DNA from: Haloplasma contractile
GTDB lineage: Bacteria; Bacillota_I; Bacilli_A; Haloplasmatales; Haloplasmataceae
Length of the DNA stretch: 64,000 nt
Reading direction: 5' to 3'
NCBI GenBank assembly: GCA_016841945.1
Contig: JAENYC010000002.1
Location: 1 to 64,000, forward strand
How positions within the stretch are numbered: position 1 is the stretch's first letter; the number at the start of each line of letters is the position of its first letter. Shown piece after piece: positions 1 to 64,000 of the stretch. The position numbers and the translations under genes are program-made. Below the pieces are notes generated by a model. The model had not been told where the DNA came from. It saw only the letters and a program-made list of their open reading frames with translations, and made no database searches.

Positions 1-60
1 ACCTGGCGCCTTAAGTTCATTCTACTATTTTACACAATCTATTTTACACTACCTAAGTTA

Positions 61-336
61 ATGAAATATACTCGTTATGATATTCTATTTATTAAAAGAT
101 TAAGATTCTTCTTAATATTAATTATTCTATTTGCATTATTTTCATCTGGATATATCTTATATAAATCCATAACGCAACAGTGGGATGTTAGTGATGATAT
201 TATAAAATATATTATTACTGGTGTTTTTGTAGAAATTATAGGCTTATTTATCGTGGTGTTTAATTATGCTTTTCATCCAGTTCAAATTATGTTAAATCAT
301 ATTGAAAAATTAATAAGCGATCAAAGAAATAAGTAA
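61..336 (+). CDS. Small two-helix membrane protein, possibly the 3' part of a longer gene
   Basis: A 91-residue reading with two hydrophobic helices (about residues 15-35 and 48-68) and a short charged C-terminal tail, so an inner-membrane protein. I do not recognise a family. The frame is open from base 1 to the ATG at 61 and no Shine-Dalgarno sequence precedes that ATG, so the gene may begin outside the window and this may be only the C-terminal end. A hairpin terminator follows 23 bases after the stop, which supports a real 3' end here. Function unknown. Confidence 0.5.
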   Translation: MKYTRYDILFIKRLRFFLILIILFALFSSGYILYKSITQQWDVSDDIIKYIITGVFVEIIGLFIVVFNYAFHPVQIMLNHIEKLISDQRNK

Positions 337-358
337 ATATATTATTTATAAAATCATA

Positions 359-389
359 GGCAATTTGAAGTTAATCAAATTGTCTTTTT
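359..389 (+). terminator. Rho-independent terminator after the small membrane gene
   Basis: The stem GGCAATTTGA pairs with TCAAATTGTC (one G-T pair) around a 6-base loop and is followed by TTTTT. The same stem sequence recurs in the terminator at 19253. Confidence 0.8.
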
Positions 390-748
390 AACGTTTATTT
401 AATCATATACCTTCTGACAGGTAATTTTTTATGGCTTCATTTTCTTTTTCTGATTATTTATCGATATCAACTTGACTAACTATTAATATATAACATAACT
501 GCTAAATATTGGTAATATTTAAATACATATGCTAAATAGGAAACATGATATAATTAAAAGAGAAAAAAACTTAATATTTGTTATAAAGATTCTAGGCTAG
601 AATCTTTATTTTTTATAAAATTCTTAAAATTTTCAAAAATCTATTAATTATTTACATTGTGATGTTTCTTGACAACATTTAATATAAAGATAAATGAGGA
701 AGTTTTATATGGATGGTGCTATAAAAAAAATGTTGAAGGGAGAAAAAT
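390..748. other. Gene-free region upstream of the mannoside locus
   Basis: No credible coding frame was seen. The stretch contains a second terminator-like hairpin (583-614) and a TTGACA hexamer at 669-674. A clear -10 at standard spacing is not obvious: AT-rich candidates lie at 683-694. This is the likely leader and promoter region of the lipoprotein operon starting at 749. Confidence 0.5.
583..614 (+). terminator. Perfect 12-bp stem terminator
   Basis: ATAAAGATTCTA pairs perfectly with TAGAATCTTTAT around a 3-base loop and runs into T residues. No gene lies between it and the preceding terminator. It could end an untranslated transcript, act as an attenuator for the locus downstream, or be a relic. 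Confidence 0.65.
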
Positions 749-2734
749 ATGTTTCGTAAAAAAATGATAATTTTAGTAGTATTATTTGTCTCTTTATTTT
801 TGGTCGCTTGTAACTTAGAAGATGTAGAAACTACAACAACGACAACAGAAGAAACGACAACAACAGAGACGACTACTACAACTGAAGACATTATTGATGA
901 AAACGCTCCAATAAAACTAGGTGAGGGAGGAACGGTTGAATTTGATTTAAAAATAGGTTCTCCTACAGCTGAACAGGATTTTGATGTTTCTGATTATGTA
1001 GATTTAAATGGGACAGATAGTAGAGATATGACATATGTTGTAGTTAATGGAGACCCTGAATATCTATCTATTACACAGCAACCAGAAGATGGAATATTTA
1101 AAGTAAAGGCAATTAAAGAGGGGCAAGCGAATTTCTATTTGGTTGTTAAGAAAAATGAAGTAGAACAATTTGTAGTAGATTTTACAGCAAATATTATAAC
1201 ATCTGCAGTCGTACAGTATGAATCTAAAGATGATTTTGCTTCGTTTGATAAGATGATTGATTATTCTAATCTTATATTAAATCAAAATGATACATCTGCA
1301 TTACCAACAACAGATACGACAGGACTTTTATTAGGTAGTGATGCATCAGGATATATGATTTATAACTTACTAGGTGGCGAAAGTAATGTTTCACTTGAGT
1401 ATAGTTTTCTAAGTGGGGATAATGCATTTGCGATTAAGGAAGTTGTCAATGAGACACCATTATATCGAGTCAATGTTTTCTATTCAGAAGATAGTGAGGG
1501 CGATACTTGGATAAGTGTAAATTATGCGAATGAGTTAATAAAAGAGGTAAAAGGTGATTGGGTCCGTGTACATTTAGATACTGAAATGATACCGAATACA
1601 GCTAAACGTTTAAAAGTATCAATTCCAAGACCAACAGAAGATTATACAGCGTTACAATTATATGAACCAATTTTGGATTATGTAAGCGTTTATTATTATG
1701 AGGCTGTCAGTGAAATATTTGCGACATATAAAGATGACTTTATTGATTTTAATAAAATGTCAGAGTATGATAATCTAATTTTAAATCCTAATGATACATC
1801 AGCATTACCAACAACCGATACAACAGGATTAGTACTTGAAACAAATGCATTAGGTTATATGATTTATGATTTATTTGGTGGAAAATCTAAAGTTTCGCTA
1901 GAATATAACTTTTATAGTGGAGATAGTCAATTTGCAGTGAAAGAAACAGTAAATGAAGTCGATTTATACCGTGTTAATGTTTTCTATTCTGAATCTGATG
2001 CAGGTGATGATTGGATAGCGATTAATTTTGAGACAACAGAATGTGAAGAAAGTAAGGGCGATTTTGATCATATTAAGGTCGTAACAGAAGACATTCCTAA
2101 TACAGCTAAACGTTTAAAAGTGACAATTCCAAGACCAAGTGTAGACGACGGGTTTACAGCACTTCAAGGTTGGGAACCAATTCTTGATTATGTTCAAATT
2201 GATTATTATGAGGATGTCGTTGTACCAGATTATGTGATGAAGGATACATTTATTGATTTTAATAAAATGACTTCATATGATGGATTGCTTCTAAATGCCA
2301 ATGATACGAGTGCACTTCCAACAACCGATACAACAGGGTTAATGTTATCGAGTACAAATGAAGGCTACATGATGTATGATTTAACACAAGGATTAACAAC
2401 AGTTGGAATAGAATATCTATTTTTTAGTGGTGATTTAGATTTTGCGGTTAAAGAAGTTGTGAATGAAGACGTATTATACCGACTACAAATTGCTTATTCT
2501 GAAACTGCTGATGGTGATGATTGGCAAACAGTTGATATCGCAAATTATGAGTTAAAAGCAGGAACGATAGAAGCATGGAAATTAGTTTATATAGAAAGTG
2601 ATGAGATACCTGAAACAGCCTTAAGATTAAAGGTAACCATTACAAGACCAGATACAAATGCAGGGCAAACACCATTACAAGCTTTTGAACCAATTTTAAC
2701 TTATTTACAAGTATTATCATTTGATAATAACTAG
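749..2734 (+). CDS. Surface lipoprotein with Thr-rich linker and three beta-sandwich-like repeats
   Basis: The 661-residue product starts with a lipoprotein signal peptide whose lipobox is L-V-A-C near residue 21. A Thr/Glu-rich linker (about residues 28-48) follows, so it is exposed outside the membrane. A short N-terminal domain (about 55-150) precedes three homologous repeats at roughly 160-310, 325-475 and 490-655. Each has the same landmarks: N-D-T-S-A-L-P-T-T-D-T-T-G, a G-Y-M-x-Y-D-L strand, F-A-V-K-E, L-Y-R, A-x-R-L-K-V and E-P-I-L. No catalytic signature is visible, and carbohydrate binding is my inference from context. A related module sits at the C-terminus of the next gene. GGGAG lies 8 bases before the ATG. 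Confidence 0.8.
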   Translation: MFRKKMIILVVLFVSLFLVACNLEDVETTTTTTEETTTTETTTTTEDIIDENAPIKLGEGGTVEFDLKIGSPTAEQDFDVSDYVDLNGTDSRDMTYVVVNGDPEYLSITQQPEDGIFKVKAIKEGQANFYLVVKKNEVEQFVVDFTANIITSAVVQYESKDDFASFDKMIDYSNLILNQNDTSALPTTDTTGLLLGSDASGYMIYNLLGGESNVSLEYSFLSGDNAFAIKEVVNETPLYRVNVFYSEDSEGDTWISVNYANELIKEVKGDWVRVHLDTEMIPNTAKRLKVSIPRPTEDYTALQLYEPILDYVSVYYYEAVSEIFATYKDDFIDFNKMSEYDNLILNPNDTSALPTTDTTGLVLETNALGYMIYDLFGGKSKVSLEYNFYSGDSQFAVKETVNEVDLYRVNVFYSESDAGDDWIAINFETTECEESKGDFDHIKVVTEDIPNTAKRLKVTIPRPSVDDGFTALQGWEPILDYVQIDYYEDVVVPDYVMKDTFIDFNKMTSYDGLLLNANDTSALPTTDTTGLMLSSTNEGYMMYDLTQGLTTVGIEYLFFSGDLDFAVKEVVNEDVLYRLQIAYSETADGDDWQTVDIANYELKAGTIEAWKLVYIESDEIPETALRLKVTITRPDTNAGQTPLQAFEPILTYLQVLSFDNN

Positions 2735-2748
2735 TGAGGAGGAAAAAC

Positions 2749-4479
2749 GTGTTTAAAAAAAGATTTTATAGTTTATTGTTAATGTTAACGATGATATTTA
2801 TCATATCATCTTGTGATACAAAAAATGAAGATACTGAAGCAACAACACATACCACAACCACTACAGAGATTAATGATAATATTGACCAAAACGAGGTTAT
2901 GGCAAAACTTGGTGTGACACATGTCGGTGGTAAATATAATTTCTCTGAAATAAAAGCAGATGGAAAACCTTTCTTACAAGAGGGCGCTGAAGTGATAAGA
3001 AATGAACTAGGTGCTAAAAATATTAAGTTGTGGCTAAGTGTTGATTATGCAGCTGTTTATAATTTTAATCATGTATGGGATGATTTGGAGTTAAATAGTA
3101 TAACTGATTTAGCCAAACACGATTATTTTAAGACTGTATTTAATATGGATTTTGACACAATCGCATTAGAGATGCATGGACTTACAGGGACACTTTGGTC
3201 AGATGATGATAATATGTCTGATCAAGACAAAATCGATGTATACGATGAAACATATGAATTAGCAACTTATTTATTAACTGAATATAAAGATACTAATAAA
3301 ACATTTATTATACAAAATTGGGAAGGCGACAACATGATTAAAGAACCTGATTATGCAGGTAGCGAGGCAAGTGATGCCAAGATTCAAGCCTTAACCGATT
3401 GGTTCAATGTAAGAAGCGATGCTATAAAAGCGGCTAGAGAAGATGTAACAGATACGAATGCTAAAGTATATCATTGTATAGAGATTAATAAAATATCTAG
3501 TGCGTGGACAGGTCCACAGTTATTATATACTGTGATACCAAATACCGATGCTGATTTATATTCCTATTCAAACTGGGAAACCGCAGAAGATAAACAATAC
3601 TTAAAAGATAATTTAGATGAGTATGCAGAATATGCACCAGATAGTGAAACATTTGGTTCTAAAAACATCATGTTAGGTGAGTTTGGTTCAGGCGAAATCC
3701 GCGACGGTGGAGATACGAGACATTATAATATCATCAAAAATCAATTAGAAGGAGCCCTTGAATGGGGTGTACAATATGCCTTTGTTTGGGAAATTTATTG
3801 TAATTCATGGAAAGTACCTGATGTAGGACTTAGACCTCAAAATAATGACTTAAATGGTTTTTGGTTGATTAGACCTGATGGTACTTATACAACAGCATGG
3901 TGGTATTTGAAAGGTTTATTAGAAGGCAATGATTATTTATCTAATATACCTGATGATACAAAGACTGTACCACCTCAACCACCAGTACCTGAGGAACTTG
4001 AATATGACCGTTCTAAGGAAGTATTCAGAGATAATTTGACAAGTTTAGATAATATGTCAGATTATTCAGAAGATGGATTATATTTATTTGAAATATCATC
4101 TGATCAATATAGTTATTTTGAACCATTCTTATTGTATAACGGAGAACAACTCGATGAGGATTGGAACTGTTTAAATAGAATCGAAGATGTTATTAGTTAT
4201 ATTGAATATGAGAAAAAAGCAGACAATATGATTGTTTATGGATTCTCTTATGGTGGTATGATGAGATCAAAATTAAGAATTGAAGTATCTAAAGATAATG
4301 GGGATTCATTTGTAAAAGTACCATATAGTAATATAGAAACACCTCAGGGTGCATGGAGTGGAAATAAGATATCCATTAGTTTTGAAGATGAAGTCACCCA
4401 TGTAAGAATTACATTCATCTCTCGTGGAGCAAATTTCTGGGACCCAATCTTAAGAGAAGTCATATTCTTAGATGATTAA
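2749..4479 (+). CDS. Surface lipoprotein, putative TIM-barrel glycoside hydrolase with C-terminal binding-type module
   Basis: The 576-residue product has a lipoprotein signal (lipobox I-S-S-C) and a Thr-rich linker, then a catalytic-looking domain (about residues 50-400) and a C-terminal module (about 415-576). That module resembles the repeats of the preceding lipoprotein. Landmarks of the main domain are Q-N-W-E-G-D, L-G-E-F-G-S-G-E and F-V-W-E-I-Y. By analogy with clan GH-A folds, the Glu of N-W-E-G-D and the Glu of G-E-F-G could be the acid/base and nucleophile, but I cannot name a CAZy family. The GTG start at 2749 was chosen because GAGGAGG lies 6 bases upstream. A GTG at 2734 would fall inside that site's surroundings and overlap the previous stop. 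Confidence 0.7.
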   Translation: MFKKRFYSLLLMLTMIFIISSCDTKNEDTEATTHTTTTTEINDNIDQNEVMAKLGVTHVGGKYNFSEIKADGKPFLQEGAEVIRNELGAKNIKLWLSVDYAAVYNFNHVWDDLELNSITDLAKHDYFKTVFNMDFDTIALEMHGLTGTLWSDDDNMSDQDKIDVYDETYELATYLLTEYKDTNKTFIIQNWEGDNMIKEPDYAGSEASDAKIQALTDWFNVRSDAIKAAREDVTDTNAKVYHCIEINKISSAWTGPQLLYTVIPNTDADLYSYSNWETAEDKQYLKDNLDEYAEYAPDSETFGSKNIMLGEFGSGEIRDGGDTRHYNIIKNQLEGALEWGVQYAFVWEIYCNSWKVPDVGLRPQNNDLNGFWLIRPDGTYTTAWWYLKGLLEGNDYLSNIPDDTKTVPPQPPVPEELEYDRSKEVFRDNLTSLDNMSDYSEDGLYLFEISSDQYSYFEPFLLYNGEQLDEDWNCLNRIEDVISYIEYEKKADNMIVYGFSYGGMMRSKLRIEVSKDNGDSFVKVPYSNIETPQGAWSGNKISISFEDEVTHVRITFISRGANFWDPILREVIFLDD

Positions 4480-4493
4480 ATAATAATAAAATG

Positions 4494-4522
4494 AAAGGTG
4501 AGGTTTTCCTCACCTTTATTTA
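4494..4522 (+). terminator. Terminator between the lipoprotein and its cytoplasmic homologue
   Basis: AAAGGTGAGG pairs perfectly with CCTCACCTTT around a TTTT loop and is followed by a weak T-rich tail. It probably reduces, rather than blocks, expression of the downstream genes. Confidence 0.75.
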
Positions 4523-4545
4523 ATAATAGATTAGGAGCAATAATA

Positions 4546-5823
4546 ATGATTAATACAAGAATAGGAACACAAAATATTGGAGGATATTATCATTTTACAG
4601 AAGAAGGTTCATTAATAGAGGGTGCTAAGGAAATCTTAAAACTCGGAAGTGATATTTTAAAAGTTTCTCTCACATTAAATACATATAAAGAATTAAATCA
4701 AGATAAAACCGTTAATTCATTAGTGGATATTGCTAAGATTAAACAATTTCATACAGTCTTTTCGATGCCATTTAAATACTATATATTATGGGCTCATACC
4801 CCACATATCAATGGCAAGGAATTAGATAATCAAGTATTAGATGATACCTATCACCAAATGTATGAACTCACTAAATATTTATTAACGACCTTTAATGATA
4901 GTCATAAAGTGTTTTTATTAGGAAATTGGGAAGGTGATTGGTTAATTAGGGATAGTCAAGACTATGATCTTTATAAAAATTATGACGAAGAAAGAATTAA
5001 TCATTTCACTGAGATAATGAAAATAAGACAGAAAGCAGTAGAAGATGCTAGAAAGAATATTAACCATCATCATATTATGGTGGGTCATTATGTGGAAGTC
5101 AATCTTGTTTTAGGTGCTAAAGATAGAAATTTAAATAGAGTGGTCAATAAAGTATTACCAAATATAATAGTTGATTTAGTTTCTTATTCTTCATATGATG
5201 CTTTGTATCCCCTTCGTTTAACAGAGGCATTAGACTATATTGAACAAAATGCAAATTTCACTGATTATTTTAATCAATTATTTGATAAACTGGTCTTTAT
5301 TGGAGAAATGGATAGTATGTGCGAATATACACAAAAAGGTTATGTTTTCCATCAAAACAGTTATCTTCCATTTAAAAACGCCATATATTCAGCCTTAAAT
5401 TGGGGAGTACCATTTGTGTTATATTGGGAATTATATAGTAATGTTAAAGATCAATATTTTTGTTTAATCGATGAATCAGGTAAAAAAAATGATGTGTATT
5501 ATATTTTAAAAAATATTATAGGGAAACTTTTATTTTTAAATATAGTTCATGTGATAACATTTAGTCAAAAAATAAAATACACTGATCTATCACATTTAGC
5601 TCATTGGTGTGAAATGACTTTTAAAGAGGTTTTAGAAACCTTTATTAAATATTATAAAATTGATGAAAAGTCCAATATTTTTCAAAAAAAAATATTAAAA
5701 ATATCACATTTTTTAGATCAAAATAATGAACAAGATATACTTGAATATTTAATAAAAAATCGAATTAATTTGTCATTAAACCTAATAGAAAACATGAATG
5801 ATGTATTTGATATTAAAAAATGA
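4546..5823 (+). CDS. Cytoplasmic homologue of the putative lipoprotein glycosidase
   Basis: The 425-residue product has no signal peptide. Its first about 330 residues align by eye with the catalytic-looking domain of the preceding lipoprotein. Shared landmarks are R-I-G-T-Q-N-I-G-G-Y-Y against the lipoprotein's L-G-V-T-H-V-G-G-K-Y, plus N-W-E-G-D, I-G-E-M in place of L-G-E-F, and Y-W-E-L-Y. The remaining about 95 residues are helical, of unknown role and replace the lipoprotein's C-terminal module. A sugar-cleaving role inside the cell is inferred. The ATG at 4546 has AGGAG 8 bases upstream; an earlier in-frame start would lie inside the terminator hairpin. Confidence 0.65.
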   Translation: MINTRIGTQNIGGYYHFTEEGSLIEGAKEILKLGSDILKVSLTLNTYKELNQDKTVNSLVDIAKIKQFHTVFSMPFKYYILWAHTPHINGKELDNQVLDDTYHQMYELTKYLLTTFNDSHKVFLLGNWEGDWLIRDSQDYDLYKNYDEERINHFTEIMKIRQKAVEDARKNINHHHIMVGHYVEVNLVLGAKDRNLNRVVNKVLPNIIVDLVSYSSYDALYPLRLTEALDYIEQNANFTDYFNQLFDKLVFIGEMDSMCEYTQKGYVFHQNSYLPFKNAIYSALNWGVPFVLYWELYSNVKDQYFCLIDESGKKNDVYYILKNIIGKLLFLNIVHVITFSQKIKYTDLSHLAHWCEMTFKEVLETFIKYYKIDEKSNIFQKKILKISHFLDQNNEQDILEYLIKNRINLSLNLIENMNDVFDIKK

Positions 5824-5871
5824 AAGCGTTAAAATGAGAGTATAATTAAAATATAAACTGGGGTAGATTGT

Positions 5872-7593
5872 ATGAAGTTTTATAAAAATAATAGTATTAG
5901 AAAACAAATCCTAATTCTAGCCTTTACCATGATTTTTATGGTCGTGATTACACAAATTGCTTATTATGTTGCCGTATCCTCTTTCGCAACTAAACAAAGT
6001 AATCAATATGTTGATGAATCCTTAAAAAACATCAATCGTCAATTAGAAAAATCAATGAATTCAATCATGCATAATGCAACATTAATATCAACCAATCAAA
6101 GTGTTAAAGAAATTCTATTAGAAAATGATAGTACAAATAGATATGCCTTATCAAAATATATTTATGACTATATGTCCTATATGATTTCATCTCCTTATAT
6201 TAGCGACATTATATTAATGGATAATCAAGATAGACGGCTAGCTGCTGTCAATAGACTAGACCCCACTTCAGAAAGAGAGTTAATAAAAGAAGTTGAAGCA
6301 AGTCAACAATGGTTTTATTGGACAGGGACTAAGAAGACCTTGTCAAATTATAATTATACCGCATTAGGTTTTAAAATATATGAACAAAACAATATCATTG
6401 GCATAGGCATTATCATTACAGATGCGATGTATTATCAAGAAACATTAAAGTCAAATTTATTAAGTCAAGAACAAGTGCTAATACTTCTTGATGATAATGA
6501 TATTTTACTATCAACAAATAGTAATAAAAACGACATACTTTTTAGTGAAAATAAAGATTATTTTAATAATAACTTAAATGATTATTTATTAAATAAATAT
6601 ATAGTTTCTGAGCATCAATGGGAAATTATTAGTTATATTCCTAAAGATATTATTAGTGAGGATTATGATTTTGTTAAAAATACAATCGTTATCATGGGGA
6701 TTGTATTTATTTCTATTATGCTGATTTGGATGACGATTATTGTAAGAAATATTTACTACCCAATAAGAAGTTTGAAAGAATATATATCTAAATCAACAAG
6801 TAGTAAACCAGATACAAGATACAATTTTAATACGAATAATGAAATCTTAACCATCAAAAATACTGTGAATAATATGTTAGATACAATAGAAATAAATACT
6901 AGGAAGATATTTCAACAGCAAACAGAGATGCATAATCTTGAAATGGTTCGAAAAGAAATTCAGTTAATGAATTTTTTTGCTCAAATTAATCCTCATTTTT
7001 TATACAATACTTTAGAGACCATAAGAGGATTAGGTGTAATTAATGAAGAAAACAGAATTGTAAATATTACCACTTCATTAGCTGCATTATTACGATACAG
7101 TATTAAATCAGATTCATTTGTATTAGTAAAAAAAGAGGAAGAAGCAGTAAAAAACTATCTTAATATAATCAATATTCGTTATAATGAAGAAATTGCTTAT
7201 ACAATTGATATAGATAAAAGTTTACATGATGAAAAGATCATTAAAATGATTATACAGCCTTTTGTAGAAAATGCTATAAAACATGGATATGATTTAGAAA
7301 AGCCAATGACCATTCAAATAAAGTTGACAAAAGAACACCATAAAATGAGATTAACAATTGCTGATAATGGGTTAGGTATGAAGAATAGTAAAATTAATGA
7401 AATCTATCAAAGGTTTAGAAGTGATTATAGTTTAAACAAAATAGATAATGAAAATATAGGGTTATTTAATACATTTGCTAGATTAAAATTATTATATGGA
7501 AATGAGTTTAATATTAATGATTTTATTATTTTAAGTGAAGAAGATATTGGAACTATTATTACCATCTATATACCTATCATAAAATCTAACTAA
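5872..7593 (+). CDS. Sensor histidine kinase, YesM/LytS-like (His_kinase family)
   Basis: A 573-residue membrane sensor. A first membrane helix (about 12-35) is followed by an extracellular sensing domain, a second helix (about 268-290), a HAMP-like linker and a coiled coil. The phosphoacceptor lies in the Q-I-N-P-H-F-L-Y-N motif (H375). The N-box Q-P-F-V-E-N-A-I-K-H-G and the G-box D-N-G-L-G-M of the ATPase domain follow. This family pairs with YesN-type AraC response regulators, and one is encoded at 11216. It probably senses an extracellular sugar or the sugar-loaded binding protein and controls this locus. GGGGT precedes the ATG. Confidence 0.92.
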   Translation: MKFYKNNSIRKQILILAFTMIFMVVITQIAYYVAVSSFATKQSNQYVDESLKNINRQLEKSMNSIMHNATLISTNQSVKEILLENDSTNRYALSKYIYDYMSYMISSPYISDIILMDNQDRRLAAVNRLDPTSERELIKEVEASQQWFYWTGTKKTLSNYNYTALGFKIYEQNNIIGIGIIITDAMYYQETLKSNLLSQEQVLILLDDNDILLSTNSNKNDILFSENKDYFNNNLNDYLLNKYIVSEHQWEIISYIPKDIISEDYDFVKNTIVIMGIVFISIMLIWMTIIVRNIYYPIRSLKEYISKSTSSKPDTRYNFNTNNEILTIKNTVNNMLDTIEINTRKIFQQQTEMHNLEMVRKEIQLMNFFAQINPHFLYNTLETIRGLGVINEENRIVNITTSLAALLRYSIKSDSFVLVKKEEEAVKNYLNIINIRYNEEIAYTIDIDKSLHDEKIIKMIIQPFVENAIKHGYDLEKPMTIQIKLTKEHHKMRLTIADNGLGMKNSKINEIYQRFRSDYSLNKIDNENIGLFNTFARLKLLYGNEFNINDFIILSEEDIGTIITIYIPIIKSN

Positions 7594-7681
7594 AATTTTC
7601 AAATTCTACATAATTTTTTTCATTTAAATCATTCTTATATCTTGTTATATTAAATGTATATCATGAATAAGGATGATTCAT

Positions 7682-8623
7682 ATGAATAGTAATATGTCAA
7701 TAAATAATAAATCTCGCTTTTCAACATGGAAAAGGATAAAAGCAAATCGATTTATTTATTTTCTTTTAATACCTGGATTAATCTTCTATATCGTATTTGC
7801 ATATTTACCTATGTATGGAGTTTTACTTGCTTTCCAAGATGTTGGAATAGGAAGTAGCTTATTAGGTAATGAGTGGATTGGTTTAGAAAACTTTCAAAGG
7901 CTTTTTGAAGATGAAGAGTTTTGGATAGCGTTTAGAAATACCATAATCATCAGCTTTGGAAGATTAATTACAGGTTTTTCTATACCCATAATTCTTGCAA
8001 TTTTAATCAATGAATTATGGCATAGTAAGATTAAAAAAACAATTCAGACAATTGTTACCTTCCCTCACTTTTTATCATGGGTTATCATCTCTGGGATTAT
8101 ATTCAATTTATTATCAGGAGATGGCTTAGTCAATGGTATAATAGAATTTTTTGGACATGATAAATACTATTTTTCAAAAGAACAAAATCTTTTTAGACCA
8201 TTGTTGTATGTTTCAGGAATATGGAAGAGTGCTGGATGGGGCAGCGTTATTTATTTAGCAGCAATATCTGGTATCAATCCTGAATTATATGAAGCAGCAA
8301 CAATTGATGGTGCTAGTAGATTACAAAGGATACGATATATTACTTGGTCTGGTATGAAACCAGTGGTTGTTTTAATGTTGTTATTAAGTATCGGAGGAAT
8401 AATGAATGCTGGTTTCGAACAAATATTCTTAATGTATAATCCAACATTATATGATGTTTCGGATATTATTGATACTTACGTTTATCGTCGAACATTTGTT
8501 GATGGTGCTGATTATGGTTTGAGTACTGCCGCAGGATTATTTAAGTCTGTTATTAATATCACATTATTAATATTTGCAAATTACATTAGTAAAAGAATTG
8601 ATAAAGATTATAGTATTTTCTAA
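7682..8623 (+). CDS. ABC sugar transporter permease, LplB/YtcP-like
   Basis: A 313-residue integral membrane permease with six predicted helices. The binding-protein-dependent transport signature E-A-A-T-I-D-G-A lies in the loop before the fifth helix, where the ATPase docks. It matches the LplB type, which pairs with a second permease and a large solute-binding lipoprotein, both encoded directly downstream. AAGGA lies 8 bases before the ATG at 7682; an ATG three codons earlier overlaps that site. No ATPase gene is nearby. Confidence 0.93.
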   Translation: MNSNMSINNKSRFSTWKRIKANRFIYFLLIPGLIFYIVFAYLPMYGVLLAFQDVGIGSSLLGNEWIGLENFQRLFEDEEFWIAFRNTIIISFGRLITGFSIPIILAILINELWHSKIKKTIQTIVTFPHFLSWVIISGIIFNLLSGDGLVNGIIEFFGHDKYYFSKEQNLFRPLLYVSGIWKSAGWGSVIYLAAISGINPELYEAATIDGASRLQRIRYITWSGMKPVVVLMLLLSIGGIMNAGFEQIFLMYNPTLYDVSDIIDTYVYRRTFVDGADYGLSTAAGLFKSVINITLLIFANYISKRIDKDYSIF

Positions 8624-8639
8624 GAAGGTGAAAGATAGT

Positions 8640-9527
8640 ATGAAGCGCTTACGTATAAAGAAAAAAAGAAAGAAATTAGATATTATAGATTACATCGTCA
8701 TTGTGACGTTATCTCTTTTTGCCATATCGATTATTATTCCTTTTTATAATTTATTAATGGTATCTATTGTACCGCAGAAAGTATATTTAGAAAATCCCTT
8801 TATTATGATTCCTAAAATGGCTACTTTAGCTAATTACAAGGCTGTATTTTCTGATTCAAGTATACTTGATGGTTATTTAATCACATTAATTGTTGTATTA
8901 GTTGGAGTACCCTATAATTTATTTTTAATTTTCACATTTGGTTATGCATTAAGCAAAAGAAAATTTTGGGGGAAAAACTTTGTTTTGAATATGGTAATTA
9001 TCACAATGTTTTTTAGTGGAGGAACGATACCATATTTCTTAGTTGTAACGAGTTTAGGTTTATTTGATAATATACTTGCTTTGATTCTGCCATATGGAAT
9101 TAATACATTTTATATGTTAATCGCAAGGAACTTTTTTCAACAAATACCTAAAAGTTTAGAAGAATCAGCAAAGATTGATGGCGCAAATGAATTTAGGATA
9201 TTATGGTCCATTATTCTACCGGTGTCAAGACCAATCATGGCAACGATTTTCTTGTTCTGTGTTGTAGACCGATGGAATGAATGGTGGAATGGATTATTGT
9301 TTATACAAACAAAAGAGTTGAGACCACTTCAATTAATATTACGTAATATTATCAATACACAAAACTTTAATACAAGTAACATGCCACCTGCAATTCAACA
9401 TTTGGTATTTTCAGAAGGGATAAAAGCAGCTAATATATTTATTGTAATGTTGCCAATTATGCTTGTATATCCATTTGTTCAAAAACACTTTATAAAAGGT
9501 GTATTAATAGGTTCTATAAAATCATAA
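8640..9527 (+). CDS. ABC sugar transporter permease, LplC/YtcP-like
   Basis: A 295-residue second permease of the same importer, with a basic N-terminus, six predicted membrane helices and the docking-loop motif E-S-A-K-I-D-G-A. AGAAGGTG precedes the ATG at 8640. Earlier in-frame starts would overlap the upstream permease and lack a ribosome binding site. It most likely forms a heterodimer with the preceding gene product to import an oligosaccharide released at the surface. Confidence 0.93.
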   Translation: MKRLRIKKKRKKLDIIDYIVIVTLSLFAISIIIPFYNLLMVSIVPQKVYLENPFIMIPKMATLANYKAVFSDSSILDGYLITLIVVLVGVPYNLFLIFTFGYALSKRKFWGKNFVLNMVIITMFFSGGTIPYFLVVTSLGLFDNILALILPYGINTFYMLIARNFFQQIPKSLEESAKIDGANEFRILWSIILPVSRPIMATIFLFCVVDRWNEWWNGLLFIQTKELRPLQLILRNIINTQNFNTSNMPPAIQHLVFSEGIKAANIFIVMLPIMLVYPFVQKHFIKGVLIGSIKS

Positions 9528-9550
9528 TTAAAAAAGAGGAGAGATAGGAA

Positions 9551-11197
9551 ATGAGAAAAAGTTTAATATTTGTTGTATTAAGTGTTACATTAATGTTTTT
9601 AGTGTCATGTAGTAAACCTAAGCTAGAGTTCAATGATACGGTCACAGATGACTTATCGGTTCATATTGATTTAACATGGGGAGCATTTTCAGGTGCTGGG
9701 TTAGGAAGCGATGATTTATATGATTATATATCAGAAAGATTTAATGTTGATATTAAAATGGTCACATTAGATTGGAATGAAAGATTAACACAAGTGAGAA
9801 CGTGGGCAATGGGTAATAAATTACCAGATGTTACTTTCTTTGAAATGAATAAAAATGATTTTATGGATTATATAGACGGTGATGTGATAAGACCAATGCC
9901 GACAATTACAGAAGAACAATATCCAAATCTATATCGTCAATTACAATCGATGAAACCATATGTCGAGGAAACCTTTGTTGATGGTAAACAATATGCTTGG
10001 CCAAGACTCTCTGGGCAAAATAAATATACGGATTTAAATTTAGATTCATTTATGTATGTATATAGAAGAGATTGGGCAGAAGAATTAGAATCAGAAGGCA
10101 AGTTGACATTTGAACTACCAGATGATAATACTTTTACGATTGAACAAGTAAAAGAACTCGCCAAGGCCTTTGTAGACAATAATATGGGTGGCGAAGATAC
10201 TATTGGATTAATTGATCAAGATTTCGCAATTCCAAGTATTATTGGTGCTTATTCACCAAATGGTTGTCCTGCCATGATTACTTATGTAAAAGATGATAAT
10301 GGTGATTATGTATGGGGTGGATTATTAGATGAAACGATTGAAGGCATAAAAGAGTTTAAAGATTGGTACGACCAAGGTATTTATTATCAAGAATTTTATG
10401 CGATGCGTGGTTATGATAATCAATATAAATATTATGCATCACAAGCGGGAATCACTTATGATAATTTACCAGTGATAAACTTTCATTACCTTCGCTCTGG
10501 TTTTGCACAAGCGAATCCAGAACTAGATGTTTATAAAGCGACAACGCCAATGTATGTAAAAGGGACTAACGATAAATTCTGGAGTAGAGAAATGCCAAAT
10601 TATTGGTCATATAATATCTATAATGGACGTACTGTTACAGATGAAAAAATGGCACGTATTCTAACGATTCAAGACTGGATTGCAAGTGAAGAGGGAACGT
10701 TATATACTTGGTTTGGTATTAAAGGTAGAGATTGGGAGTATGCAAGTGAAGATGATACAGAAGATACCATATATATAGAGGAATTTGATACGACGATTAA
10801 GTTAATGTGGGAAAAGGATTCTAATGGTAATTTTGTTTCACCAAATTACCCAACAATGGGTATTCGAAACTTTAATCAATTAGCGAGTGATTTTGATTGG
10901 TATAATCCAAGCATTCCAAAAGATACAAAAGAAGCGGTAAAAGCATGGCAAGAACTCCGCACAGAAGAAAATACTTATATTGTAGAATATAATCCAGAAC
11001 TAACCTTAAAACGTGATGGAGTAAATTATTTAAGAAATGATAATTTCTTCCAAGAATATCAAGATAAATTAAAACAATTAGTCGCAGAAGACGATTATAC
11101 AAAAGAGGATGTAGCGAGTGAATTTATAAAAGCATTTTCTAATGAAAGTTCTATTGGTAAAAAATTAAATCGAGTATTAAATGAACTGAATGAATAA
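9551..11197 (+). CDS. Extracellular solute-binding lipoprotein, LplA/YtcQ-like
   Basis: A 548-residue product with a lipoprotein signal peptide (lipobox L-V-S-C near residue 20) followed by a long type-1 solute-binding fold. Its length and the Y-D-Y-I-S-E-R-F-N-V-D-I opening are typical of the large LplA-type proteins that serve LplBC permeases. Aromatic-rich segments such as W-S-R-E-M-P-N-Y-W fit sugar stacking. It should capture oligosaccharides at the membrane surface for the permeases at 7682 and 8640. A strong GAGGAGAG site precedes the ATG. Confidence 0.92.
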   Translation: MRKSLIFVVLSVTLMFLVSCSKPKLEFNDTVTDDLSVHIDLTWGAFSGAGLGSDDLYDYISERFNVDIKMVTLDWNERLTQVRTWAMGNKLPDVTFFEMNKNDFMDYIDGDVIRPMPTITEEQYPNLYRQLQSMKPYVEETFVDGKQYAWPRLSGQNKYTDLNLDSFMYVYRRDWAEELESEGKLTFELPDDNTFTIEQVKELAKAFVDNNMGGEDTIGLIDQDFAIPSIIGAYSPNGCPAMITYVKDDNGDYVWGGLLDETIEGIKEFKDWYDQGIYYQEFYAMRGYDNQYKYYASQAGITYDNLPVINFHYLRSGFAQANPELDVYKATTPMYVKGTNDKFWSREMPNYWSYNIYNGRTVTDEKMARILTIQDWIASEEGTLYTWFGIKGRDWEYASEDDTEDTIYIEEFDTTIKLMWEKDSNGNFVSPNYPTMGIRNFNQLASDFDWYNPSIPKDTKEAVKAWQELRTEENTYIVEYNPELTLKRDGVNYLRNDNFFQEYQDKLKQLVAEDDYTKEDVASEFIKAFSNESSIGKKLNRVLNELNE

Positions 11198-11215
11198 TTA
11201 AATACGGGTGATACA

Positions 11216-12622
11216 ATGTATAAAGTGATAATCATTGATGATGAGCCAATTGTATTAGAATCAATTAAAAAATCAATACAGTGGGATAAATTAGGTTATA
11301 CAGTGGTAGGAACCTTTAGAAATCCTATCAGGGCGATTGAGTATTTAATAGATAATGTCTGTGATTTAGTTATCACAGACATTAAAATGCCACAGATGAC
11401 AGGAATAGAACTGATTAAAAAAATAAAACAGCTAGATATTAAAACAGAATTTATGATAGTAAGTGGATATGCTGATTTTCATTATGCAAAAGAAGCCATT
11501 CATCTAGGCGTTTATGATTATATATTAAAACCAATAGATGTGAATCAAATTAATGAAATATTAATGAACTTAAAGATCAACCTTGATAATAAGACCACAC
11601 AACAAGAAATCATTACTTTAGAAAAAATGAAATCTGATGTAATAGATGTTAAACAAATTTTTCCTGTTTTAAATGAGGGTTATTTGGTTGTTGTGATTAA
11701 GTTTAAAGAAAAGTCAATGAATCTATTTAAAAACATATCAGATTTGGTTGTGTTTAATATCTCACATGCTAAAAACATGGTGATTTATTTGTTTGAGTTA
11801 AACAACCTAAATGATGTCGAAGACTATATTATAGAAAATCAAAAATATATTGTATCAGTCGGTATTGATAAATGTTTAGATAATGAAAAATCATTTGGCA
11901 AAACCCTACATCAAGCACTAGTTGCTTGTTACTGTGGAATTTTTACCCATGATAAAAAGATTTGGTATTATGAAAAACCTTCTAATAATGAAATATTAGC
12001 GTTATTTTATGAATTTAAAGACATGGTTGTCAGTAATAGACCAGATGTCAGTATGATAGATAAACTAAAAAAGGTATTTTTACAGAGTAAAAATCCGATT
12101 GAAGCATGTGTCATTTTTAGTGTGTTAATGAGTCAACTTGAAACCAATAAACCATATGAAAAAGAGAAGAATTTTGAAAACATTTTGTTGCAAGCAGACA
12201 GTATGTTAGAACAATATCAACAAATAGATGATTTTGTAAATTATATTAAAGAATATTTAGAGATACAAACAAATAAGAAAAAAGATTATGCTCAAAATGA
12301 ACTATTAGAAGATATTAGAACTTATATTGAAAACAATTATCATCAGCCATTAAAGCTTAAAGATGTTGCAGATAAGTTTTATATCAATATGAATTACTTA
12401 TGTCAAATATTTAAAGATTATTATTCATGTGGATTTATTGATTATTTAACGAATGTTAGATTAACTAAAGCAAAAGAATTGCTTGCGAATAAGAATCTAA
12501 CCATTGCTAAAATAAGTGAGATGGTAGGCTATAATGACCATTATTATTTTATCAGGGTTTTTTCGAAACATTATAATATAACACCTGGTAAATATCGATT
12601 AAAGTATTACATTAATGAATAA
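11216..12622 (+). CDS. Response regulator, YesN-type with AraC DNA-binding domain
   Basis: A 468-residue cytoplasmic regulator. The N-terminal receiver domain (about 1-120) shows the acidic pair D-D near the start, phosphoacceptor Asp in V-I-T-D-I-K-M-P, and Lys in Y-I-L-K-P. A middle linker region precedes a C-terminal AraC-type double helix-turn-helix (about 365-468) ending in the G-Y-N-D-H-Y-Y-F-I-R-V-F signature. It is the expected partner of the kinase at 5872. Their separation by three transporter genes is common in such loci. Start chosen at the ATG 5 bases after GGGTGA. Confidence 0.93.
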   Translation: MYKVIIIDDEPIVLESIKKSIQWDKLGYTVVGTFRNPIRAIEYLIDNVCDLVITDIKMPQMTGIELIKKIKQLDIKTEFMIVSGYADFHYAKEAIHLGVYDYILKPIDVNQINEILMNLKINLDNKTTQQEIITLEKMKSDVIDVKQIFPVLNEGYLVVVIKFKEKSMNLFKNISDLVVFNISHAKNMVIYLFELNNLNDVEDYIIENQKYIVSVGIDKCLDNEKSFGKTLHQALVACYCGIFTHDKKIWYYEKPSNNEILALFYEFKDMVVSNRPDVSMIDKLKKVFLQSKNPIEACVIFSVLMSQLETNKPYEKEKNFENILLQADSMLEQYQQIDDFVNYIKEYLEIQTNKKKDYAQNELLEDIRTYIENNYHQPLKLKDVADKFYINMNYLCQIFKDYYSCGFIDYLTNVRLTKAKELLANKNLTIAKISEMVGYNDHYYFIRVFSKHYNITPGKYRLKYYINE

Positions 12623-12641
12623 ATGTAGGGAGGTTTATAAT

Positions 12642-13643
12642 ATGATGAACAGCAAAGAACGAGTTATTAAGACGCTTAATTTTGATTATCCTGATAAAAT
12701 TCCTGTTGATTTTTGGTGCTTACCATCAGCTGAAATGAAATATGGAGAGAAGTTAAAAAAAATATTAAATGAAGTACAAATTGATTTTGTCAGAGCGCCA
12801 TTTGATGACCCAACAGAAAGTCAGGACATATATAAAACCGGTACTTTTAAAGATGTATGGGGTTCTGTATGGCATAATTTACAAGATGGAATTATTGGTG
12901 AAGTAAAAACACATCCACTAGATGATTATCATCATTTAAAACATTATAAAACACCGAAATCATTATTGTTGAGCGCGAAAGATAAATTTAGTGAGACCAA
13001 TCAATTCATCAAAAAGCATCAAAATAAATTTATCTTTGGTGGATGGATTAATATTTTTGAAAGAATGCAGTTTTTACGCGGAACAGAAAATTTATATATT
13101 GATCTCGCATTAGATAGTAAAGAACTATATACTCTTAGAGATATGGTAGTTGATTATTATCGAGAATATCTTAAATTATGGTTAAAGACTGATGTTGATG
13201 CGATTATTTTTGCTGATGATTGGGGTTCACAAAAATCTTTATTAATTTCTCCAAAAACATGGAAGAAGGTATTTAAGCCAGTCTATAAAGAGTTATTTGA
13301 CATGGCAAAAAACGCAAATAAATATGTCTTTATGCATTCTGATGGTTATATTTTAGATTTATATGATGAATTCATTGATTTAGGAGTCGATGCGATTAAT
13401 TCACAGATATGGTGCATGGGTGTTAAGAAAGTATCTAGTAAATGTAAGGGTAAGATTACACTTTGGGGTGAACTAAATCGTCAAGAAACATTACCTCATG
13501 GTAAGAAAGAAGATATTGAACAGTCGGCTAAAGAGATGATAGAAAATCTTTATCATAATGGTGGGCTCATTGGACAATTTGAAGCAGCAAAAGATATGCC
13601 ATTAGAAAATATTAAGACAGCTTTAACAGCATGGAATAAATAG
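12642..13643 (+). CDS. Uroporphyrinogen decarboxylase/MtaA-fold protein, paralogue 1
   Basis: A 333-residue URO-D superfamily TIM barrel. The family includes uroporphyrinogen decarboxylase and corrinoid or thiol methyltransferases (MtaA, CmuA). Here the usual zinc-site H-x-C-G is replaced by H-S-D-G (H232, D234), so classical Zn-thiolate chemistry is doubtful. F-A-D-D-W-G and N-S-Q-I-W are other landmarks. It sits in a glycosidase operon rather than among haem or methanogenesis genes, which suggests action on a modified sugar or a sugar-derived acid. That is inference. GGGAGG precedes the ATG at 12642; a second ATG follows immediately. Confidence 0.8.
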   Translation: MMNSKERVIKTLNFDYPDKIPVDFWCLPSAEMKYGEKLKKILNEVQIDFVRAPFDDPTESQDIYKTGTFKDVWGSVWHNLQDGIIGEVKTHPLDDYHHLKHYKTPKSLLLSAKDKFSETNQFIKKHQNKFIFGGWINIFERMQFLRGTENLYIDLALDSKELYTLRDMVVDYYREYLKLWLKTDVDAIIFADDWGSQKSLLISPKTWKKVFKPVYKELFDMAKNANKYVFMHSDGYILDLYDEFIDLGVDAINSQIWCMGVKKVSSKCKGKITLWGELNRQETLPHGKKEDIEQSAKEMIENLYHNGGLIGQFEAAKDMPLENIKTALTAWNK

Positions 13644-13653
13644 GAGGATTTAG

Positions 13654-14604
13654 ATGAATTCAAGAGATTTAGTTAAAAAAGCACTTCATTTTGAACATTG
13701 TGATGAAATTCCAACAGATAGACACGATGCCACAGGTCCTATGTTTACATATGGGAAAGGTCGTATTAGCGGTGTTCCTTTTGGAGTAAAAGGAGAAAGA
13801 ACAGATGAATGGGGCGTTAAATGGGCAGCAGCTGAAGATGGTGTTTCTGGAGAAGTTGTGGAACCATTGATTAAAGAATGGTCTGATTTAGATGGATTTA
13901 AACCACCCTATGATGTTTTAGAAGAAGCAGATTTAAGTGGAGTTGATGCTTTTTGTGAATCCTCTGATAAATTTATAGTTCCAATGTGGTGGGCTAATTA
14001 CAATCTGTTTGAGAGAATGCAAAATTTGCGTGGAACAGAACAATTATTAATCGATTTAGCCTTAAAAGAACCAGAATTATTTAAGTTAAGAGATATGGTT
14101 CATGATTATTTTATGAGACAAGCTAAATTATGGGTGAATACAAAAATAGATGCCCTACATATAGCGGATGATTGGGGTTCTCAAAGTAGTTTACTCATAT
14201 CACCAAAAATGTGGCGAGAGATGTTTAAACCCTATTATAAAGAATATTGTGATTTAGCGCATCAGCATGGGAAGTATGTGATCATGCATTCTGATGGCTA
14301 TATTTATGATATTATTGAAGATTTAATTGAAATAGGTGTAGACGCAGTAAATAGTCAATTATTTTGTATGGATATTGATCAATTAGCAGAGAAGTTTCAC
14401 GGTAGAATCGCATTCTGGGGTGAAATTGATAGACAGACGACATTACCTTTTGGAACAGAAGAGGATTGTCGTAAAGCAGTGAGACGGGTTGCTAATGCAT
14501 TCTTTAAATATGGAAAAACAGGTATTATTGGACAAGCTTTTGTAGGAAAAGATATTTCCGAGGAAAATTTAGCTGCTGTATATGATGAATGGAAAAAAAT
14601 ATAA
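13654..14604 (+). CDS. Uroporphyrinogen decarboxylase/MtaA-fold protein, paralogue 2
   Basis: A 316-residue paralogue of the preceding gene, sharing F-E-R-M-Q, L-R-G-T-E, D-D-W-G-S-Q, the variant H-S-D-G motif (H212, D214), N-S-Q-L and G-E-I-D-R-Q-T-T-L-P. The two probably arose by tandem duplication and could form a heteromer or act on two related substrates. AGGAGG precedes the ATG and only 10 bases separate the genes, so they are co-transcribed. The substrate is unknown. The reaction of the named family is decarboxylation or methyl transfer. Confidence 0.8.
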   Translation: MNSRDLVKKALHFEHCDEIPTDRHDATGPMFTYGKGRISGVPFGVKGERTDEWGVKWAAAEDGVSGEVVEPLIKEWSDLDGFKPPYDVLEEADLSGVDAFCESSDKFIVPMWWANYNLFERMQNLRGTEQLLIDLALKEPELFKLRDMVHDYFMRQAKLWVNTKIDALHIADDWGSQSSLLISPKMWREMFKPYYKEYCDLAHQHGKYVIMHSDGYIYDIIEDLIEIGVDAVNSQLFCMDIDQLAEKFHGRIAFWGEIDRQTTLPFGTEEDCRKAVRRVANAFFKYGKTGIIGQAFVGKDISEENLAAVYDEWKKI

Positions 14605-14629
14605 AAACAGAAGAATAAGGTGAACAGGT

Positions 14630-15649
14630 ATGAAATTTAAAAAATACAAGAATAACCCAATATTAAAAGCCAATCTAAAAAATGATTGGGAAAGTTTATG
14701 TGTGTTAAATCCTGCAGTTTGGTATGAGGAAAACGATGAGACGTTTTATATGTTATATCGTGCTGCTGGTAATGATAAAACCCATTATATTCATTTAGGA
14801 TTAGCAACTTCAAAAGATGGATACAACTTCACAAGAGTAAGTGATGTCCCTGTTTTATCACCGGACCCAAATGGCCCTGATGGAGGATGTATAGAAGACC
14901 CACGTGTTGTTAAATTTGGTGATGTTTATTATGTCACCTATGCTGCAAGAGCTTATGCCCCTGGTCAGTATTGGTCAAGTGATTGGAAGCCTTTAGGTGA
15001 AAGACCAGAGGAAGGACCACATTTTCTTAAACAGAATAATGCATTAACTCATCTTGCGATTACTAAGGATTTTAAAGATTTTAAACGATTAGGTAGAATC
15101 ACTGATTCTAGAATAGATGATCGTGATGTTATCATTTTCCCTGAAAAAGTGAATGGAAAATATGTTAAATTAAGTAGACCTGTTGAATATTGTGGAGACG
15201 GTTATGGTTGTAGCGTCCCTAGTATTTGGATTTCTTTTAGTGATGATTTATTAGAGTGGGATCAACCACAATTATTGATGACCAAAAAAACCTGGTGGGA
15301 AGATAAAAAAATTGGTGGTTCGACGCCGCCCCTTCGTACAAAAGCAGGATGGTTACATCTTTATCATGGTGTCAGTACAAAAGACGACGCCTATCGTGTA
15401 GGCGCTGTATTGTTAGATTTAGATGATCCAACAAAGATTATCGCAAGAACGAAGGATTTTCTAATGGAACCAGAATTTGAATATGAGACATCAGGTTATT
15501 ATAATGGCTGTGTTTTTCCAACGGCTAATTGTATAGTTGATGATACCTTGTTTATCTATTATGGTGCTGCTGATAAATATGTTTGTGTGGCCACTTGTGA
15601 TGTCAATGAACTCGTTGATTATTTATTAAATGTGGATAAGGTGACATAA
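14630..15649 (+). CDS. Glycosidase/phosphorylase of the five-bladed beta-propeller type, GH130-like
   Basis: A 339-residue cytoplasmic protein whose N-terminus (K-Y-x-x-N-P-I-L), repeated beta-propeller blades, C-I-E-D-P-R-V motif and G-G-S-T-P-P segment match GH130 (formerly DUF377). Family members are mainly beta-mannoside phosphorylases or hydrolases. The Asp of E-D-P-R lies at the site of the family's proposed catalytic acid. Directly followed by a GH2 beta-mannosidase with a one-base overlap, it fits intracellular breakdown of imported beta-mannosides to mannose 1-phosphate or mannose. The exact specificity cannot be read from sequence. Confidence 0.85.
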   Translation: MKFKKYKNNPILKANLKNDWESLCVLNPAVWYEENDETFYMLYRAAGNDKTHYIHLGLATSKDGYNFTRVSDVPVLSPDPNGPDGGCIEDPRVVKFGDVYYVTYAARAYAPGQYWSSDWKPLGERPEEGPHFLKQNNALTHLAITKDFKDFKRLGRITDSRIDDRDVIIFPEKVNGKYVKLSRPVEYCGDGYGCSVPSIWISFSDDLLEWDQPQLLMTKKTWWEDKKIGGSTPPLRTKAGWLHLYHGVSTKDDAYRVGAVLLDLDDPTKIIARTKDFLMEPEFEYETSGYYNGCVFPTANCIVDDTLFIYYGAADKYVCVATCDVNELVDYLLNVDKVT

Positions 15650-18117
15650 TGTATTTGTCGTTAAATGGAAGTGATTGGACATTACAAGGTTATTATCCTT
15701 ACTCGCAGCAGTTTAATTTAGAATCAGGAATTAATTTTAACGTGTCACCACTGACAGAAGAATTTAAAGCGACGGTGCCTGGTTCTGTTCATTTTGATGC
15801 TTTCCAAAATGGTTTGATTGATGACCCTTATTATGAAATGAATAGTTTAAAAGCTGAATGGATAGAACATAAGAGTTGGTGTTATAAAAAAGAATTTTCG
15901 ATAGATAAAAAAGATATAAAAAAACAGTTTAAATTAGTTTTTGAAGGTGTGAATTTTGAAGCAAGATTTTATTTAAATGGAAAGTTATTAGGCATGCATA
16001 AAAATGTTCATACCCCTATTAGTTTTGATGTCACAGATATAATAAAAGAAAAAAATACATGTCAAGTTTTATTATCTCCTGTACCTGTTGAACAACCACA
16101 AATGGGTTTTAGTTCTAAAGTACAATATCAAACACAACGCTTTGGTTATGGATGGGACTTTTGTACGAGGATGATTGGAATTGGGATATGGAAAGATGTA
16201 AAGCTTTATGTCTATGATGATTGTTTATTAAATGATTTTCACATTGAATCAGATGTTAAGAATAATGAGGGTTTAATATCTATTACCGGTGATATATCAG
16301 CAGAAGAAAATGTAAAAATAGATTTGGAATTATCCTTTGATGATGAATTAATAGATAAGTTTGAGTTAATGACGAATAATCATTATCATCATATATTTAA
16401 GGTCAATAGTCCTAAGTTATGGTGGCCTAATACCTATGGTAAACAACCTCTATATAAGATAAAAATCAAATTATATACAAAAAAGGGTCTACAAGATGAA
16501 AAAGAGTTTAAAGTAGGCATTAGAAAATTACGTTATCAAAAGAATGAATGCTGTCCAAATGATGCGATTGATTATACAGTTTGTATCAATGATAAAAAAA
16601 TATGGTTAAAAGGTGTTAATCTATTGCCATTTGATCATATGATTGGCAGAATAGATAAAGAAGCAATTGATTCCTATTTTCAATTACTTAAAGATGGAAA
16701 TATTAATTTAATTAGACTATGGGGTGGAGGCGTTTTAGACAAAGAGTATTTGTATGAAAAATGTGATGAACTAGGTATTCTAGTTTGGCAGGACTTCACT
16801 CAATCTAATAGTGGTTTAGATGGACTTCCTTCTCTACTTGATGAGTTTTTAGATGAATTTAAGAAAAGTAGTATTCATTGTTTAAAGACAAAACGTAATT
16901 ATACTTCCGTTACCATCTATAACGGTGGAAATGAATTAAAGGATGAAAATGGAAATCCTATTACCACTGATAATGAAAATATAAAAATGTTAGATGATTT
17001 AGTGAAACTATATGATCCAAATAAGATTTTTCATCCTTCTTGTCCTAGTGGACCGAATTTTAATAAACAGGATAATGAAGGAGATCATAATATTCATGGT
17101 CAATGGGTATATTTAGGTCCAGAAAATCATTATTCCGTCTTTAATAAAGGAAATTATTTATATCATGGTGAATTCGGTGTAAATGGTTGTTGTAATTTAG
17201 ATAGTATGAAAGAGTTCTTTTCAAAGGACATCATGAAAGAATATAAGACAGGTAATACAAACAACTGGTTATTAAGAAATAATGGTTGGTGGAATTCCTA
17301 TCCTCGCGAATGCGAATTATTTGGTGAGGATAAAATGGATGATATTGAAAACTTTATCAGGGCTTCACAACTCATACAAGCAGAAGGACTTCGTTATATT
17401 GTAGAAAGAAATAGAAGTCGCTCATTTCAATGTAGTGGTAATAATATTTGGCAGTTCAATGAACCTTGGCCTAATGCCAATTGTAGTTCTATGGTGGATT
17501 ATTATCAAAGACCTAAGATGTGTTATTATGTCATAAAGAATAGTTATAAACAAACTAATATTAATTTAAAATATAGTAAGCTATATTATGAATTAAATGA
17601 AGCATTAGATATAGAAATAATATTAAATACATTTGAAGAAGATTTTGATTGTCAAGTAATTTGTGAATTATTAACGGCGCAAAAGCTCATTAAGAAATTT
17701 ACATACAATGTAAAAGCAAAAGAGAATAAAAGTGTTCTCATAGATAAATTAAGTCATCTAGTGACAGATGATTATGGTGAATTATTCTTTATTAGGTTAG
17801 AAGTTTTTAGAAAAGAACAATTAATCGCAACTAATTTATATACTTTTGGAACAAGTAAAATAACACCCCTTAGACCATTATTTGATTATGTTGGAGATTT
17901 AGATGTTAAGTGTAAGAATAATGAACTTGTATTAACCAATATAGGACATTTACCGTGTTTATATCTTTCGATAAATCCAAAATCGAAAACCATGATTAGT
18001 GATAATTATGTTACTTTATTTCCAAAGGAATCAAAAACAATAAAAATAAAAGGAAAAACAAAATCATTAGTAATACGTGATTTTACTGGAAAAATTAATA
18101 AATCAATAGATAGGTGA
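15649..18117 (+). CDS. Glycoside hydrolase family 2 beta-mannosidase
   Basis: An 822-residue cytoplasmic enzyme without signal peptide. The N-terminal sugar-binding beta-sandwich opens with L-N-G-S-D-W and V-P-G-S-V-H, typical of beta-mannosidases. It is followed by an immunoglobulin-like domain and a TIM barrel. The acid/base Glu is in N-G-G-N-E (E429) and the likely nucleophile Glu in H-G-E-F-G (E508). It should release mannose from beta-mannosides. The start overlaps the previous stop, with AAGGTGA upstream, so translation is coupled. Confidence 0.9.
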   Translation: MYLSLNGSDWTLQGYYPYSQQFNLESGINFNVSPLTEEFKATVPGSVHFDAFQNGLIDDPYYEMNSLKAEWIEHKSWCYKKEFSIDKKDIKKQFKLVFEGVNFEARFYLNGKLLGMHKNVHTPISFDVTDIIKEKNTCQVLLSPVPVEQPQMGFSSKVQYQTQRFGYGWDFCTRMIGIGIWKDVKLYVYDDCLLNDFHIESDVKNNEGLISITGDISAEENVKIDLELSFDDELIDKFELMTNNHYHHIFKVNSPKLWWPNTYGKQPLYKIKIKLYTKKGLQDEKEFKVGIRKLRYQKNECCPNDAIDYTVCINDKKIWLKGVNLLPFDHMIGRIDKEAIDSYFQLLKDGNINLIRLWGGGVLDKEYLYEKCDELGILVWQDFTQSNSGLDGLPSLLDEFLDEFKKSSIHCLKTKRNYTSVTIYNGGNELKDENGNPITTDNENIKMLDDLVKLYDPNKIFHPSCPSGPNFNKQDNEGDHNIHGQWVYLGPENHYSVFNKGNYLYHGEFGVNGCCNLDSMKEFFSKDIMKEYKTGNTNNWLLRNNGWWNSYPRECELFGEDKMDDIENFIRASQLIQAEGLRYIVERNRSRSFQCSGNNIWQFNEPWPNANCSSMVDYYQRPKMCYYVIKNSYKQTNINLKYSKLYYELNEALDIEIILNTFEEDFDCQVICELLTAQKLIKKFTYNVKAKENKSVLIDKLSHLVTDDYGELFFIRLEVFRKEQLIATNLYTFGTSKITPLRPLFDYVGDLDVKCKNNELVLTNIGHLPCLYLSINPKSKTMISDNYVTLFPKESKTIKIKGKTKSLVIRDFTGKINKSIDR

Positions 18118-18123
18118 TTGAAT

Positions 18124-19179
18124 ATGGATTCATTTAAACCTGATTATAAGAATGTGATAAAAGCAGCACAAAATAAAAAAACAAATCGAATACCACTATA
18201 TGAACATGCAATTGATCACACTATCATGGAAAAAGTGCTGAATAAAAAGTTTGCTGATTTATTTTTAGGTGATGATAAAGATAAATTAGAGTTTTTTAGA
18301 CATTATTGTCACTTCTTTAAAGAAATGGGTTATGATACGGTTAGTTTTGAATGTTGTGTTGGTCCTGTCATGCCTGGAAGTGGTGCTTTAGGAAATCATC
18401 AACCAGGTATCATAAAAACAAAGGAAGATTATGATAAATATCCTTGGGATAAAATACATGATTACTATTTTCAAGCCTATGAAAGTTATTTTAAAGCACT
18501 AAGTGAGGTCATGCCAAAAGGCATGAAGGCAATTGGTGGTGTTGGAAATGGTGTTTTTGAATGTGTACAAGATATTGTAGGATATACAGATTTATGTTAT
18601 ATATCGGTTGATGATCCAATACTCTATCAATCATTGTTTAAAAAAATAGGAGATATCCTTAAGCAAATATGGCATACTTTTTTAACAAAGTTTGGAGATA
18701 CATTTGCGGTTTGTCGTTTTGGAGATGATTTAGGATTTAGAACGAGTACTTTAATATCAGACACGGATATTAAGAAACATATCATTCCTCAATATAAAGA
18801 AATAATCGAAAATATTCATTCTTTTAATAAACCTTTCTTACTCCATTCTTGTGGAAATATCTTTAATGTGATGGATGAATTAATTAAAGAAGCAAAAATA
18901 GATGCTAAACATTCAAATGAGGATGCAATAGCACCATTCACAAAGTGGATTGATCTCTATGGTGATAGAATTGGTATCTTTGGTGGAATAGATACAGATA
19001 TTCTTTGTAGAGAAAGTGAAGAAGAAATTGAAAGACGTGTATTTGAAGTGATGAACTATTGTAAAGATAAGAATGGATTTGCGATTAGTTCTGGTAATTC
19101 AATCCCAGATTATGTCCCTGTAGAAGGGTATCTAGCAATGATAAATGCGGTAAAAAAATTTAGACTAAATAATAACTAA
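18124..19179 (+). CDS. Uroporphyrinogen decarboxylase/MtaA-fold protein, paralogue 3
   Basis: A 351-residue URO-D superfamily protein more distant from paralogues 1 and 2. It keeps the H-S-C-G-N motif (H241, C243) used for zinc in MtaA/CmuA-type methyltransferases, but the C-terminal cysteine of those enzymes is replaced in S-S-G-N-S. Of the three paralogues in the locus it is the best candidate for a methyltransferase. No corrinoid-binding protein gene is nearby. The ATG at 18124 has AGGTG 7 bases upstream; a TTG at 18118 is too close to that site. It is the last gene of the operon, followed by a terminator. Confidence 0.8.
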   Translation: MDSFKPDYKNVIKAAQNKKTNRIPLYEHAIDHTIMEKVLNKKFADLFLGDDKDKLEFFRHYCHFFKEMGYDTVSFECCVGPVMPGSGALGNHQPGIIKTKEDYDKYPWDKIHDYYFQAYESYFKALSEVMPKGMKAIGGVGNGVFECVQDIVGYTDLCYISVDDPILYQSLFKKIGDILKQIWHTFLTKFGDTFAVCRFGDDLGFRTSTLISDTDIKKHIIPQYKEIIENIHSFNKPFLLHSCGNIFNVMDELIKEAKIDAKHSNEDAIAPFTKWIDLYGDRIGIFGGIDTDILCRESEEEIERRVFEVMNYCKDKNGFAISSGNSIPDYVPVEGYLAMINAVKKFRLNNN

Positions 19180-19252
19180 TTAAAAGAAAATACTAATATA
19201 TTCATGAATAGAATAATATTAACGATATAGAAATACAATCTCCTAGATGATT

Positions 19253-19291
19253 AAAGGCAATTTGAAGAATCAAATTGCCTTTAATCTTTTT
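19253..19291 (+). terminator. Terminator ending the mannoside locus
   Basis: A perfect 13-bp stem, AAAGGCAATTTGA with TCAAATTGCCTTT around a 4-base loop, followed by a T-rich run. The core stem equals that of the terminator at 359. Confidence 0.85.
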
Positions 19292-19347
19292 AAAATTTAA
19301 AAATAATATGATACTATATAGGGTATATAAAAGGGGAAGTATACATC

Positions 19348-19380
19348 TTGACATATTATAACCTATTAGGTTATAATATG
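19348..19380 (+). promoter_or_regulatory. Promoter with embedded palindromic operator of the toxin-antitoxin pair
   Basis: TTGACA (19348-19353) and TATAAT (19372-19377) are 18 bases apart. A perfect 12-bp inverted repeat, CATATTATAACC and GGTTATAATATG with a 5-base spacer, spans 19352-19380 and covers the spacer and -10. Such a dyad is the usual site for autorepression by an XRE antitoxin, here inferred to be the product at 19749. Confidence 0.85.
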
Positions 19381-19408
19381 TAATTAGTAGGTGAAATACT
19401 ACTGGATT

Positions 19409-19735
19409 ATGAAAATTATTAAAACTCCTAAATATGTACGAGATATAAAAACTAAATTAATAAGAAAAAATAAAGTAAAAGAGTTAGAAAAAATTGTTTT
19501 GATTGAAAACTTACTTGTTCATACTGATAATATGAAAAAGTTATTACTCAATCCTTTAGCGAAAACATATAATATAGAAAAGAAGAAAGGGAATTTAAAA
19601 TATTATTATACAGCAAGATTGAATAATAAATTGAGATTATTTATTAGGCCAATTGGAGATTATCCTTATGATTTAAATCAGATTGTTGAAATCGAGCTAA
19701 TTAAGATTGATAATAAACATTATGGCGATGGATAA
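19409..19735 (+). CDS. RelE/HigB-like toxin
   Basis: A 108-residue basic protein with the pattern of the RelE superfamily (HigB/plasmid killer type). It has an N-terminal helical region rich in Lys, the K-Y-Y-Y-T-A-R-L-N-N-K-L-R-L-F-I-R beta core, and a C-terminal I-E-L-I strand. Members cut mRNA on the ribosome. It lies directly upstream of an XRE antitoxin, the higBA gene order. I chose ATG 19409 because it gives the family-like N-terminus, although the AGGTGA site is about 15 bases away; GTG at 19391 would overlap that site. Confidence 0.82.
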   Translation: MKIIKTPKYVRDIKTKLIRKNKVKELEKIVLIENLLVHTDNMKKLLLNPLAKTYNIEKKKGNLKYYYTARLNNKLRLFIRPIGDYPYDLNQIVEIELIKIDNKHYGDG

Positions 19736-19748
19736 AAAGGAGGAACTT

Positions 19749-20765
19749 ATGGTTTATTTTGGTTTATATCTTAAAGATTATTTAGAAGATGCCAGAATTT
19801 CTCAAACTGAGTTTGCGAATAGATTAGGTATAACACAAAAGTATATGAATGAAATAATAAATGGGAAAAAGAATATTACAATGGAAATGGCAGGACACAT
19901 AGAAAGATTAACTGGTATTGATGCAAAGTTTATCATGAATATTGAAAATACAAGAAAAATGAAGTGTAAATTATTAGAACAGTTTAGGAATGAAGAAAAT
20001 CTAAAAAAATATCTTAAAGAATTTCCTATCAATGAACTTAAGAAAAGGAATTGGTTAGTTTTTAAAGATGAAACGAATATATTTCAAATAAGTTTAGATT
20101 TACTAAATTTCTTAAAAGTTAAAGATTTTAATGTTTTTGAATCGTTAGAAAAAAAAGTATTATTTAAGAAAAATGGAGAAGATTTTAAGAAACTAAGTTT
20201 ATGGATTGCAAGATGTGATGAACTGAGCTTGAATCAAGAAGTTAATGAATATAAAAGTGACTTCTTTAATAATCTAATCAACCATCTAAAAACTGAAGCT
20301 TATCAAAATCCTTATAATGAAGAAAGAATTTTAGAAATATTAAATTCATATGGCATCTTATTTGTGGTTGAAAAAGCATTATCAGGGACAAAAGTAAGAG
20401 GAGTATTTAAAGTAAATGGTAATACACCAGCTATATATTTAACTAAAAATTATCGTGGAAAAGATTCATTTTATTTCGAATTATTTCATGAATTAAAACA
20501 TTGTAAGAGTGATTATAATGAAGGAAAAAATAAAATTATCGCAAATGGAGAAGAATTAAAAGAAAAAAGAGCTGATGATTTCGCTCTTAAAACAATGATT
20601 AAGGATGAAGTTTGGAATTTAATTGTTGAAGATTATTCAGAAGAAAATATTATTAATATATCAGATAAATTTAAGATTCCACCAAGTTTTATTGTTGGAA
20701 GACTTGCATATAATAAATACATAACCTATAAAAGTGATTTATATCATAAATATAAAGATGTATAG
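19749..20765 (+). CDS. XRE antitoxin fused to an ImmA/IrrE metallopeptidase domain
   Basis: A 338-residue fusion. An XRE helix-turn-helix (about residues 10-65, with S-Q-T-E-F-A-N-R-L-G) should bind the palindrome at 19352. A helical middle follows, then an ImmA/IrrE (DUF955) domain with the zinc motif H-E-L-K-H (H247, E248, H251). Such peptidases cleave repressors in mobile-element and stress switches. Fused to an antitoxin it may allow self-cleavage or target cleavage that frees the toxin, which is inference. ATG 19749 has AAGGAGG 5 bases upstream. It follows the toxin by 13 bases and converges on the helicase gene. Confidence 0.88.
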   Translation: MVYFGLYLKDYLEDARISQTEFANRLGITQKYMNEIINGKKNITMEMAGHIERLTGIDAKFIMNIENTRKMKCKLLEQFRNEENLKKYLKEFPINELKKRNWLVFKDETNIFQISLDLLNFLKVKDFNVFESLEKKVLFKKNGEDFKKLSLWIARCDELSLNQEVNEYKSDFFNNLINHLKTEAYQNPYNEERILEILNSYGILFVVEKALSGTKVRGVFKVNGNTPAIYLTKNYRGKDSFYFELFHELKHCKSDYNEGKNKIIANGEELKEKRADDFALKTMIKDEVWNLIVEDYSEENIINISDKFKIPPSFIVGRLAYNKYITYKSDLYHKYKDV

Positions 20766-20804
20766 AAAAGTGATAAATTCAGTGTGAAATTATCACTTTT
20801 TTAA
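20766..20804. terminator. Bidirectional terminator between convergent genes
   Basis: AAAAGTGATAA pairs perfectly with TTATCACTTTT around a 13-base loop, with T runs on the plus side and A-rich sequence on the other. It serves the antitoxin gene and possibly the minus-strand helicase. Confidence 0.8.
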
Positions 20805-20813
20805 TATGTTTAA

Positions 20814-23663
20814 TTACTTAATTAAATAATCATATATATCTTCTCTTACGGGTGGATTAATTTTAAATTTAAAATTAACAATTGGAACAACTTTTCCTTT
20901 ATTATCTTTAATGGTTGTTTCTTCTGCATGGAGAGGAGTTACTTCTCCAATGTAATAGTGTTCAGTTCCTTCATCGTCTGCTTTTTTAATGAATAAGTGT
21001 AAAATTAAACCTGTGTTTTTAGCATTTTTAATTTTAATTGTTTCTTTAGAATTTAAAGTTACTTTATTTCTAGTCATCCAACTAAATGTATTTTTATTTA
21101 TGAATTCATCTTGGTATTTAATGCTTTCTGAGATATTTTCATCTTTATTATAGGTTACGAAAATAGGACAAGCATTATTTCGTATCATATATCCATACAT
21201 GACACTTTGAAGGTTTGAATTCCAATTTAGTAATTGAGCCACTTCTTTTCTGGTGTATTTTTTATAATAAGAGAAATTAGATGTTTTACTTTTATAAGGT
21301 AAATAATTTTGTTGATAAATAGTTAAACCATATTGAATTAAATCATCAATAAAAAATTTGAAGTCTTTGTTTTGATGATAGGAATCAAGTAATGATTGTT
21401 TAAGACTTATTTTATTATCTTTATATAATGTAAATGTTTGATATTTTGGAAGCTCTAGTTTAGTTAAAAAATTTAAATTTAAATAATTGAACGCAGATAT
21501 GATAGATTTATTTTGATCTCCAATAATATTTTTGATCATGTTGGTATCTACAGTTTTATTGCTAATCATTTCTTTTAAGATAATTAATTCATGAGGTCTT
21601 TTTGCAGGTAAGAGTTCTTGACTAATAAATAGTATGAGATTTTCTTCTTCAGGATTTAATTGAAATAATTGATGTTTTTCAATCTTTTTTAAGAAATGAT
21701 AATAAGTTTTAGAATGATTTATAATGAGTTGAGGGTCTATGGAACCATATTTATTAAATTCTAACAAGGTAGGGATTTTTCCAATCTTGTTTCTTAGTTT
21801 TTTATATTCTTCTTTTAGAAAGGTAAGTCTTGTAAAACTGGTTCGATTAATATTTTCATATATTCTTTGACTTGATATTTCATCAAAACTAATGGTAGAA
21901 GCTCCTGGTATTGTATAATTACCTTCTATTAAAAATCGTCTTAGATTATCTTTGTTAAAAGATTTATCACCTGATAAAGCGACTGGAATAAGAAAGTTAT
22001 TTTGATAATTACCAATAAAATCGATTACAGTCACATATTCTTTGTTTTTTAGTTTTCTTAATCCTCTACCAAGTTGTTGAACGAATATAATAGCTGATTG
22101 TGTGGGTCTTAACATAATAATTTGATTAATGGAAGAAATGTCTATTCCTTCATTAAATATATCAACTGAAAAAATATATTCAAGTATAAATTCAGGGTCA
22201 TCAGTTTCAAGTCTTTTTATTGCTTCTTCTCTGTCAAGTTCTGAGTTTTTACCAGATAAAGCAATTGTTTTATATCCTATTTCATTGAATTTGTTGGATA
22301 ATTCAATTGCTTCTTCAACCCGACTACAGAATATTAATCCTCTAGGTCTATTGCCTGAGTATCCATAAAAATCAAGGGTATCAATAATGTGTTTGATTCT
22401 TTCAGTACATGTTAGTTTAGAAAATGATGAGTTATCATCTAATAGTTCTCCATCTATTTCAATTTCACTGACACCAAAGTAATGAAATGGTGATAATAAA
22501 TCTTCTTCTAGGGCATCTTGTAGTCTTATTTCATGAGCAATGTTGTAGTCAAAGTGTTTATAGATATCGAAACCATCGGTCCTTTCAGGAGTTGCTGTCA
22601 TTCCTAAAATAAATTTAGGAGTGAAATAGTTAATGACTTTAACATAACTTTCTGCACCAGACCGGTGTACTTCATCTATTACGATATAGTCAAAATGTTG
22701 TTTATCATAGTATTTTAATGTTTCATCTTTTGATAGTGTTTGAATTGTTGAGAATAGATAATCTGCATCGTAATCTTTATCCTTACCAGTTAACAAGCCA
22801 TAATTAATTTCACCAAGTATGTTTTGAAAACTTTCTATTGCTTTTCTAGCAATGTTTTCTCTGTGTACAACAAATAAAAACTTTTTAGGTTTATATTCTT
22901 TAACATCAAACGCAGATAAATAGGTTTTACCTGTACCAGTTGCTGATATTAATAAAGCTTTATTTTCACCAAAAGCTCTTAAGTTCATTAAAGATTGTAA
23001 TGCTTCTATTTGCATTTTATTCGGTTTAATTTCTTCATTTATTTTAGTAATTTCATGATCTATTGATACACTGATTTGTTTATTATATTGAATTTCATAT
23101 TTTGTTAGTAAATCATCATCTAGTATATCAGCTTCATCCCATATTTTATTAAATTCATCAATGGTTTCTTTTAAAAGTTGTCCATTATCTAAAGAATTAA
23201 TTTTTATATTCCATTCTTTATTGTGAGTCAATGCTTCCTGTGTGAGATTAGCACTCCCAATAATTAATGTATTTTCATGAGTTTTTTTAAAGATATATCC
23301 CTTAGCATGGAAATTACCTCTATTATACATTCTTATCTCAATATTCCTGAACTTCATTAATCTTTTTAATGCTTTTGGATGAGTAAAATTTAGATAATCA
23401 GTAGTTAATATTTTACCAGGTATCTTCTTTTCTTCTAAATATTTGAGTGTATTTAGTAAGGTAATAATACCACTTTCAGTTATAAAGGCTACAGAAAAAA
23501 TAAATTCATGACATGAATCTAACTCTTTAATTATTTGTCCTAATACCTTAGAACCTTGTGTATAATCATTAATTAGTAATTTTGGCTGTAGATCTTCCAA
23601 TGATTCTACAGAATAATCGATTAATCCAGTTTTAATTGATTCTAATATCATTTTATCATTCAT
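20814..23663 (-). CDS. Phospholipase D-like nuclease/helicase with DUF3427
   Basis: A 949-residue protein. The N-terminal PLD-type nuclease domain has H-A-K (H119, K121) and G-S-A-N (136-139). A superfamily II helicase follows, with Walker A A-T-G-T-G-K-T (241-247), D-E-V-H (330-333), T-A-T-P, and a motif VI region containing Q-Q-L-G-R-G-L-R. The C-terminal DUF3427 region (about 790-949) includes R-K-E-V-A-Q-L-L. This architecture is found in restriction and defence islands, and some members belong to antiphage systems. A single PLD motif implies dimerisation. It stands alone on the minus strand with AGGGG before its start. The substrate is presumably foreign DNA, by inference. Confidence 0.88.
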   Translation of the reverse strand: MNDKMILESIKTGLIDYSVESLEDLQPKLLINDYTQGSKVLGQIIKELDSCHEFIFSVAFITESGIITLLNTLKYLEEKKIPGKILTTDYLNFTHPKALKRLMKFRNIEIRMYNRGNFHAKGYIFKKTHENTLIIGSANLTQEALTHNKEWNIKINSLDNGQLLKETIDEFNKIWDEADILDDDLLTKYEIQYNKQISVSIDHEITKINEEIKPNKMQIEALQSLMNLRAFGENKALLISATGTGKTYLSAFDVKEYKPKKFLFVVHRENIARKAIESFQNILGEINYGLLTGKDKDYDADYLFSTIQTLSKDETLKYYDKQHFDYIVIDEVHRSGAESYVKVINYFTPKFILGMTATPERTDGFDIYKHFDYNIAHEIRLQDALEEDLLSPFHYFGVSEIEIDGELLDDNSSFSKLTCTERIKHIIDTLDFYGYSGNRPRGLIFCSRVEEAIELSNKFNEIGYKTIALSGKNSELDREEAIKRLETDDPEFILEYIFSVDIFNEGIDISSINQIIMLRPTQSAIIFVQQLGRGLRKLKNKEYVTVIDFIGNYQNNFLIPVALSGDKSFNKDNLRRFLIEGNYTIPGASTISFDEISSQRIYENINRTSFTRLTFLKEEYKKLRNKIGKIPTLLEFNKYGSIDPQLIINHSKTYYHFLKKIEKHQLFQLNPEEENLILFISQELLPAKRPHELIILKEMISNKTVDTNMIKNIIGDQNKSIISAFNYLNLNFLTKLELPKYQTFTLYKDNKISLKQSLLDSYHQNKDFKFFIDDLIQYGLTIYQQNYLPYKSKTSNFSYYKKYTRKEVAQLLNWNSNLQSVMYGYMIRNNACPIFVTYNKDENISESIKYQDEFINKNTFSWMTRNKVTLNSKETIKIKNAKNTGLILHLFIKKADDEGTEHYYIGEVTPLHAEETTIKDNKGKVVPIVNFKFKINPPVREDIYDYLIK

Positions 23664-23784
23664 ATATAGACCCCTGTTAATATTAAGATTTAAAAAGTTT
23701 ACTTATATATCTATTTTACAATATTTTTTAGGTTTTGAACAGAGGAGATGATAATTTAGATAGAAGTGTATTTTTTTAACTTCT

Positions 23785-23955
23785 TTATTTTGTATTATTA
23801 ATGATTTTTTCTAGTTTATTTGCACATACATGTTTAGCATCTGCAAGCCCTTCATAATATAAAGAATCTGTACAAGTATGAATTTTAGTTTCATGATCTT
23901 TTGCATCTTTACGCAGCTCATCGATTAATATTTTAATTTTTTCAGTTGTACTCAT
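23785..23955 (-). CDS. Small charged hypothetical protein
   Basis: A 56-residue reading with a good GGGAG ribosome site 7 bases before its ATG. The product is helical, Lys/Glu/Asp-rich, and contains two cysteines plus D-A-K-H near the C-terminus. I do not recognise a family. It is probably a separate small gene because it is about 120 bases upstream of the helicase start on the same strand, with no clear promoter assigned. A regulatory or accessory role to the helicase is possible but unsupported. Confidence 0.55.
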   Translation of the reverse strand: MSTTEKIKILIDELRKDAKDHETKIHTCTDSLYYEGLADAKHVCANKLEKIINNTK

Positions 23956-24695
23956 TCAAACACTCCCAGTCCTTAGTAAAAAGTAATGAAATTTCAAAAA
24001 AAAATAGTTATAAGTTTTAATTGTTTTCATTGATTTAAGTTTTGTATTCGAGTAATTACTTTATATTATTAATTTATTATAACATTGAAATATAAAACAG
24101 AAAAAATAAAATAACTTCCAAGAGCATAGAAGTTAGAATGATTACTGGACTAATAAATATTGAAGGACAAGGTATATAGATTTTTTATAGAATTAATTTA
24201 TAAATAAGAGATTATGGTCGATTTATGATATTGTTAGTAAAATATATAATTAAATTGTTAATTTTACATGAAGCTGAGGAGATGAAATTAATAAGAGGTC
24301 ATATTGATCGATAGCAGTCATTTAGAACGTTTTGTTACGTTATTTCTAGTTAACTGATATTTTTAGTTATTAGATGTTAATATCTGTTAAAACTTGATGA
24401 ATATAAAAAATACTAAAACTGAATAATATGTTTTAGAATTTTTTAAGGATTAAATTAACTAAGAAATGTAATTTAGTGATTAAACAATACTTGATTTTCA
24501 ATTTAAAAATAATAAACCAATTTTTAATATAATAGTTTTAATAAAGTGTTTCATCAGAAAGAATTTGATAAACTGATCTTATTAATTTTATTTGTTTATT
24601 AGTTAGTAGTTAGTGTAACCCCATCATATAAATAAATATATACACCTTTTCCTATCTCTATAATGTTTTTATTGATGTATTTATTGATTATCTAG
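23956..24695. other. AT-rich gene-free stretch within the defence island
   Basis: No open frame with a plausible start and codon pattern was seen on either strand. Only weak short inverted repeats occur, such as AACTTC/GAAGTT near 24114-24134. It may be decayed sequence between defence modules. Confidence 0.5.
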
Positions 24696-24869
24696 TTAGT
24701 AATCAATAAATACTTTATAAAAGTTAGATATTTTAATTAGCATATTTATATTTGGGCTTCTTTTTCCTAGTTCATACTGTGAATAAATAGCTCTTTCTAT
24801 GTTTAATGCCTTAGCAACTTCACTTTGTGTAATTTGCCGCATTGTATGTAATTCTTTTAATTTTTTCAT
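24696..24869 (-). CDS. Small XRE repressor divergent from the dnd operon
   Basis: A 57-residue XRE helix-turn-helix protein with T-Q-S-E-V-A-K-A-L-N and Y-S-Q-Y-E-L-G-K-R-S-P as recognition landmarks. AGGTGA precedes the ATG, and a TATAAT-like box lies about 20 bases further upstream (24888-24893 on the plus strand). It is divergent from dndC, no dndB is present, and two dyads lie in the shared intergenic region, so it is the likely regulator of the phosphorothioation operon. The frame stops after F-I-D-Y. A single T-to-A change would explain loss of the family's usual D-Y-L-L ending, four residues longer. Confidence 0.75.
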   Translation of the reverse strand: MKKLKELHTMRQITQSEVAKALNIERAIYSQYELGKRSPNINMLIKISNFYKVFIDY

Positions 24870-25057
24870 ATAATCACCTATGATATAATTATAAACTACT
24901 TTAAGGATAAAAAAAATAGTAAATTTAAATGTAACAAATCGATGCAATTTATTAGTTTGTATTAATTATTTGTGTTGTGTTTTTATGATATAAGTTATTT
25001 AACATATGTAACATATTGTTTCTTTTAAGTCAGTGAGTATAAATGTTAAAAACATAG

Positions 25058-25097
25058 TAGATTTAGAATAAATCTATAATAATAAGGATTTATTATT
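25058..25097. promoter_or_regulatory. Two adjacent dyads upstream of dndC, candidate operators
   Basis: TAGATTTA-gaa-TAAATCTA spans 25058-25076 and AATAATAA-ggat-TTATTATT spans 25078-25097. They lie just upstream of the -10 of dndC and are candidates for binding by the divergently encoded XRE protein. Confidence 0.55.
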
Positions 25098-25108
25098 TTG
25101 TCAAATTT

Positions 25109-25117
25109 TGTTATAAT
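25109..25117 (+). promoter_or_regulatory. Extended -10 promoter of the dnd operon
   Basis: TG-t-TATAAT (25109-25117) is an extended -10. No good -35 is seen at standard spacing. The transcript start would be about 25124, giving a short leader before the ATG at 25148. Confidence 0.6.
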
Positions 25118-25147
25118 TAAATGAGTATATGTGAAGAGGTGAGACAG

Positions 25148-26761
25148 ATGTCGACTGCTATTCGATCATTGTTTACTGATAAGACAAAAAAGAAAGCTAC
25201 ACATACTAAAGAGAAAATTAAACGAGTTTATATTAATAATAAACTACCATGGATTGTAGGATATAGTGGAGGAAAAGATTCCACATTAGTGGTACAATTA
25301 ATAATAGAAACATTATTAAAAATGAAAAATGAAGGAATTCAATTAAATAAGAAAATTTATATTATTTCTTCTGATACTTTAGTTGAAAATCCGCTTGTTA
25401 GTGGATTAATTAATACTGCATTGACCAAAATTGAGCGTATATCTAAAGAGCATGATTTACAAATAAAAACACAACTATTAACCCCTCCTGTTAATGAAAG
25501 TTTTTGGGTGAATTTAATTGGTAGGGGCTACCCTGCACCAAATCAAAATTTTAGATGGTGCACAGATCGACTTAAAATATTACCTGCAAATAACTTTATT
25601 ACTTCTATGGTTTCAAATCATGGAAAAGTGATAACTGTATTAGGTGTAAGAGAGGGGGAAAGTAATACAAGGGATCGTGTCCTTAAAAATCATCATATCG
25701 AAGGTAATGATTTGATGAGACATTCTACATTAACTAATGCTTATGTTTTTGCTCCTATTATAGAATTTAATATTGATGATGTATGGAATTATCTACTGGA
25801 TAATGAATCACCATGGGGTGATGATAATAGAAAACTTTATAATTTATATTCCGAATCTTTTGCAGGAGAATGCCCTTTAATTATAGACAAAGATACAAAA
25901 GAAAAAGCAGGTAGTTGTGGAAATAGTCGTTTTGGTTGTTGGACTTGTACTGTTGTTAGAAAAGATAAATCACTAACAGGGTTTATTGAAAGCGGTTATG
26001 AGTGGTTAAGGCCATTATTATCTTTTAGAAATTGGTTATTTAATACAAGGGATCTAGTTGGTTTTAGAATGCATAGAAGAATAAATGGTCAAGTTTATTT
26101 TCTTAAATTACAAGAAAAGATTGAAAATGATAGAAAGTATATCAGTATTAGAGAAAAGGGTGGAAGAAAAGAACAAAAAATTTATTTGGATGACAAAAAT
26201 AACGATTTCACAATTATTGATGAATCTGAATTGTCTAATTATATTAGAGAAAATAGTATTGATTTAACAAAAGGTGAGGAATTAAATTTAATTATCAAAA
26301 GAGAGAATAATTATTATATATTGGGACCTGGTGGATATACAATAGAAGCAAGAAAGGAAATATTAAGACAACTTTTATCTTTGGAAAAAGAAATTAATAT
26401 ACCTGAAAAAATATCATTTAAACATCTGATTTCAATAGAAGAATTACGCGAGATAAGAAGACTATGGATAAAAAGTGGTGACATAGATGATAGTCTTCCA
26501 AAAATATATGAAGAAATTAATCCAAATGAATTTGTAAAATGGGATCAAGATGACGATTTTTTACTGTCAATTGAGCAATATGATGATTTAAAGAAACTTG
26601 CTAGTTTTCTTGATGTTAGTTTTGATGCAGTTAAAGAGTTATTATTATTAGAGAAAAAATATTTAGGTCTCAAATCAAGAGCTGGTATATTAGTAGAGTT
26701 AAAGAATATTCTTAATAAAGATTATCTTCATATAGATAAGGAGTATCATAATGAAAATTAA
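25148..26761 (+). CDS. dndC: DNA phosphorothioation sulfurtransferase DndC
   Basis: A 537-residue PAPS-reductase-like, ATP-pyrophosphatase-fold protein. The P-loop S-G-G-K-D-S-T is at 40-46. Four cysteines (C242, C257, C264, C267, in G-E-C-P and C-G-N-S-R-F-G-C-W-T-C) form the iron-sulfur site typical of DndC. In the Dnd pathway it adenylates the DNA backbone and transfers sulfur delivered by the cysteine desulfurase, acting with DndD and DndE. It is the first gene of a tight operon and overlaps dndD by 11 bases. ATG 25148 was chosen for the AGGTGA site 5 bases upstream; an ATG at 25121 lacks one. Confidence 0.95.
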   Translation: MSTAIRSLFTDKTKKKATHTKEKIKRVYINNKLPWIVGYSGGKDSTLVVQLIIETLLKMKNEGIQLNKKIYIISSDTLVENPLVSGLINTALTKIERISKEHDLQIKTQLLTPPVNESFWVNLIGRGYPAPNQNFRWCTDRLKILPANNFITSMVSNHGKVITVLGVREGESNTRDRVLKNHHIEGNDLMRHSTLTNAYVFAPIIEFNIDDVWNYLLDNESPWGDDNRKLYNLYSESFAGECPLIIDKDTKEKAGSCGNSRFGCWTCTVVRKDKSLTGFIESGYEWLRPLLSFRNWLFNTRDLVGFRMHRRINGQVYFLKLQEKIENDRKYISIREKGGRKEQKIYLDDKNNDFTIIDESELSNYIRENSIDLTKGEELNLIIKRENNYYILGPGGYTIEARKEILRQLLSLEKEINIPEKISFKHLISIEELREIRRLWIKSGDIDDSLPKIYEEINPNEFVKWDQDDDFLLSIEQYDDLKKLASFLDVSFDAVKELLLLEKKYLGLKSRAGILVELKNILNKDYLHIDKEYHNEN

Positions 26762-28661
26762 AAGTATTGATTTTCTAAATCTTGGTCCTTTTAAAGGTCA
26801 AAATTCATTGGATTTAAATACAAATAATGATAAACCTATTATTTTGATTGGTGGAAATAACGGTTCAGGCAAGACAACTTTATTAAAATTACTAAAGTTA
26901 GGATTGCATGGACAATATGCATTTGGATTAAAAGTTAAATCTAATATATACTATGAAGAAGTTAATAATCTAATTAATAATCACATAAAAAATCATGAGA
27001 GTGCAGGAATTATAATTGAACTGGAACTTGAAGAAGATTATATGAAAAATACATATATTATTAATCGTAAATGGGAGTTAAAAGATAATAAGATTAATGA
27101 AATATTAAAAGTTAAATTAAATGGAACTAGACTTGATTCTAATGAAATAGAAGAATTTTCCAGCAAATTACTATACAGAATTCCATTATCATTATTAGAG
27201 GCATCATTCTTTGATGGAGAAGAAGTTAAAACATTTATATCTAATGAGAATATTTTGTCCAATTTTTTAGAATCTAATTTTAATATATTATTTGATATAG
27301 AATTATTTAGTTATCTAGAAAATGATTTGAGAAAATATATAAGAAATGAATATAGTCAAGCTAAAAATAGTGATATTGGAAAACAAATTATATTATATAA
27401 TGATAAGTTAGATAATTTACAAAAAGAAATATCTTTATTGAAATCAAATAACTCAGATGTAAAAAAGACAATACAGGATGACAAAGCATCAATTTTTTCT
27501 TTATCTCAAGAATTAAAATCACTTGGAAAGTTAGATGAAGTAAGCAAAAATAAGTTAATTGAAGAATTAAATGAAAAATCTAAAAGAAAAGATCAAGTAC
27601 ATAAAGATAATAAACATTTTCTTGAAAATCTTTATCCATTTTTGCTTAATAAAGAATTAATAGATTATGTCATACAATATATTCAAGATGAAAAACAATT
27701 AAAATTTTCAAAATATATTGAAGAAATAATTGACAGCAATTTATCTATACCTAGAGATTTTAAATTAAATGAATTAAAAAATTATTTCTCTACTTGTTCT
27801 AACAAAGAATTAAAATTCTCTAATTACAACATTGAAGAATCATTAAAAACTTTTAAAGATAAAATAAGTAATTTTGATATTTTGAATGAACATAAAAAAA
27901 ATAAAAAACTTCAAGTTAGAATTAGTGAAATAAAGGATAAATTAGATAAAGATGAAAAGACATCAAACTATGTTATTAAAACTGATGAATTAAAAAGATT
28001 AGAGGAACAGGTTGCAAACCTAGAGTTATTAGTGATTGATAATGAAAAAGACCTAAGTATTTTAAATGAAAAATATGAAAAACTTCAAAAAGAATATGAT
28101 AATTATTTACATAAAAATAAAATGCTTGTTAGAAATGATAATTCAATAGATATGGCAGAACAAATTATTTCTTTATCCCAGTTGTTTAGACAAAAACAAA
28201 AAGATAAAATTATAAATCAAATCGAATCTGAAAGTCTTAAGATGTTCAACAAGATAATTAGAAAAGATGATTTTATTAAAAAAATCGAAATTGATCAAGA
28301 TACCTTTAAAGTTAGAGTATTGACGATAAATAATAAGTTCAAAAAATTAACATTTCTATCATCTGGTGAACAACAAATTCTTATTACTTGTATTGTTTCA
28401 GCATATTTTAAGTTGTCAAATAAAAAAATGCAATTTGTTATAGATACACCACTAGCTAGACTAGATTCAATTAATAAACTAAATTATATTCGAGATTTAG
28501 TGCCTGAAATATCTAATCAAGTTATAATATTGTCTACTGATAGTGAAGTTGATAAGGATATATATAATAAGATAAAACATAAAATATTCAAAGAATATAC
28601 ATTTGAAAATAATGGTGTAAATACTCGTATAACAAAAAAATATTTTCAAATAGGTGCGTGA
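26751..28661 (+). CDS. dndD: DNA phosphorothioation ATPase DndD
   Basis: A 636-residue SMC/Rad50-like ATPase. Walker A G-N-N-G-S-G-K-T (35-42) is followed by the F-F-D-G-E motif typical of DndD (near 152). A long coiled-coil middle leads to the ABC signature L-S-S-G-E-Q (536-541) and Walker B V-I-D-T-P-L-A-R-L-D. No zinc-hook C-x-x-C is evident. In Dnd systems DndD supplies ATPase activity, probably for opening or nicking DNA during sulfur insertion. AAGGAG lies within the end of dndC, and the dndE start follows 5 bases after the stop. Confidence 0.93.
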   Translation: MKIKSIDFLNLGPFKGQNSLDLNTNNDKPIILIGGNNGSGKTTLLKLLKLGLHGQYAFGLKVKSNIYYEEVNNLINNHIKNHESAGIIIELELEEDYMKNTYIINRKWELKDNKINEILKVKLNGTRLDSNEIEEFSSKLLYRIPLSLLEASFFDGEEVKTFISNENILSNFLESNFNILFDIELFSYLENDLRKYIRNEYSQAKNSDIGKQIILYNDKLDNLQKEISLLKSNNSDVKKTIQDDKASIFSLSQELKSLGKLDEVSKNKLIEELNEKSKRKDQVHKDNKHFLENLYPFLLNKELIDYVIQYIQDEKQLKFSKYIEEIIDSNLSIPRDFKLNELKNYFSTCSNKELKFSNYNIEESLKTFKDKISNFDILNEHKKNKKLQVRISEIKDKLDKDEKTSNYVIKTDELKRLEEQVANLELLVIDNEKDLSILNEKYEKLQKEYDNYLHKNKMLVRNDNSIDMAEQIISLSQLFRQKQKDKIINQIESESLKMFNKIIRKDDFIKKIEIDQDTFKVRVLTINNKFKKLTFLSSGEQQILITCIVSAYFKLSNKKMQFVIDTPLARLDSINKLNYIRDLVPEISNQVIILSTDSEVDKDIYNKIKHKIFKEYTFENNGVNTRITKKYFQIGA

Positions 28662-28665
28662 AGAT

Positions 28666-29070
28666 ATGATTACTAATAGACTAAAAACATCTCAAGAAGT
28701 AGAAGATATATTGGATTTTTTAATGAATGCTTTAAAAACGAGTTCTAAAGCAGCTATAATGAGAATTGGTATTGGTCTTTCATTACATGAGTATTCTAAT
28801 ATTCCTTTTGAGTTTATGGACACAGATAATAAAGGTTTTGAAATAAATAAACAAATATTATTTGGAGAGTACGAATGTTATTATGAAGTAATTATAAAAG
28901 CACATTATCTAAAAGAAAAAGAAGTTGATAATATGTCTTTTAATGAATTGTTTTTTCCTAAATTAGTCAGAGCTCATATAGAAAGAGGAGTTAGATTATT
29001 AGCATCACATTATAAATATGCTGGTAATGTAGATAATTTAACAAAAAATTTAATTATGAAAATACATTAG
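28666..29070 (+). CDS. dndE: DNA phosphorothioation protein DndE
   Basis: A 134-residue protein with the DndE pattern: an N-terminal R-L-K-T-S-Q-E helix, R-I-G-I-G-L-S-L-H, and an F-E-I-N-K-Q-I-L-F-G-E-Y segment, matching the small helical DndE family. DndE binds nicked DNA and is one of the core modification proteins with DndC and DndD. AGGTG lies 9 bases before ATG 28666. A GTG at 28654 overlaps both that site and dndD, so it was rejected. Confidence 0.9.
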   Translation: MITNRLKTSQEVEDILDFLMNALKTSSKAAIMRIGIGLSLHEYSNIPFEFMDTDNKGFEINKQILFGEYECYYEVIIKAHYLKEKEVDNMSFNELFFPKLVRAHIERGVRLLASHYKYAGNVDNLTKNLIMKIH

Positions 29071-29083
29071 AGGTGAACTGACT

Positions 29084-30232
29084 ATGTTATATTTAGACAA
29101 TGCAGCTACTACTCAGGTACATGAAGAAGTAAAACAAGAAATGATTAAATATTTATCAACAGAATTTGGTAATGCTGAGGTAGATTTTTATGACCTTGGG
29201 CTAAATTCAAAAAAAGCAATTGATCATGCTAAAGTACAAGTGGCTAATTTAATATCATGTGATACAGATGAGATAATATTTACTTCTGGTGCTACCGAAA
29301 GTAATAATTTTATTATTAAAGGTATTGCTAATCAGTATAAAGAAAAAGGTAATCATATTATAACTACTAAAACCGAACATTCAAGTGTGTTAAATGTGTG
29401 TCGATTTCTTGAAACTAAAGGATTCGAAGTGACCTATTTAGATGTTGATGAATACGGAAGAATTGATATAGAAGATCTAATGAATGCAATAAAAGAAAAG
29501 ACCATATTAATAACTATTATATGGGGAAATAATGAATTAGGATCATTAAATAATATAGAGAAAATATCAAGCTTAATTGATGAATATAAAAAAGAAACTC
29601 AACAACAAATATTTTTTCATTCTGATGCAACACAAGTTGTAGGGAAAAAAGAGCTGAACTTAAAAAAACTTAAAGGACTTGACTTTATATCTTTTTCAGC
29701 CCATAAAATTTATGGTCCAAAAGGAATCGGTGCAGCTATTATTAAGAATGATTATGATGGTATAAAACCTCAAATTGAACCATTAGTTCATGGGGGAGGG
29801 CAACAAAACAATATTAGAGGTGGAACAGAACCAGTTCATAATATAGTTGGTTTTGGTAAAGCATGTGAAATAGTCAATAGGGATTTTGAAAAAAACTATA
29901 ATAACCTTATAAATTTAGAAAACAAATTAAAAGAAATTATTAAAGATGTTTTTAGTAATCAAGTAGCCCTTAGATTTAATTCAGATGAAAAAAATAAAAT
30001 ACCAGGAATTTTAAATATACATTTTAAGAATGTAAAAAATAAAAAACTACTGAGTTTCTTAAATGAAAATCAAATATATGCATCTACTGGTTCTGCATGT
30101 AGCGTTAGAAAACCAAGTCATGTATTAAAGGCAATTGGTCTATCTCAAGTGGAGATAGAGGAGAGTTTACGGTTTTCATTAAGTCCATATGAAAAATTTG
30201 AAAATTTAACAAAAACATTTAAAAGTCTATGA
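29084..30232 (+). CDS. dndA: Cysteine desulfurase DndA (IscS/NifS family)
   Basis: A 382-residue PLP enzyme. The PLP lysine lies in S-A-H-K (K208), the catalytic cysteine in G-S-A-C-S (C339), and the N-terminus Y-L-D-N-A-A-T-T is typical of the IscS/NifS family. It removes sulfur from cysteine and should pass it to DndC. In many genomes a housekeeping IscS replaces DndA, but here a dedicated copy lies last in the operon. AGGTGA precedes the ATG, 13 bases after dndE. A terminator overlaps its stop codon. Confidence 0.95.
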   Translation: MLYLDNAATTQVHEEVKQEMIKYLSTEFGNAEVDFYDLGLNSKKAIDHAKVQVANLISCDTDEIIFTSGATESNNFIIKGIANQYKEKGNHIITTKTEHSSVLNVCRFLETKGFEVTYLDVDEYGRIDIEDLMNAIKEKTILITIIWGNNELGSLNNIEKISSLIDEYKKETQQQIFFHSDATQVVGKKELNLKKLKGLDFISFSAHKIYGPKGIGAAIIKNDYDGIKPQIEPLVHGGGQQNNIRGGTEPVHNIVGFGKACEIVNRDFEKNYNNLINLENKLKEIIKDVFSNQVALRFNSDEKNKIPGILNIHFKNVKNKKLLSFLNENQIYASTGSACSVRKPSHVLKAIGLSQVEIEESLRFSLSPYEKFENLTKTFKSL

Positions 30233-30250
30233 GCAATCATAGATTTTTTT
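30226..30250 (+). terminator. Terminator overlapping the dndA stop codon
   Basis: TCTATGA pairs with TCATAGA around a GCAA tetraloop and is followed by seven T residues. It ends the dndCDEA transcript and separates it from the helicase unit. Confidence 0.85.
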
Positions 30251-30415
30251 AAATAGAATACTATAAATGTGACTGGGGTAAAAAATTTTTGTGTTAAGTG
30301 TTGATATAAATACTCCTTTTGAAAAAAATGAAACTACGGTTTGCCAACTGCAGCCAATTAATCAAAAGGATGTCATACAAAGATGAATCATACACATAGT
30401 TTTTACATACTGTGT

Positions 30416-30460
30416 ATTTCGGTCAAATTAGCCGAGATGGGTGGTCAATTTCGCCGAAAT
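30416..30460. mobile_element. Possible IS21-type terminal repeat remnant
   Basis: Two direct 18-mers, GGTCAAATTAGCCGAGAT (30421-30438) and GGTCAATTTCGCCGAAAT (30443-30460), differ at 3 positions and are 4 bases apart. ATTTCGG and CCGAAAT mirror each other at the outside. IS21-family elements carry such multiple terminal repeats. No transposase frame remains nearby, so this would be a solo end or relic, as an inference from pattern only. Confidence 0.35.
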
Positions 30461-30713
30461 ATTCATACATACTAAGTGGAATTGTAGTACCATATAGTAT
30501 TTGCTCCAATATATCGTAGGAATGAATTATATGGATCTAAAAACTTGAAATAGGAGCAATATTAAGAGAACTATATAGTTGGAAGAGAGCCATATAAATA
30601 TAATAGTTAAGTTACAATACTGAAGTGTAGACCTTGAGTACGCCTTTAGGCGATGTTAGTAGTAAAGGACTATAGCCAAAAGGAAATACCATCAGCTTGA
30701 CTAGTAAATCATT
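30461..30713. other. Non-coding, base composition unlike its neighbours
   Basis: No coding frame was recognised on either strand. The stretch is less AT-rich than nearby intergenic DNA and includes a short dyad near 30641-30654 (CGCCTttaGGCG). It could be the decayed remainder of the mobile element suggested at 30416 or a structured RNA; neither is proven. Confidence 0.4.
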
Positions 30714-30771
30714 ATTTAATATTTATACTTATATATTAAATATTGTAAAAAAATACCATTCATAGTATAAT
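30714..30771 (+). promoter_or_regulatory. Dyad and promoter of the second (effector) unit
   Basis: TTGTAA (30743-30748) and TATAAT (30766-30771) are 17 bases apart. Just upstream, ATTTAATAT (30714-30722) and ATATTAAAT (30733-30741) form an inverted repeat that abuts the -35. The unit therefore has its own promoter and a likely operator, independent of the dnd operon. Confidence 0.7.
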
Positions 30772-30796
30772 AGTATAAAAAGAAAGGGGTCTAAAT

Positions 30797-32941
30797 ATGT
30801 CATTGAAATCATTAAATATTAAACGTAATTATAATTCTAGTCAAGATAAGATTGTATCAGATTTTTTTATACCACTTCTTTCTGAGGCTAAAACTTATAA
30901 AAGAGCAGTAGGATATTTTACAGCAAAAAGTATAGCTAGTTATGCAAAAGGTATAGTAAACTTAGTATCAAATGACGGTGAATTTCAGTTGATAGTATCA
31001 CCACAATTAAATGAAGAAGACATAGAAGCAATAACAAGAGGGTATGAACTTAAACAAGAAGTCATAAAAGAGAAGATAATGAAAGAAATATGTAATTCAG
31101 TGTTAACAAAAGAAGAATTAAATTATCTAAACTTGATATCAAATTTGATTTCTATAAATAAATTGCATATAAAAATTGCATATAATCCAAATGGAATTTA
31201 TCATGAAAAAATCGGTATAATCATAGATAATTATGGGAATTATATTACATTTCAAGGTTCTTTAAATGAAACTTATAGTGCTCAATATAAAAATTACGAA
31301 TCTTTTACAGTACATTTTAGTTGGATTGAAGTTAGTAATGAGTACGCTAAAGACCATCTTGAAACATTTCAAAATCATTGGAATAATAAGACAAAAGGTA
31401 TCGAGGTATTTGATTTTCCAGATTCTCTAAAACAGGAATTTATGAGTAGATACAAAAAAGATAAAAACATTTCAGAAGTTATAGATAGTATTAAAAATAT
31501 TGAAAAAAAAGAAATAGAAACAGTGATTGAGGAAAGTCCTAATAAATATGTAACTGATGGTATAAATTTACCATCAAGTTTTAAACCTAGATATTACCAA
31601 GTAGAAGCGATTGATAATTGGGAAAGAAATAATTATAAAGGTTTATTATCAATGGCAACTGGTACTGGTAAAACATTAACAGCATTATATGGTGTTAAAA
31701 AATTATGGGATTCTTTGGAGATAAAAAAGTTAATTGTATTTGTTGTAGTTCCATATAAAATACTTATTGAACAGTGGGATAATGACATTCAATCGTTTAA
31801 TTTAGAAACAATAAAAGCATGTTCAGATTATAAATGGTACCAAGATCTACATAATAAAATTAGATCTATTAATTATGATATTATAGATAAATTTGCAGTT
31901 ATAACTACTATTGCTACTTTGAAAACTAAAAAAATGCAAAAATTAATTAAAGACATAAAATCTCCTCTTTTATTCATTGGAGATGAGGCCCATAATTTAG
32001 GAGCGTATTCAACATCTAAATACTTACCTATAGAAGCTATTTTTAGAATAGGTTTGTCGGCAACTCCTAAACGCCATTTTGATAGTATTGGTACCAAAAA
32101 AGTTGAAGAATATTTTTCTGGGATTATTTATGAATTTTCTTTAGAAAGGGCTATAAGAGAAGGTCACTTAGTTCCGTATAATTATTATCCTATAGTTGTT
32201 AATTTAACAGATAATGAAATGGAAAAATATAATCAATATACTGAAAAAATAATTAAGATTTTAGGTATTAATGATGAAAGCGAAATTTTCGATAAAGAAC
32301 TTCCAGAGGCAGCTAAATTACTGTTAATCCAACGTGCAAGAGTAATTGCAGGAGCTAGTAATAAAGTTCCTGAGTTGCTAAATGTTATGTATAAATATAA
32401 GAAAGAAAAACATAAATTAATTTATTGTGGTGCTACAACAGTTGAAGATTTGACAGATGATGAAGAAGATGTTAATCAAATAGATTTAGTTATAAAAAAA
32501 TTAGGACAAATAGATATTTGGGCAGGACGGTATACATCTAAAGAAAATACACAGAAAAGAAAATGGATATTAAAATCCTTTGAAGATGGTGATATAGATA
32601 CACTTGTTGCAATCAAATGTCTAGATGAAGGAGTTAATATACCTCAAGTACACAAAGCGTTTATATTAGCAAGTTCTACAAATGAAAAAGAGTTTATACA
32701 ACGAAGAGGTAGGATATTAAGAACTCATGAAGGGAAGGAAAGTGCAACAATATTTGATTTTATCACACTCCCAGCAATTGATAGTCAACGGGGTTTAGGG
32801 TTGGTTATTAGAGAATTAATTAGGTTCAAGGAATTTATGGATATATCAAAAAATAAATCAAAAATAGTATGTCTATTTAATGCCATTTGTAATAGATATG
32901 GTATTAATTTAGATAAAATAAGGGGAGATATAAGTGGATAA
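30797..32941 (+). CDS. PLD-like nuclease/DEAH helicase, Dnd-associated restriction-type protein
   Basis: A 714-residue protein. The N-terminal PLD-like domain contains H-E-K (H136, K138) and G-S-L-N-E. The superfamily II helicase that follows has Walker A G-T-G-K-T (289-293), D-E-A-H (396-399), S-A-T-P, and motif VI Q-R-R-G-R-I-L-R. It looks like the protein family described as dnd-linked restriction enzymes (TIGR04095, from memory). It is distinct from the helicase at 20814: shorter, without DUF3427 and with DEAH instead of DEVH. It starts a unit with its own promoter, with AAAGGGG upstream, and its stop overlaps the next start. Expected role: cutting DNA that lacks phosphorothioate. Confidence 0.85.
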   Translation: MSLKSLNIKRNYNSSQDKIVSDFFIPLLSEAKTYKRAVGYFTAKSIASYAKGIVNLVSNDGEFQLIVSPQLNEEDIEAITRGYELKQEVIKEKIMKEICNSVLTKEELNYLNLISNLISINKLHIKIAYNPNGIYHEKIGIIIDNYGNYITFQGSLNETYSAQYKNYESFTVHFSWIEVSNEYAKDHLETFQNHWNNKTKGIEVFDFPDSLKQEFMSRYKKDKNISEVIDSIKNIEKKEIETVIEESPNKYVTDGINLPSSFKPRYYQVEAIDNWERNNYKGLLSMATGTGKTLTALYGVKKLWDSLEIKKLIVFVVVPYKILIEQWDNDIQSFNLETIKACSDYKWYQDLHNKIRSINYDIIDKFAVITTIATLKTKKMQKLIKDIKSPLLFIGDEAHNLGAYSTSKYLPIEAIFRIGLSATPKRHFDSIGTKKVEEYFSGIIYEFSLERAIREGHLVPYNYYPIVVNLTDNEMEKYNQYTEKIIKILGINDESEIFDKELPEAAKLLLIQRARVIAGASNKVPELLNVMYKYKKEKHKLIYCGATTVEDLTDDEEDVNQIDLVIKKLGQIDIWAGRYTSKENTQKRKWILKSFEDGDIDTLVAIKCLDEGVNIPQVHKAFILASSTNEKEFIQRRGRILRTHEGKESATIFDFITLPAIDSQRGLGLVIRELIRFKEFMDISKNKSKIVCLFNAICNRYGINLDKIRGDISG

Positions 32942-33104
32942 AAATAAAGATTTAATAAAAAAATTAACTAAAGATATTTTATATATTGTTAGAAATAATA
33001 TGAAAACTAATAAATTATCAAATCGACAAATTGGTGAACGCATAAAGTACTTAATTGAAAAGGAGTATGAGAATTATGATTTTGAAAAAGATTACCTTAT
33101 ATAA
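32934..33104 (+). CDS. 56-residue protein wedged between helicase and DndD-like ATPase
   Basis: A GTG-started frame preceded by AGGGGAG that overlaps the helicase end by 8 bases and the ATPase start by 29 bases. Overlaps on both sides suggest translational coupling and make it likely real. The product is basic and helical, with an S-N-R-Q-I-G-E-R-I stretch that could be part of a small helix-turn-helix. No family was recognised. It may be a coupling or regulatory peptide of the module. Confidence 0.6.
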   Translation: MDKNKDLIKKLTKDILYIVRNNMKTNKLSNRQIGERIKYLIEKEYENYDFEKDYLI

Positions 33105-35052
33105 TTTCAGACAGTATTATGGTAAAAAAGAAATAGAATTTTCAACAGAGAAGGATAAAAATGTTACTGTAATTATAGGAGATAATGGTGCTGGAAAAAC
33201 TACTCTATTACAAGCTTTTGTTTATTGTCTATATGGTAGTGAGTATATTGTTTTTAGTAGAAAGAATGAATTGTTAAATTTCAAGGCTGCCAAAGAAAAT
33301 AAGGGGAATGCAGATGTTTATGTTCAACTAGAATTCCTTCATGGAAAAAAACAGTATAGGATTAGAAGAACAAGAGAACATTATCAATCAAATAATAAAA
33401 GAGGATATAAGTTTAAACAAGATGTATTTAATGGTTTTGTTAGTGATGAAAAAGGAGCTAATAAGGTTGTAGAAGAACAAGTAATAGCTATTATTCCACC
33501 AACACTTAAAGAATTATTCTTTTTTGATGGAGAAAGAATGGAAATGTTAGCTGAAACAAAATCAAAAAAAATACTATCAGATGCAGTTGTTAATATGTTA
33601 GGATTAAATACATTCGAAGAGACAATGAATATATTAATAGGCAATGGTAAATATTGTGTAGAAAATTTGTTTAGAAGACAAATAATCCCTAGAACAGCTG
33701 ATGCTGATAAAATTATTAAAGATATTGAAAAATATAATCAAAGATTAATTAATATAGATAACGATATTAAAACACTTAAGGATGAACTATTTATATTAGA
33801 AAAGAAAGAAGAAATATTAAGTCAACAAATTAGGTCTTTTCAACCAACTAAAGATAATCAAAAGCGACGAGAATATCTTGAACAATTAATAAAAAAAAAT
33901 GAAATGGAAAATGAAAGAAACGAAAAATATATATGTAATTATTTTGCTGATGTTGGGCCAGATTTACTTATTAATAATTTAACTAGTGAAGTGTTTGAGG
34001 TAATTAATAATAGTAACTTAAAAGATAAGGGACTTGTAGGAATAACATCGGATGCAATTAATGAACTAATAAAACGAGGTGAATGTCTCTGTGGAGCTAA
34101 AATTGTATCAGGAAATAATGTGTATAAAAAGTTATTAGAATGGAAATTATATTTACCACCACAAAATATGTCATCTTTATTAGTTAATATTAAAAATAAT
34201 ATTGATTTAGGAAAACAAAATGTAAATAAAATTGAACAAAATATCAAGAATTTGTATAAATTAATATTGAGGAATAGGAATGAAATAAAGAAACATGAAA
34301 ATGAAATTCAAAGTATTTCTCAAATTATTATAAAATATGATAATATTGAAGATGTTGAGAAAGAATATCAAAATGTAAAAATTTGTATTAAAAAAATTTC
34401 TAGTAAAATTGGGGCACTAGAATATGAAAGAGACAAGGAACTCTACCCCAAGATAGATCATTTAAAAAAATTAGAAAAGGATATGCTTAAACAAGATGAA
34501 GAAAATAAAGTGATAGAAAAAAAATTACATATAATGAACAAGGTTTTTAGTTTAATAAAAAAGAATTTTGATAATAAAGTAGTAGAAGCAAGAAATAAAC
34601 TACAGGTAAATGCTTCTGAAATATATGAAAATTTACTCAACGAGCAATATAACATTATTTTAAATGACGATTATTCTTTTGATATATGTGATTCTAAATA
34701 TGAAGATATTACAGAAGTTATCTCAGAAGGAGAAAAAATAGTTAGTAGTTTTGCTTTTGTTGGAGCTTTAATTAGATCTACAATTGAGTTAAACAAAATG
34801 ACTGATGAGTCAGAGGATTATCCATTGGTCATGGATGCACCATTTGCTAAATTAGACAATAAACATCGAGGTAATGTGGGAAAACATATCCCTAAATTAG
34901 CTAGTCAAATTATCATCTTTTCTATAGATAGTCAATGGGAAGGTGCTGTGGAAGATAATATGCATAATCGTGTAGGTAGAAGATATGTTATTACTAAAGA
35001 TGATAGGGAACATGTGACCACTATTAGAAATGAGGAAAATAATGAGATATAA
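33076..35052 (+). CDS. Second DndD-like SMC/Rad50-type ATPase
   Basis: A 658-residue protein. Walker A G-D-N-G-A-G-K-T (35-42), the F-F-F-D-G-E motif (about 148-153), a long coiled coil with C-L-C-G (337-340) that resembles half a zinc hook, ABC signature S-E-G-E-K (550-554) and Walker B V-M-D-A-P-F-A-K-L-D. It resembles DndD but is clearly divergent from the copy at 26751: it has a hook-like C-x-C and a different signature. It probably powers DNA scanning or loading for the PLD-helicase. ATG 33076 has AGGAG 10 bases upstream; a TTG at 33055 lies before that site. Confidence 0.88.
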   Translation: MILKKITLYNFRQYYGKKEIEFSTEKDKNVTVIIGDNGAGKTTLLQAFVYCLYGSEYIVFSRKNELLNFKAAKENKGNADVYVQLEFLHGKKQYRIRRTREHYQSNNKRGYKFKQDVFNGFVSDEKGANKVVEEQVIAIIPPTLKELFFFDGERMEMLAETKSKKILSDAVVNMLGLNTFEETMNILIGNGKYCVENLFRRQIIPRTADADKIIKDIEKYNQRLINIDNDIKTLKDELFILEKKEEILSQQIRSFQPTKDNQKRREYLEQLIKKNEMENERNEKYICNYFADVGPDLLINNLTSEVFEVINNSNLKDKGLVGITSDAINELIKRGECLCGAKIVSGNNVYKKLLEWKLYLPPQNMSSLLVNIKNNIDLGKQNVNKIEQNIKNLYKLILRNRNEIKKHENEIQSISQIIIKYDNIEDVEKEYQNVKICIKKISSKIGALEYERDKELYPKIDHLKKLEKDMLKQDEENKVIEKKLHIMNKVFSLIKKNFDNKVVEARNKLQVNASEIYENLLNEQYNIILNDDYSFDICDSKYEDITEVISEGEKIVSSFAFVGALIRSTIELNKMTDESEDYPLVMDAPFAKLDNKHRGNVGKHIPKLASQIIIFSIDSQWEGAVEDNMHNRVGRRYVITKDDREHVTTIRNEENNEI

Positions 35053-35536
35053 TGTAGATATTGTTATTAATAAAAATTCGAGTTTATTTAGAAATTTAAA
35101 TGATAAGTTACATATAAATTATATTGATTCATATATGATGGCTGGGGTACTAGGTTATATAAATAGGTATAGTTCTGAAGACGATGAAAAGGTGGATAAA
35201 CCAATTAACATTCCACGTAATGTTCTTTTATCAAGAAATTCTAAGTTAGACTATTTGTGGAGCACTATTTATATAATAAAAAATAGATCTGTTTTAAATG
35301 AAATTGAATTATTTAATAAAGCATTTGAAACGAATGATGTTGATAGAGATAAATCTTTTACTTCATTAGAACGATTTAAACTTTTTCATGAATATGCAAT
35401 AGGAGGAGTTGAAATATTACATAATGAGTTAATAGAAAAATCTGATGCAATTGGTAATAACTATGTTGACACAATAATTGATTTTATTGACAAATGTAAA
35501 GACTTACGATTAGTTAGTTTAGATGATCTAGATTAA
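35042..35536 (+). CDS. Unknown 164-residue protein coupled to the DndD-like ATPase
   Basis: The start overlaps the ATPase stop by 11 bases with GAGGA 5 bases upstream, so it is translationally coupled. The product has M-A-G-V-L-G-Y in the N-terminal half and acidic residues with F-H-E-Y-A-I-G-G-V-E-I-L near the C-terminus. The ATPase-plus-small-protein pairing mirrors dndD-dndE. An A-x-x-L-G-Y segment followed by a basic or acidic loop recalls small dnd-associated proteins, but I cannot assign a family. Confidence 0.6.
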   Translation: MRYNVDIVINKNSSLFRNLNDKLHINYIDSYMMAGVLGYINRYSSEDDEKVDKPINIPRNVLLSRNSKLDYLWSTIYIIKNRSVLNEIELFNKAFETNDVDRDKSFTSLERFKLFHEYAIGGVEILHNELIEKSDAIGNNYVDTIIDFIDKCKDLRLVSLDDLD

Positions 35537-35558
35537 TAAATTAATTATATTAAATGAA

Positions 35559-36176
35559 ATGATAAAGAACATCATTAATTATTTATATAAAATTAGTTTA
35601 ACTTCTATGTCACAAAACTACTACAATAATAACGCTCAAAGCTTTATTGAAAACACAATTAATGCTGATATGAAAAAACAATATGATTTTTTTGAAAAAT
35701 ATTTATCTAGTAAAGGTAAATTATTAGATGTTGGATTTGGTTCTGGTAGAGATAGTTTATATTTTTCAAAAAAATATGAAGTTGTTAGTATTGATAATTG
35801 TCAATCTTTTATTGATGAAGGTAAAAAGATACTTAATAATAAAATCCTATTAATGGATGTAAAAGACATTAGTTATAAAGATGAATTTGATGGAATTTGG
35901 GCTTGTGCTACATTACTTCATATACCATTTTATGAATTACCTGATGTTTTAAATCGCTGTTTTAATGCTTTAAAAGATAATGGTGTCATGTATATGTCTT
36001 TTAAATATGGTGATTATGAAGGAATGAGAAATGGTAGGTATTTTACTGATTTAAATGAAGATAGATTAAATAAACTCATATCTAAATCATCATTTAAAAT
36101 ATTAGATATAATGATTACTGAAGATGTAAGACCAAATAGAGATGAGAAGTGGTTAAACATTGTGTTGAAAAAATAG
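35559..36176 (+). CDS. Class I SAM-dependent methyltransferase
   Basis: Up to 205 residues. The SAM-binding motif I L-D-V-G-F-G-S-G-R-D, the acidic motif II V-S-I-D and the motif IV-like W-A-C-A-T-L-L-H-I are in the usual order of small class I methyltransferases (UbiE/TehB-like). It has no DNA-methylase motif such as D/N-P-P-Y, so a small-molecule or protein target is more likely than DNA. The start is uncertain: neither the ATG at 35559 nor the one at 35607 (M-S-Q-N-Y-Y, the more family-like start) has a good ribosome site. It follows the unknown gene by 22 bases. Confidence 0.75.
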   Translation: MIKNIINYLYKISLTSMSQNYYNNNAQSFIENTINADMKKQYDFFEKYLSSKGKLLDVGFGSGRDSLYFSKKYEVVSIDNCQSFIDEGKKILNNKILLMDVKDISYKDEFDGIWACATLLHIPFYELPDVLNRCFNALKDNGVMYMSFKYGDYEGMRNGRYFTDLNEDRLNKLISKSSFKILDIMITEDVRPNRDEKWLNIVLKK

Positions 36177-36205
36177 AAAAAGGATAAAATTAGATAGGTG
36201 AATAT

Positions 36206-36712
36206 ATGTTTATAATTGGTGCAACTAAGAAACTACAAAAAGAATTAAATAGACAAATTGAAACATTTGATGAAAAAAAAGAAAATAATATTAATTTGTG
36301 GATAGGAAATCTATTTAAAATTAGTCGATATAAATGTGTCATTATGATGAATTGTGAAACCAGGTATTGTGTTGTATTATTTAGAATGAGAAAAAAAGAA
36401 TTTGAAAATATAGAAGCTTTATTTCAACAACAATTACGAAGAAACTTAAAATATGATGGCATAAGTAATGAAAAAATTAATGGATATTTAAAAGAATCTA
36501 AATATTTATACACTAATACCTTTAGTAGAAGTATATTAGGTTCTATAAAAGAAATGGTTTACTATTCTGAAATATTATTTAGTGAGATAGGAATTGATAA
36601 TCCTAATATGGATTATATTAATAAAAATTTAAATAATACAATACATCTTCCTTTAGGTCCTCATACACCAAATGAGTTGATGAAATCAAAACTTGAAGAA
36701 ATGTATACTTAG
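36206..36712 (+). CDS. DUF6933 family protein
   Basis: A 168-residue protein opening with F-I-I-G-A-T-K-K-L-Q-K-E-L and containing N-C-E-T-R-Y-C-V-V-L-F, the hallmark of the DUF6933 family of unknown function. AGGTGA precedes the ATG and a strong terminator overlaps the stop, so it closes the defence unit or forms its own gene. Function is unknown, and co-transcription with the methyltransferase (29 bases away) is likely. Confidence 0.8.
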   Translation: MFIIGATKKLQKELNRQIETFDEKKENNINLWIGNLFKISRYKCVIMMNCETRYCVVLFRMRKKEFENIEALFQQQLRRNLKYDGISNEKINGYLKESKYLYTNTFSRSILGSIKEMVYYSEILFSEIGIDNPNMDYINKNLNNTIHLPLGPHTPNELMKSKLEEMYT

Positions 36713-36735
36713 GTTACTATTTGTAACCTTTTTTA
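36711..36735 (+). terminator. Terminator after the DUF6933 gene
   Basis: AGGTTAC pairs with GTAACCT around a 5-base loop, followed by Ts, and overlaps the stop codon region of the DUF6933 gene. Confidence 0.85.
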
Positions 36736-36774
36736 TTATCATTAATTTCAAATTATGATAACTTTATGTCCTCT

Positions 36775-36802
36775 TTGATTTTAAAGCGCTTTATAGTATA
36801 AT
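36775..36802 (+). promoter_or_regulatory. Promoter with AAAGCGCTTT palindrome upstream of the CotH gene
   Basis: TTGATT (36775-36780) and TATAAT (36797-36802) are 16 bases apart. The palindrome AAAGCGCTTT (36783-36792) fills the spacer and resembles the core of a CcpA cre site, so carbon-catabolite control is possible but not certain. Confidence 0.55.
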
Positions 36803-36842
36803 TAGGAATAATAGTTTTTTGTCAAAAGTTGGAGGTGATATA

Positions 36843-38387
36843 TTGAATAAAATAGTAACATTAGTATTTTATTTTCTTATATTATTTATCATATATGGTT
36901 GTCAAGAAATTGAACAAACTGAATCAAGTATTGAAAACCATACATATTTATTTGATGATGTATCTGATGCCATTGGTGATATGTTACCACTTCATTTTAA
37001 TCAAGATATTGTTTTACCAGAATTTGATGATGTTAAATTGATATGGAAAATAGATGGTGTCACTATAAAAGATGTACTACATTATGAACCTCCATTTGTT
37101 GATACACTGACTGAAATTCAAGTTGATATCACGATAGATAACATGACAAAGACATTTACTTATCCTATTACCATCCTTGCACCTGATTCAGCACTGAATC
37201 AAAATATAATGCATATCTATGTCGATGTTCCTATTGAACAGGTCACAAAGACTACTTATCGAAATGCGGCTGTTTTCGTTCAATCTCAAATTAACAATAA
37301 TAAAGAAACTGTTTTTGAAAACAATAGGGTAGAAATTCGTGGTCGAGGTAATTCAACATGGGGTATGCCAAAAAAACCTTATCGTCTTCGATTTGCTGAT
37401 GAGGTATCAATACTAGGGATGCCTCAAGCTAGAAACTATGTTTTACTTGCTGAGTATGCTGATAAATCATTACTACGTAATATAATTGCTTACAAGTTTT
37501 CTAGTATGCTAGACCATATAGAATATGCAGTTAGTTCAAGGGTCGTTGAGGTTTACTTTAATGAAGAGTATCACGGCGTATATGTTTTGACCGAACAGAT
37601 AGAAATACATGAAAATAAATTATATGTTGAATCAATACCTGGTGTTGTTGTTACAGGCTATTTTCTTGAACTTGATCAGCGTTTTTATGAACAAGGCAAT
37701 GTAATTGGCGTTGATGGGATATCTGTATCGAACATTCCTTATATAATAAAAGAGCCATCACCAAAAAGTGAACTCACCCAGGAACAAATTTTATTTATTA
37801 ATAATTATATTCTTTCTATGGAAGAAGCTTTGATTGAAAAAGAAGGCTATGAACAATATATAGATGTTGACAATTTTATCGATTACTTTATTGTTCAAGA
37901 ACTCTTTAAAAATGTCGATGTAGGATTTGGAAGTGTTTATTTTTACAAAAGGCCTAACGATGTAATACGCATGGGACCCATTTGGGATTTTGATCTTGCC
38001 ATAGGTAATGCTGATTATATTGACTATGGCCCATATAATTGGTATGGTATGCGTAACTATAAAAATCGTTGGTTTAAACTAATGATGAATGTTCCTGAAA
38101 TTCGCGAACGTTTTAAAGAGCGTTATATAGAGATATATCATGAAAAAATCCCTTTATTACTTGATGCACTTGAAAAACTCGGAGAGGCGATGAGTATACC
38201 TGCTAGACGTAATTTTATTCATTGGGATATTCTAGGAAAGTACGATTGGCCAAATCCTCCCGAAGTGGTCAATGCGAGAACATATCAAGAACAAGTGAAT
38301 TATGTTTATGACTATATTGCACAACGTTCACTATGGATCAAAACTGTTGTACAATCTCAAGAATTTCAAAATGGTATATTTGACTGA
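36843..38387 (+). CDS. CotH-kinase family lipoprotein
   Basis: A 514-residue product with a lipoprotein signal (lipobox I-Y-G-C) and then a CotH-like kinase domain. Landmarks are E-I-R-G-R-G-N-S-T-W, K-P-Y-R-L-R-F, G-V-Y-V-L-T-E-Q, Y-F-L-E-L-D and the metal-site motif W-D-F-D-L-A. CotH is an atypical protein kinase of spore coats; in non-spore genes the family often accompanies lamin-tail domains. TTG 36843 is the start because GGAGG lies 7 bases upstream. Neighbours encode VTC polyphosphate-polymerase and lamin-tail proteins, suggesting a surface phosphorylation or polyphosphate function. Confidence 0.88.
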   Translation: MNKIVTLVFYFLILFIIYGCQEIEQTESSIENHTYLFDDVSDAIGDMLPLHFNQDIVLPEFDDVKLIWKIDGVTIKDVLHYEPPFVDTLTEIQVDITIDNMTKTFTYPITILAPDSALNQNIMHIYVDVPIEQVTKTTYRNAAVFVQSQINNNKETVFENNRVEIRGRGNSTWGMPKKPYRLRFADEVSILGMPQARNYVLLAEYADKSLLRNIIAYKFSSMLDHIEYAVSSRVVEVYFNEEYHGVYVLTEQIEIHENKLYVESIPGVVVTGYFLELDQRFYEQGNVIGVDGISVSNIPYIIKEPSPKSELTQEQILFINNYILSMEEALIEKEGYEQYIDVDNFIDYFIVQELFKNVDVGFGSVYFYKRPNDVIRMGPIWDFDLAIGNADYIDYGPYNWYGMRNYKNRWFKLMMNVPEIRERFKERYIEIYHEKIPLLLDALEKLGEAMSIPARRNFIHWDILGKYDWPNPPEVVNARTYQEQVNYVYDYIAQRSLWIKTVVQSQEFQNGIFD

Positions 38388-38423
38388 TACATTGCTTAAA
38401 AAAATAAATAAAGTAGGTGACTT

Positions 38424-39104
38424 ATGTTAGATTATATTTTTGACATCATACTCATTAAGGATGAAACACTGATGGCGTTTATCGTATCAATCCTTCTATC
38501 GATTGTACTAGGACTCATCATTGCTTTAATTTATCGTTACACACATCGGGGGATGAACTATGAAAGTTCTTTTCTTTCAACCCTTGCTCTTTTAGCACCC
38601 ATTGTCACATTGGTGATGTTTTTTATCCAAGGTGACCTTGTTTTATCACTTGGTCTAGTTGGGTCGTTATCGATTATTCGATTTCGCACTCCCATTAAAG
38701 ACACACGAGATATGGTATTTTTATTTTGGTCAATTGCGATGGGATTAGGAATGGGAACACTGAATTGGACCCTCACCATACTTGCAACCATTATTATAGG
38801 TTTACTCATATGCATTTTCTATATTATTCGTTATGGACGCCAAATCCATACTGAATATATTTTGATTGTAAAGGGAACTGATTATTTTAATGATTCAATT
38901 ATGGAACTATTTTATAAGAATAAAAACATCGATGTTCACTTACGTAGTACTGAAACTGAAGGAAAACGTTTTGAAAATGTTTATGAACTTCGTTTTAAAA
39001 AAGAAGAACTCTTAATTATCAAAAAAATGGTTGAACATATTCGAAAACTAGAACAAATCCAAAAAGTATCTCTATTATCTCCACAACTATCTTTACCAAT
39101 GTAG
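38424..39104 (+). CDS. DUF4956 membrane protein
   Basis: A 226-residue integral membrane protein with about four helices. The family motif S-L-S-I-I-R-F-R-T-P-I-K-D lies in the middle (near residues 83-96) and a soluble C-terminal domain follows (about 145-226). DUF4956 proteins frequently neighbour VTC-type polyphosphate polymerase genes, as here, and are thought to provide membrane partner functions; the precise role is unknown. AGGTGA precedes the ATG. Confidence 0.88.
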   Translation: MLDYIFDIILIKDETLMAFIVSILLSIVLGLIIALIYRYTHRGMNYESSFLSTLALLAPIVTLVMFFIQGDLVLSLGLVGSLSIIRFRTPIKDTRDMVFLFWSIAMGLGMGTLNWTLTILATIIIGLLICIFYIIRYGRQIHTEYILIVKGTDYFNDSIMELFYKNKNIDVHLRSTETEGKRFENVYELRFKKEELLIIKKMVEHIRKLEQIQKVSLLSPQLSLPM

Positions 39105-39115
39105 GAGGTTAAATT

Positions 39116-39874
39116 ATGCGAAACACTTCACGTTTTGAATATAAATATAAACTATCACAAATTCAATATTACGCGGTAAAGAATGCATTAATGCCCTATG
39201 TGAATCCAGACTTATACACTGAAAAGGCTAAAGATAACCGTTATTTAGTGCGAAGTCTTTATTTTGACACGCATCATCTTAAAGCCTTTTATGAACGTAA
39301 TGATGGACAATTTGGACGTATTAAAATCCGTTTGCGCGTCTATCAAGATTTTTACGACGATAAGGGGACTCTTTCTGTTGAACTCAAAACGAAAAAAGGT
39401 TCAAGAATGACAAAATATGCTGCCTTAATGCCACTATCTTCTTATCAATACTTTTTAAAAGAAGGAATATTTCCTGAAAAGGATAATCCGGTCGTTGATG
39501 AATTTATACGTCTAAAAATGACCCGTTTACTCGAACCACAACTCATTGTTCAATACTGCAGGGAAGGATATGTGCCAAAGGCACATGGTAATTTACGCAT
39601 AACCTTTGACCATGGCGTGTCTAGTACACGTGCTAAAGTGCTATTTCCAAACTCCCCAATATTAAAATCACATCGTCCTAAAAACATTATATTAGAAATA
39701 AAGTGTCAACAAAAACAACCCGTATGGTTACAAAAAATCGTTAAGTCTCAAAATTTAAAAATGACAACAAATAGTAAGTACGTTCAAGGGATTGAAGTCA
39801 TTAGACCAAATATGGTCACACCAAATGTGGATATCCACTTAAGACAAAAATCATATAGGAGGAGATATAGATGA
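39116..39874 (+). CDS. VTC-domain polyphosphate polymerase-like protein
   Basis: A 252-residue VTC (CYTH-like tunnel) domain. The N-terminus R-F-E-Y-K-Y, R-S-L-Y-F-D-T, R-I-K-I-R-L-R-V-Y, S-V-E-L-K-T-K-K and I-L-E-I-K-C are the basic and acidic strand pairs lining a triphosphate tunnel. In eukaryotic VTC4 this domain makes polyphosphate from ATP; bacterial versions are less studied. AGGAGG lies just upstream. Its stop overlaps the next ATG by 4 bases, so the two are coupled. Cytoplasmic, presumably working with DUF4956. Confidence 0.88.
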   Translation: MRNTSRFEYKYKLSQIQYYAVKNALMPYVNPDLYTEKAKDNRYLVRSLYFDTHHLKAFYERNDGQFGRIKIRLRVYQDFYDDKGTLSVELKTKKGSRMTKYAALMPLSSYQYFLKEGIFPEKDNPVVDEFIRLKMTRLLEPQLIVQYCREGYVPKAHGNLRITFDHGVSSTRAKVLFPNSPILKSHRPKNIILEIKCQQKQPVWLQKIVKSQNLKMTTNSKYVQGIEVIRPNMVTPNVDIHLRQKSYRRRYR

Positions 39875-41442
39875 CATTAAGACTAATAAAATTAAGCATT
39901 ATGCTTGCCTTAATAGGTATCTTTTTGACAATTGCATATCTTCTCATGCGACAAAAACATGAAACAATAATATTTAAAGACCCCTCTTTTGAAACAGCGA
40001 TAAGAAATCATATTAATTATCCTAAAGGAACGATTTCTAGTCATCAAATAGATGAGATTACGATACTTAACATTCCATATGCCAATATTGAATACTTAGA
40101 TGGGATTGAAGCATTCAGTGCTTTACGCATACTTAATTTAGAAGGTAATAAAGTAAAAGATTTATCACCCCTTCAAACATTAAACCATCTAGAAACTCTC
40201 ATATTACAAGATAACGAAATTACTGATTTAGAAGCCATTAATTTAGATAGTTTGAAAGATTTAGTATCTTTACGTGAATTAAACTTAAGACATAATGTCT
40301 TAAGACCTAATGAGCAAGAATCATCAAATGAGTACCGCATTAGTGATATTTCTCTTTTAACTGAGTTTACTCAATTAGAGAAACTCATTTTACGCGATAA
40401 CCATATTCAAGACATTTCTCCTTTATCGTCTTTAACCAATCTTCTTTATTTAGATCTCAGTCTTAATCCACTATTAGATACCGAGCTCACTGCGTTATCA
40501 AACCTAAATCAACTTAAATATCTTAATTTAAGAGAAACCAATATTACTGATATTAGTGTATTAACATCATTATCTTCACTCACATATTTGAATCTTCATT
40601 CAAACATTAATATCGATACACTAGCCCCCCTTGACCATCTTACTAATCTAGAAACCCTTATTATACAAAATGTCCCTGTAGGCGAGGAGATTGTTTATCT
40701 ATCAGATATGACAAACCTATTACGATTAAACATCAGAAACACTGGTATTTCAGATATATCTGTCCTCGTAACATTAATAGAGAATGGCGCACTACAAGAT
40801 AAACCAGCATTAGGTATATATGCTGAACTTGATTTGCGAGAGAATCCAATTCCTATATTATCTAGCGATGCAACTTATGGTTATAATCTTTTAAGAGACT
40901 ATTGGCATCAAATTACCTATAGATATCCATACCTGTTACCACTAGATCCTACTCGTGAGGTTATCATCAATGAATACTTGTCATCAAACGGTGATACGAT
41001 TACTGATGATGATGGTGATTATTCAGATTGGATTGAACTTTATAATCCAACTGATTCAGTGATTGACATATCGGGTTATTATTTCTCAGATGATACTGAA
41101 AATCCATTCCGTTGGCAATTTCCAGAAAACACGATGATTCATCCTAATGATTTTCTACTTATATATGCATCAGGAAAAGATTATATTGCCGAAAATGGTG
41201 AAATTCACACCAATTTCAATCTTTCAAGAACTGGCGAACCATTAATCTTAACAGCTCCAGATGGTATAACACTGATTGATCAAACAATTCCTATCGCGCT
41301 TCCTAGAAATATATCGTACGGAAGATATCTTGATGGCAGTGATAATTGGGTATTTTTTGACCGTAACAACATTACCCCAACTTCATCAAACAATAATGCC
41401 ACACCATATGATATACCGGATTGGTTAAATCCAAATACTTGA
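39871..41442 (+). CDS. Membrane-anchored leucine-rich-repeat and lamin-tail-domain protein
   Basis: A 523-residue protein. An N-terminal membrane helix (about 9-27) anchors it outside the cell. Internalin-type leucine-rich repeats of about 22 residues (roughly 65-310) follow. A lamin-tail domain (about 365-480) has I-I-N-E-Y-L-S-S-N-G, Y-S-D-W-I-E-L-Y-N-P and I-S-G-Y-Y-F-S-D. Lamin-tail domains commonly sit next to or fused with CotH kinases, consistent with the CotH gene four genes up in this cluster. Ligand binding at the surface is inferred. The ATGA overlap with the VTC gene couples translation. Confidence 0.85.
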   Translation: MTLRLIKLSIMLALIGIFLTIAYLLMRQKHETIIFKDPSFETAIRNHINYPKGTISSHQIDEITILNIPYANIEYLDGIEAFSALRILNLEGNKVKDLSPLQTLNHLETLILQDNEITDLEAINLDSLKDLVSLRELNLRHNVLRPNEQESSNEYRISDISLLTEFTQLEKLILRDNHIQDISPLSSLTNLLYLDLSLNPLLDTELTALSNLNQLKYLNLRETNITDISVLTSLSSLTYLNLHSNINIDTLAPLDHLTNLETLIIQNVPVGEEIVYLSDMTNLLRLNIRNTGISDISVLVTLIENGALQDKPALGIYAELDLRENPIPILSSDATYGYNLLRDYWHQITYRYPYLLPLDPTREVIINEYLSSNGDTITDDDGDYSDWIELYNPTDSVIDISGYYFSDDTENPFRWQFPENTMIHPNDFLLIYASGKDYIAENGEIHTNFNLSRTGEPLILTAPDGITLIDQTIPIALPRNISYGRYLDGSDNWVFFDRNNITPTSSNNNATPYDIPDWLNPNT

Positions 41443-41486
41443 TGATTAATATTGTTTGTATAATTTTTAAATGAGGATATACTTAA

Positions 41487-41698
41487 ATAGAATTATATAA
41501 TCAAAATAATATAGTTAAGTATAGATGTGGAAAAGAAAGTTATATTCCTTATATAGAAATACCTATCAATCATGATATTGATAAAATCATTGTTGGACCA
41601 GAAACAATTCTGATTTAGTTTTAAAAGGATTTAATGAATATATAAAACATAGAGAATTATCTATTGAAGTATCTAAATCTAATATATCATATAGATAA
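41487..41698 (+). pseudogene. Broken DUF2971 gene fragment (C-terminal part)
   Basis: Frame one reads K-Y-R-C-G-K-E-S-Y-I-P-Y-I-E-I-P and I-I-V-G-P-E-T, the hallmark C-terminal half of DUF2971 proteins, and then hits a stop at about 41616. A second frame continues with D-L-V-L-K-G-F, V-S-K-S-N-I-S-Y-R and ends at 41698, exactly as the family ends. The 5' part is missing. This is therefore a decayed remnant with a frameshift. DUF2971 genes are often found in defence or mobile regions. Confidence 0.8.
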
Positions 41699-41743
41699 AT
41701 AAAAATAGTTATCACTTGACATACTAATATAGAGGTGTTATTA

Positions 41744-41908
41744 ATGAGTGATAAATATATGGATAACAAGCCTATGATAAGTAAATCTGCGATGGAAATA
41801 TTAAAACAGGATTATGAACTGATAAAAGTCATAAAAGAAAAACCAAAAAGTAATTATGCAAAAATGTATAAAGAAATGTTAGAGAATAAAGAAGCAAAAG
41901 AAAGATGA
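41744..41908 (+). CDS. Small 54-residue hypothetical protein
   Basis: ATG with GAGGTG 6-7 bases upstream, followed by a charged Lys/Glu-rich helical product with tandem M-Y-K-E-M-L-E-N-K-E near its end. No family was recognised. It is followed 10 bases later by a terminator hairpin, which supports it being a real small gene. It could be an accessory to the broken DUF2971 gene just upstream. Confidence 0.5.
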   Translation: MSDKYMDNKPMISKSAMEILKQDYELIKVIKEKPKSNYAKMYKEMLENKEAKER

Positions 41909-41917
41909 AAAAAATTA

Positions 41918-41947
41918 AAAAGTTCTGAAAAATCAGAACTTTTATTG
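41918..41947. terminator. Bidirectional terminator
   Basis: AAAAGTTCTGA pairs perfectly with TCAGAACTTTT around an AAAA loop. T-rich sequence follows on the plus strand. It also lies just after the minus-strand GNAT gene's stop. Confidence 0.8.
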
Positions 41948-41957
41948 TTTTTAGTAT

Positions 41958-42725
41958 TTATTCAGGTATTTTATAATATGGATGATAAGTATGTGGTTTA
42001 AAACCTAGTTTTAATGCGACTTTATATGAAGGAATATTTTCTCCTCTACAAGACCACATGGGTTCATAATTATTTTGTATACAATAATGAAGTAGGGCTT
42101 TAGCAGGAATGAGTGAATAACCTTTTCGTCTAAAGTTTTTTGTTGTTTCAATACCAAACTCTAGTATCTTATCTGATAGATAAGATGCAAAACAAGTACT
42201 AACGATTTGATCATCATATAATAATGTGTATCCAATACTATGTTTTATAAACTCTTTTTCATCAACGAAGAAATGTTTAGGAACAACTGAACCATCTATT
42301 TTATGAAATAACATTTTATCAATTAACTTTAAATTAAAATGTTTTGGAACTAATATTTCATTTTCTAATTTGTTTCCTTCATACTTAAAATTCACTCGTT
42401 CTGTTTTAATTAAGTGAGTGATATTATCTAGTATACTTTCCCATTTCATTGGATATACAAGTAAATATTTTGGTTTATTTTTTTTGTTGCTTGTTAAATA
42501 GTTCATTAGTGATTGATTAAATGCTTGATTTTTTTCATTTCCACATAAAAAAGCCATACCATATTGATGAGAGATAAAACAAACCGTGGGTTCTTCTTTA
42601 TTATCAACATATATTTCACCTTGTGCTGTATTTAAGGCAACCATTTCCGTAAATAGGTGATTATAATTAATTTGATTGATAATTGGGATGACTTTATGAT
42701 AATTTTTTGTATTTAATTTATACAT
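41958..42725 (-). CDS. GNAT-family acetyltransferase
   Basis: A 255-residue protein. The C-terminal half carries the GNAT acetyl-CoA loop in E-T-T-K-N-F-R-R-K-G-Y and a catalytic-fold strand I-L-E-F-G-I-E. The N-terminal half is an unassigned domain, so it belongs to the longer FR47/GNAT type. The substrate is unknown. AGGAGG precedes the ATG. It is divergently transcribed from the MocR-type regulator, whose dyad lies between them, so it is a probable target of that regulator. Confidence 0.8.
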   Translation of the reverse strand: MYKLNTKNYHKVIPIINQINYNHLFTEMVALNTAQGEIYVDNKEEPTVCFISHQYGMAFLCGNEKNQAFNQSLMNYLTSNKKNKPKYLLVYPMKWESILDNITHLIKTERVNFKYEGNKLENEILVPKHFNLKLIDKMLFHKIDGSVVPKHFFVDEKEFIKHSIGYTLLYDDQIVSTCFASYLSDKILEFGIETTKNFRRKGYSLIPAKALLHYCIQNNYEPMWSCRGENIPSYKVALKLGFKPHTYHPYYKIPE

Positions 42726-42822
42726 ATTTACCTCCTTGTTTTTTAATTGCGTTATTTTGTAATTTTGTCTATAATTAATTATATGAATGATATATCATAA
42801 AGACAATATAAAAAAGCATCAT

Positions 42823-42836
42823 CTGTACTGGTACAG
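42823..42836. promoter_or_regulatory. CTGTAC-TG-GTACAG operator-like palindrome
   Basis: A 6-bp inverted repeat with a 2-base spacer lies between the divergent GNAT and MocR genes. Palindromes of this kind are typical of MocR/PdxR autoregulatory sites. It sits 4 bases before the MocR gene's ribosome site. Confidence 0.6.
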
Positions 42837-42849
42837 TTTTGGAGGATAT

Positions 42850-44166
42850 ATGAGAAAAAAATATGAATTAGTGATTGAACATATAGAAAAATTGATTGAA
42901 TCTGAGCGATTAAAACAAGGAGATAAACTACCTTCTATAAGAGAAATATCAAGTAGATTCAATTGTAGTAAGTCAACTGTAATAAGAGCTTATCAAGAAC
43001 TAGAGAATAAACATAAGATTTACCCTGTTGATAAAAGTGGTTATTATTTAGCCGATAAAATAAATGAGATAAAAAAAGAATCAATCATTGATTTTAGTGA
43101 ATTAATGCCAGACCCTAATCTTTTACCTTATCAACAATTTAATCAATGTATAAATATTGCGATTAATCGTTATAAGAATAATTTATTTAATTATAGTGAT
43201 GTAGAAGGATTATCATCTTTTAGAAAATCTTTAGTAAAACATTTTCTAGATTATAATATTTATACAAAAGAAGAAGACATCTTTATTACATCAGGTGCAC
43301 AACAGGCCTTAAATATATTAACACAAATGTCTTTTTCTAATGATAATGATACTATATTGGTGGAACAACCGACCTATCCTTTGATGCTTCAATTAGCTAA
43401 ATTACATCATCAAAAAATCATTGGGATTAAAAGAGATAAAAATGGGATTAATTTAGATGAACTTGAGAATATCTTTAAGAATGAAAAGATTAAGTTCTTT
43501 TATATGATGCCACGTTTTCACAATCCGTTAGGTTCTAGTTTAAGTGAAAATGATAAACAAAAAATTGTTGAGTTAGCTAAAAAATATCAGGTTTATATCA
43601 TTGAAGATGATTACTTAGTGGATTTAAATCATAATAAAAAATCACTTCCACTTTATTATTATGATTTAAATGATAAAGTGATTTATATAAAAAGTTTTTC
43701 TAAAACCTTTATGCCTGGTATAAGAATTGGTGCTGTCATTCTTCCTAGATTATTACAAAGTACTTTTATTGAATATAAAAGATGTGATGATTTATCAACA
43801 TCAGTTTTAGCACAAGGTGCGTTAGAAATTTTTATTAATAGTCATATGTATAAAAAACATATAGAAAAAATTAAGCGAGAATATCAAAAGAAAATCGAGT
43901 GTATAAAGGATATTTTAAAAGAAAATGTAAATCAATATATTGTGAATATACCATCTAATGGTTTTGTGATATGGTTTCAATTAAAGCCTTGTATAAAAGT
44001 TAATACGTTTATACATAGGATGAAAAAGAAAAATATAATCATTGGAGATACTAATAAATATTTTATTGAAGAGAGCCAAGAAAATAGTTTTGCTTTATGT
44101 GTATCTAAGTTATCAATAAATGAAATTAAAGAGGGAATGACTATTATTATGAATGAATTTAAATAA
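42850..44166 (+). CDS. MocR/PdxR-type GntR regulator with aminotransferase-like domain
   Basis: A 438-residue fusion. The N-terminal GntR winged helix (about 1-70) shows K-L-P-S-I-R-E-I-S-S-R-F and T-V-I-R-A-Y-Q-E-L-E. The fold-I PLP-dependent aminotransferase domain contains S-G-A-Q-Q-A-L-N-I, E-Q-P-T-Y-P, and the PLP lysine in Y-I-K-S-F-S-K-T-F-M-P-G. MocR proteins sense PLP or amine compounds and bind direct or inverted repeats near divergent promoters. ATG 42850 follows GGAGG by 4 bases. It likely controls the adjacent GNAT gene and itself. Confidence 0.9.
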   Translation: MRKKYELVIEHIEKLIESERLKQGDKLPSIREISSRFNCSKSTVIRAYQELENKHKIYPVDKSGYYLADKINEIKKESIIDFSELMPDPNLLPYQQFNQCINIAINRYKNNLFNYSDVEGLSSFRKSLVKHFLDYNIYTKEEDIFITSGAQQALNILTQMSFSNDNDTILVEQPTYPLMLQLAKLHHQKIIGIKRDKNGINLDELENIFKNEKIKFFYMMPRFHNPLGSSLSENDKQKIVELAKKYQVYIIEDDYLVDLNHNKKSLPLYYYDLNDKVIYIKSFSKTFMPGIRIGAVILPRLLQSTFIEYKRCDDLSTSVLAQGALEIFINSHMYKKHIEKIKREYQKKIECIKDILKENVNQYIVNIPSNGFVIWFQLKPCIKVNTFIHRMKKKNIIIGDTNKYFIEESQENSFALCVSKLSINEIKEGMTIIMNEFK

Positions 44167-44174
44167 GAAAAAAG

Positions 44175-44206
44175 AAAAGACCTATGTATACATAGATCTT
44201 TTTTTT
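44175..44206 (+). terminator. Terminator after the MocR gene
   Basis: AAAAGA.CTATG pairs with CATAG.TCTTTT in a hairpin with a long T run. Confidence 0.75.
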
Positions 44207-44503
44207 GAGGAGATAAATAATTATATTTATGTTAGGATGTTAAACGCTTTTATTTGTTAAATATTTCACAATCAACTATATAATAACATTTATTGAATAA
44301 AATTGCAAGGGCTTTTTCACAAAATTTTATTATGTTTTCACAAATATAAACGATTAAAAGAATAATTTTTTTATTTGATTTATCTGGTCGTAAACCTAAA
44401 ATTGTTTGATAAAGGTTCTAAATGATTATTAACCTATCTTGATATTATCTTCTAAAGATATTGCTGAAATCAGAAGATATATTAACTTTTTCAACTAAGA
44501 CAA
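44207..44503. other. Gene-free region before the ArsR-like gene
   Basis: No reliable frame was seen. AT-rich sequence with no assigned promoter or repeat. A cre-like AAACGC segment occurs near 44242 but has no nearby gene. Confidence 0.5.
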
Positions 44504-44529
44504 AAAGGGAGTTAACTCCCTTTATTTTT
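44504..44529. terminator. Bidirectional terminator for the ArsR-type regulator
   Basis: The palindrome AAAGGGAGTTAACTCCCTTT with T-rich tails on both strands lies about 120 bases 3' of the minus-strand regulator. It would also end plus-strand transcription. Confidence 0.75.
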
Positions 44530-44648
44530 TATAAACTTCCTAACTTTTCATTGAGTGATAAAACCATTGTATTAATTTTAAAAAAAAATAGTCGTTATTT
44601 CTTTTTTTATGGTTTTCAATTGTTCCTATTTTATGGAAAATCAATAAT

Positions 44649-45578
44649 TTAGTTAGAGTCCCATAACGTCGTTTTATAAATGATTTTGGTTTTAATACCA
44701 ATATTATAATCACCAAAACCTTTTCCAAAAATAGTTAATCCTCCAATATTTTCAGCATCATCTGGAACAGATAATTGGAGTGAAATTTCTGATTTATGTG
44801 TTATATCAAGGTCATCAATTGTGACATCAGAGAGCATGATCCCATCTAAAAATGTTCCTTCCTTATTCAAGACTAACATTTTTAATCGACCATATTGTCC
44901 GAAATTTTGGAACCACCATCGTGGTGTAATGTGACCAGTTCTATCAAAAAATTCACCTGGTGAAGTCCAGTAGCCAAGAAGTTTATCATTGATTGTAAAA
45001 TGAATATCTGATGGATAGTGCTCCACAGAACCAGGGGCTTCCGATGATATTTCCAATGATATTTGTAATTCTATTGGTTCTTCATTAGCTCTTAGAAGGT
45101 TTGGTATTTTGTATTCGACAAATCCACGTGCAAACCATAAGATATTTGCTTTAAAACGTTCTGGATAAGAAAAATATTTAGGATCATCGATATCACCAAT
45201 CATCGATTCAATGGTAGATAATCCACAGGTTGGATGAACTAAGTAATTAGAATATTGACCTGCATCTAATTCAATATCATGTGATAGCTCCTTTTGTTTT
45301 TCTGGGATTAAGTCAATCAAAATTTTATCTTCATTTAAGCGGCACATTTTTTGTGAACCACGTTTACCTGTAACAAGTTTTATATTTACTAAACCACAAT
45401 CAACAAGTTTTCTCATATGAGCTGTAACAGCTCCGTTTGATAAATTAACAGCTTTTGCTATATCATCCATTTTCATTTCGTAATTCTTATATAATAGATT
45501 TAAAATTTCTAATCTTATTTCAGAATCTAAAGATTTAAATATTGGCAAACCTTCTTGTAAGTTTTTAATATGAATCAT
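44649..45578 (-). CDS. ArsR-type winged-helix regulator of the arabinose locus
   Basis: A 309-residue protein. An N-terminal ArsR/winged-helix domain (about 15-85) has S-E-I-R-L-E-I-L-N-L-L, I-A-K-A-V-N-L-S-N-G-A-V-T-A-H and M-R-K-L. A long C-terminal domain follows, rich in beta strands with W-F-A-R-G-F-V-E-Y, P-S-D-I-H-F-T-I-N-D and H-I-T-P-R-W-W, possibly a sugar-binding fold. It is divergent from the arabinofuranosidase operon, so it is likely its regulator, sensing arabinose or an arabinoside. AAAGGA precedes the ATG, and a TATAAT-like -10 lies at 45617-45622. Confidence 0.8.
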   Translation of the reverse strand: MIHIKNLQEGLPIFKSLDSEIRLEILNLLYKNYEMKMDDIAKAVNLSNGAVTAHMRKLVDCGLVNIKLVTGKRGSQKMCRLNEDKILIDLIPEKQKELSHDIELDAGQYSNYLVHPTCGLSTIESMIGDIDDPKYFSYPERFKANILWFARGFVEYKIPNLLRANEEPIELQISLEISSEAPGSVEHYPSDIHFTINDKLLGYWTSPGEFFDRTGHITPRWWFQNFGQYGRLKMLVLNKEGTFLDGIMLSDVTIDDLDITHKSEISLQLSVPDDAENIGGLTIFGKGFGDYNIGIKTKIIYKTTLWDSN

Positions 45579-45684
45579 CTTTATATATCCTTTCTCGTAT
45601 ATATTTCTTTACTATTATTATATCAAATATATATTTAAAAACAATTTTTTCCTAAAAAAGATGGAAATAATTACTATGCTTTTT

Positions 45685-45768
45685 TTATTTTAGATAGATT
45701 TTCATAATGGTACAATTACCATATAAAATAGTTAATAAAACTTATAGTTTTATATTTATCTAAAATAA
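45685..45768. promoter_or_regulatory. Paired 12-bp inverted elements in the arabinose control region
   Basis: TTATTTTAGATA (45685-45696) and TATCTAAAATAA (45757-45768) are perfect reverse complements 60 bases apart, lying between the regulator promoter and the operon promoter. They are candidate binding sites for the divergent ArsR-type regulator, which might loop the DNA. Confidence 0.5.
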
Positions 45769-45788
45769 TTAATATTAACCTAAATTAG

Positions 45789-45817
45789 TTGACATTGAAT
45801 TAAAAAGGTTATATAAT
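45789..45817 (+). promoter_or_regulatory. Consensus promoter of the arabinose operon
   Basis: TTGACA (45789-45794) and TATAAT (45812-45817) have the ideal 17-base spacing. The likely transcript start is about 45824, giving a leader of about 45 bases before the GH51 gene. Confidence 0.85.
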
Positions 45818-45868
45818 TGTGTAAACGATAACATAGTGTTATTAAATAAAGAAGTGGGTGAAAGAAGT

Positions 45869-47392
45869 ATGAAAAAAGCAAAAATCGTATTAAATAAAGA
45901 CTATACAATTGGTAAGATTGAAGAAAATGTATGGGGCTCATTTATTGAACATATGGGAAGAGCCATATACACAGGGATATATGAACCAGAACATGAACTA
46001 TCTGATGAACAAGGATTTAGAAAAGATGTTATGGAGTTAGTTAAAGAATTGGATGTGCCTCTTATACGTTATCCAGGAGGTAATTTTGTTTCTGGTTATG
46101 ATTGGAAAGATGGGATTGGTCCAAAGGAAAAACGAAAACATATAGCAGATTTAGCATGGCGACAAATTGAATCCAATGAAGTGGGTTTACATGAATTTTA
46201 TGATTGGTCAAAAAAGGTAAATTCTAATGTAATGCAAACAGTTAATTTAGGAACTGGCACTCCTAAAGAGGCTGGTGAAATGGTTGAATACTGTAACTTT
46301 AAAGAAGGCACATATTGGTCAGATTTACGAGCTAAAAATGGTAAAAAAGAACCCTTTAATTTTGAGTACTGGTGTTTAGGCAATGAAATGGATGGGCCTT
46401 GGCAAATATGCGCATTAACAGCAGATGAATATGGAAGAAAAGCAACAGAGGCAGCAAAAATAATGAAATGGGTAGACCCGTCAATCAAATTAATTGCGGC
46501 TGGAAGTAGTGCACCATTTTTACCAACTTATCCAGAATGGGATCGTATCATTCTTGAGCACCTTTATGATCACGTAGACTATTTGTCATTACATCGATAT
46601 TACGAATATGGTGAGGATAAGAATTTAAATAATTTCTTAGCAAGTTTTGTTGATTTAGATCGATTTATAAAAACACTAGTATCAACAGTCAATTATGTTA
46701 AAGCAAAAAAAAGAAGTAATAAACAAGTTTATTTATCTTTAGATGAATGGAATGTTTGGCATACAAAACAAGATGAAGTGGCTGAGGATAGATGGAAGAT
46801 TGGAGCAAGAAGAGTTGAAAATAATTTTGATTTTATCGATTCAATCGTTCTAGCAGGTTTAATATGTACCATAATTAACAACGCAGATTTTGTTAAGATG
46901 GCTTCTTTAGCTCAACTAGTAAATGTAATAGCTCCTATTTTAACAGAACCTAATGGTAAAGCAATACGTCAAACTACTTATTATCCATATAAGTTGGCTA
47001 GGTATTATGCGAAGGGTATGGCATTGAATGTTTCAGATCACGTTCCAAACATCATGACAAAATATGGAAAAACACCACTTGTTCAAAGCGCTGCAACATA
47101 TGACAATGAAACAAATGAAGTATCATTATTTTTGGTTAATATTGACACAGAAGAAGATATTGAAACAACAATTAATATGCAAGGATTTAACCAAGCTAGA
47201 ATTGAAGAATTTATATTATTAGACCATGAAAATAAAAATAGTAAAAATACATTTAAAGATGATGGGGTAGTGAAACCAAGGAATGTAAAGGTAGAAAGAA
47301 AGATGAGTGATGAATGGACTATTACCTTACCGAAATTATCTTTTTCGACACTTACCTTTAAATTAGAAAATGATACGAAAAAAGGAGTGTAA
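45869..47392 (+). CDS. abfA: GH51 alpha-L-arabinofuranosidase
   Basis: A 507-residue cytoplasmic enzyme of GH51 length. F-I-E-H-M-G-R-A-I-Y-T-G-I-Y is typical of the N-terminus, the acid/base Glu is in L-G-N-E-M-D-G-P-W (E173), and the nucleophile Glu in L-D-E-W-N-V-W (E293). It removes terminal alpha-L-arabinofuranose from imported arabinooligosaccharides. GGGTG lies 8 bases before ATG 45869; an earlier ATG lacks a site. First gene of the operon, followed by its importer. Confidence 0.95.
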   Translation: MKKAKIVLNKDYTIGKIEENVWGSFIEHMGRAIYTGIYEPEHELSDEQGFRKDVMELVKELDVPLIRYPGGNFVSGYDWKDGIGPKEKRKHIADLAWRQIESNEVGLHEFYDWSKKVNSNVMQTVNLGTGTPKEAGEMVEYCNFKEGTYWSDLRAKNGKKEPFNFEYWCLGNEMDGPWQICALTADEYGRKATEAAKIMKWVDPSIKLIAAGSSAPFLPTYPEWDRIILEHLYDHVDYLSLHRYYEYGEDKNLNNFLASFVDLDRFIKTLVSTVNYVKAKKRSNKQVYLSLDEWNVWHTKQDEVAEDRWKIGARRVENNFDFIDSIVLAGLICTIINNADFVKMASLAQLVNVIAPILTEPNGKAIRQTTYYPYKLARYYAKGMALNVSDHVPNIMTKYGKTPLVQSAATYDNETNEVSLFLVNIDTEEDIETTINMQGFNQARIEEFILLDHENKNSKNTFKDDGVVKPRNVKVERKMSDEWTITLPKLSFSTLTFKLENDTKKGV

Positions 47393-47396
47393 TATT

Positions 47397-48740
47397 GTGA
47401 AAAAATATTTAAGACGAGTTTATAGTATTTTAATATTGGTTTTAACAATGACAACATTATTAGCATGTGGTAAAAGTGATGGTGATAAAACAGTAATACG
47501 ATTGGCTCACTGGGATGCATCAGGTTCTATTGAGAAAGTCGTTGTTGAACAAGTCGTTAAGAAATTTGAGGAGTATCATCCTGAGGTAGAAGTAGAAGTA
47601 GATATTATTTCAGATTACGAAACACAGATGCCAAGAATAATTGCATCTGGAAGGGTACATGATGTGTTCTTAGTACCTGACGGAAATTTTGGTCAATGGG
47701 TTAAAACAGGTGGATTGCTAAATTTAACAGAATATATTAACAATAGTGAAGAATTTGAAATTGAAAATGTCTATTCAACTGCTGTCGATCGTTATCGATG
47801 GAATGGAAAAATCATGGGGACAGGTGATATCTATGCTCTGCCTAAAGATATTGGTCCTCAAGTAATGTACTATAATAAAGATTTATTTGATGAATTTGGT
47901 GTTTCTTATCCACCCAAAGATGAACCAATGGATATTTATGATGCATTAGAAATGTGGAAGGAATTCGGTGATGTTCATTCAGATGGCTCTTTAGGTGATG
48001 ATCATATCTATGGTGTACCTCAAATGACACCTGAAGGATTAGTTTGGAGTAATGGTGGAGATTTCTTAAATGAAACAAGGACTGAAGCAACCGTTAATAC
48101 AACCTCTGTTATTGAAGCATATCAATTTTTAGCTAATGCGGTAAATACTCATAAAATTATACCATCTGGTACAGCTTCTGCAGGAACAAATCCTAAAAGT
48201 ATGTTTGTTACACAACGAGCAGCGACGTTAATAGATGGTAGATGGTCAGTTGCAACCTTTAGAAATATTAAGGATTTTGATTGGGATATCGCCCCTGTAC
48301 CTTCATTTAGTGATTATCCATGGAAAAATGCATGGTCGGGTTCTGTTGGTTATGCAGTATTTAAAAATACAAACCATCCAGATTTAGCCTACAAACTTGT
48401 TGAATTCTTTGCTTCAAAAGAAGGACAACGTATTATGGCTAGTACAGGTTTTAGCATTCCTCTATATAATGATCAAGAAACAGTTAACGCATTTTTAGAA
48501 AGTGAACAAGGTAAAAAACCAGAAAATGTTGAAGTATTTTTATTATCAGCGCAAAACCAACCAGCAGGTATTTGGCAGTATCTACCTGGAACAAGATGGA
48601 AAACAACCCTTGATACTGAGTCATCTGTTTTATTTAGTGAAGATGAAGAACGACGTAAAACCGCAAGTGAATTTTTAAATGATATAAATGATGATCTAAC
48701 AGATATTATAAGAACAGATTTCCCAGAATTGTTTAATTAA
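47397..48740 (+). CDS. Sugar-binding lipoprotein of the arabinoside importer (AraN-like)
   Basis: A 447-residue product with a lipoprotein signal (lipobox L-L-A-C near residue 22) and a type-1 extracellular solute-binding fold: the W-D-A-S-G-S-I-E-K opening, D-I-G-P-Q-V-M-Y-Y-N-K-D-L-F, Y-A-V-F-K-N-T-N-H-P. It captures arabinose oligomers for the two permeases downstream, as AraN does in Bacillus. GTG 47397 was chosen because AAGGAG lies 9 bases upstream; an ATG at 47370 lies inside the GH51 gene without a site. Confidence 0.9.
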   Translation: MKKYLRRVYSILILVLTMTTLLACGKSDGDKTVIRLAHWDASGSIEKVVVEQVVKKFEEYHPEVEVEVDIISDYETQMPRIIASGRVHDVFLVPDGNFGQWVKTGGLLNLTEYINNSEEFEIENVYSTAVDRYRWNGKIMGTGDIYALPKDIGPQVMYYNKDLFDEFGVSYPPKDEPMDIYDALEMWKEFGDVHSDGSLGDDHIYGVPQMTPEGLVWSNGGDFLNETRTEATVNTTSVIEAYQFLANAVNTHKIIPSGTASAGTNPKSMFVTQRAATLIDGRWSVATFRNIKDFDWDIAPVPSFSDYPWKNAWSGSVGYAVFKNTNHPDLAYKLVEFFASKEGQRIMASTGFSIPLYNDQETVNAFLESEQGKKPENVEVFLLSAQNQPAGIWQYLPGTRWKTTLDTESSVLFSEDEERRKTASEFLNDINDDLTDIIRTDFPELFN

Positions 48741-48771
48741 TAATATTATACAGAATAAAGGGGGCGATAGT

Positions 48772-49698
48772 ATGAAATCTATAGTAAACAAAATCATTGG
48801 TCGATTCCAATTTAAAAAATACTCAATGAAACGAAATGACACCATTTGGGCTTATATATTTATTGCCCCATTATGCATTGGTTTACTACTGTTTTTAGTT
48901 TTTCCATTGCTGTATTCAATATATATATCACTGACAAATTATGATTTGTTTAATGCACCAGAATTTATCGGTTTAGATAATTATTCAAGAATGATATCAA
49001 AAGAGTCCGAATTCTTCTTAAGTTTAAGGAACGCATTCATTTATGCTGTTGGTGTCCCTATAGGTATGATTATAGCACTGATTATAGCCAATATCTTAAC
49101 AGGTAAAATTAAGGCTAACACAACATTTAGAATCTTTTTCTTCTTACCTACTATTGTATCAGCAGTTATATTAACCATTATCTGGAAATGGATGTATGAC
49201 TATAATATGGGATTAATAAATGAAATAATAAAGATATTTGGATTTGAACCTATAAAATGGTTTTCAGAAAAAAATGCGATGAAATCAATGATAATTATGG
49301 GGATTTGGGGTGGACTTGGAATTAGTATTTTACTTTATATTGCAGCAATAAAAAGTGTGCCAAAAGCTTTATATGAAGCAGCTAAAGTTGATGGGGCAAA
49401 TGCATTCCAACAATTGCGTTATATAACATTCCCTGCTGTCTCTCCAATATCCTTTTATATATTAGTCACAGGATTAATAGGTGCGCTCCAAGAGTTTGCA
49501 AGGTTTCAGGTGATGACCAATGGAATTCCAAAGAATACCTTAACTCCAGTATTGCTTATATATAAGTATGCTGGAGGAGAGTATGGTGGGTTTTACGGAT
49601 ATGCAGCTGCATTAGCAGTTGTTTTAGGAGTGATTATTATGCTCATTACTGCAATTAACTTCATGCTCTCTAGATTCTGGGTTTACTATGAGAAGTAA
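48772..49698 (+). CDS. ABC sugar permease, AraP-like
   Basis: A 308-residue inner-membrane permease with about six helices and the docking-loop signature E-A-A-K-V-D-G-A. It follows the binding protein with GGGGGCG before its ATG and is paired with the permease immediately downstream. In the classical AraNPQ arrangement it forms one half of the heterodimeric channel. No ATPase gene is nearby; AraNPQ-type importers use the shared ATPase MsmX in Bacillus. Confidence 0.92.
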   Translation: MKSIVNKIIGRFQFKKYSMKRNDTIWAYIFIAPLCIGLLLFLVFPLLYSIYISLTNYDLFNAPEFIGLDNYSRMISKESEFFLSLRNAFIYAVGVPIGMIIALIIANILTGKIKANTTFRIFFFLPTIVSAVILTIIWKWMYDYNMGLINEIIKIFGFEPIKWFSEKNAMKSMIIMGIWGGLGISILLYIAAIKSVPKALYEAAKVDGANAFQQLRYITFPAVSPISFYILVTGLIGALQEFARFQVMTNGIPKNTLTPVLLIYKYAGGEYGGFYGYAAALAVVLGVIIMLITAINFMLSRFWVYYEK

Positions 49699-49709
49699 AG
49701 GAGGTTGTC

Positions 49710-50558
49710 ATGATATATAAAGAGTTTAAAAACAAAAAAAGAATGGTTTATAAAGTGTTTGCCTATACATTCTTATTACTTGGTTCGATTACTATGTTAC
49801 TACCATTCATTTATACATTTTTTTCAACATTTAAAGGTCCTGTTGAAATATTTGAATTTAATTGGTTACCAAAAAATTTCACATTAGAAAATTACAAACG
49901 TGTTTTTAAAGAAACAACAATAATTAGAGCATTTTTCAATACAATGTTTTATATCATACCTCCTATTACAGTTGGAGTACTCACAAGTTCAATGGCAGCC
50001 TATGCCTTTGCAAGATTGGATTTTCGTGGAAAGAATACAATCTTCTTTATGATGATATCAACAATGGTCATACCTGCTATTAGTATTTTGATTCCCTCTT
50101 ACATCTTGTTTGTAAATTTTTATGGGTGGGGTGGCACACCATTACCACTTATTATTCCAGGAATGTTCGGTGCTGTTTTAACAACATTTTATTTAAGACA
50201 ATTTATGAAGGCCCTACCAGTTGAACTAGAGGAAGCCGCATTAATTGATGGAATGAGTCGAGGTGGTATATTTTTCAAAATAATTCTTCCTTTATCAAAA
50301 CCTGCTTTAGTCACACAAGTTATTTTATCTTTTAATGGGGCGTATAATGATTATCTAGGACCACTTATGTATGTTGGAACTGATAGAGATTTATATACTG
50401 TTCAATTGGTCATTGCTAGTTTAAATACCCCATTACATCAAGAATATAATATGTTAATTACCGCAAGTATCATTGCTGTTATTCCAACATTAATTCTTTT
50501 CATATTTGCACAGAGATATTTTGTTGAAGGTATCGCGTTTTCAGGAATGAAAGAATAG
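49710..50558 (+). CDS. ABC sugar permease, AraQ-like
   Basis: A 282-residue permease with six helices, an N-terminal basic segment and the docking-loop motif E-E-A-A-L-I-D-G. It ends in the typical F-V-E-G-I-A-F-S-G-M-K. AGGAGG lies 5 bases before its ATG, 11 bases after the preceding permease. It completes the importer. Confidence 0.92.
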   Translation: MIYKEFKNKKRMVYKVFAYTFLLLGSITMLLPFIYTFFSTFKGPVEIFEFNWLPKNFTLENYKRVFKETTIIRAFFNTMFYIIPPITVGVLTSSMAAYAFARLDFRGKNTIFFMMISTMVIPAISILIPSYILFVNFYGWGGTPLPLIIPGMFGAVLTTFYLRQFMKALPVELEEAALIDGMSRGGIFFKIILPLSKPALVTQVILSFNGAYNDYLGPLMYVGTDRDLYTVQLVIASLNTPLHQEYNMLITASIIAVIPTLILFIFAQRYFVEGIAFSGMKE

Positions 50559-50576
50559 AAGGAGTTGTTTGTACTC

Positions 50577-53045
50577 ATGAAGAAAATTTTAATTATAAAC
50601 CTTGTTTTTCTAATGATTTTATTATTACAAGCCTGTGGTAAAAATGAAGTTACTTTAAATAAAGATACTCAAAAAACAATTGATGAACTTCCAAAGGCTC
50701 CAGTCAATACATTAATTAGCTTAAACAATGGTACCAAAAGTATGGTATTTGAACATTTTCGATTAGATTTTATTAAAAATGAAGATGAAACATATCGTCT
50801 TCAACTTGTTAATCTAGAAACATTAGCAAATTCAACAGAAGATAGTCAAATTGAACAGGTTCATCAAAGTCCTGCAAACGAAAAATCAATCGCATTTTAT
50901 CAAGAACAACCAGCGATTGTATATGTTAAACCCTATGCTGATGAAAATGATCCTTTAAATTTTAATGTTAAGGAAGAACCTGTCGCAGAAGCATATGAAA
51001 CACTTGAAAAAAGGAATTATGGTTATATGGCATCAAGTATAGTAAAATCAAGCAATGGTAGTGAATTTAGAGTTCAAGACCATTATTACATTGCATCTAA
51101 TAAAGCGATTAATATGTTTAGAGTGGTACAAGTATTAAAGGTAAGTAAGAAAGATGAGGGTTTCGCAAGCCGGGTGTCATTTTTTGCAAAAGGTAATAAT
51201 CGATCAATGCACGACTTTGATTACTTCGCTCCTGCTGTATGGTATAAAGATGATAATGATGTTGTAAGTGGCGCTATTGCTGATAGTTACCGTACCCATG
51301 CTATCCATATTAAAGAAACAAGATTGGGCTTACCACTTATGATGATGAGGGATAAAACATCTCAAAACCTTATCTCAATTTCACATTATCGTCCAGATAT
51401 TAGTACAGATATACTTGAAAATGGGGCGAAAACATGGGAGGTAGGAGAAGGTTTTCAATATGGGGCATTGGGGATCACAAAGAATCCGAATCCACAAATT
51501 GATTTTGTGTATCCTGCTACTGAAGAACCAATCAGTTATTTAACTCAAGGCGGTTCTTATATAAAAAGAAGTCATCCAATTAATAAGGGTTTTTCACATA
51601 GTTATCATTTATCAATCCGAATTGATAATACAGATGATTACAATGAAGCTATGATTAATACGTGGAAAGCACATTTTCAATTAGAAAATCCGGAAATCGC
51701 TGAAGTCGATGTTGATACAGTTTATGAAGTTATATTAGAAGATTTTAAATTGTTTACTGATAGCTATGATACCAATGGAGATGGAACCATGGATGCAATT
51801 GGTATGCCATGGGAAATCTATATTGAAAATGGTCGATTAGGACCAAAGACATTTCAGATGGGCTTTGTGGGTCAACAAATACCAGCGGCCTATCATATGC
51901 TTCGTTATGGATTGAATCAAAATGATACGATGAGTAAAGAAAACGGGATTGATATCATTGACTTTTGGGTTGAACGTGCGATGACACCATCGGGAATGCC
52001 AATGGTATGGTATGATACATGGTCTGATAGTTTTAGGCTGTATCCATCATTCTTACGTATTGCAACTGATGGTATGGAAGGTGTTTTGGATGGATATAGA
52101 GTTGCACAAGCATATAACATTAACAAATCTGAATGGTTAGAGGCTGTTAAGAACTATGCTGATTTCTTAGTTGAAAATCAAAATGATAATGGATCATTTT
52201 ATAGGGCTTATGATTGGAATGGTAACTTATTTGTAAGTGGAGCAAATGGTATACCGGGTGATCAAAATACTCAAGCCTCTAGTGAGAAAAACACTGCGAT
52301 ACCAGTTCGCTTTTTAATTAAGATGTATGAGTTAACAAGTGATGAAAGGTACAAAGAAACGGCACTTAAGGCAGGAAATTATGTCTATAATGAACTATAT
52401 CCAACAGGGAAATATGTTGGGGGAACACCTGATAATCCAAATACAGTCGATAAAGAAGCAGGCGTTTATGCAATGTATGCTTACAATGCATTATATGCGT
52501 TAACCAAAAAAGATAAATGGTTAGAAGCTGCTGAGCAAGCTGCCATATTTACACTATCATGGACGTATTGTTATGGATTCCCTGTTTATAATCCACAGGA
52601 TTTACTTGCTGGAAAAGTATTTGAAGAGCCAAAAACAGATGGTTTGAGCATCATTGCAACAGGGCATAGTGGTGCAGATAACTTTAATGCCTATATTTAT
52701 TATGAATTATTTAAGTTATATGTTTATACAGGTGATTTGTTTTATTACGATTCAGCTTTATTTATTCAAAATAATACAAAAAAAACAATGAATTGGAATG
52801 AACAACTAGGTTATAAATATAAGAGTTTGATTGCAGAGGCTACAAACTTCGCTGATTTTGTATTTAGAAGTGCAAATAATGGCGTATGGTTGCCATGGAG
52901 TTCAGTCGCTAATATTGAACCGATTGCAAATATGGATCAAACTTTTAATGAAACAGATGTTAAAGAATTAAAAGGAGTATCCCTTAATGAACTAAGATCA
53001 ATGTTAGATGCGTATGGTGTTGGAGGAAAACCATATCAAAAATAA
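50577..53045 (+). CDS. Large secreted lipoprotein, putative (alpha/alpha)-barrel glycosidase
   Basis: An 822-residue product with lipoprotein signal (lipobox L-Q-A-C near residue 20). The first half is beta-rich. The second half (about 400-760) has repeated helical pairs with A-A-E-Q-A-A, A-L-K-A-G-N-Y-V-Y and T-G-H-S-G-A-D-N-F-N-A-Y-I-Y-Y, as in (alpha/alpha)6 barrels. I cannot name the CAZy family. By context it should attack an arabinose-containing polymer or disaccharide outside the cell. The ATG at 50577 is 12 bases after GGAG; a TTG at 50565 is adjacent to that site. Confidence 0.65.
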   Translation: MKKILIINLVFLMILLLQACGKNEVTLNKDTQKTIDELPKAPVNTLISLNNGTKSMVFEHFRLDFIKNEDETYRLQLVNLETLANSTEDSQIEQVHQSPANEKSIAFYQEQPAIVYVKPYADENDPLNFNVKEEPVAEAYETLEKRNYGYMASSIVKSSNGSEFRVQDHYYIASNKAINMFRVVQVLKVSKKDEGFASRVSFFAKGNNRSMHDFDYFAPAVWYKDDNDVVSGAIADSYRTHAIHIKETRLGLPLMMMRDKTSQNLISISHYRPDISTDILENGAKTWEVGEGFQYGALGITKNPNPQIDFVYPATEEPISYLTQGGSYIKRSHPINKGFSHSYHLSIRIDNTDDYNEAMINTWKAHFQLENPEIAEVDVDTVYEVILEDFKLFTDSYDTNGDGTMDAIGMPWEIYIENGRLGPKTFQMGFVGQQIPAAYHMLRYGLNQNDTMSKENGIDIIDFWVERAMTPSGMPMVWYDTWSDSFRLYPSFLRIATDGMEGVLDGYRVAQAYNINKSEWLEAVKNYADFLVENQNDNGSFYRAYDWNGNLFVSGANGIPGDQNTQASSEKNTAIPVRFLIKMYELTSDERYKETALKAGNYVYNELYPTGKYVGGTPDNPNTVDKEAGVYAMYAYNALYALTKKDKWLEAAEQAAIFTLSWTYCYGFPVYNPQDLLAGKVFEEPKTDGLSIIATGHSGADNFNAYIYYELFKLYVYTGDLFYYDSALFIQNNTKKTMNWNEQLGYKYKSLIAEATNFADFVFRSANNGVWLPWSSVANIEPIANMDQTFNETDVKELKGVSLNELRSMLDAYGVGGKPYQK

Positions 53046-53063
53046 AAAAAGGAGTGAATTTGT

Positions 53064-55685
53064 ATGAAGAAGATTTTGAAAAAATCACTAGTATTAGTAA
53101 CGGTAATAAGTATGTTTACTGCTATGGGTATTATTTTTAGTAGCACTGTCCAAGCAGAAGAAAATCTCTATGATGAAAATTCATGGGATACGATGGGTCC
53201 TGCTGGTACAGAAAGTTTATGGGAATTTAATACGACAGACAGCTATATTAGAGTCGATGCTAAAAATCAAACAGGTTTAGGTGATATGTTAATGGCAATA
53301 AAAGATTCTGATTTAGCTGTTGGAGAATATGAATACAGTGCTAAGATTGATGTTTTAGAAACTGGTTCAACCAATGAAGTTTGGATTGGTATTGTACCGT
53401 GGTATATCGATGGTGGGAACTTTATCTACGCTTCATTAAAATATGTAAAAAATACCCAAGGTACATTTGATTTTATGTCTTATGTTATTCATGGTATGTA
53501 TAATGGACAACCTTTACAAGTTTGGGAAGGGAATTGGAATTCGAGAGCTTTCTTAGATAATTGGTTTGATGGTACTATGGCAGCATATAAACAACCCCTT
53601 GATTTTGTGGATGGTCATACTTTAAAATCACAAATTACAAAAAATGAATTTGGTGATACATTGTTGTCTTTATTCTATAATGGAAATCAAGTTGTTCAAT
53701 ACACATTAAATGGTTATTCAAATGTTGCTAGTCCTAAAGTTGGATACTTAGCATTCAATGCTGAAGTTAAGGTATCTGATATTACAGTAAATGATATTAC
53801 TACGAAAGCGACAGATTGGACTGCAAGTGATGGGTGGATTTATAAAGGTGTCACACAATCTGATTGGACATATGATGGGGATACTGATAAATGGACTGTA
53901 AACTCTGAAAACAGTGGTTATCGTCAAACCCGAGCATTTACTACTAATGACCAAGGTAATAATAATTACTATGTGTCAACAGAGATAAATGAAGTATCAC
54001 GTAATAGTTCTAAAACTGAGTTTCGATATGGTTTATTACCTTGGTATAAAGATGAAGCTAACTATATCGTTAGTTGGTTGCAATTTAATACTGATACGGA
54101 TCAGATGGCTGTTGTCATGACAGGTGAGTTAAATGGAATGCCTATTAACCCTGAATGGACCGATGGTAATTTACCACAGGATTTTGACATCACGTCTTCA
54201 CATCAACTAAAAGTTGTAAAGAAAAATACACAGTTTGAAGTATTGGTTGATGATGTATTAATAGTAACTCAAAATTATACAGGTACAGAAGAAAATTACT
54301 TTGTAGGTTTAGAAGCAGAAAACGCAACTGTTGAATTTACTAACTTTACAATTGGAGACGTATATGATCCATATGACCCAATAGTACAAGTTGACTCAAA
54401 TGGAAATGAATGGACAACAACTGGTAAAAGCGAAACAGCTTGGACATGGTCTGATGATAAATTAACCATTGATGCAACAGATGTATTATCTGGAAAAGTT
54501 GTTTCTGGATATACTGATTCAGAAGTCAATGATAATGAAATTGATGTATCAGCAACTTTCAATGCAGTCAGTTTAGATACAACTGGAGAAATTAAATATG
54601 CTTTAATGCCATGGAGAGTTGACGGAAATAATTATATATTTGCAGGTATAGTGAAAGATTTATCTACGGATAAAGTATTTGTTAAAGCTTATGGGCGTGT
54701 AAAAGTTGAAGAATCTGAAACAACTACCATTATAGATGAATCATATGAAATCACAGATTCATCTGCAATAGATTTTAATAGTTTAACTTTAAAGGTTGAA
54801 AAGAATGATGCAGAAGTTAAAATATTTGTAGATAATAATGAATTACACGTATTTACAATAGAGAATACTGATACCATTTCAAGCAAAACAGGAATTAGTG
54901 TAGCTGGTACAAATGTAGAAATAACAAACTATCAAGTGGATGGTTATAGAAGTTATGATGAAATACAAATTGGTGATTGGTATACTAAAGGAAGAACAAA
55001 GGAAGAATGGGTCATCAATGATAACACATTAGTCGTAGACGCACGTTTTGTAGAAGGTAAAGATTTCAGTCGAATTAGAGCTTATAAAGAAATTCAGTTT
55101 ACAGATAACTATGAAATATCAGTTAATACTACGATGCTAAATGCTAGTGGCAATGAGAGAAAATATGGAATCACTGTATGGTATTTAAATCAAGACAATT
55201 ATATTGAGTTTTGGCTCGACATGTGGTCTGATAATCAAGACCCTCGTACAACAATAACGGGTCGAATTAATGGACAAGATATTAATCCTACTTGGACACA
55301 TGGACCATGGATGCCTGAGGTTTTATTAGAAGTCGAGAATACTTTAACTGTACGTGTGACAGGCAATGATATAACTGCATATGTAAATGATATTGAAATG
55401 TTGTCTCACACGATTAATGAAGGTTTAACTGTTCCTCAAGGTCAAACTTTATATGCTGGTGTAGATGCATTTAGTGTAAAAGCTGAGTTTACAGATTTTT
55501 CAGTTAGTGAATACAATGAGCCAGTAGATGATCCAGGGGACGATAATGACGATAATCAAGATACTGAAGGAACTGAAGATACTGATTCTGAAGGATTATC
55601 AACAGGTGCTCTTATAGGAATAATAAGTGGTTCTATAGTGATTCTTGGTGGTGCAGTACTCTTCATTCTTAGAAAAATAAGATAA
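53064..55685 (+). CDS. Surface protein with four lectin-like repeats and C-terminal membrane anchor
   Basis: An 873-residue product with an N-terminal signal peptide (about 1-33). Four repeats of roughly 200 residues follow, with recurrent W-T/W-x-x-D..L-x-V-D-A, Y-x-Y/I-x-V, I/L-L-P-W-Y-x-D-x-x-N-Y-I and V-x-V-D. An acidic linker rich in D, E, T and Q leads to a C-terminal hydrophobic helix ending R-K-I-R. No LPXTG is present, so it seems anchored by the helix. The beta-strand repeats resemble concanavalin-like sugar-binding folds (inference). It probably holds arabinan near the importer. AAGGAG precedes the ATG. Confidence 0.75.
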   Translation: MKKILKKSLVLVTVISMFTAMGIIFSSTVQAEENLYDENSWDTMGPAGTESLWEFNTTDSYIRVDAKNQTGLGDMLMAIKDSDLAVGEYEYSAKIDVLETGSTNEVWIGIVPWYIDGGNFIYASLKYVKNTQGTFDFMSYVIHGMYNGQPLQVWEGNWNSRAFLDNWFDGTMAAYKQPLDFVDGHTLKSQITKNEFGDTLLSLFYNGNQVVQYTLNGYSNVASPKVGYLAFNAEVKVSDITVNDITTKATDWTASDGWIYKGVTQSDWTYDGDTDKWTVNSENSGYRQTRAFTTNDQGNNNYYVSTEINEVSRNSSKTEFRYGLLPWYKDEANYIVSWLQFNTDTDQMAVVMTGELNGMPINPEWTDGNLPQDFDITSSHQLKVVKKNTQFEVLVDDVLIVTQNYTGTEENYFVGLEAENATVEFTNFTIGDVYDPYDPIVQVDSNGNEWTTTGKSETAWTWSDDKLTIDATDVLSGKVVSGYTDSEVNDNEIDVSATFNAVSLDTTGEIKYALMPWRVDGNNYIFAGIVKDLSTDKVFVKAYGRVKVEESETTTIIDESYEITDSSAIDFNSLTLKVEKNDAEVKIFVDNNELHVFTIENTDTISSKTGISVAGTNVEITNYQVDGYRSYDEIQIGDWYTKGRTKEEWVINDNTLVVDARFVEGKDFSRIRAYKEIQFTDNYEISVNTTMLNASGNERKYGITVWYLNQDNYIEFWLDMWSDNQDPRTTITGRINGQDINPTWTHGPWMPEVLLEVENTLTVRVTGNDITAYVNDIEMLSHTINEGLTVPQGQTLYAGVDAFSVKAEFTDFSVSEYNEPVDDPGDDNDDNQDTEGTEDTDSEGLSTGALIGIISGSIVILGGAVLFILRKIR

Positions 55686-55693
55686 AAAGTATT

Positions 55694-55717
55694 GGAGTGA
55701 CTTTTACAGGTCACTCC
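55694..55717 (+). terminator. Hairpin between surface-protein gene and araB
   Basis: GGAGTGAC pairs with GTCACTCC around an 8-base loop, but only AT-rich, not T-rich, sequence follows. It may be a weak terminator or an mRNA-stability element lowering or raising araBDA expression relative to the upstream genes. Confidence 0.5.
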
Positions 55718-55757
55718 TGAATATTTAAATATATAAAAAATCAAGGGAGGGAATATG

Positions 55758-57419
55758 ATGCCAAAGTATTCAATTGGTGTTGATTATGGAACACTAAGTG
55801 GTCGAGCATTATTATTAAATCTTGAAACAGGTGAAGAAGTTGCAGTGGCGATAAAACCATATACACATGGTGTGATGGATGATAAATTACCAGATGGAAC
55901 AAAATTAGAGAATGATTGGGCACTTCAACATCCAGGTGATTATTTAGAAGTATTACAAGAAACCATTCCCGAAATATTGAAAAAAGCAAACGTCAAAGCA
56001 GAGGATGTCGTTGGATTAGGAATTGATTTTACTGCATGTACCATTATGCCTATCTATAAAGATGGGCAACCTTTATGCATGAAAGACAAATATAAATCCA
56101 ATCCCCATTCTTATGTCAAACTGTGGAAACATCATGCAGCACAAGAATATGCTAATCGATTAAATAAAGTCGCTAGAGAACGAAAAGAATCATTTCTTGC
56201 CCGTTATGGCGGTAAAATCAGCAGTGAATGGGCGATTGCCAAAGCGTGGCAAGTGTTAGAAGAAGACGAATCCCTTTATCAGGAGATGGACCTTTTTATT
56301 GAAGCTACAGATTGGGTGATTATGCAGTTAACAGGAAAAGAAACACGGAATTGTTGTACAGCAGGTTATAAAGCGATTTGGAGTAAAAGGGAAGGATACC
56401 CATCAAATGATTTCTTTAAATCATTAAATCCTAAATTTGAACATGTTATTGATGAGAAATTTTCTCGTGATATCCTACCAGTTGGTTCAAAAGCTGGAGA
56501 ACTGACAGAAGAAGGTGCAAAATTAACAGGACTACAACAAGGGACAGCGGTAGCTGTTGGAAATGTGGATGCACATGTTTCGATTCCTGCAGTTGGTATA
56601 ACAGAATCTGAAAAATTACTAATGATTATTGGAACAAGCACATGTCATATCTTATTAGGTGAAAATGAGAGAATCGTTCCTGGTATGTGTGGCGTTGTAG
56701 AAGATGGGGTACTACCAGGATACTTAGGATATGAAGCTGGTCAAAGCTGTGTTGGTGATCATTTTGAATGGTTTATTAATAATTGTGTACCAAAACATTA
56801 TCATGAAGAATCTCTAAAACAAGGAAAAAACATTCATGAGTACTTAACTGAAAAAGCAAATAAGTTAAAAGCTGGAGAAAGTGGATTACTTGCCCTTGAT
56901 TGGTGGAATGGAAATAGAAGTGTGTTAGTTGATACTGACTTAACAGGACTTTTTATAGGATGTAATCTGCAAACAAGACCAGAAGAAATGTATCGAGCGT
57001 TAATTGAAGCAACAGCTTATGGGAATCGGATGATTATTGAAACCTTTATTGAAAATGGAGTTCCAATTAAAGAATTATACGCAGCTGGTGGTATTGCAGA
57101 AAAAAATGATATGATGATGCAAATTTATGCTGATGTTGCAAACATGGAAATAAGAATTAGTGATTCACCACATGCACCAGCACTAGGTAGTGCGATGTTT
57201 GGTGCAGTGGCCGCTGGTAAAGAAAATAGTGGTTTTGAATCTATTTTTGAAATTTCTAATAAGTTTGGAAAAATTAAAGAAAAGGTTTATAAACCAATTA
57301 AAGAGAATGTAGAAACGTATGATTTACTTTATAAGGAATATGTAAAATTACATGATTACTTTGGACGTGGTAAAAATAATGTAATGAAAATTCTTAAGAA
57401 AATAAAGCAGGGTGAGTAA
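55758..57419 (+). CDS. araB: L-ribulokinase
   Basis: A 553-residue FGGY-family kinase with the N-terminal V-D-Y-G-T-L-S-G-R motif, Asp in G-I-D-F-T-A-C-T and the C-terminal A-A-G-G-I-A-E-K-N nucleotide loop. The [12 protein letters not shown] region is characteristic of AraB. It phosphorylates L-ribulose to L-ribulose 5-phosphate. AGGGAGG precedes two adjacent ATGs, and 55758 gives the better spacing. Second-to-last catabolic block: araB-araD-araA. Confidence 0.95.
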
Positions 57420-57420
57420 T

Positions 57421-58119
57421 GTGTTAAAAGAGTTAAAAAAGCAAGTGTTTAAAGCGAATTTGGATTTGGTGAAATATAATTTAGTCATCTTTACTTGGGG
57501 AAATGTTAGTGGAATTGACCGAAAGAATGGTCTTGTCGTAATCAAACCAAGTGGTGTTGATTATAGCAACATGAAATCATCCGATATGGTGGTTGTAGAT
57601 CTAGATGGAAATCATGTAGAAGGAGATTTAAAGCCCTCAAGTGATACAGCAACACATCTTGAGTTATATAAAAAGTACTCACAATTAGGTGGGATTGTTC
57701 ATACACACAGCACGTATGCAACAGCTTTTTCTCAAGCAGGGAGAGAAATAATAGCATATGGGACAACCCATGCAGATTATTTTTATGGTAATATTCCGTG
57801 TACAAGATCGCTTACAAAAGAAGAAATAGAAAGTGAATATGAAAAGAACACTGGAAGAGTCATTATGGAAACATTTAAAGAAAAACAAATAAATCCAACT
57901 AAAGTTCCTTCAATGTTAGTTAAGAATCATGCACCATTTTCATTTGGGAAAAATCCTGACCATGCTGTTTATAATGCAGTTGTATTAGAAGAAGTAGCGA
58001 AAATGGCCATGTTTACAGAACAAATAAATAAGAAAGTAGATAGCGTGGATCAATATCTACTTGATAAACATTATTTAAGAAAACATGGTAAGAATGCTTA
58101 TTACGGGCAAAAGAAATAG
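57421..58119 (+). CDS. araD: L-ribulose-5-phosphate 4-epimerase
   Basis: A 232-residue class II aldolase-fold enzyme. [17 protein letters not shown] (zinc His residues), the T-H-A-D-Y-F-Y-G loop and V-K-N-H-A-P-F are the diagnostic stretches. It converts L-ribulose 5-phosphate to D-xylulose 5-phosphate for the pentose phosphate pathway. GTG 57421 was chosen because the product then starts like known AraD and an AGGGTGA site lies 6 bases upstream; the stop of araB is 1 base away. Confidence 0.95.
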
Positions 58120-58136
58120 TTAAAGGAGATGGCAAA

Positions 58137-59615
58137 ATGAAAAACAAAGTGTTTTGGTTTGTGGTAGGAAGTCAGCATTTATATGGTGAAGAGACGCTAA
58201 AACAAGTAATCATTCATTCAAAAGAAATCGCAGAACACATCAATGCATATCAAGAGAATCCTTGCATCGTAAAATTTAAAGATATTGTTACAACACCAGA
58301 TGAAATACTTCGGGTTTGTAAAGAAGCAAATCAGGATGAAAGCGTTGCAGGTATAATAACGTGGATGCATACATTTAGTCCTGCAAAAATGTGGATTAAG
58401 GGATTAAAGATATTGAACAAATCAATGTTACATCTACACACCCAATATAATCAAGAATTACCTTGGGATAAAATTGACATGGATTTCATGAACCTAAATC
58501 AATCAGCTCATGGAGATAGAGAATTTGGATTCATCAACACACGTTTACGTTTAAACCGTAAAGTCGTGGTTGGACATTGGAAGGATGAAGATGTTTTAAA
58601 AGAAATCGCTTCTTGGGAACGTGTTGCAGCTACTTATGATAAATCTAGAAAATTAAAGGTCGCCCGTTTTGGTGATAATATGCGTCAAGTAGCTGTAACA
58701 GAAGGAGATAAAGTTGAAGCAGAGATAAAATTAGGATGGTCAATTAATGGTTATGGTATTGGTGATTTAGTTAAAATTGTAAATCAAGTATCAGAAAAAG
58801 AAATTGATAATCTAGTATTAGAATATAAAGAAAAATATATTATAAATACCACTAAAATAGAATCCATTAGAGAACAAGCTAAAATTGAAATCGCACTAGA
58901 ACGATTTTTGAAATGTGGTGGATTCAATGCCTTTACTACTACATTTGAAGACCTCCATGGTTTAAATCAATTACCAGGGCTTGCAGTTCAACGTTTGATG
59001 GAAAAAGGTTATGGGTTTGGAGCAGAAGGAGATTGGAAATTAGGGGCTTTAACAGCACTAATGAAATATATGGCCCAAGGTCTTGATGGTGGAACAAGCT
59101 TTATGGAAGACTATACATACCATTTAGAAAAAGGAAATAAACGGGTATTAGGCGCTCATATGTTAGAAGTATGTCCAAGCATAGCTCTAGATAAACCGAG
59201 AATAGAAGTCCACCCACTTGGTATTGGTGGGAAAGATGATCCTGCTCGTATGGTATTTAATAGTAAAGAAGGTCAAGGGATTATGGTAACCTTAGTTGAT
59301 TTAGGCGACAGATTTAGAATGATTGCCAACAAAATTAATTTAAAAAGAATACCAGAAAAGATGCCAAATCTACCAGTTGCTCGTTCACTTTGGGAAGCAT
59401 TACCTGATTTCAAAACGAGTGCAACAGCATGGATTTATGCTGGCGGAGCTCATCATTCTGTGTTAACAACATCACTTTCAATGAGACAATTGCAAGATTT
59501 TGCGATTATGGCAGATATTGAATTTATCACAATTGATGAAAACACCGATTTAAATCAATTTGAAAATGAACTGAGAATGAGTGATGTTATCTGGAAGTTA
59601 AAAGGAATCAAGTAA
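58137..59615 (+). CDS. araA: L-arabinose isomerase
   Basis: A 492-residue enzyme of standard length with the family's V-V-G-S-Q-H-L-Y-G-E-E N-terminus, the G-A-E-G-D-W-K metal-site region (Glu and Asp) and the F-M-E-D-Y-T-Y and H-M-L-E-V-C-P motifs (metal His/Glu). It converts L-arabinose to L-ribulose, the first catabolic step. AAGGAG precedes the ATG, and a terminator-like hairpin with a long loop follows, so it is the last gene of the operon. Confidence 0.97.
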   Translation: MKNKVFWFVVGSQHLYGEETLKQVIIHSKEIAEHINAYQENPCIVKFKDIVTTPDEILRVCKEANQDESVAGIITWMHTFSPAKMWIKGLKILNKSMLHLHTQYNQELPWDKIDMDFMNLNQSAHGDREFGFINTRLRLNRKVVVGHWKDEDVLKEIASWERVAATYDKSRKLKVARFGDNMRQVAVTEGDKVEAEIKLGWSINGYGIGDLVKIVNQVSEKEIDNLVLEYKEKYIINTTKIESIREQAKIEIALERFLKCGGFNAFTTTFEDLHGLNQLPGLAVQRLMEKGYGFGAEGDWKLGALTALMKYMAQGLDGGTSFMEDYTYHLEKGNKRVLGAHMLEVCPSIALDKPRIEVHPLGIGGKDDPARMVFNSKEGQGIMVTLVDLGDRFRMIANKINLKRIPEKMPNLPVARSLWEALPDFKTSATAWIYAGGAHHSVLTTSLSMRQLQDFAIMADIEFITIDENTDLNQFENELRMSDVIWKLKGIK

Positions 59616-59647
59616 CAAAAAATGTTAATGACTAATGTTTATAAAGT

Positions 59648-59700
59648 ATACCCTATAGAGACAGTTTGAAAAAAAATGTTTAACATAGGGTATTTTTTTA
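59648..59700 (+). terminator. Terminator after araA
   Basis: ATACCCTAT pairs with ATAGGGTAT around a loop of about 28 bases, followed by a run of Ts. The unusually long loop makes it less certain than the others. Confidence 0.65.
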
Positions 59701-59930
59701 CGGGATAATAAATAAGGTAATTCAATATCATAACATACCTGATATCAAACTATAAATAGATATGTTTCTAATTTATAATATCAAAAATATTTTTATACTA
59801 TTTCTTAATCGTATAGATATATAATTAAAATTAGGACATGGTTATCGATTAAAAAAGAATAAATTAGAAGACTATTTTAAAGACCAAGACTATAGTGATC
59901 TTTTCCTAATATTTTTGTCTTTTATAACTA

Positions 59931-59974
59931 AAAAAGGGCTGTATTATCCAAAATTGTGGATTTAGTAACAGCCC
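59931..59974 (-). terminator. Terminator of the minus-strand repeat adhesin
   Basis: Read on the minus strand, GGGCTGT pairs with ACAGCCC, with an inner ATCC/GGAT stem, followed by Ts. It lies about 40 bases past the stop of the adhesin. Confidence 0.75.
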
Positions 59975-60015
59975 TCTATTAAAATCATAATATCATTATA
60001 TAGTCAAACCTAAAA

Positions 60016-63000
60016 TCATACCCAAATGTTTATAGTAACAGTTGTTTGTGTGATGCCTCCATTTCCATCACTAACTTCATAGGTGAAACTATCAGTTCCT
60101 GAGTAGTTTTCATCAGGTGTGTAACGAAGCTCATTTCCTTCTTGTGATACTGTTCCATGTGTTCCTTGGGTGAATGAATGAATACTCAAGGCATCATTAT
60201 CAATGTCAGAATCATTATCTAATACATCAATTAATGTTGTTTGATTGGCTGACATATTTTCTGTATCTTCTTGAGCATCAGGAGCGTCATTTACAGGATT
60301 AATGGTAACATATACTGTTGCGGTTGCATTGCCACCTCTACCATCACTGATATCATAAGTGAAACTATCGGTACCATTAAAGTTAGGATCTGGTACATAC
60401 TGAATTGTATCTCCCACTATGGTGACAGTGCCATATACACCGTTAGTATAATTAAGAAGATTAATAGTATCAAAAGGTTCAATATCATAATCATTATACA
60501 ATACATCAATTATTAAGGTTGTATCTTCATCGCCGCTAACATAATCATCAACAGCAACAGGATCATCATTTAATCCGTGAACAGATATGACAACAGTTGC
60601 GGTTGCAATACCACCTTTACCATCACTGATTTCATAATTGAAGGTATCTGTGCCATAAAAGTTATTATAAGGTGTATAACAAATACTATTACCTTCTAGC
60701 GATACATTACCACTAGTGCCTTGAGTAAATCCTGTGATAATAATAGTATCGCCATCTATATCACTATCATTTGTAAGAACATCGATTAACACAGTACTAT
60801 CTTCATCAATATCAACATTATCATTAGTAGCAACAGGCAAATCATTTATCGGATTAATGATTATATTGACTGTAGCTGTCGCAATACCACCCCTACCGTC
60901 ACTAATATCATATGTGAAACTATCAGTGCCATTGAAGTTAGCATCAGGTGTATAACGAAGGCTATCCCCTTCTTGAGAAACGGTGCCATTTATTCCATAA
61001 CTAAATCCTGAAATGAATAATGTATCGCCATCAATATCAGTATCATTTATAAGGACATCAATTAAGATTGTTCCGTCTTCATCAGTTATACCGATATCAT
61101 CTACTGCAACAGGTAAATCATTAATCGGATTGACTATAATATTAACCGTTGCTGTCACGACACCACCATTGTTATCACTGATTTCATAGGTGAAATTATC
61201 AGTCCCATGAAAGTTGTCATTAGGTGTATAACGCAGACTATCACCTTCTTGAGCAACCGTACCATTTAATCCTTGGGTAAATCCACTGATGCTTAAAGTA
61301 TCGCCGTCGATATCCGTATCATTAACAAGAACATCAATCAATATCGTTTGGTCTTCATCAACTACACCATTATCACTTGTCGCAATAGGAAGGTCATTAA
61401 TCGGGTTAATTGTAATATTAACAGTCGCTGTTGCAATACCACCATTACCATCATGGATTTCATAGATAAAACTATCTATACCATTGAAGTTGGTATCAGG
61501 TGTGTAACGAAGACTATCACCTTCTTGAGAAACATTACCATTTAAACCTTGTGTAAATCCACTGATACTAAGGGTATCGCCGTCTATATCCGTATCATTT
61601 ACAAAGATATCAATTAAGATTGTTCCTTCTTCATCAGTTATACCGATATCATCTACTGCAACAGGTAAATCATTAATTGGATTTACTATAATATTTACCG
61701 TTGCTGTCACGACACCACCATTGTCATCACTGATTTCATAGGTGAAACTATCAGTCCCGTTGAAATTGTCATTAGGTGTATAACGAAGACTATCACCTTC
61801 TTTAACAACGGTACCATTTAACCCGTGTGTAAATCCTGTGATACCAAGGGTATCACCATCGATATCCGTATCATTTACAAGAACATCAATCAATATCGTT
61901 TGGTCTTCATTAACTACACCATTATCACTTGTCGCAATAGGAAGGTCATTAACCGGATCAATCGTAATATTAACAGTAGCAGTTGTGATACCACCATTAC
62001 CATCACCGATTTCATATGTGAAACAATCAGTACCATGGAAATTGTTTTTAGGTGTATAACGTATACTATCACCTTCTTGAACAACGGTACCATTTAATCC
62101 TTGTGTAAATTGACTGATGCTTAAAGTATCGCCATCGATATCCGTATCATTTATGAGTACTTCGATTAATACTGTTGCATCTTCATCAACTACAACATTA
62201 TCATTAGTTGCAATAGGAAGGTCATTAATCGGGTTAATCGTAATATTAACAGTCGCTGTTGCAATGCCACCATTACCATCGCTTATCTCATAGGTAAAAC
62301 TGTCACTACCATAGAAATTGTCATTAGGTTCATAACGAAGACTATCGCCTTCTTGAGTAACAGTACCATTTAAAGCTTCTGTAAATCCATTGAGACTAAC
62401 GGTGTCTCCATCAACATCAATATCATTTAAAAGGACATCAATTAGTACTGTTTTATCCTCATCCACCACGCCTGTGTCATCAAAAGCTTGAGGTGTATCG
62501 CTTTTCGGATTCACTGTAACATTGACCGTTCCTGATGAAGTACCACCCATTCCATCACTAATTGTATATGTGAAACTATCAGTTCCATAGAAATTGTTAT
62601 CAGGTGTATATCGGAGACTATTTCCTTCTTGTACCACTAATCCATTTAAACCTTGTCCGAAACTAGAAATACTTAAGGTATCGCCATCAATATCAATATC
62701 ATTTACAAGAACATCAGTTAATATTGTTCCGTCTTCATCAACTGTAATGTTATCATCATTCACTTGCGGAGAATCATTAACAGGTTTTACTGTAATAGAT
62801 ACAGTTGCTGTTGAGAAACCACCATTGCCATCGCTCACTGTATATGTGAAACTATCAGTGCCATTGTAATTAGCGTTAGGGGTGTATCGAAGTTTTCCAG
62901 CTTCTTGAGTAACAGTACCATATGTTCCTTGAGTAAATGCAGAAATGGTTAATATATCGTTTTCAACATCATAATCATCACTCAATACATCGATTAAAGT

Positions 63001-64000
63001 GGTGTCTTCTTCATTTAGTATAATGATGTCATCATTTACTATAGGATTATCATTAACAGCGTTTATGGTCACATGAACTGTTGCGCTTGCTGATGAATTT
63101 CCATCATAAATAGAATAAGTTATACTTACTAAGCCAGTATAATTTTCATTCGGTGTAAAATATAAGCAATTATCTTGAATTAAAATTGAAGCGTTTAGTA
63201 TTGGTGTATATCCAATTAGGAGTGAATCACCATCAATATCATAATCATTAGCTAATACATCAATTAATATTGATGTGTCTTCATCTATAGTGATACTATC
63301 ATCAACAGCAACTGGTGCATCATTGACTGGAGTGACTGTTATGTTAACAGTTGCACTTGAAGTCGTCGTACTATCACTTACAGTATATGTAAAACTATCT
63401 GTTCCATTAAAGTTACTATCTGGTGTATAACGAAGTTCATTTCCTTCTTGAGTGACGGTACCATTTAATCCTTGAGTAAAATCTTGAATGGTTAAAACAT
63501 CATCTTCATAATCTACATCATTATTTAATACAGGTATTAATATTGACCCATCTTCTAAAACAGTGACATTATCATCTAATAATGTTGGGGCATCGTTAAT
63601 CGGATTAATTGTAATGGTAACTAATGCAATAACCGTTGATGTACCATCACTTATTGTATAAATAAAGGTATCTGTTTGATCAAAATTATCATTTGGAATA
63701 TATCTTAATTTATTATTTTCTTGTGTAACAAATCCATTTCCTGGTTGAGAGAAGTTTATAATACTTAATTCATCATTATCAATATCTACATCATTAGCTA
63801 AAACATCTATTAAAATATCATGGTCTTCATCAATTGTAACTGCATCATCAAATGCGATAGGATCATCATTGACATTATTAACAGTTACGGTAACAGTTGC
63901 AGTTGATGTTTCAGTTCCATCACTGATGGTATAGGTAAAAGAATCACTTCCAAAGAAATCTGAATTTGGTGTATATTTTAATTGATTATTAACTTTTACA
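60016..64000 (-). CDS. Giant tandem-repeat surface adhesin (tandem-95/cadherin-like), 5' end outside the window
   Basis: The open frame runs from the stop at 60016 to the window edge without interruption: at least 1,320 residues, with no start or signal visible. It is composed of about 14 complete repeats of around 92 residues plus a partial one. Each repeat shows D-E-D-x-T-x-L-I-D-V-L-x-N-D, D-I-D-G-D-T-L, R-Y-T-P-N, G-T-D-S-F-T-Y and I-N-P-I-N-D-L-P. This is the tandem-95/cadherin-like Big_9 type, likely binding calcium through its Asp-rich turns. The protein stops directly after the last repeat with no LPXTG or membrane helix. A surface adhesin or biofilm role is inferred. Confidence 0.85.
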   Translation of the reverse strand, partial: VKVNNQLKYTPNSDFFGSDSFTYTISDGTETSTATVTVTVNNVNDDPIAFDDAVTIDEDHDILIDVLANDVDIDNDELSIINFSQPGNGFVTQENNKLRYIPNDNFDQTDTFIYTISDGTSTVIALVTITINPINDAPTLLDDNVTVLEDGSILIPVLNNDVDYEDDVLTIQDFTQGLNGTVTQEGNELRYTPDSNFNGTDSFTYTVSDSTTTSSATVNITVTPVNDAPVAVDDSITIDEDTSILIDVLANDYDIDGDSLLIGYTPILNASILIQDNCLYFTPNENYTGLVSITYSIYDGNSSASATVHVTINAVNDNPIVNDDIIILNEEDTTLIDVLSDDYDVENDILTISAFTQGTYGTVTQEAGKLRYTPNANYNGTDSFTYTVSDGNGGFSTATVSITVKPVNDSPQVNDDNITVDEDGTILTDVLVNDIDIDGDTLSISSFGQGLNGLVVQEGNSLRYTPDNNFYGTDSFTYTISDGMGGTSSGTVNVTVNPKSDTPQAFDDTGVVDEDKTVLIDVLLNDIDVDGDTVSLNGFTEALNGTVTQEGDSLRYEPNDNFYGSDSFTYEISDGNGGIATATVNITINPINDLPIATNDNVVVDEDATVLIEVLINDTDIDGDTLSISQFTQGLNGTVVQEGDSIRYTPKNNFHGTDCFTYEIGDGNGGITTATVNITIDPVNDLPIATSDNGVVNEDQTILIDVLVNDTDIDGDTLGITGFTHGLNGTVVKEGDSLRYTPNDNFNGTDSFTYEISDDNGGVVTATVNIIVNPINDLPVAVDDIGITDEEGTILIDIFVNDTDIDGDTLSISGFTQGLNGNVSQEGDSLRYTPDTNFNGIDSFIYEIHDGNGGIATATVNITINPINDLPIATSDNGVVDEDQTILIDVLVNDTDIDGDTLSISGFTQGLNGTVAQEGDSLRYTPNDNFHGTDNFTYEISDNNGGVVTATVNIIVNPINDLPVAVDDIGITDEDGTILIDVLINDTDIDGDTLFISGFSYGINGTVSQEGDSLRYTPDANFNGTDSFTYDISDGRGGIATATVNIIINPINDLPVATNDNVDIDEDSTVLIDVLTNDSDIDGDTIIITGFTQGTSGNVSLEGNSICYTPYNNFYGTDTFNYEISDGKGGIATATVVISVHGLNDDPVAVDDYVSGDEDTTLIIDVLYNDYDIEPFDTINLLNYTNGVYGTVTIVGDTIQYVPDPNFNGTDSFTYDISDGRGGNATATVYVTINPVNDAPDAQEDTENMSANQTTLIDVLDNDSDIDNDALSIHSFTQGTHGTVSQEGNELRYTPDENYSGTDSFTYEVSDGNGGITQTTVTINIWV
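61056..62160 (-). repeat. 552-bp duplicated two-domain unit inside the adhesin
   Basis: Near-identical DNA recurs at a 552-base offset (two repeats of 92 codons): segments at 61062 and 61614, and at 61333 and 61885, match with few differences. Protein repeats alternate as A-B-A-B there, indicating a recent unequal crossover that duplicated a pair of domains. Confidence 0.85.

Follow-up and report, generated by a model that had tools for sequence, protein, structure and literature searches.

Four-part O-demethylases use a methyltransferase of the UroD superfamily (MT1) to move the methyl group of a methyl ether to the Co(I) of a corrinoid protein, which is kept active by a RACo-type activase (PMC13222342; PMC8630106). 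The UroD-superfamily methyltransferases MtvB, OdmB, VdmB and MtoB are O-demethylases of aromatic methyl ethers, and CdmB, a related chloromethane MT1, works without zinc (PMC13222342). The original prediction for the locus described here was that three proteins of the URO-D fold may demethylate or decarboxylate a modified mannose, a role thought not to be described for these families. In view of the known aromatic O-demethylases (PMC13222342) this was too strong. O-demethylation is already known in the UroD superfamily for aromatics, and the novelty would lie only in a sugar as substrate. Searches of the open-access literature for papers that describe URO-D proteins at sugar loci, or a corrinoid-dependent demethylation of sugars, found none.

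Glycans of algae, molluscs, bacteria and plants can contain methylated sugars. In aerobes, P450 enzymes act on the 6-O-methyl-galactose of porphyran. To our knowledge, the removal of methyl ethers from sugars by anaerobes has no description.

Organization of the locus

The locus is in the window, which is the whole 64,000-nucleotide stretch of Haloplasma contractile DNA that was analysed. The predicted presence of three URO-D-fold genes (A, B and C) in a beta-mannoside locus holds, since the three open reading frames are intact, score above the PF01208 cut-off and have GH130 and GH2 genes as neighbors. The features of the locus are:

5872..7593, + strand: sensor histidine kinase of the operon's two-component system (Pfam His_kinase, HATPase_c)
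7673..8623, + strand: sugar ABC transporter permease 1, predicted from the ORF sequence; similar ORFs occur in the genome's other sugar loci
8574..9527, + strand: sugar ABC transporter permease 2, predicted from the ORF sequence
9551..11197, + strand: lipoprotein, probable solute-binding protein of the ABC transporter (lipoprotein signal, no Pfam match, assigned by position)
11216..12622, + strand: response regulator with an AraC-type DNA-binding domain (Pfam Response_reg, HTH_AraC)
12642..13643, + strand: protein A, URO-D fold, HSDG motif (Pfam PF01208; AF2 model, closest solved fold MtaA)
13654..14604, + strand: protein B, URO-D fold, HSDG motif, shorter N-terminal part (Pfam PF01208, alignment)
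14630..15649, + strand: GH130, mannoside phosphorylase/hydrolase family (Pfam PF04041, 7e-55)
15649..18117, + strand: GH2 family exo-glycosidase, probably beta-mannosidase-like (Pfam GH2 domains; specificity inferred)
18118..19179, + strand: protein C, URO-D fold, HSCG motif, MT1-like (Pfam PF01208, alignments, relatives in corrinoid operons)
19249..19286, + strand: terminator-like hairpin, a 17-pair stem followed by TTTTT, at the operon end after C

The GH130 and GH2 genes sit between B and C, and all three URO-D genes are on the plus strand. The first two spacings are 10 and 25 bases and the subsequent genes overlap or abut; A, B, GH130, GH2 and C are one operon. An alternative start for A is located at 12615. 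The GH130 protein matches the NCBIfam mannobiose phosphorylase models with scores below the model cut-offs.

The window also has two related proteins without a Pfam match at 2734-5823, one at 2734-4479 with a lipoprotein signal and the other at 4498-5823. They resemble TIM-barrel glycosidases and are possible unclassified glycoside hydrolases. Beside the operon, positions 19707-28661 are a likely defence island with genes for an ImmA/IrrE-type HTH protein, a type IV restriction-like helicase (mREase_IV, 776 bits), DndC (540 bits) and a DndD/PbeC-like ATPase.

Family membership, motifs and predicted structure

In Pfam, the PF01208 scores of A, B and C are 57.6, 55.3 and 62.7 bits against a cut-off of 23.9, with E values from 1e-15 to 1e-17. 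None of the three matches the HemE model TIGR01464 even at E 0.01. The MtaA/MtbA MT2 family models have cut-offs of 235-600 bits and are not reached, the best score being 51 bits. A phmmer search of the PDB with A, B and C gave no match. In a profile search of the PDB, the profile of group I (the A/B branch) had no match and the profile of group IV (the group of C) matched only MtaA.

The motifs are as originally described, with HSDG in A and B and with HSCG but no C-terminal Cys in C. In a profile alignment of C's group with M. mazei MtaA, HSCG pairs with HICG and S-G-N-S pairs with P-G-C-G; therefore, the third zinc-ligand Cys is replaced by Asn (Asn327) in C. The same Asn is found in 9 of 9 relatives of C. 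The MtaA/MtbA zinc ligands His, Cys, Cys are absent as a set, being His-Asp-Glu in A, His-Asp-Phe in B and His-Cys-Asn in C.

The candidate metal triad of A is H232, D234 and E314 (numbered from the 12642 start), and B has a Phe where the triad Glu stands in A. At the triad places, 34 of the 42 distinct group I sequences, A included, have His, Asp and Glu, while B and its relative in genome G501 have His, Asp and Phe. Conserved polar residues are common in group I, and in A these are D192, D193, H232, D234, E277, R280, Q281 and E314. Each of the tandem group I pairs (window; G611, L150/L179; G642, L152/L181) has one full triad and a partner with a broken one (HDF, HNQ, HCY). Since its triad is incomplete, B may have become an altered enzyme or may serve as a partner subunit, and the broken-triad tandem copy is perhaps a partner subunit of the HSDG gene in several genomes.

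Structure prediction, which had been proposed as a check, was run for A and C, and both models match MtaA and UroD. The AF2 model of A has a mean pLDDT of 94; its best PDB matches are MtaA (4ay7/4ay8), followed by UroD. The model of C has a pLDDT of 83 and matches MtaA and UroD about equally. For A, Foldseek also returned the zinc epimerase UlaE among the lower-ranked matches.

Corrinoid system of the genome

The original prediction stated that no corrinoid, haem or cobalamin gene is near. No corrinoid or haem gene was found inside the operon, so this is correct locally, but it is misleading for the genome (G000, 3.43 Mb). A complete corrinoid methyl-transfer operon is available in trans on contig C69, away from the contig of A, B and C. 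It has genes for a GH36 galactosidase, DUF1638, a corrinoid protein (L024:14054-14683) that is the genome's only short one, an MtaA-like protein carrying a thioredoxin domain, the activase RACo (L024:12293-13954) and CobW. This complete system is itself beside a galactosidase. The lack of a corrinoid gene near A, B and C is no sign that the cell has none.

The genome has 11 PF01208 matches. One URO-D paralogue (L023) adjoins an alpha-L-rhamnosidase and genes for rhamnose isomerase, aldolase and kinase. Others are on a GH4/ABC contig (L022), in a GH13/GH38 locus (L026) and with ABC and two-component genes (L025). None of the genome's URO-D proteins scanned against the HemE model is near its cut-off.

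MtaA-like proteins are beside a corrinoid protein and CobW at L024:14786-16141 (contig C69), L104:8171-9538 and L106:4622-5971, and two of the three have a fused thioredoxin domain (Pfam). A protein thiol may serve as the methyl acceptor, an unusual arrangement if so.

Relatives of C

Genes like C occur in 6 other genomes of the 392 Bacillota. The gene order in G326 (L109) is C-type, corrinoid protein, MtaA-like protein with intact H-x-C-G and G-C, and RACo. These four genes resemble an O-demethylase operon in which the C-type protein takes the place of MT1. The MT2 of this locus weakly matches the MT1 CdmB (PDB 9rui). In G110, G211 and G315, one cluster holds a corrinoid protein, C-type, MtaA-like, GH13 and sugar ABC genes, and in G001 and G013, where contigs are short or truncated, the MtaA-like partner is present beside the C-type gene. 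These MT2-type partners keep both Cys, whereas groups I and IV have lost ligand Cys.

The closer relatives of C, with 44-52% identity, are in Lentisphaeria, beside GH38 (L130, L131), esterase or FAD-oxidoreductase genes. A more distant relative with 37% identity (G492, L148) adjoins a GH130 gene. There is no corrinoid gene next to the Lentisphaeria orthologues or the G492 relative, which for the Lentisphaeria orthologues counts against a corrinoid role.

A PF12831 FAD oxidoreductase adjoins several C-type genes. FAD-dependent oxidoreductases near URO-D genes include L130:4629-5990 and L145:8217-9452 (both PF12831) and L087:6485-7936 (assigned by eye). A cluster of corrinoid protein, divergent URO-D, sugar ABC, GH13, C-type URO-D and MtaA-like genes is conserved in Bacilli (L104, L105, L107, L108, L026); its make-up hints that the substrate is a methylated alpha-glucan.

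Relatives of A and B

Beyond this genome, group I was found in none of the 392 Bacillota genomes. It is present in 17 of 149 genomes of a Lentisphaeria class and 27 of 198 genomes of a Planctomycetota class, and also in Latescibacterota and Cloacimonadota. The closest relative of B is in G501 (63% identity). An adjacent corrinoid gene was found at only one of the 42 group I loci, which counts against a corrinoid role. In this locus (G447, L077) the HSDG gene begins 2 bases past the corrinoid gene, and AraC, CobW and RACo are divergent.

The 117 nearest neighbor proteins of the 42 loci are enriched in other URO-D proteins (10), AraC (7), GH38 (3), sulfatase (3) and GntR (3). In the family list of 80 distant control proteins, taken from these loci too, URO-D, AraC, GH38 and GntR have a count of 0 and sulfatase 1; the survey covers the 25 commonest families, and single-member control families are partly listed. 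A group I relative of HSCG type (L198) abuts a GH2 gene. Most A/B-type genes have AraC regulators, further URO-D genes and glycan genes in their vicinity, and there are no haem genes among the neighbor families listed. A haem function of A, B and C was rejected because there is no HemE match and no haem gene among the listed neighbors.

The H-S-D-G paralogues are thus not near haem genes, among the neighbor families listed, and only rarely beside a corrinoid gene, so the survey does not refute the original prediction. In the neighborhood survey it had proposed, glycan genes (GH38, sulfatase) recur. GH130 relatives at 14 Lentisphaeria loci have no URO-D gene beside them.

Among the matches listed, a short corrinoid protein is present in 15 of the 17 Lentisphaeria genomes with group I and in at least 43 of the 132 others; these counts were read by eye, with one of the 15 counted from L077, and ignore kinship. 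An association between group I and short corrinoid proteins in these genomes is therefore only suggestive. In the group I genome G508, the corrinoid match is MetH-sized only, among the matches listed, which counts against a corrinoid role.

Origin of the locus

In a quick tree with SH-aLRT support only, A, B and C are in separate places. B groups with G501 (99), A is at the base of group I and C is inside a Lentisphaeria clade (97), while the MT2-type proteins form their own group (97). A conserved A-B-GH130-GH2-C cluster was sought elsewhere and was not found. No close relative of the GH2 protein was found in 294 other Bacillota. The 14 Lentisphaeria loci without URO-D neighbors are those of the best GH130 relatives, and they count against the O-demethylase reading given below. 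The locus looks assembled, at least partly, from relatives of Lentisphaeria and Planctomycetota genes.

Proposed function

The best reading, with a probability of about 50%, is that A, B and C are UroD-superfamily MT1 methyltransferases which O-demethylate sugars with a corrinoid protein supplied in trans. This draws directly on the fold, the motifs, the operon, the corrinoid system present in the genome and the corrinoid operons that hold C-type genes and one A/B-type relative. C is rather likely to be a sugar O-demethylase MT1, since its relatives stand in the place of MT1 in operons of this kind at sugar loci. A and B are tentatively read as related enzymes that act on other positions or linkages, and all three would use the C69 corrinoid protein. 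Of the two reactions originally predicted, demethylation gains support from the C-type relatives in corrinoid operons by sugar genes and from the one HSDG relative after a corrinoid gene, but decarboxylation has no support.

The inferred reaction, sugar substrate, metal and use of the C69 corrinoid protein would fit together as follows. The operon would import and degrade mannosides with its ABC transporter, GH130 and GH2, and A, B and C would be substrate-specific MT1 proteins that remove O-methyl groups from the methylated sugars of the glycan. The methyl sugar would be bound in the barrel of each protein and its ether oxygen activated, in A probably by a metal at His232/Asp234/Glu314 and in C by His243/Cys245 and neighboring acids. 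The Co(I) corrinoid protein would attack the methyl group. The corrinoid protein, RACo and an MtaA-like second methyltransferase would come in trans from the C69 operon. Judging by the GH130, GH2 and GH38 neighbors alone, the substrate is presumably O-methyl mannose. Three further points count against the best reading; the operon has no corrinoid gene of its own, the neighbor genes name no methylated sugar, and the MT2 candidates are MtaA-like (thiol acceptors) and not tetrahydrofolate enzymes.

It is somewhat unlikely that A, B and perhaps C are corrinoid-free, metal-dependent sugar-modifying enzymes (isomerase, epimerase, lyase or hydrolase) on a reused URO-D barrel, with the corrinoid links of their relatives being secondary. 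The 41 of 42 group I loci without an adjacent corrinoid gene are consistent with such an enzyme, as are the AraC, GH38, sulfatase and xylose-isomerase-like genes that recur at these loci, the replacement of the thiol ligands by a His-Asp-Glu triad and the lower-ranked match to UlaE. However, the nearest folds are a methyltransferase and UroD, one HSDG gene is directly 3' of a corrinoid gene in a RACo/CobW cluster, and C-type genes are recurrent in corrinoid operons. A transfer in the other direction, in which A, B and C are MT2-like enzymes with methyl-corrinoid as methyl donor and a thiol as acceptor, not sugar as donor and corrinoid as acceptor, is quite improbable. Although there is weak similarity to the MtaA/MtbA models and MtaA is the best structural match, the MT2 partners keep H/F-x-C-G and the later Cys, whereas both of these Cys are missing from A and B and one is missing from C, and a separate ligand-complete MtaA-like gene is beside the C-type gene in at least 4 loci.

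The three proteins could also be horizontally acquired accessory passengers with no role in mannoside use. The absence of group I from the other Bacillota genomes, the different clades of A, B and C, and the GH130 relatives elsewhere without URO-D neighbors fit this explanation, but the genes are intact and tightly spaced amid the regulator, GH130 and GH2, with C last before the terminator, and it is considered very unlikely. A decarboxylase function, with a tetrapyrrole or a carboxylated mannose derivative as substrate, is highly improbable; UroD shares the fold family, but A, B and C have no HemE match at E 0.01, the scanned URO-D proteins of the genome are far from the cut-off, and the relatives sit with corrinoid genes and not with haem genes among the neighbor families listed.

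The O-demethylase reading may extend beyond this locus. A possible, undescribed and widespread anaerobic pathway for O-methylated glycans would use sugar-specific UroD-fold MT1 proteins, including the large HSDG branch with a His-Asp-Glu metal site. These proteins would be encoded at numerous glycan loci in Lentisphaeria, Planctomycetota and some Bacilli and would share one or a small number of corrinoid/RACo modules in each genome. If true, many genes labelled 'uroporphyrinogen decarboxylase' would gain a testable function, and glycan breakdown would be linked to B12-dependent one-carbon metabolism.

Comparison with known systems

The barrel fold is common to UroD/HemE and to A, B and C, but these have neither a HemE-level match nor a haem gene context. 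MtaA, a methylcobalamin:coenzyme M methyltransferase, is the best structural match of A and the joint best of C, and the position of its H-x-C-G is aligned. It differs in that its first Cys is Asp in A and B and its second is Glu in A, Phe in B and Asn in C, and the family scores are far below the cut-offs. CdmB shares the UroD fold and a corrinoid partner with the proposed reading of A, B and C. Its substrate is a haloalkane and its cavity is mainly aromatic, whereas group I has many conserved polar residues. MtvB, OdmB, VdmB and MtoB, which were likened by description, act on aromatic methyl ethers, whereas A, B and C are in a glycan catabolism setting with the corrinoid protein in trans. 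They have the same UroD fold, and their corrinoid protein, MT2 and RACo-type activase match the operons of C's relatives.
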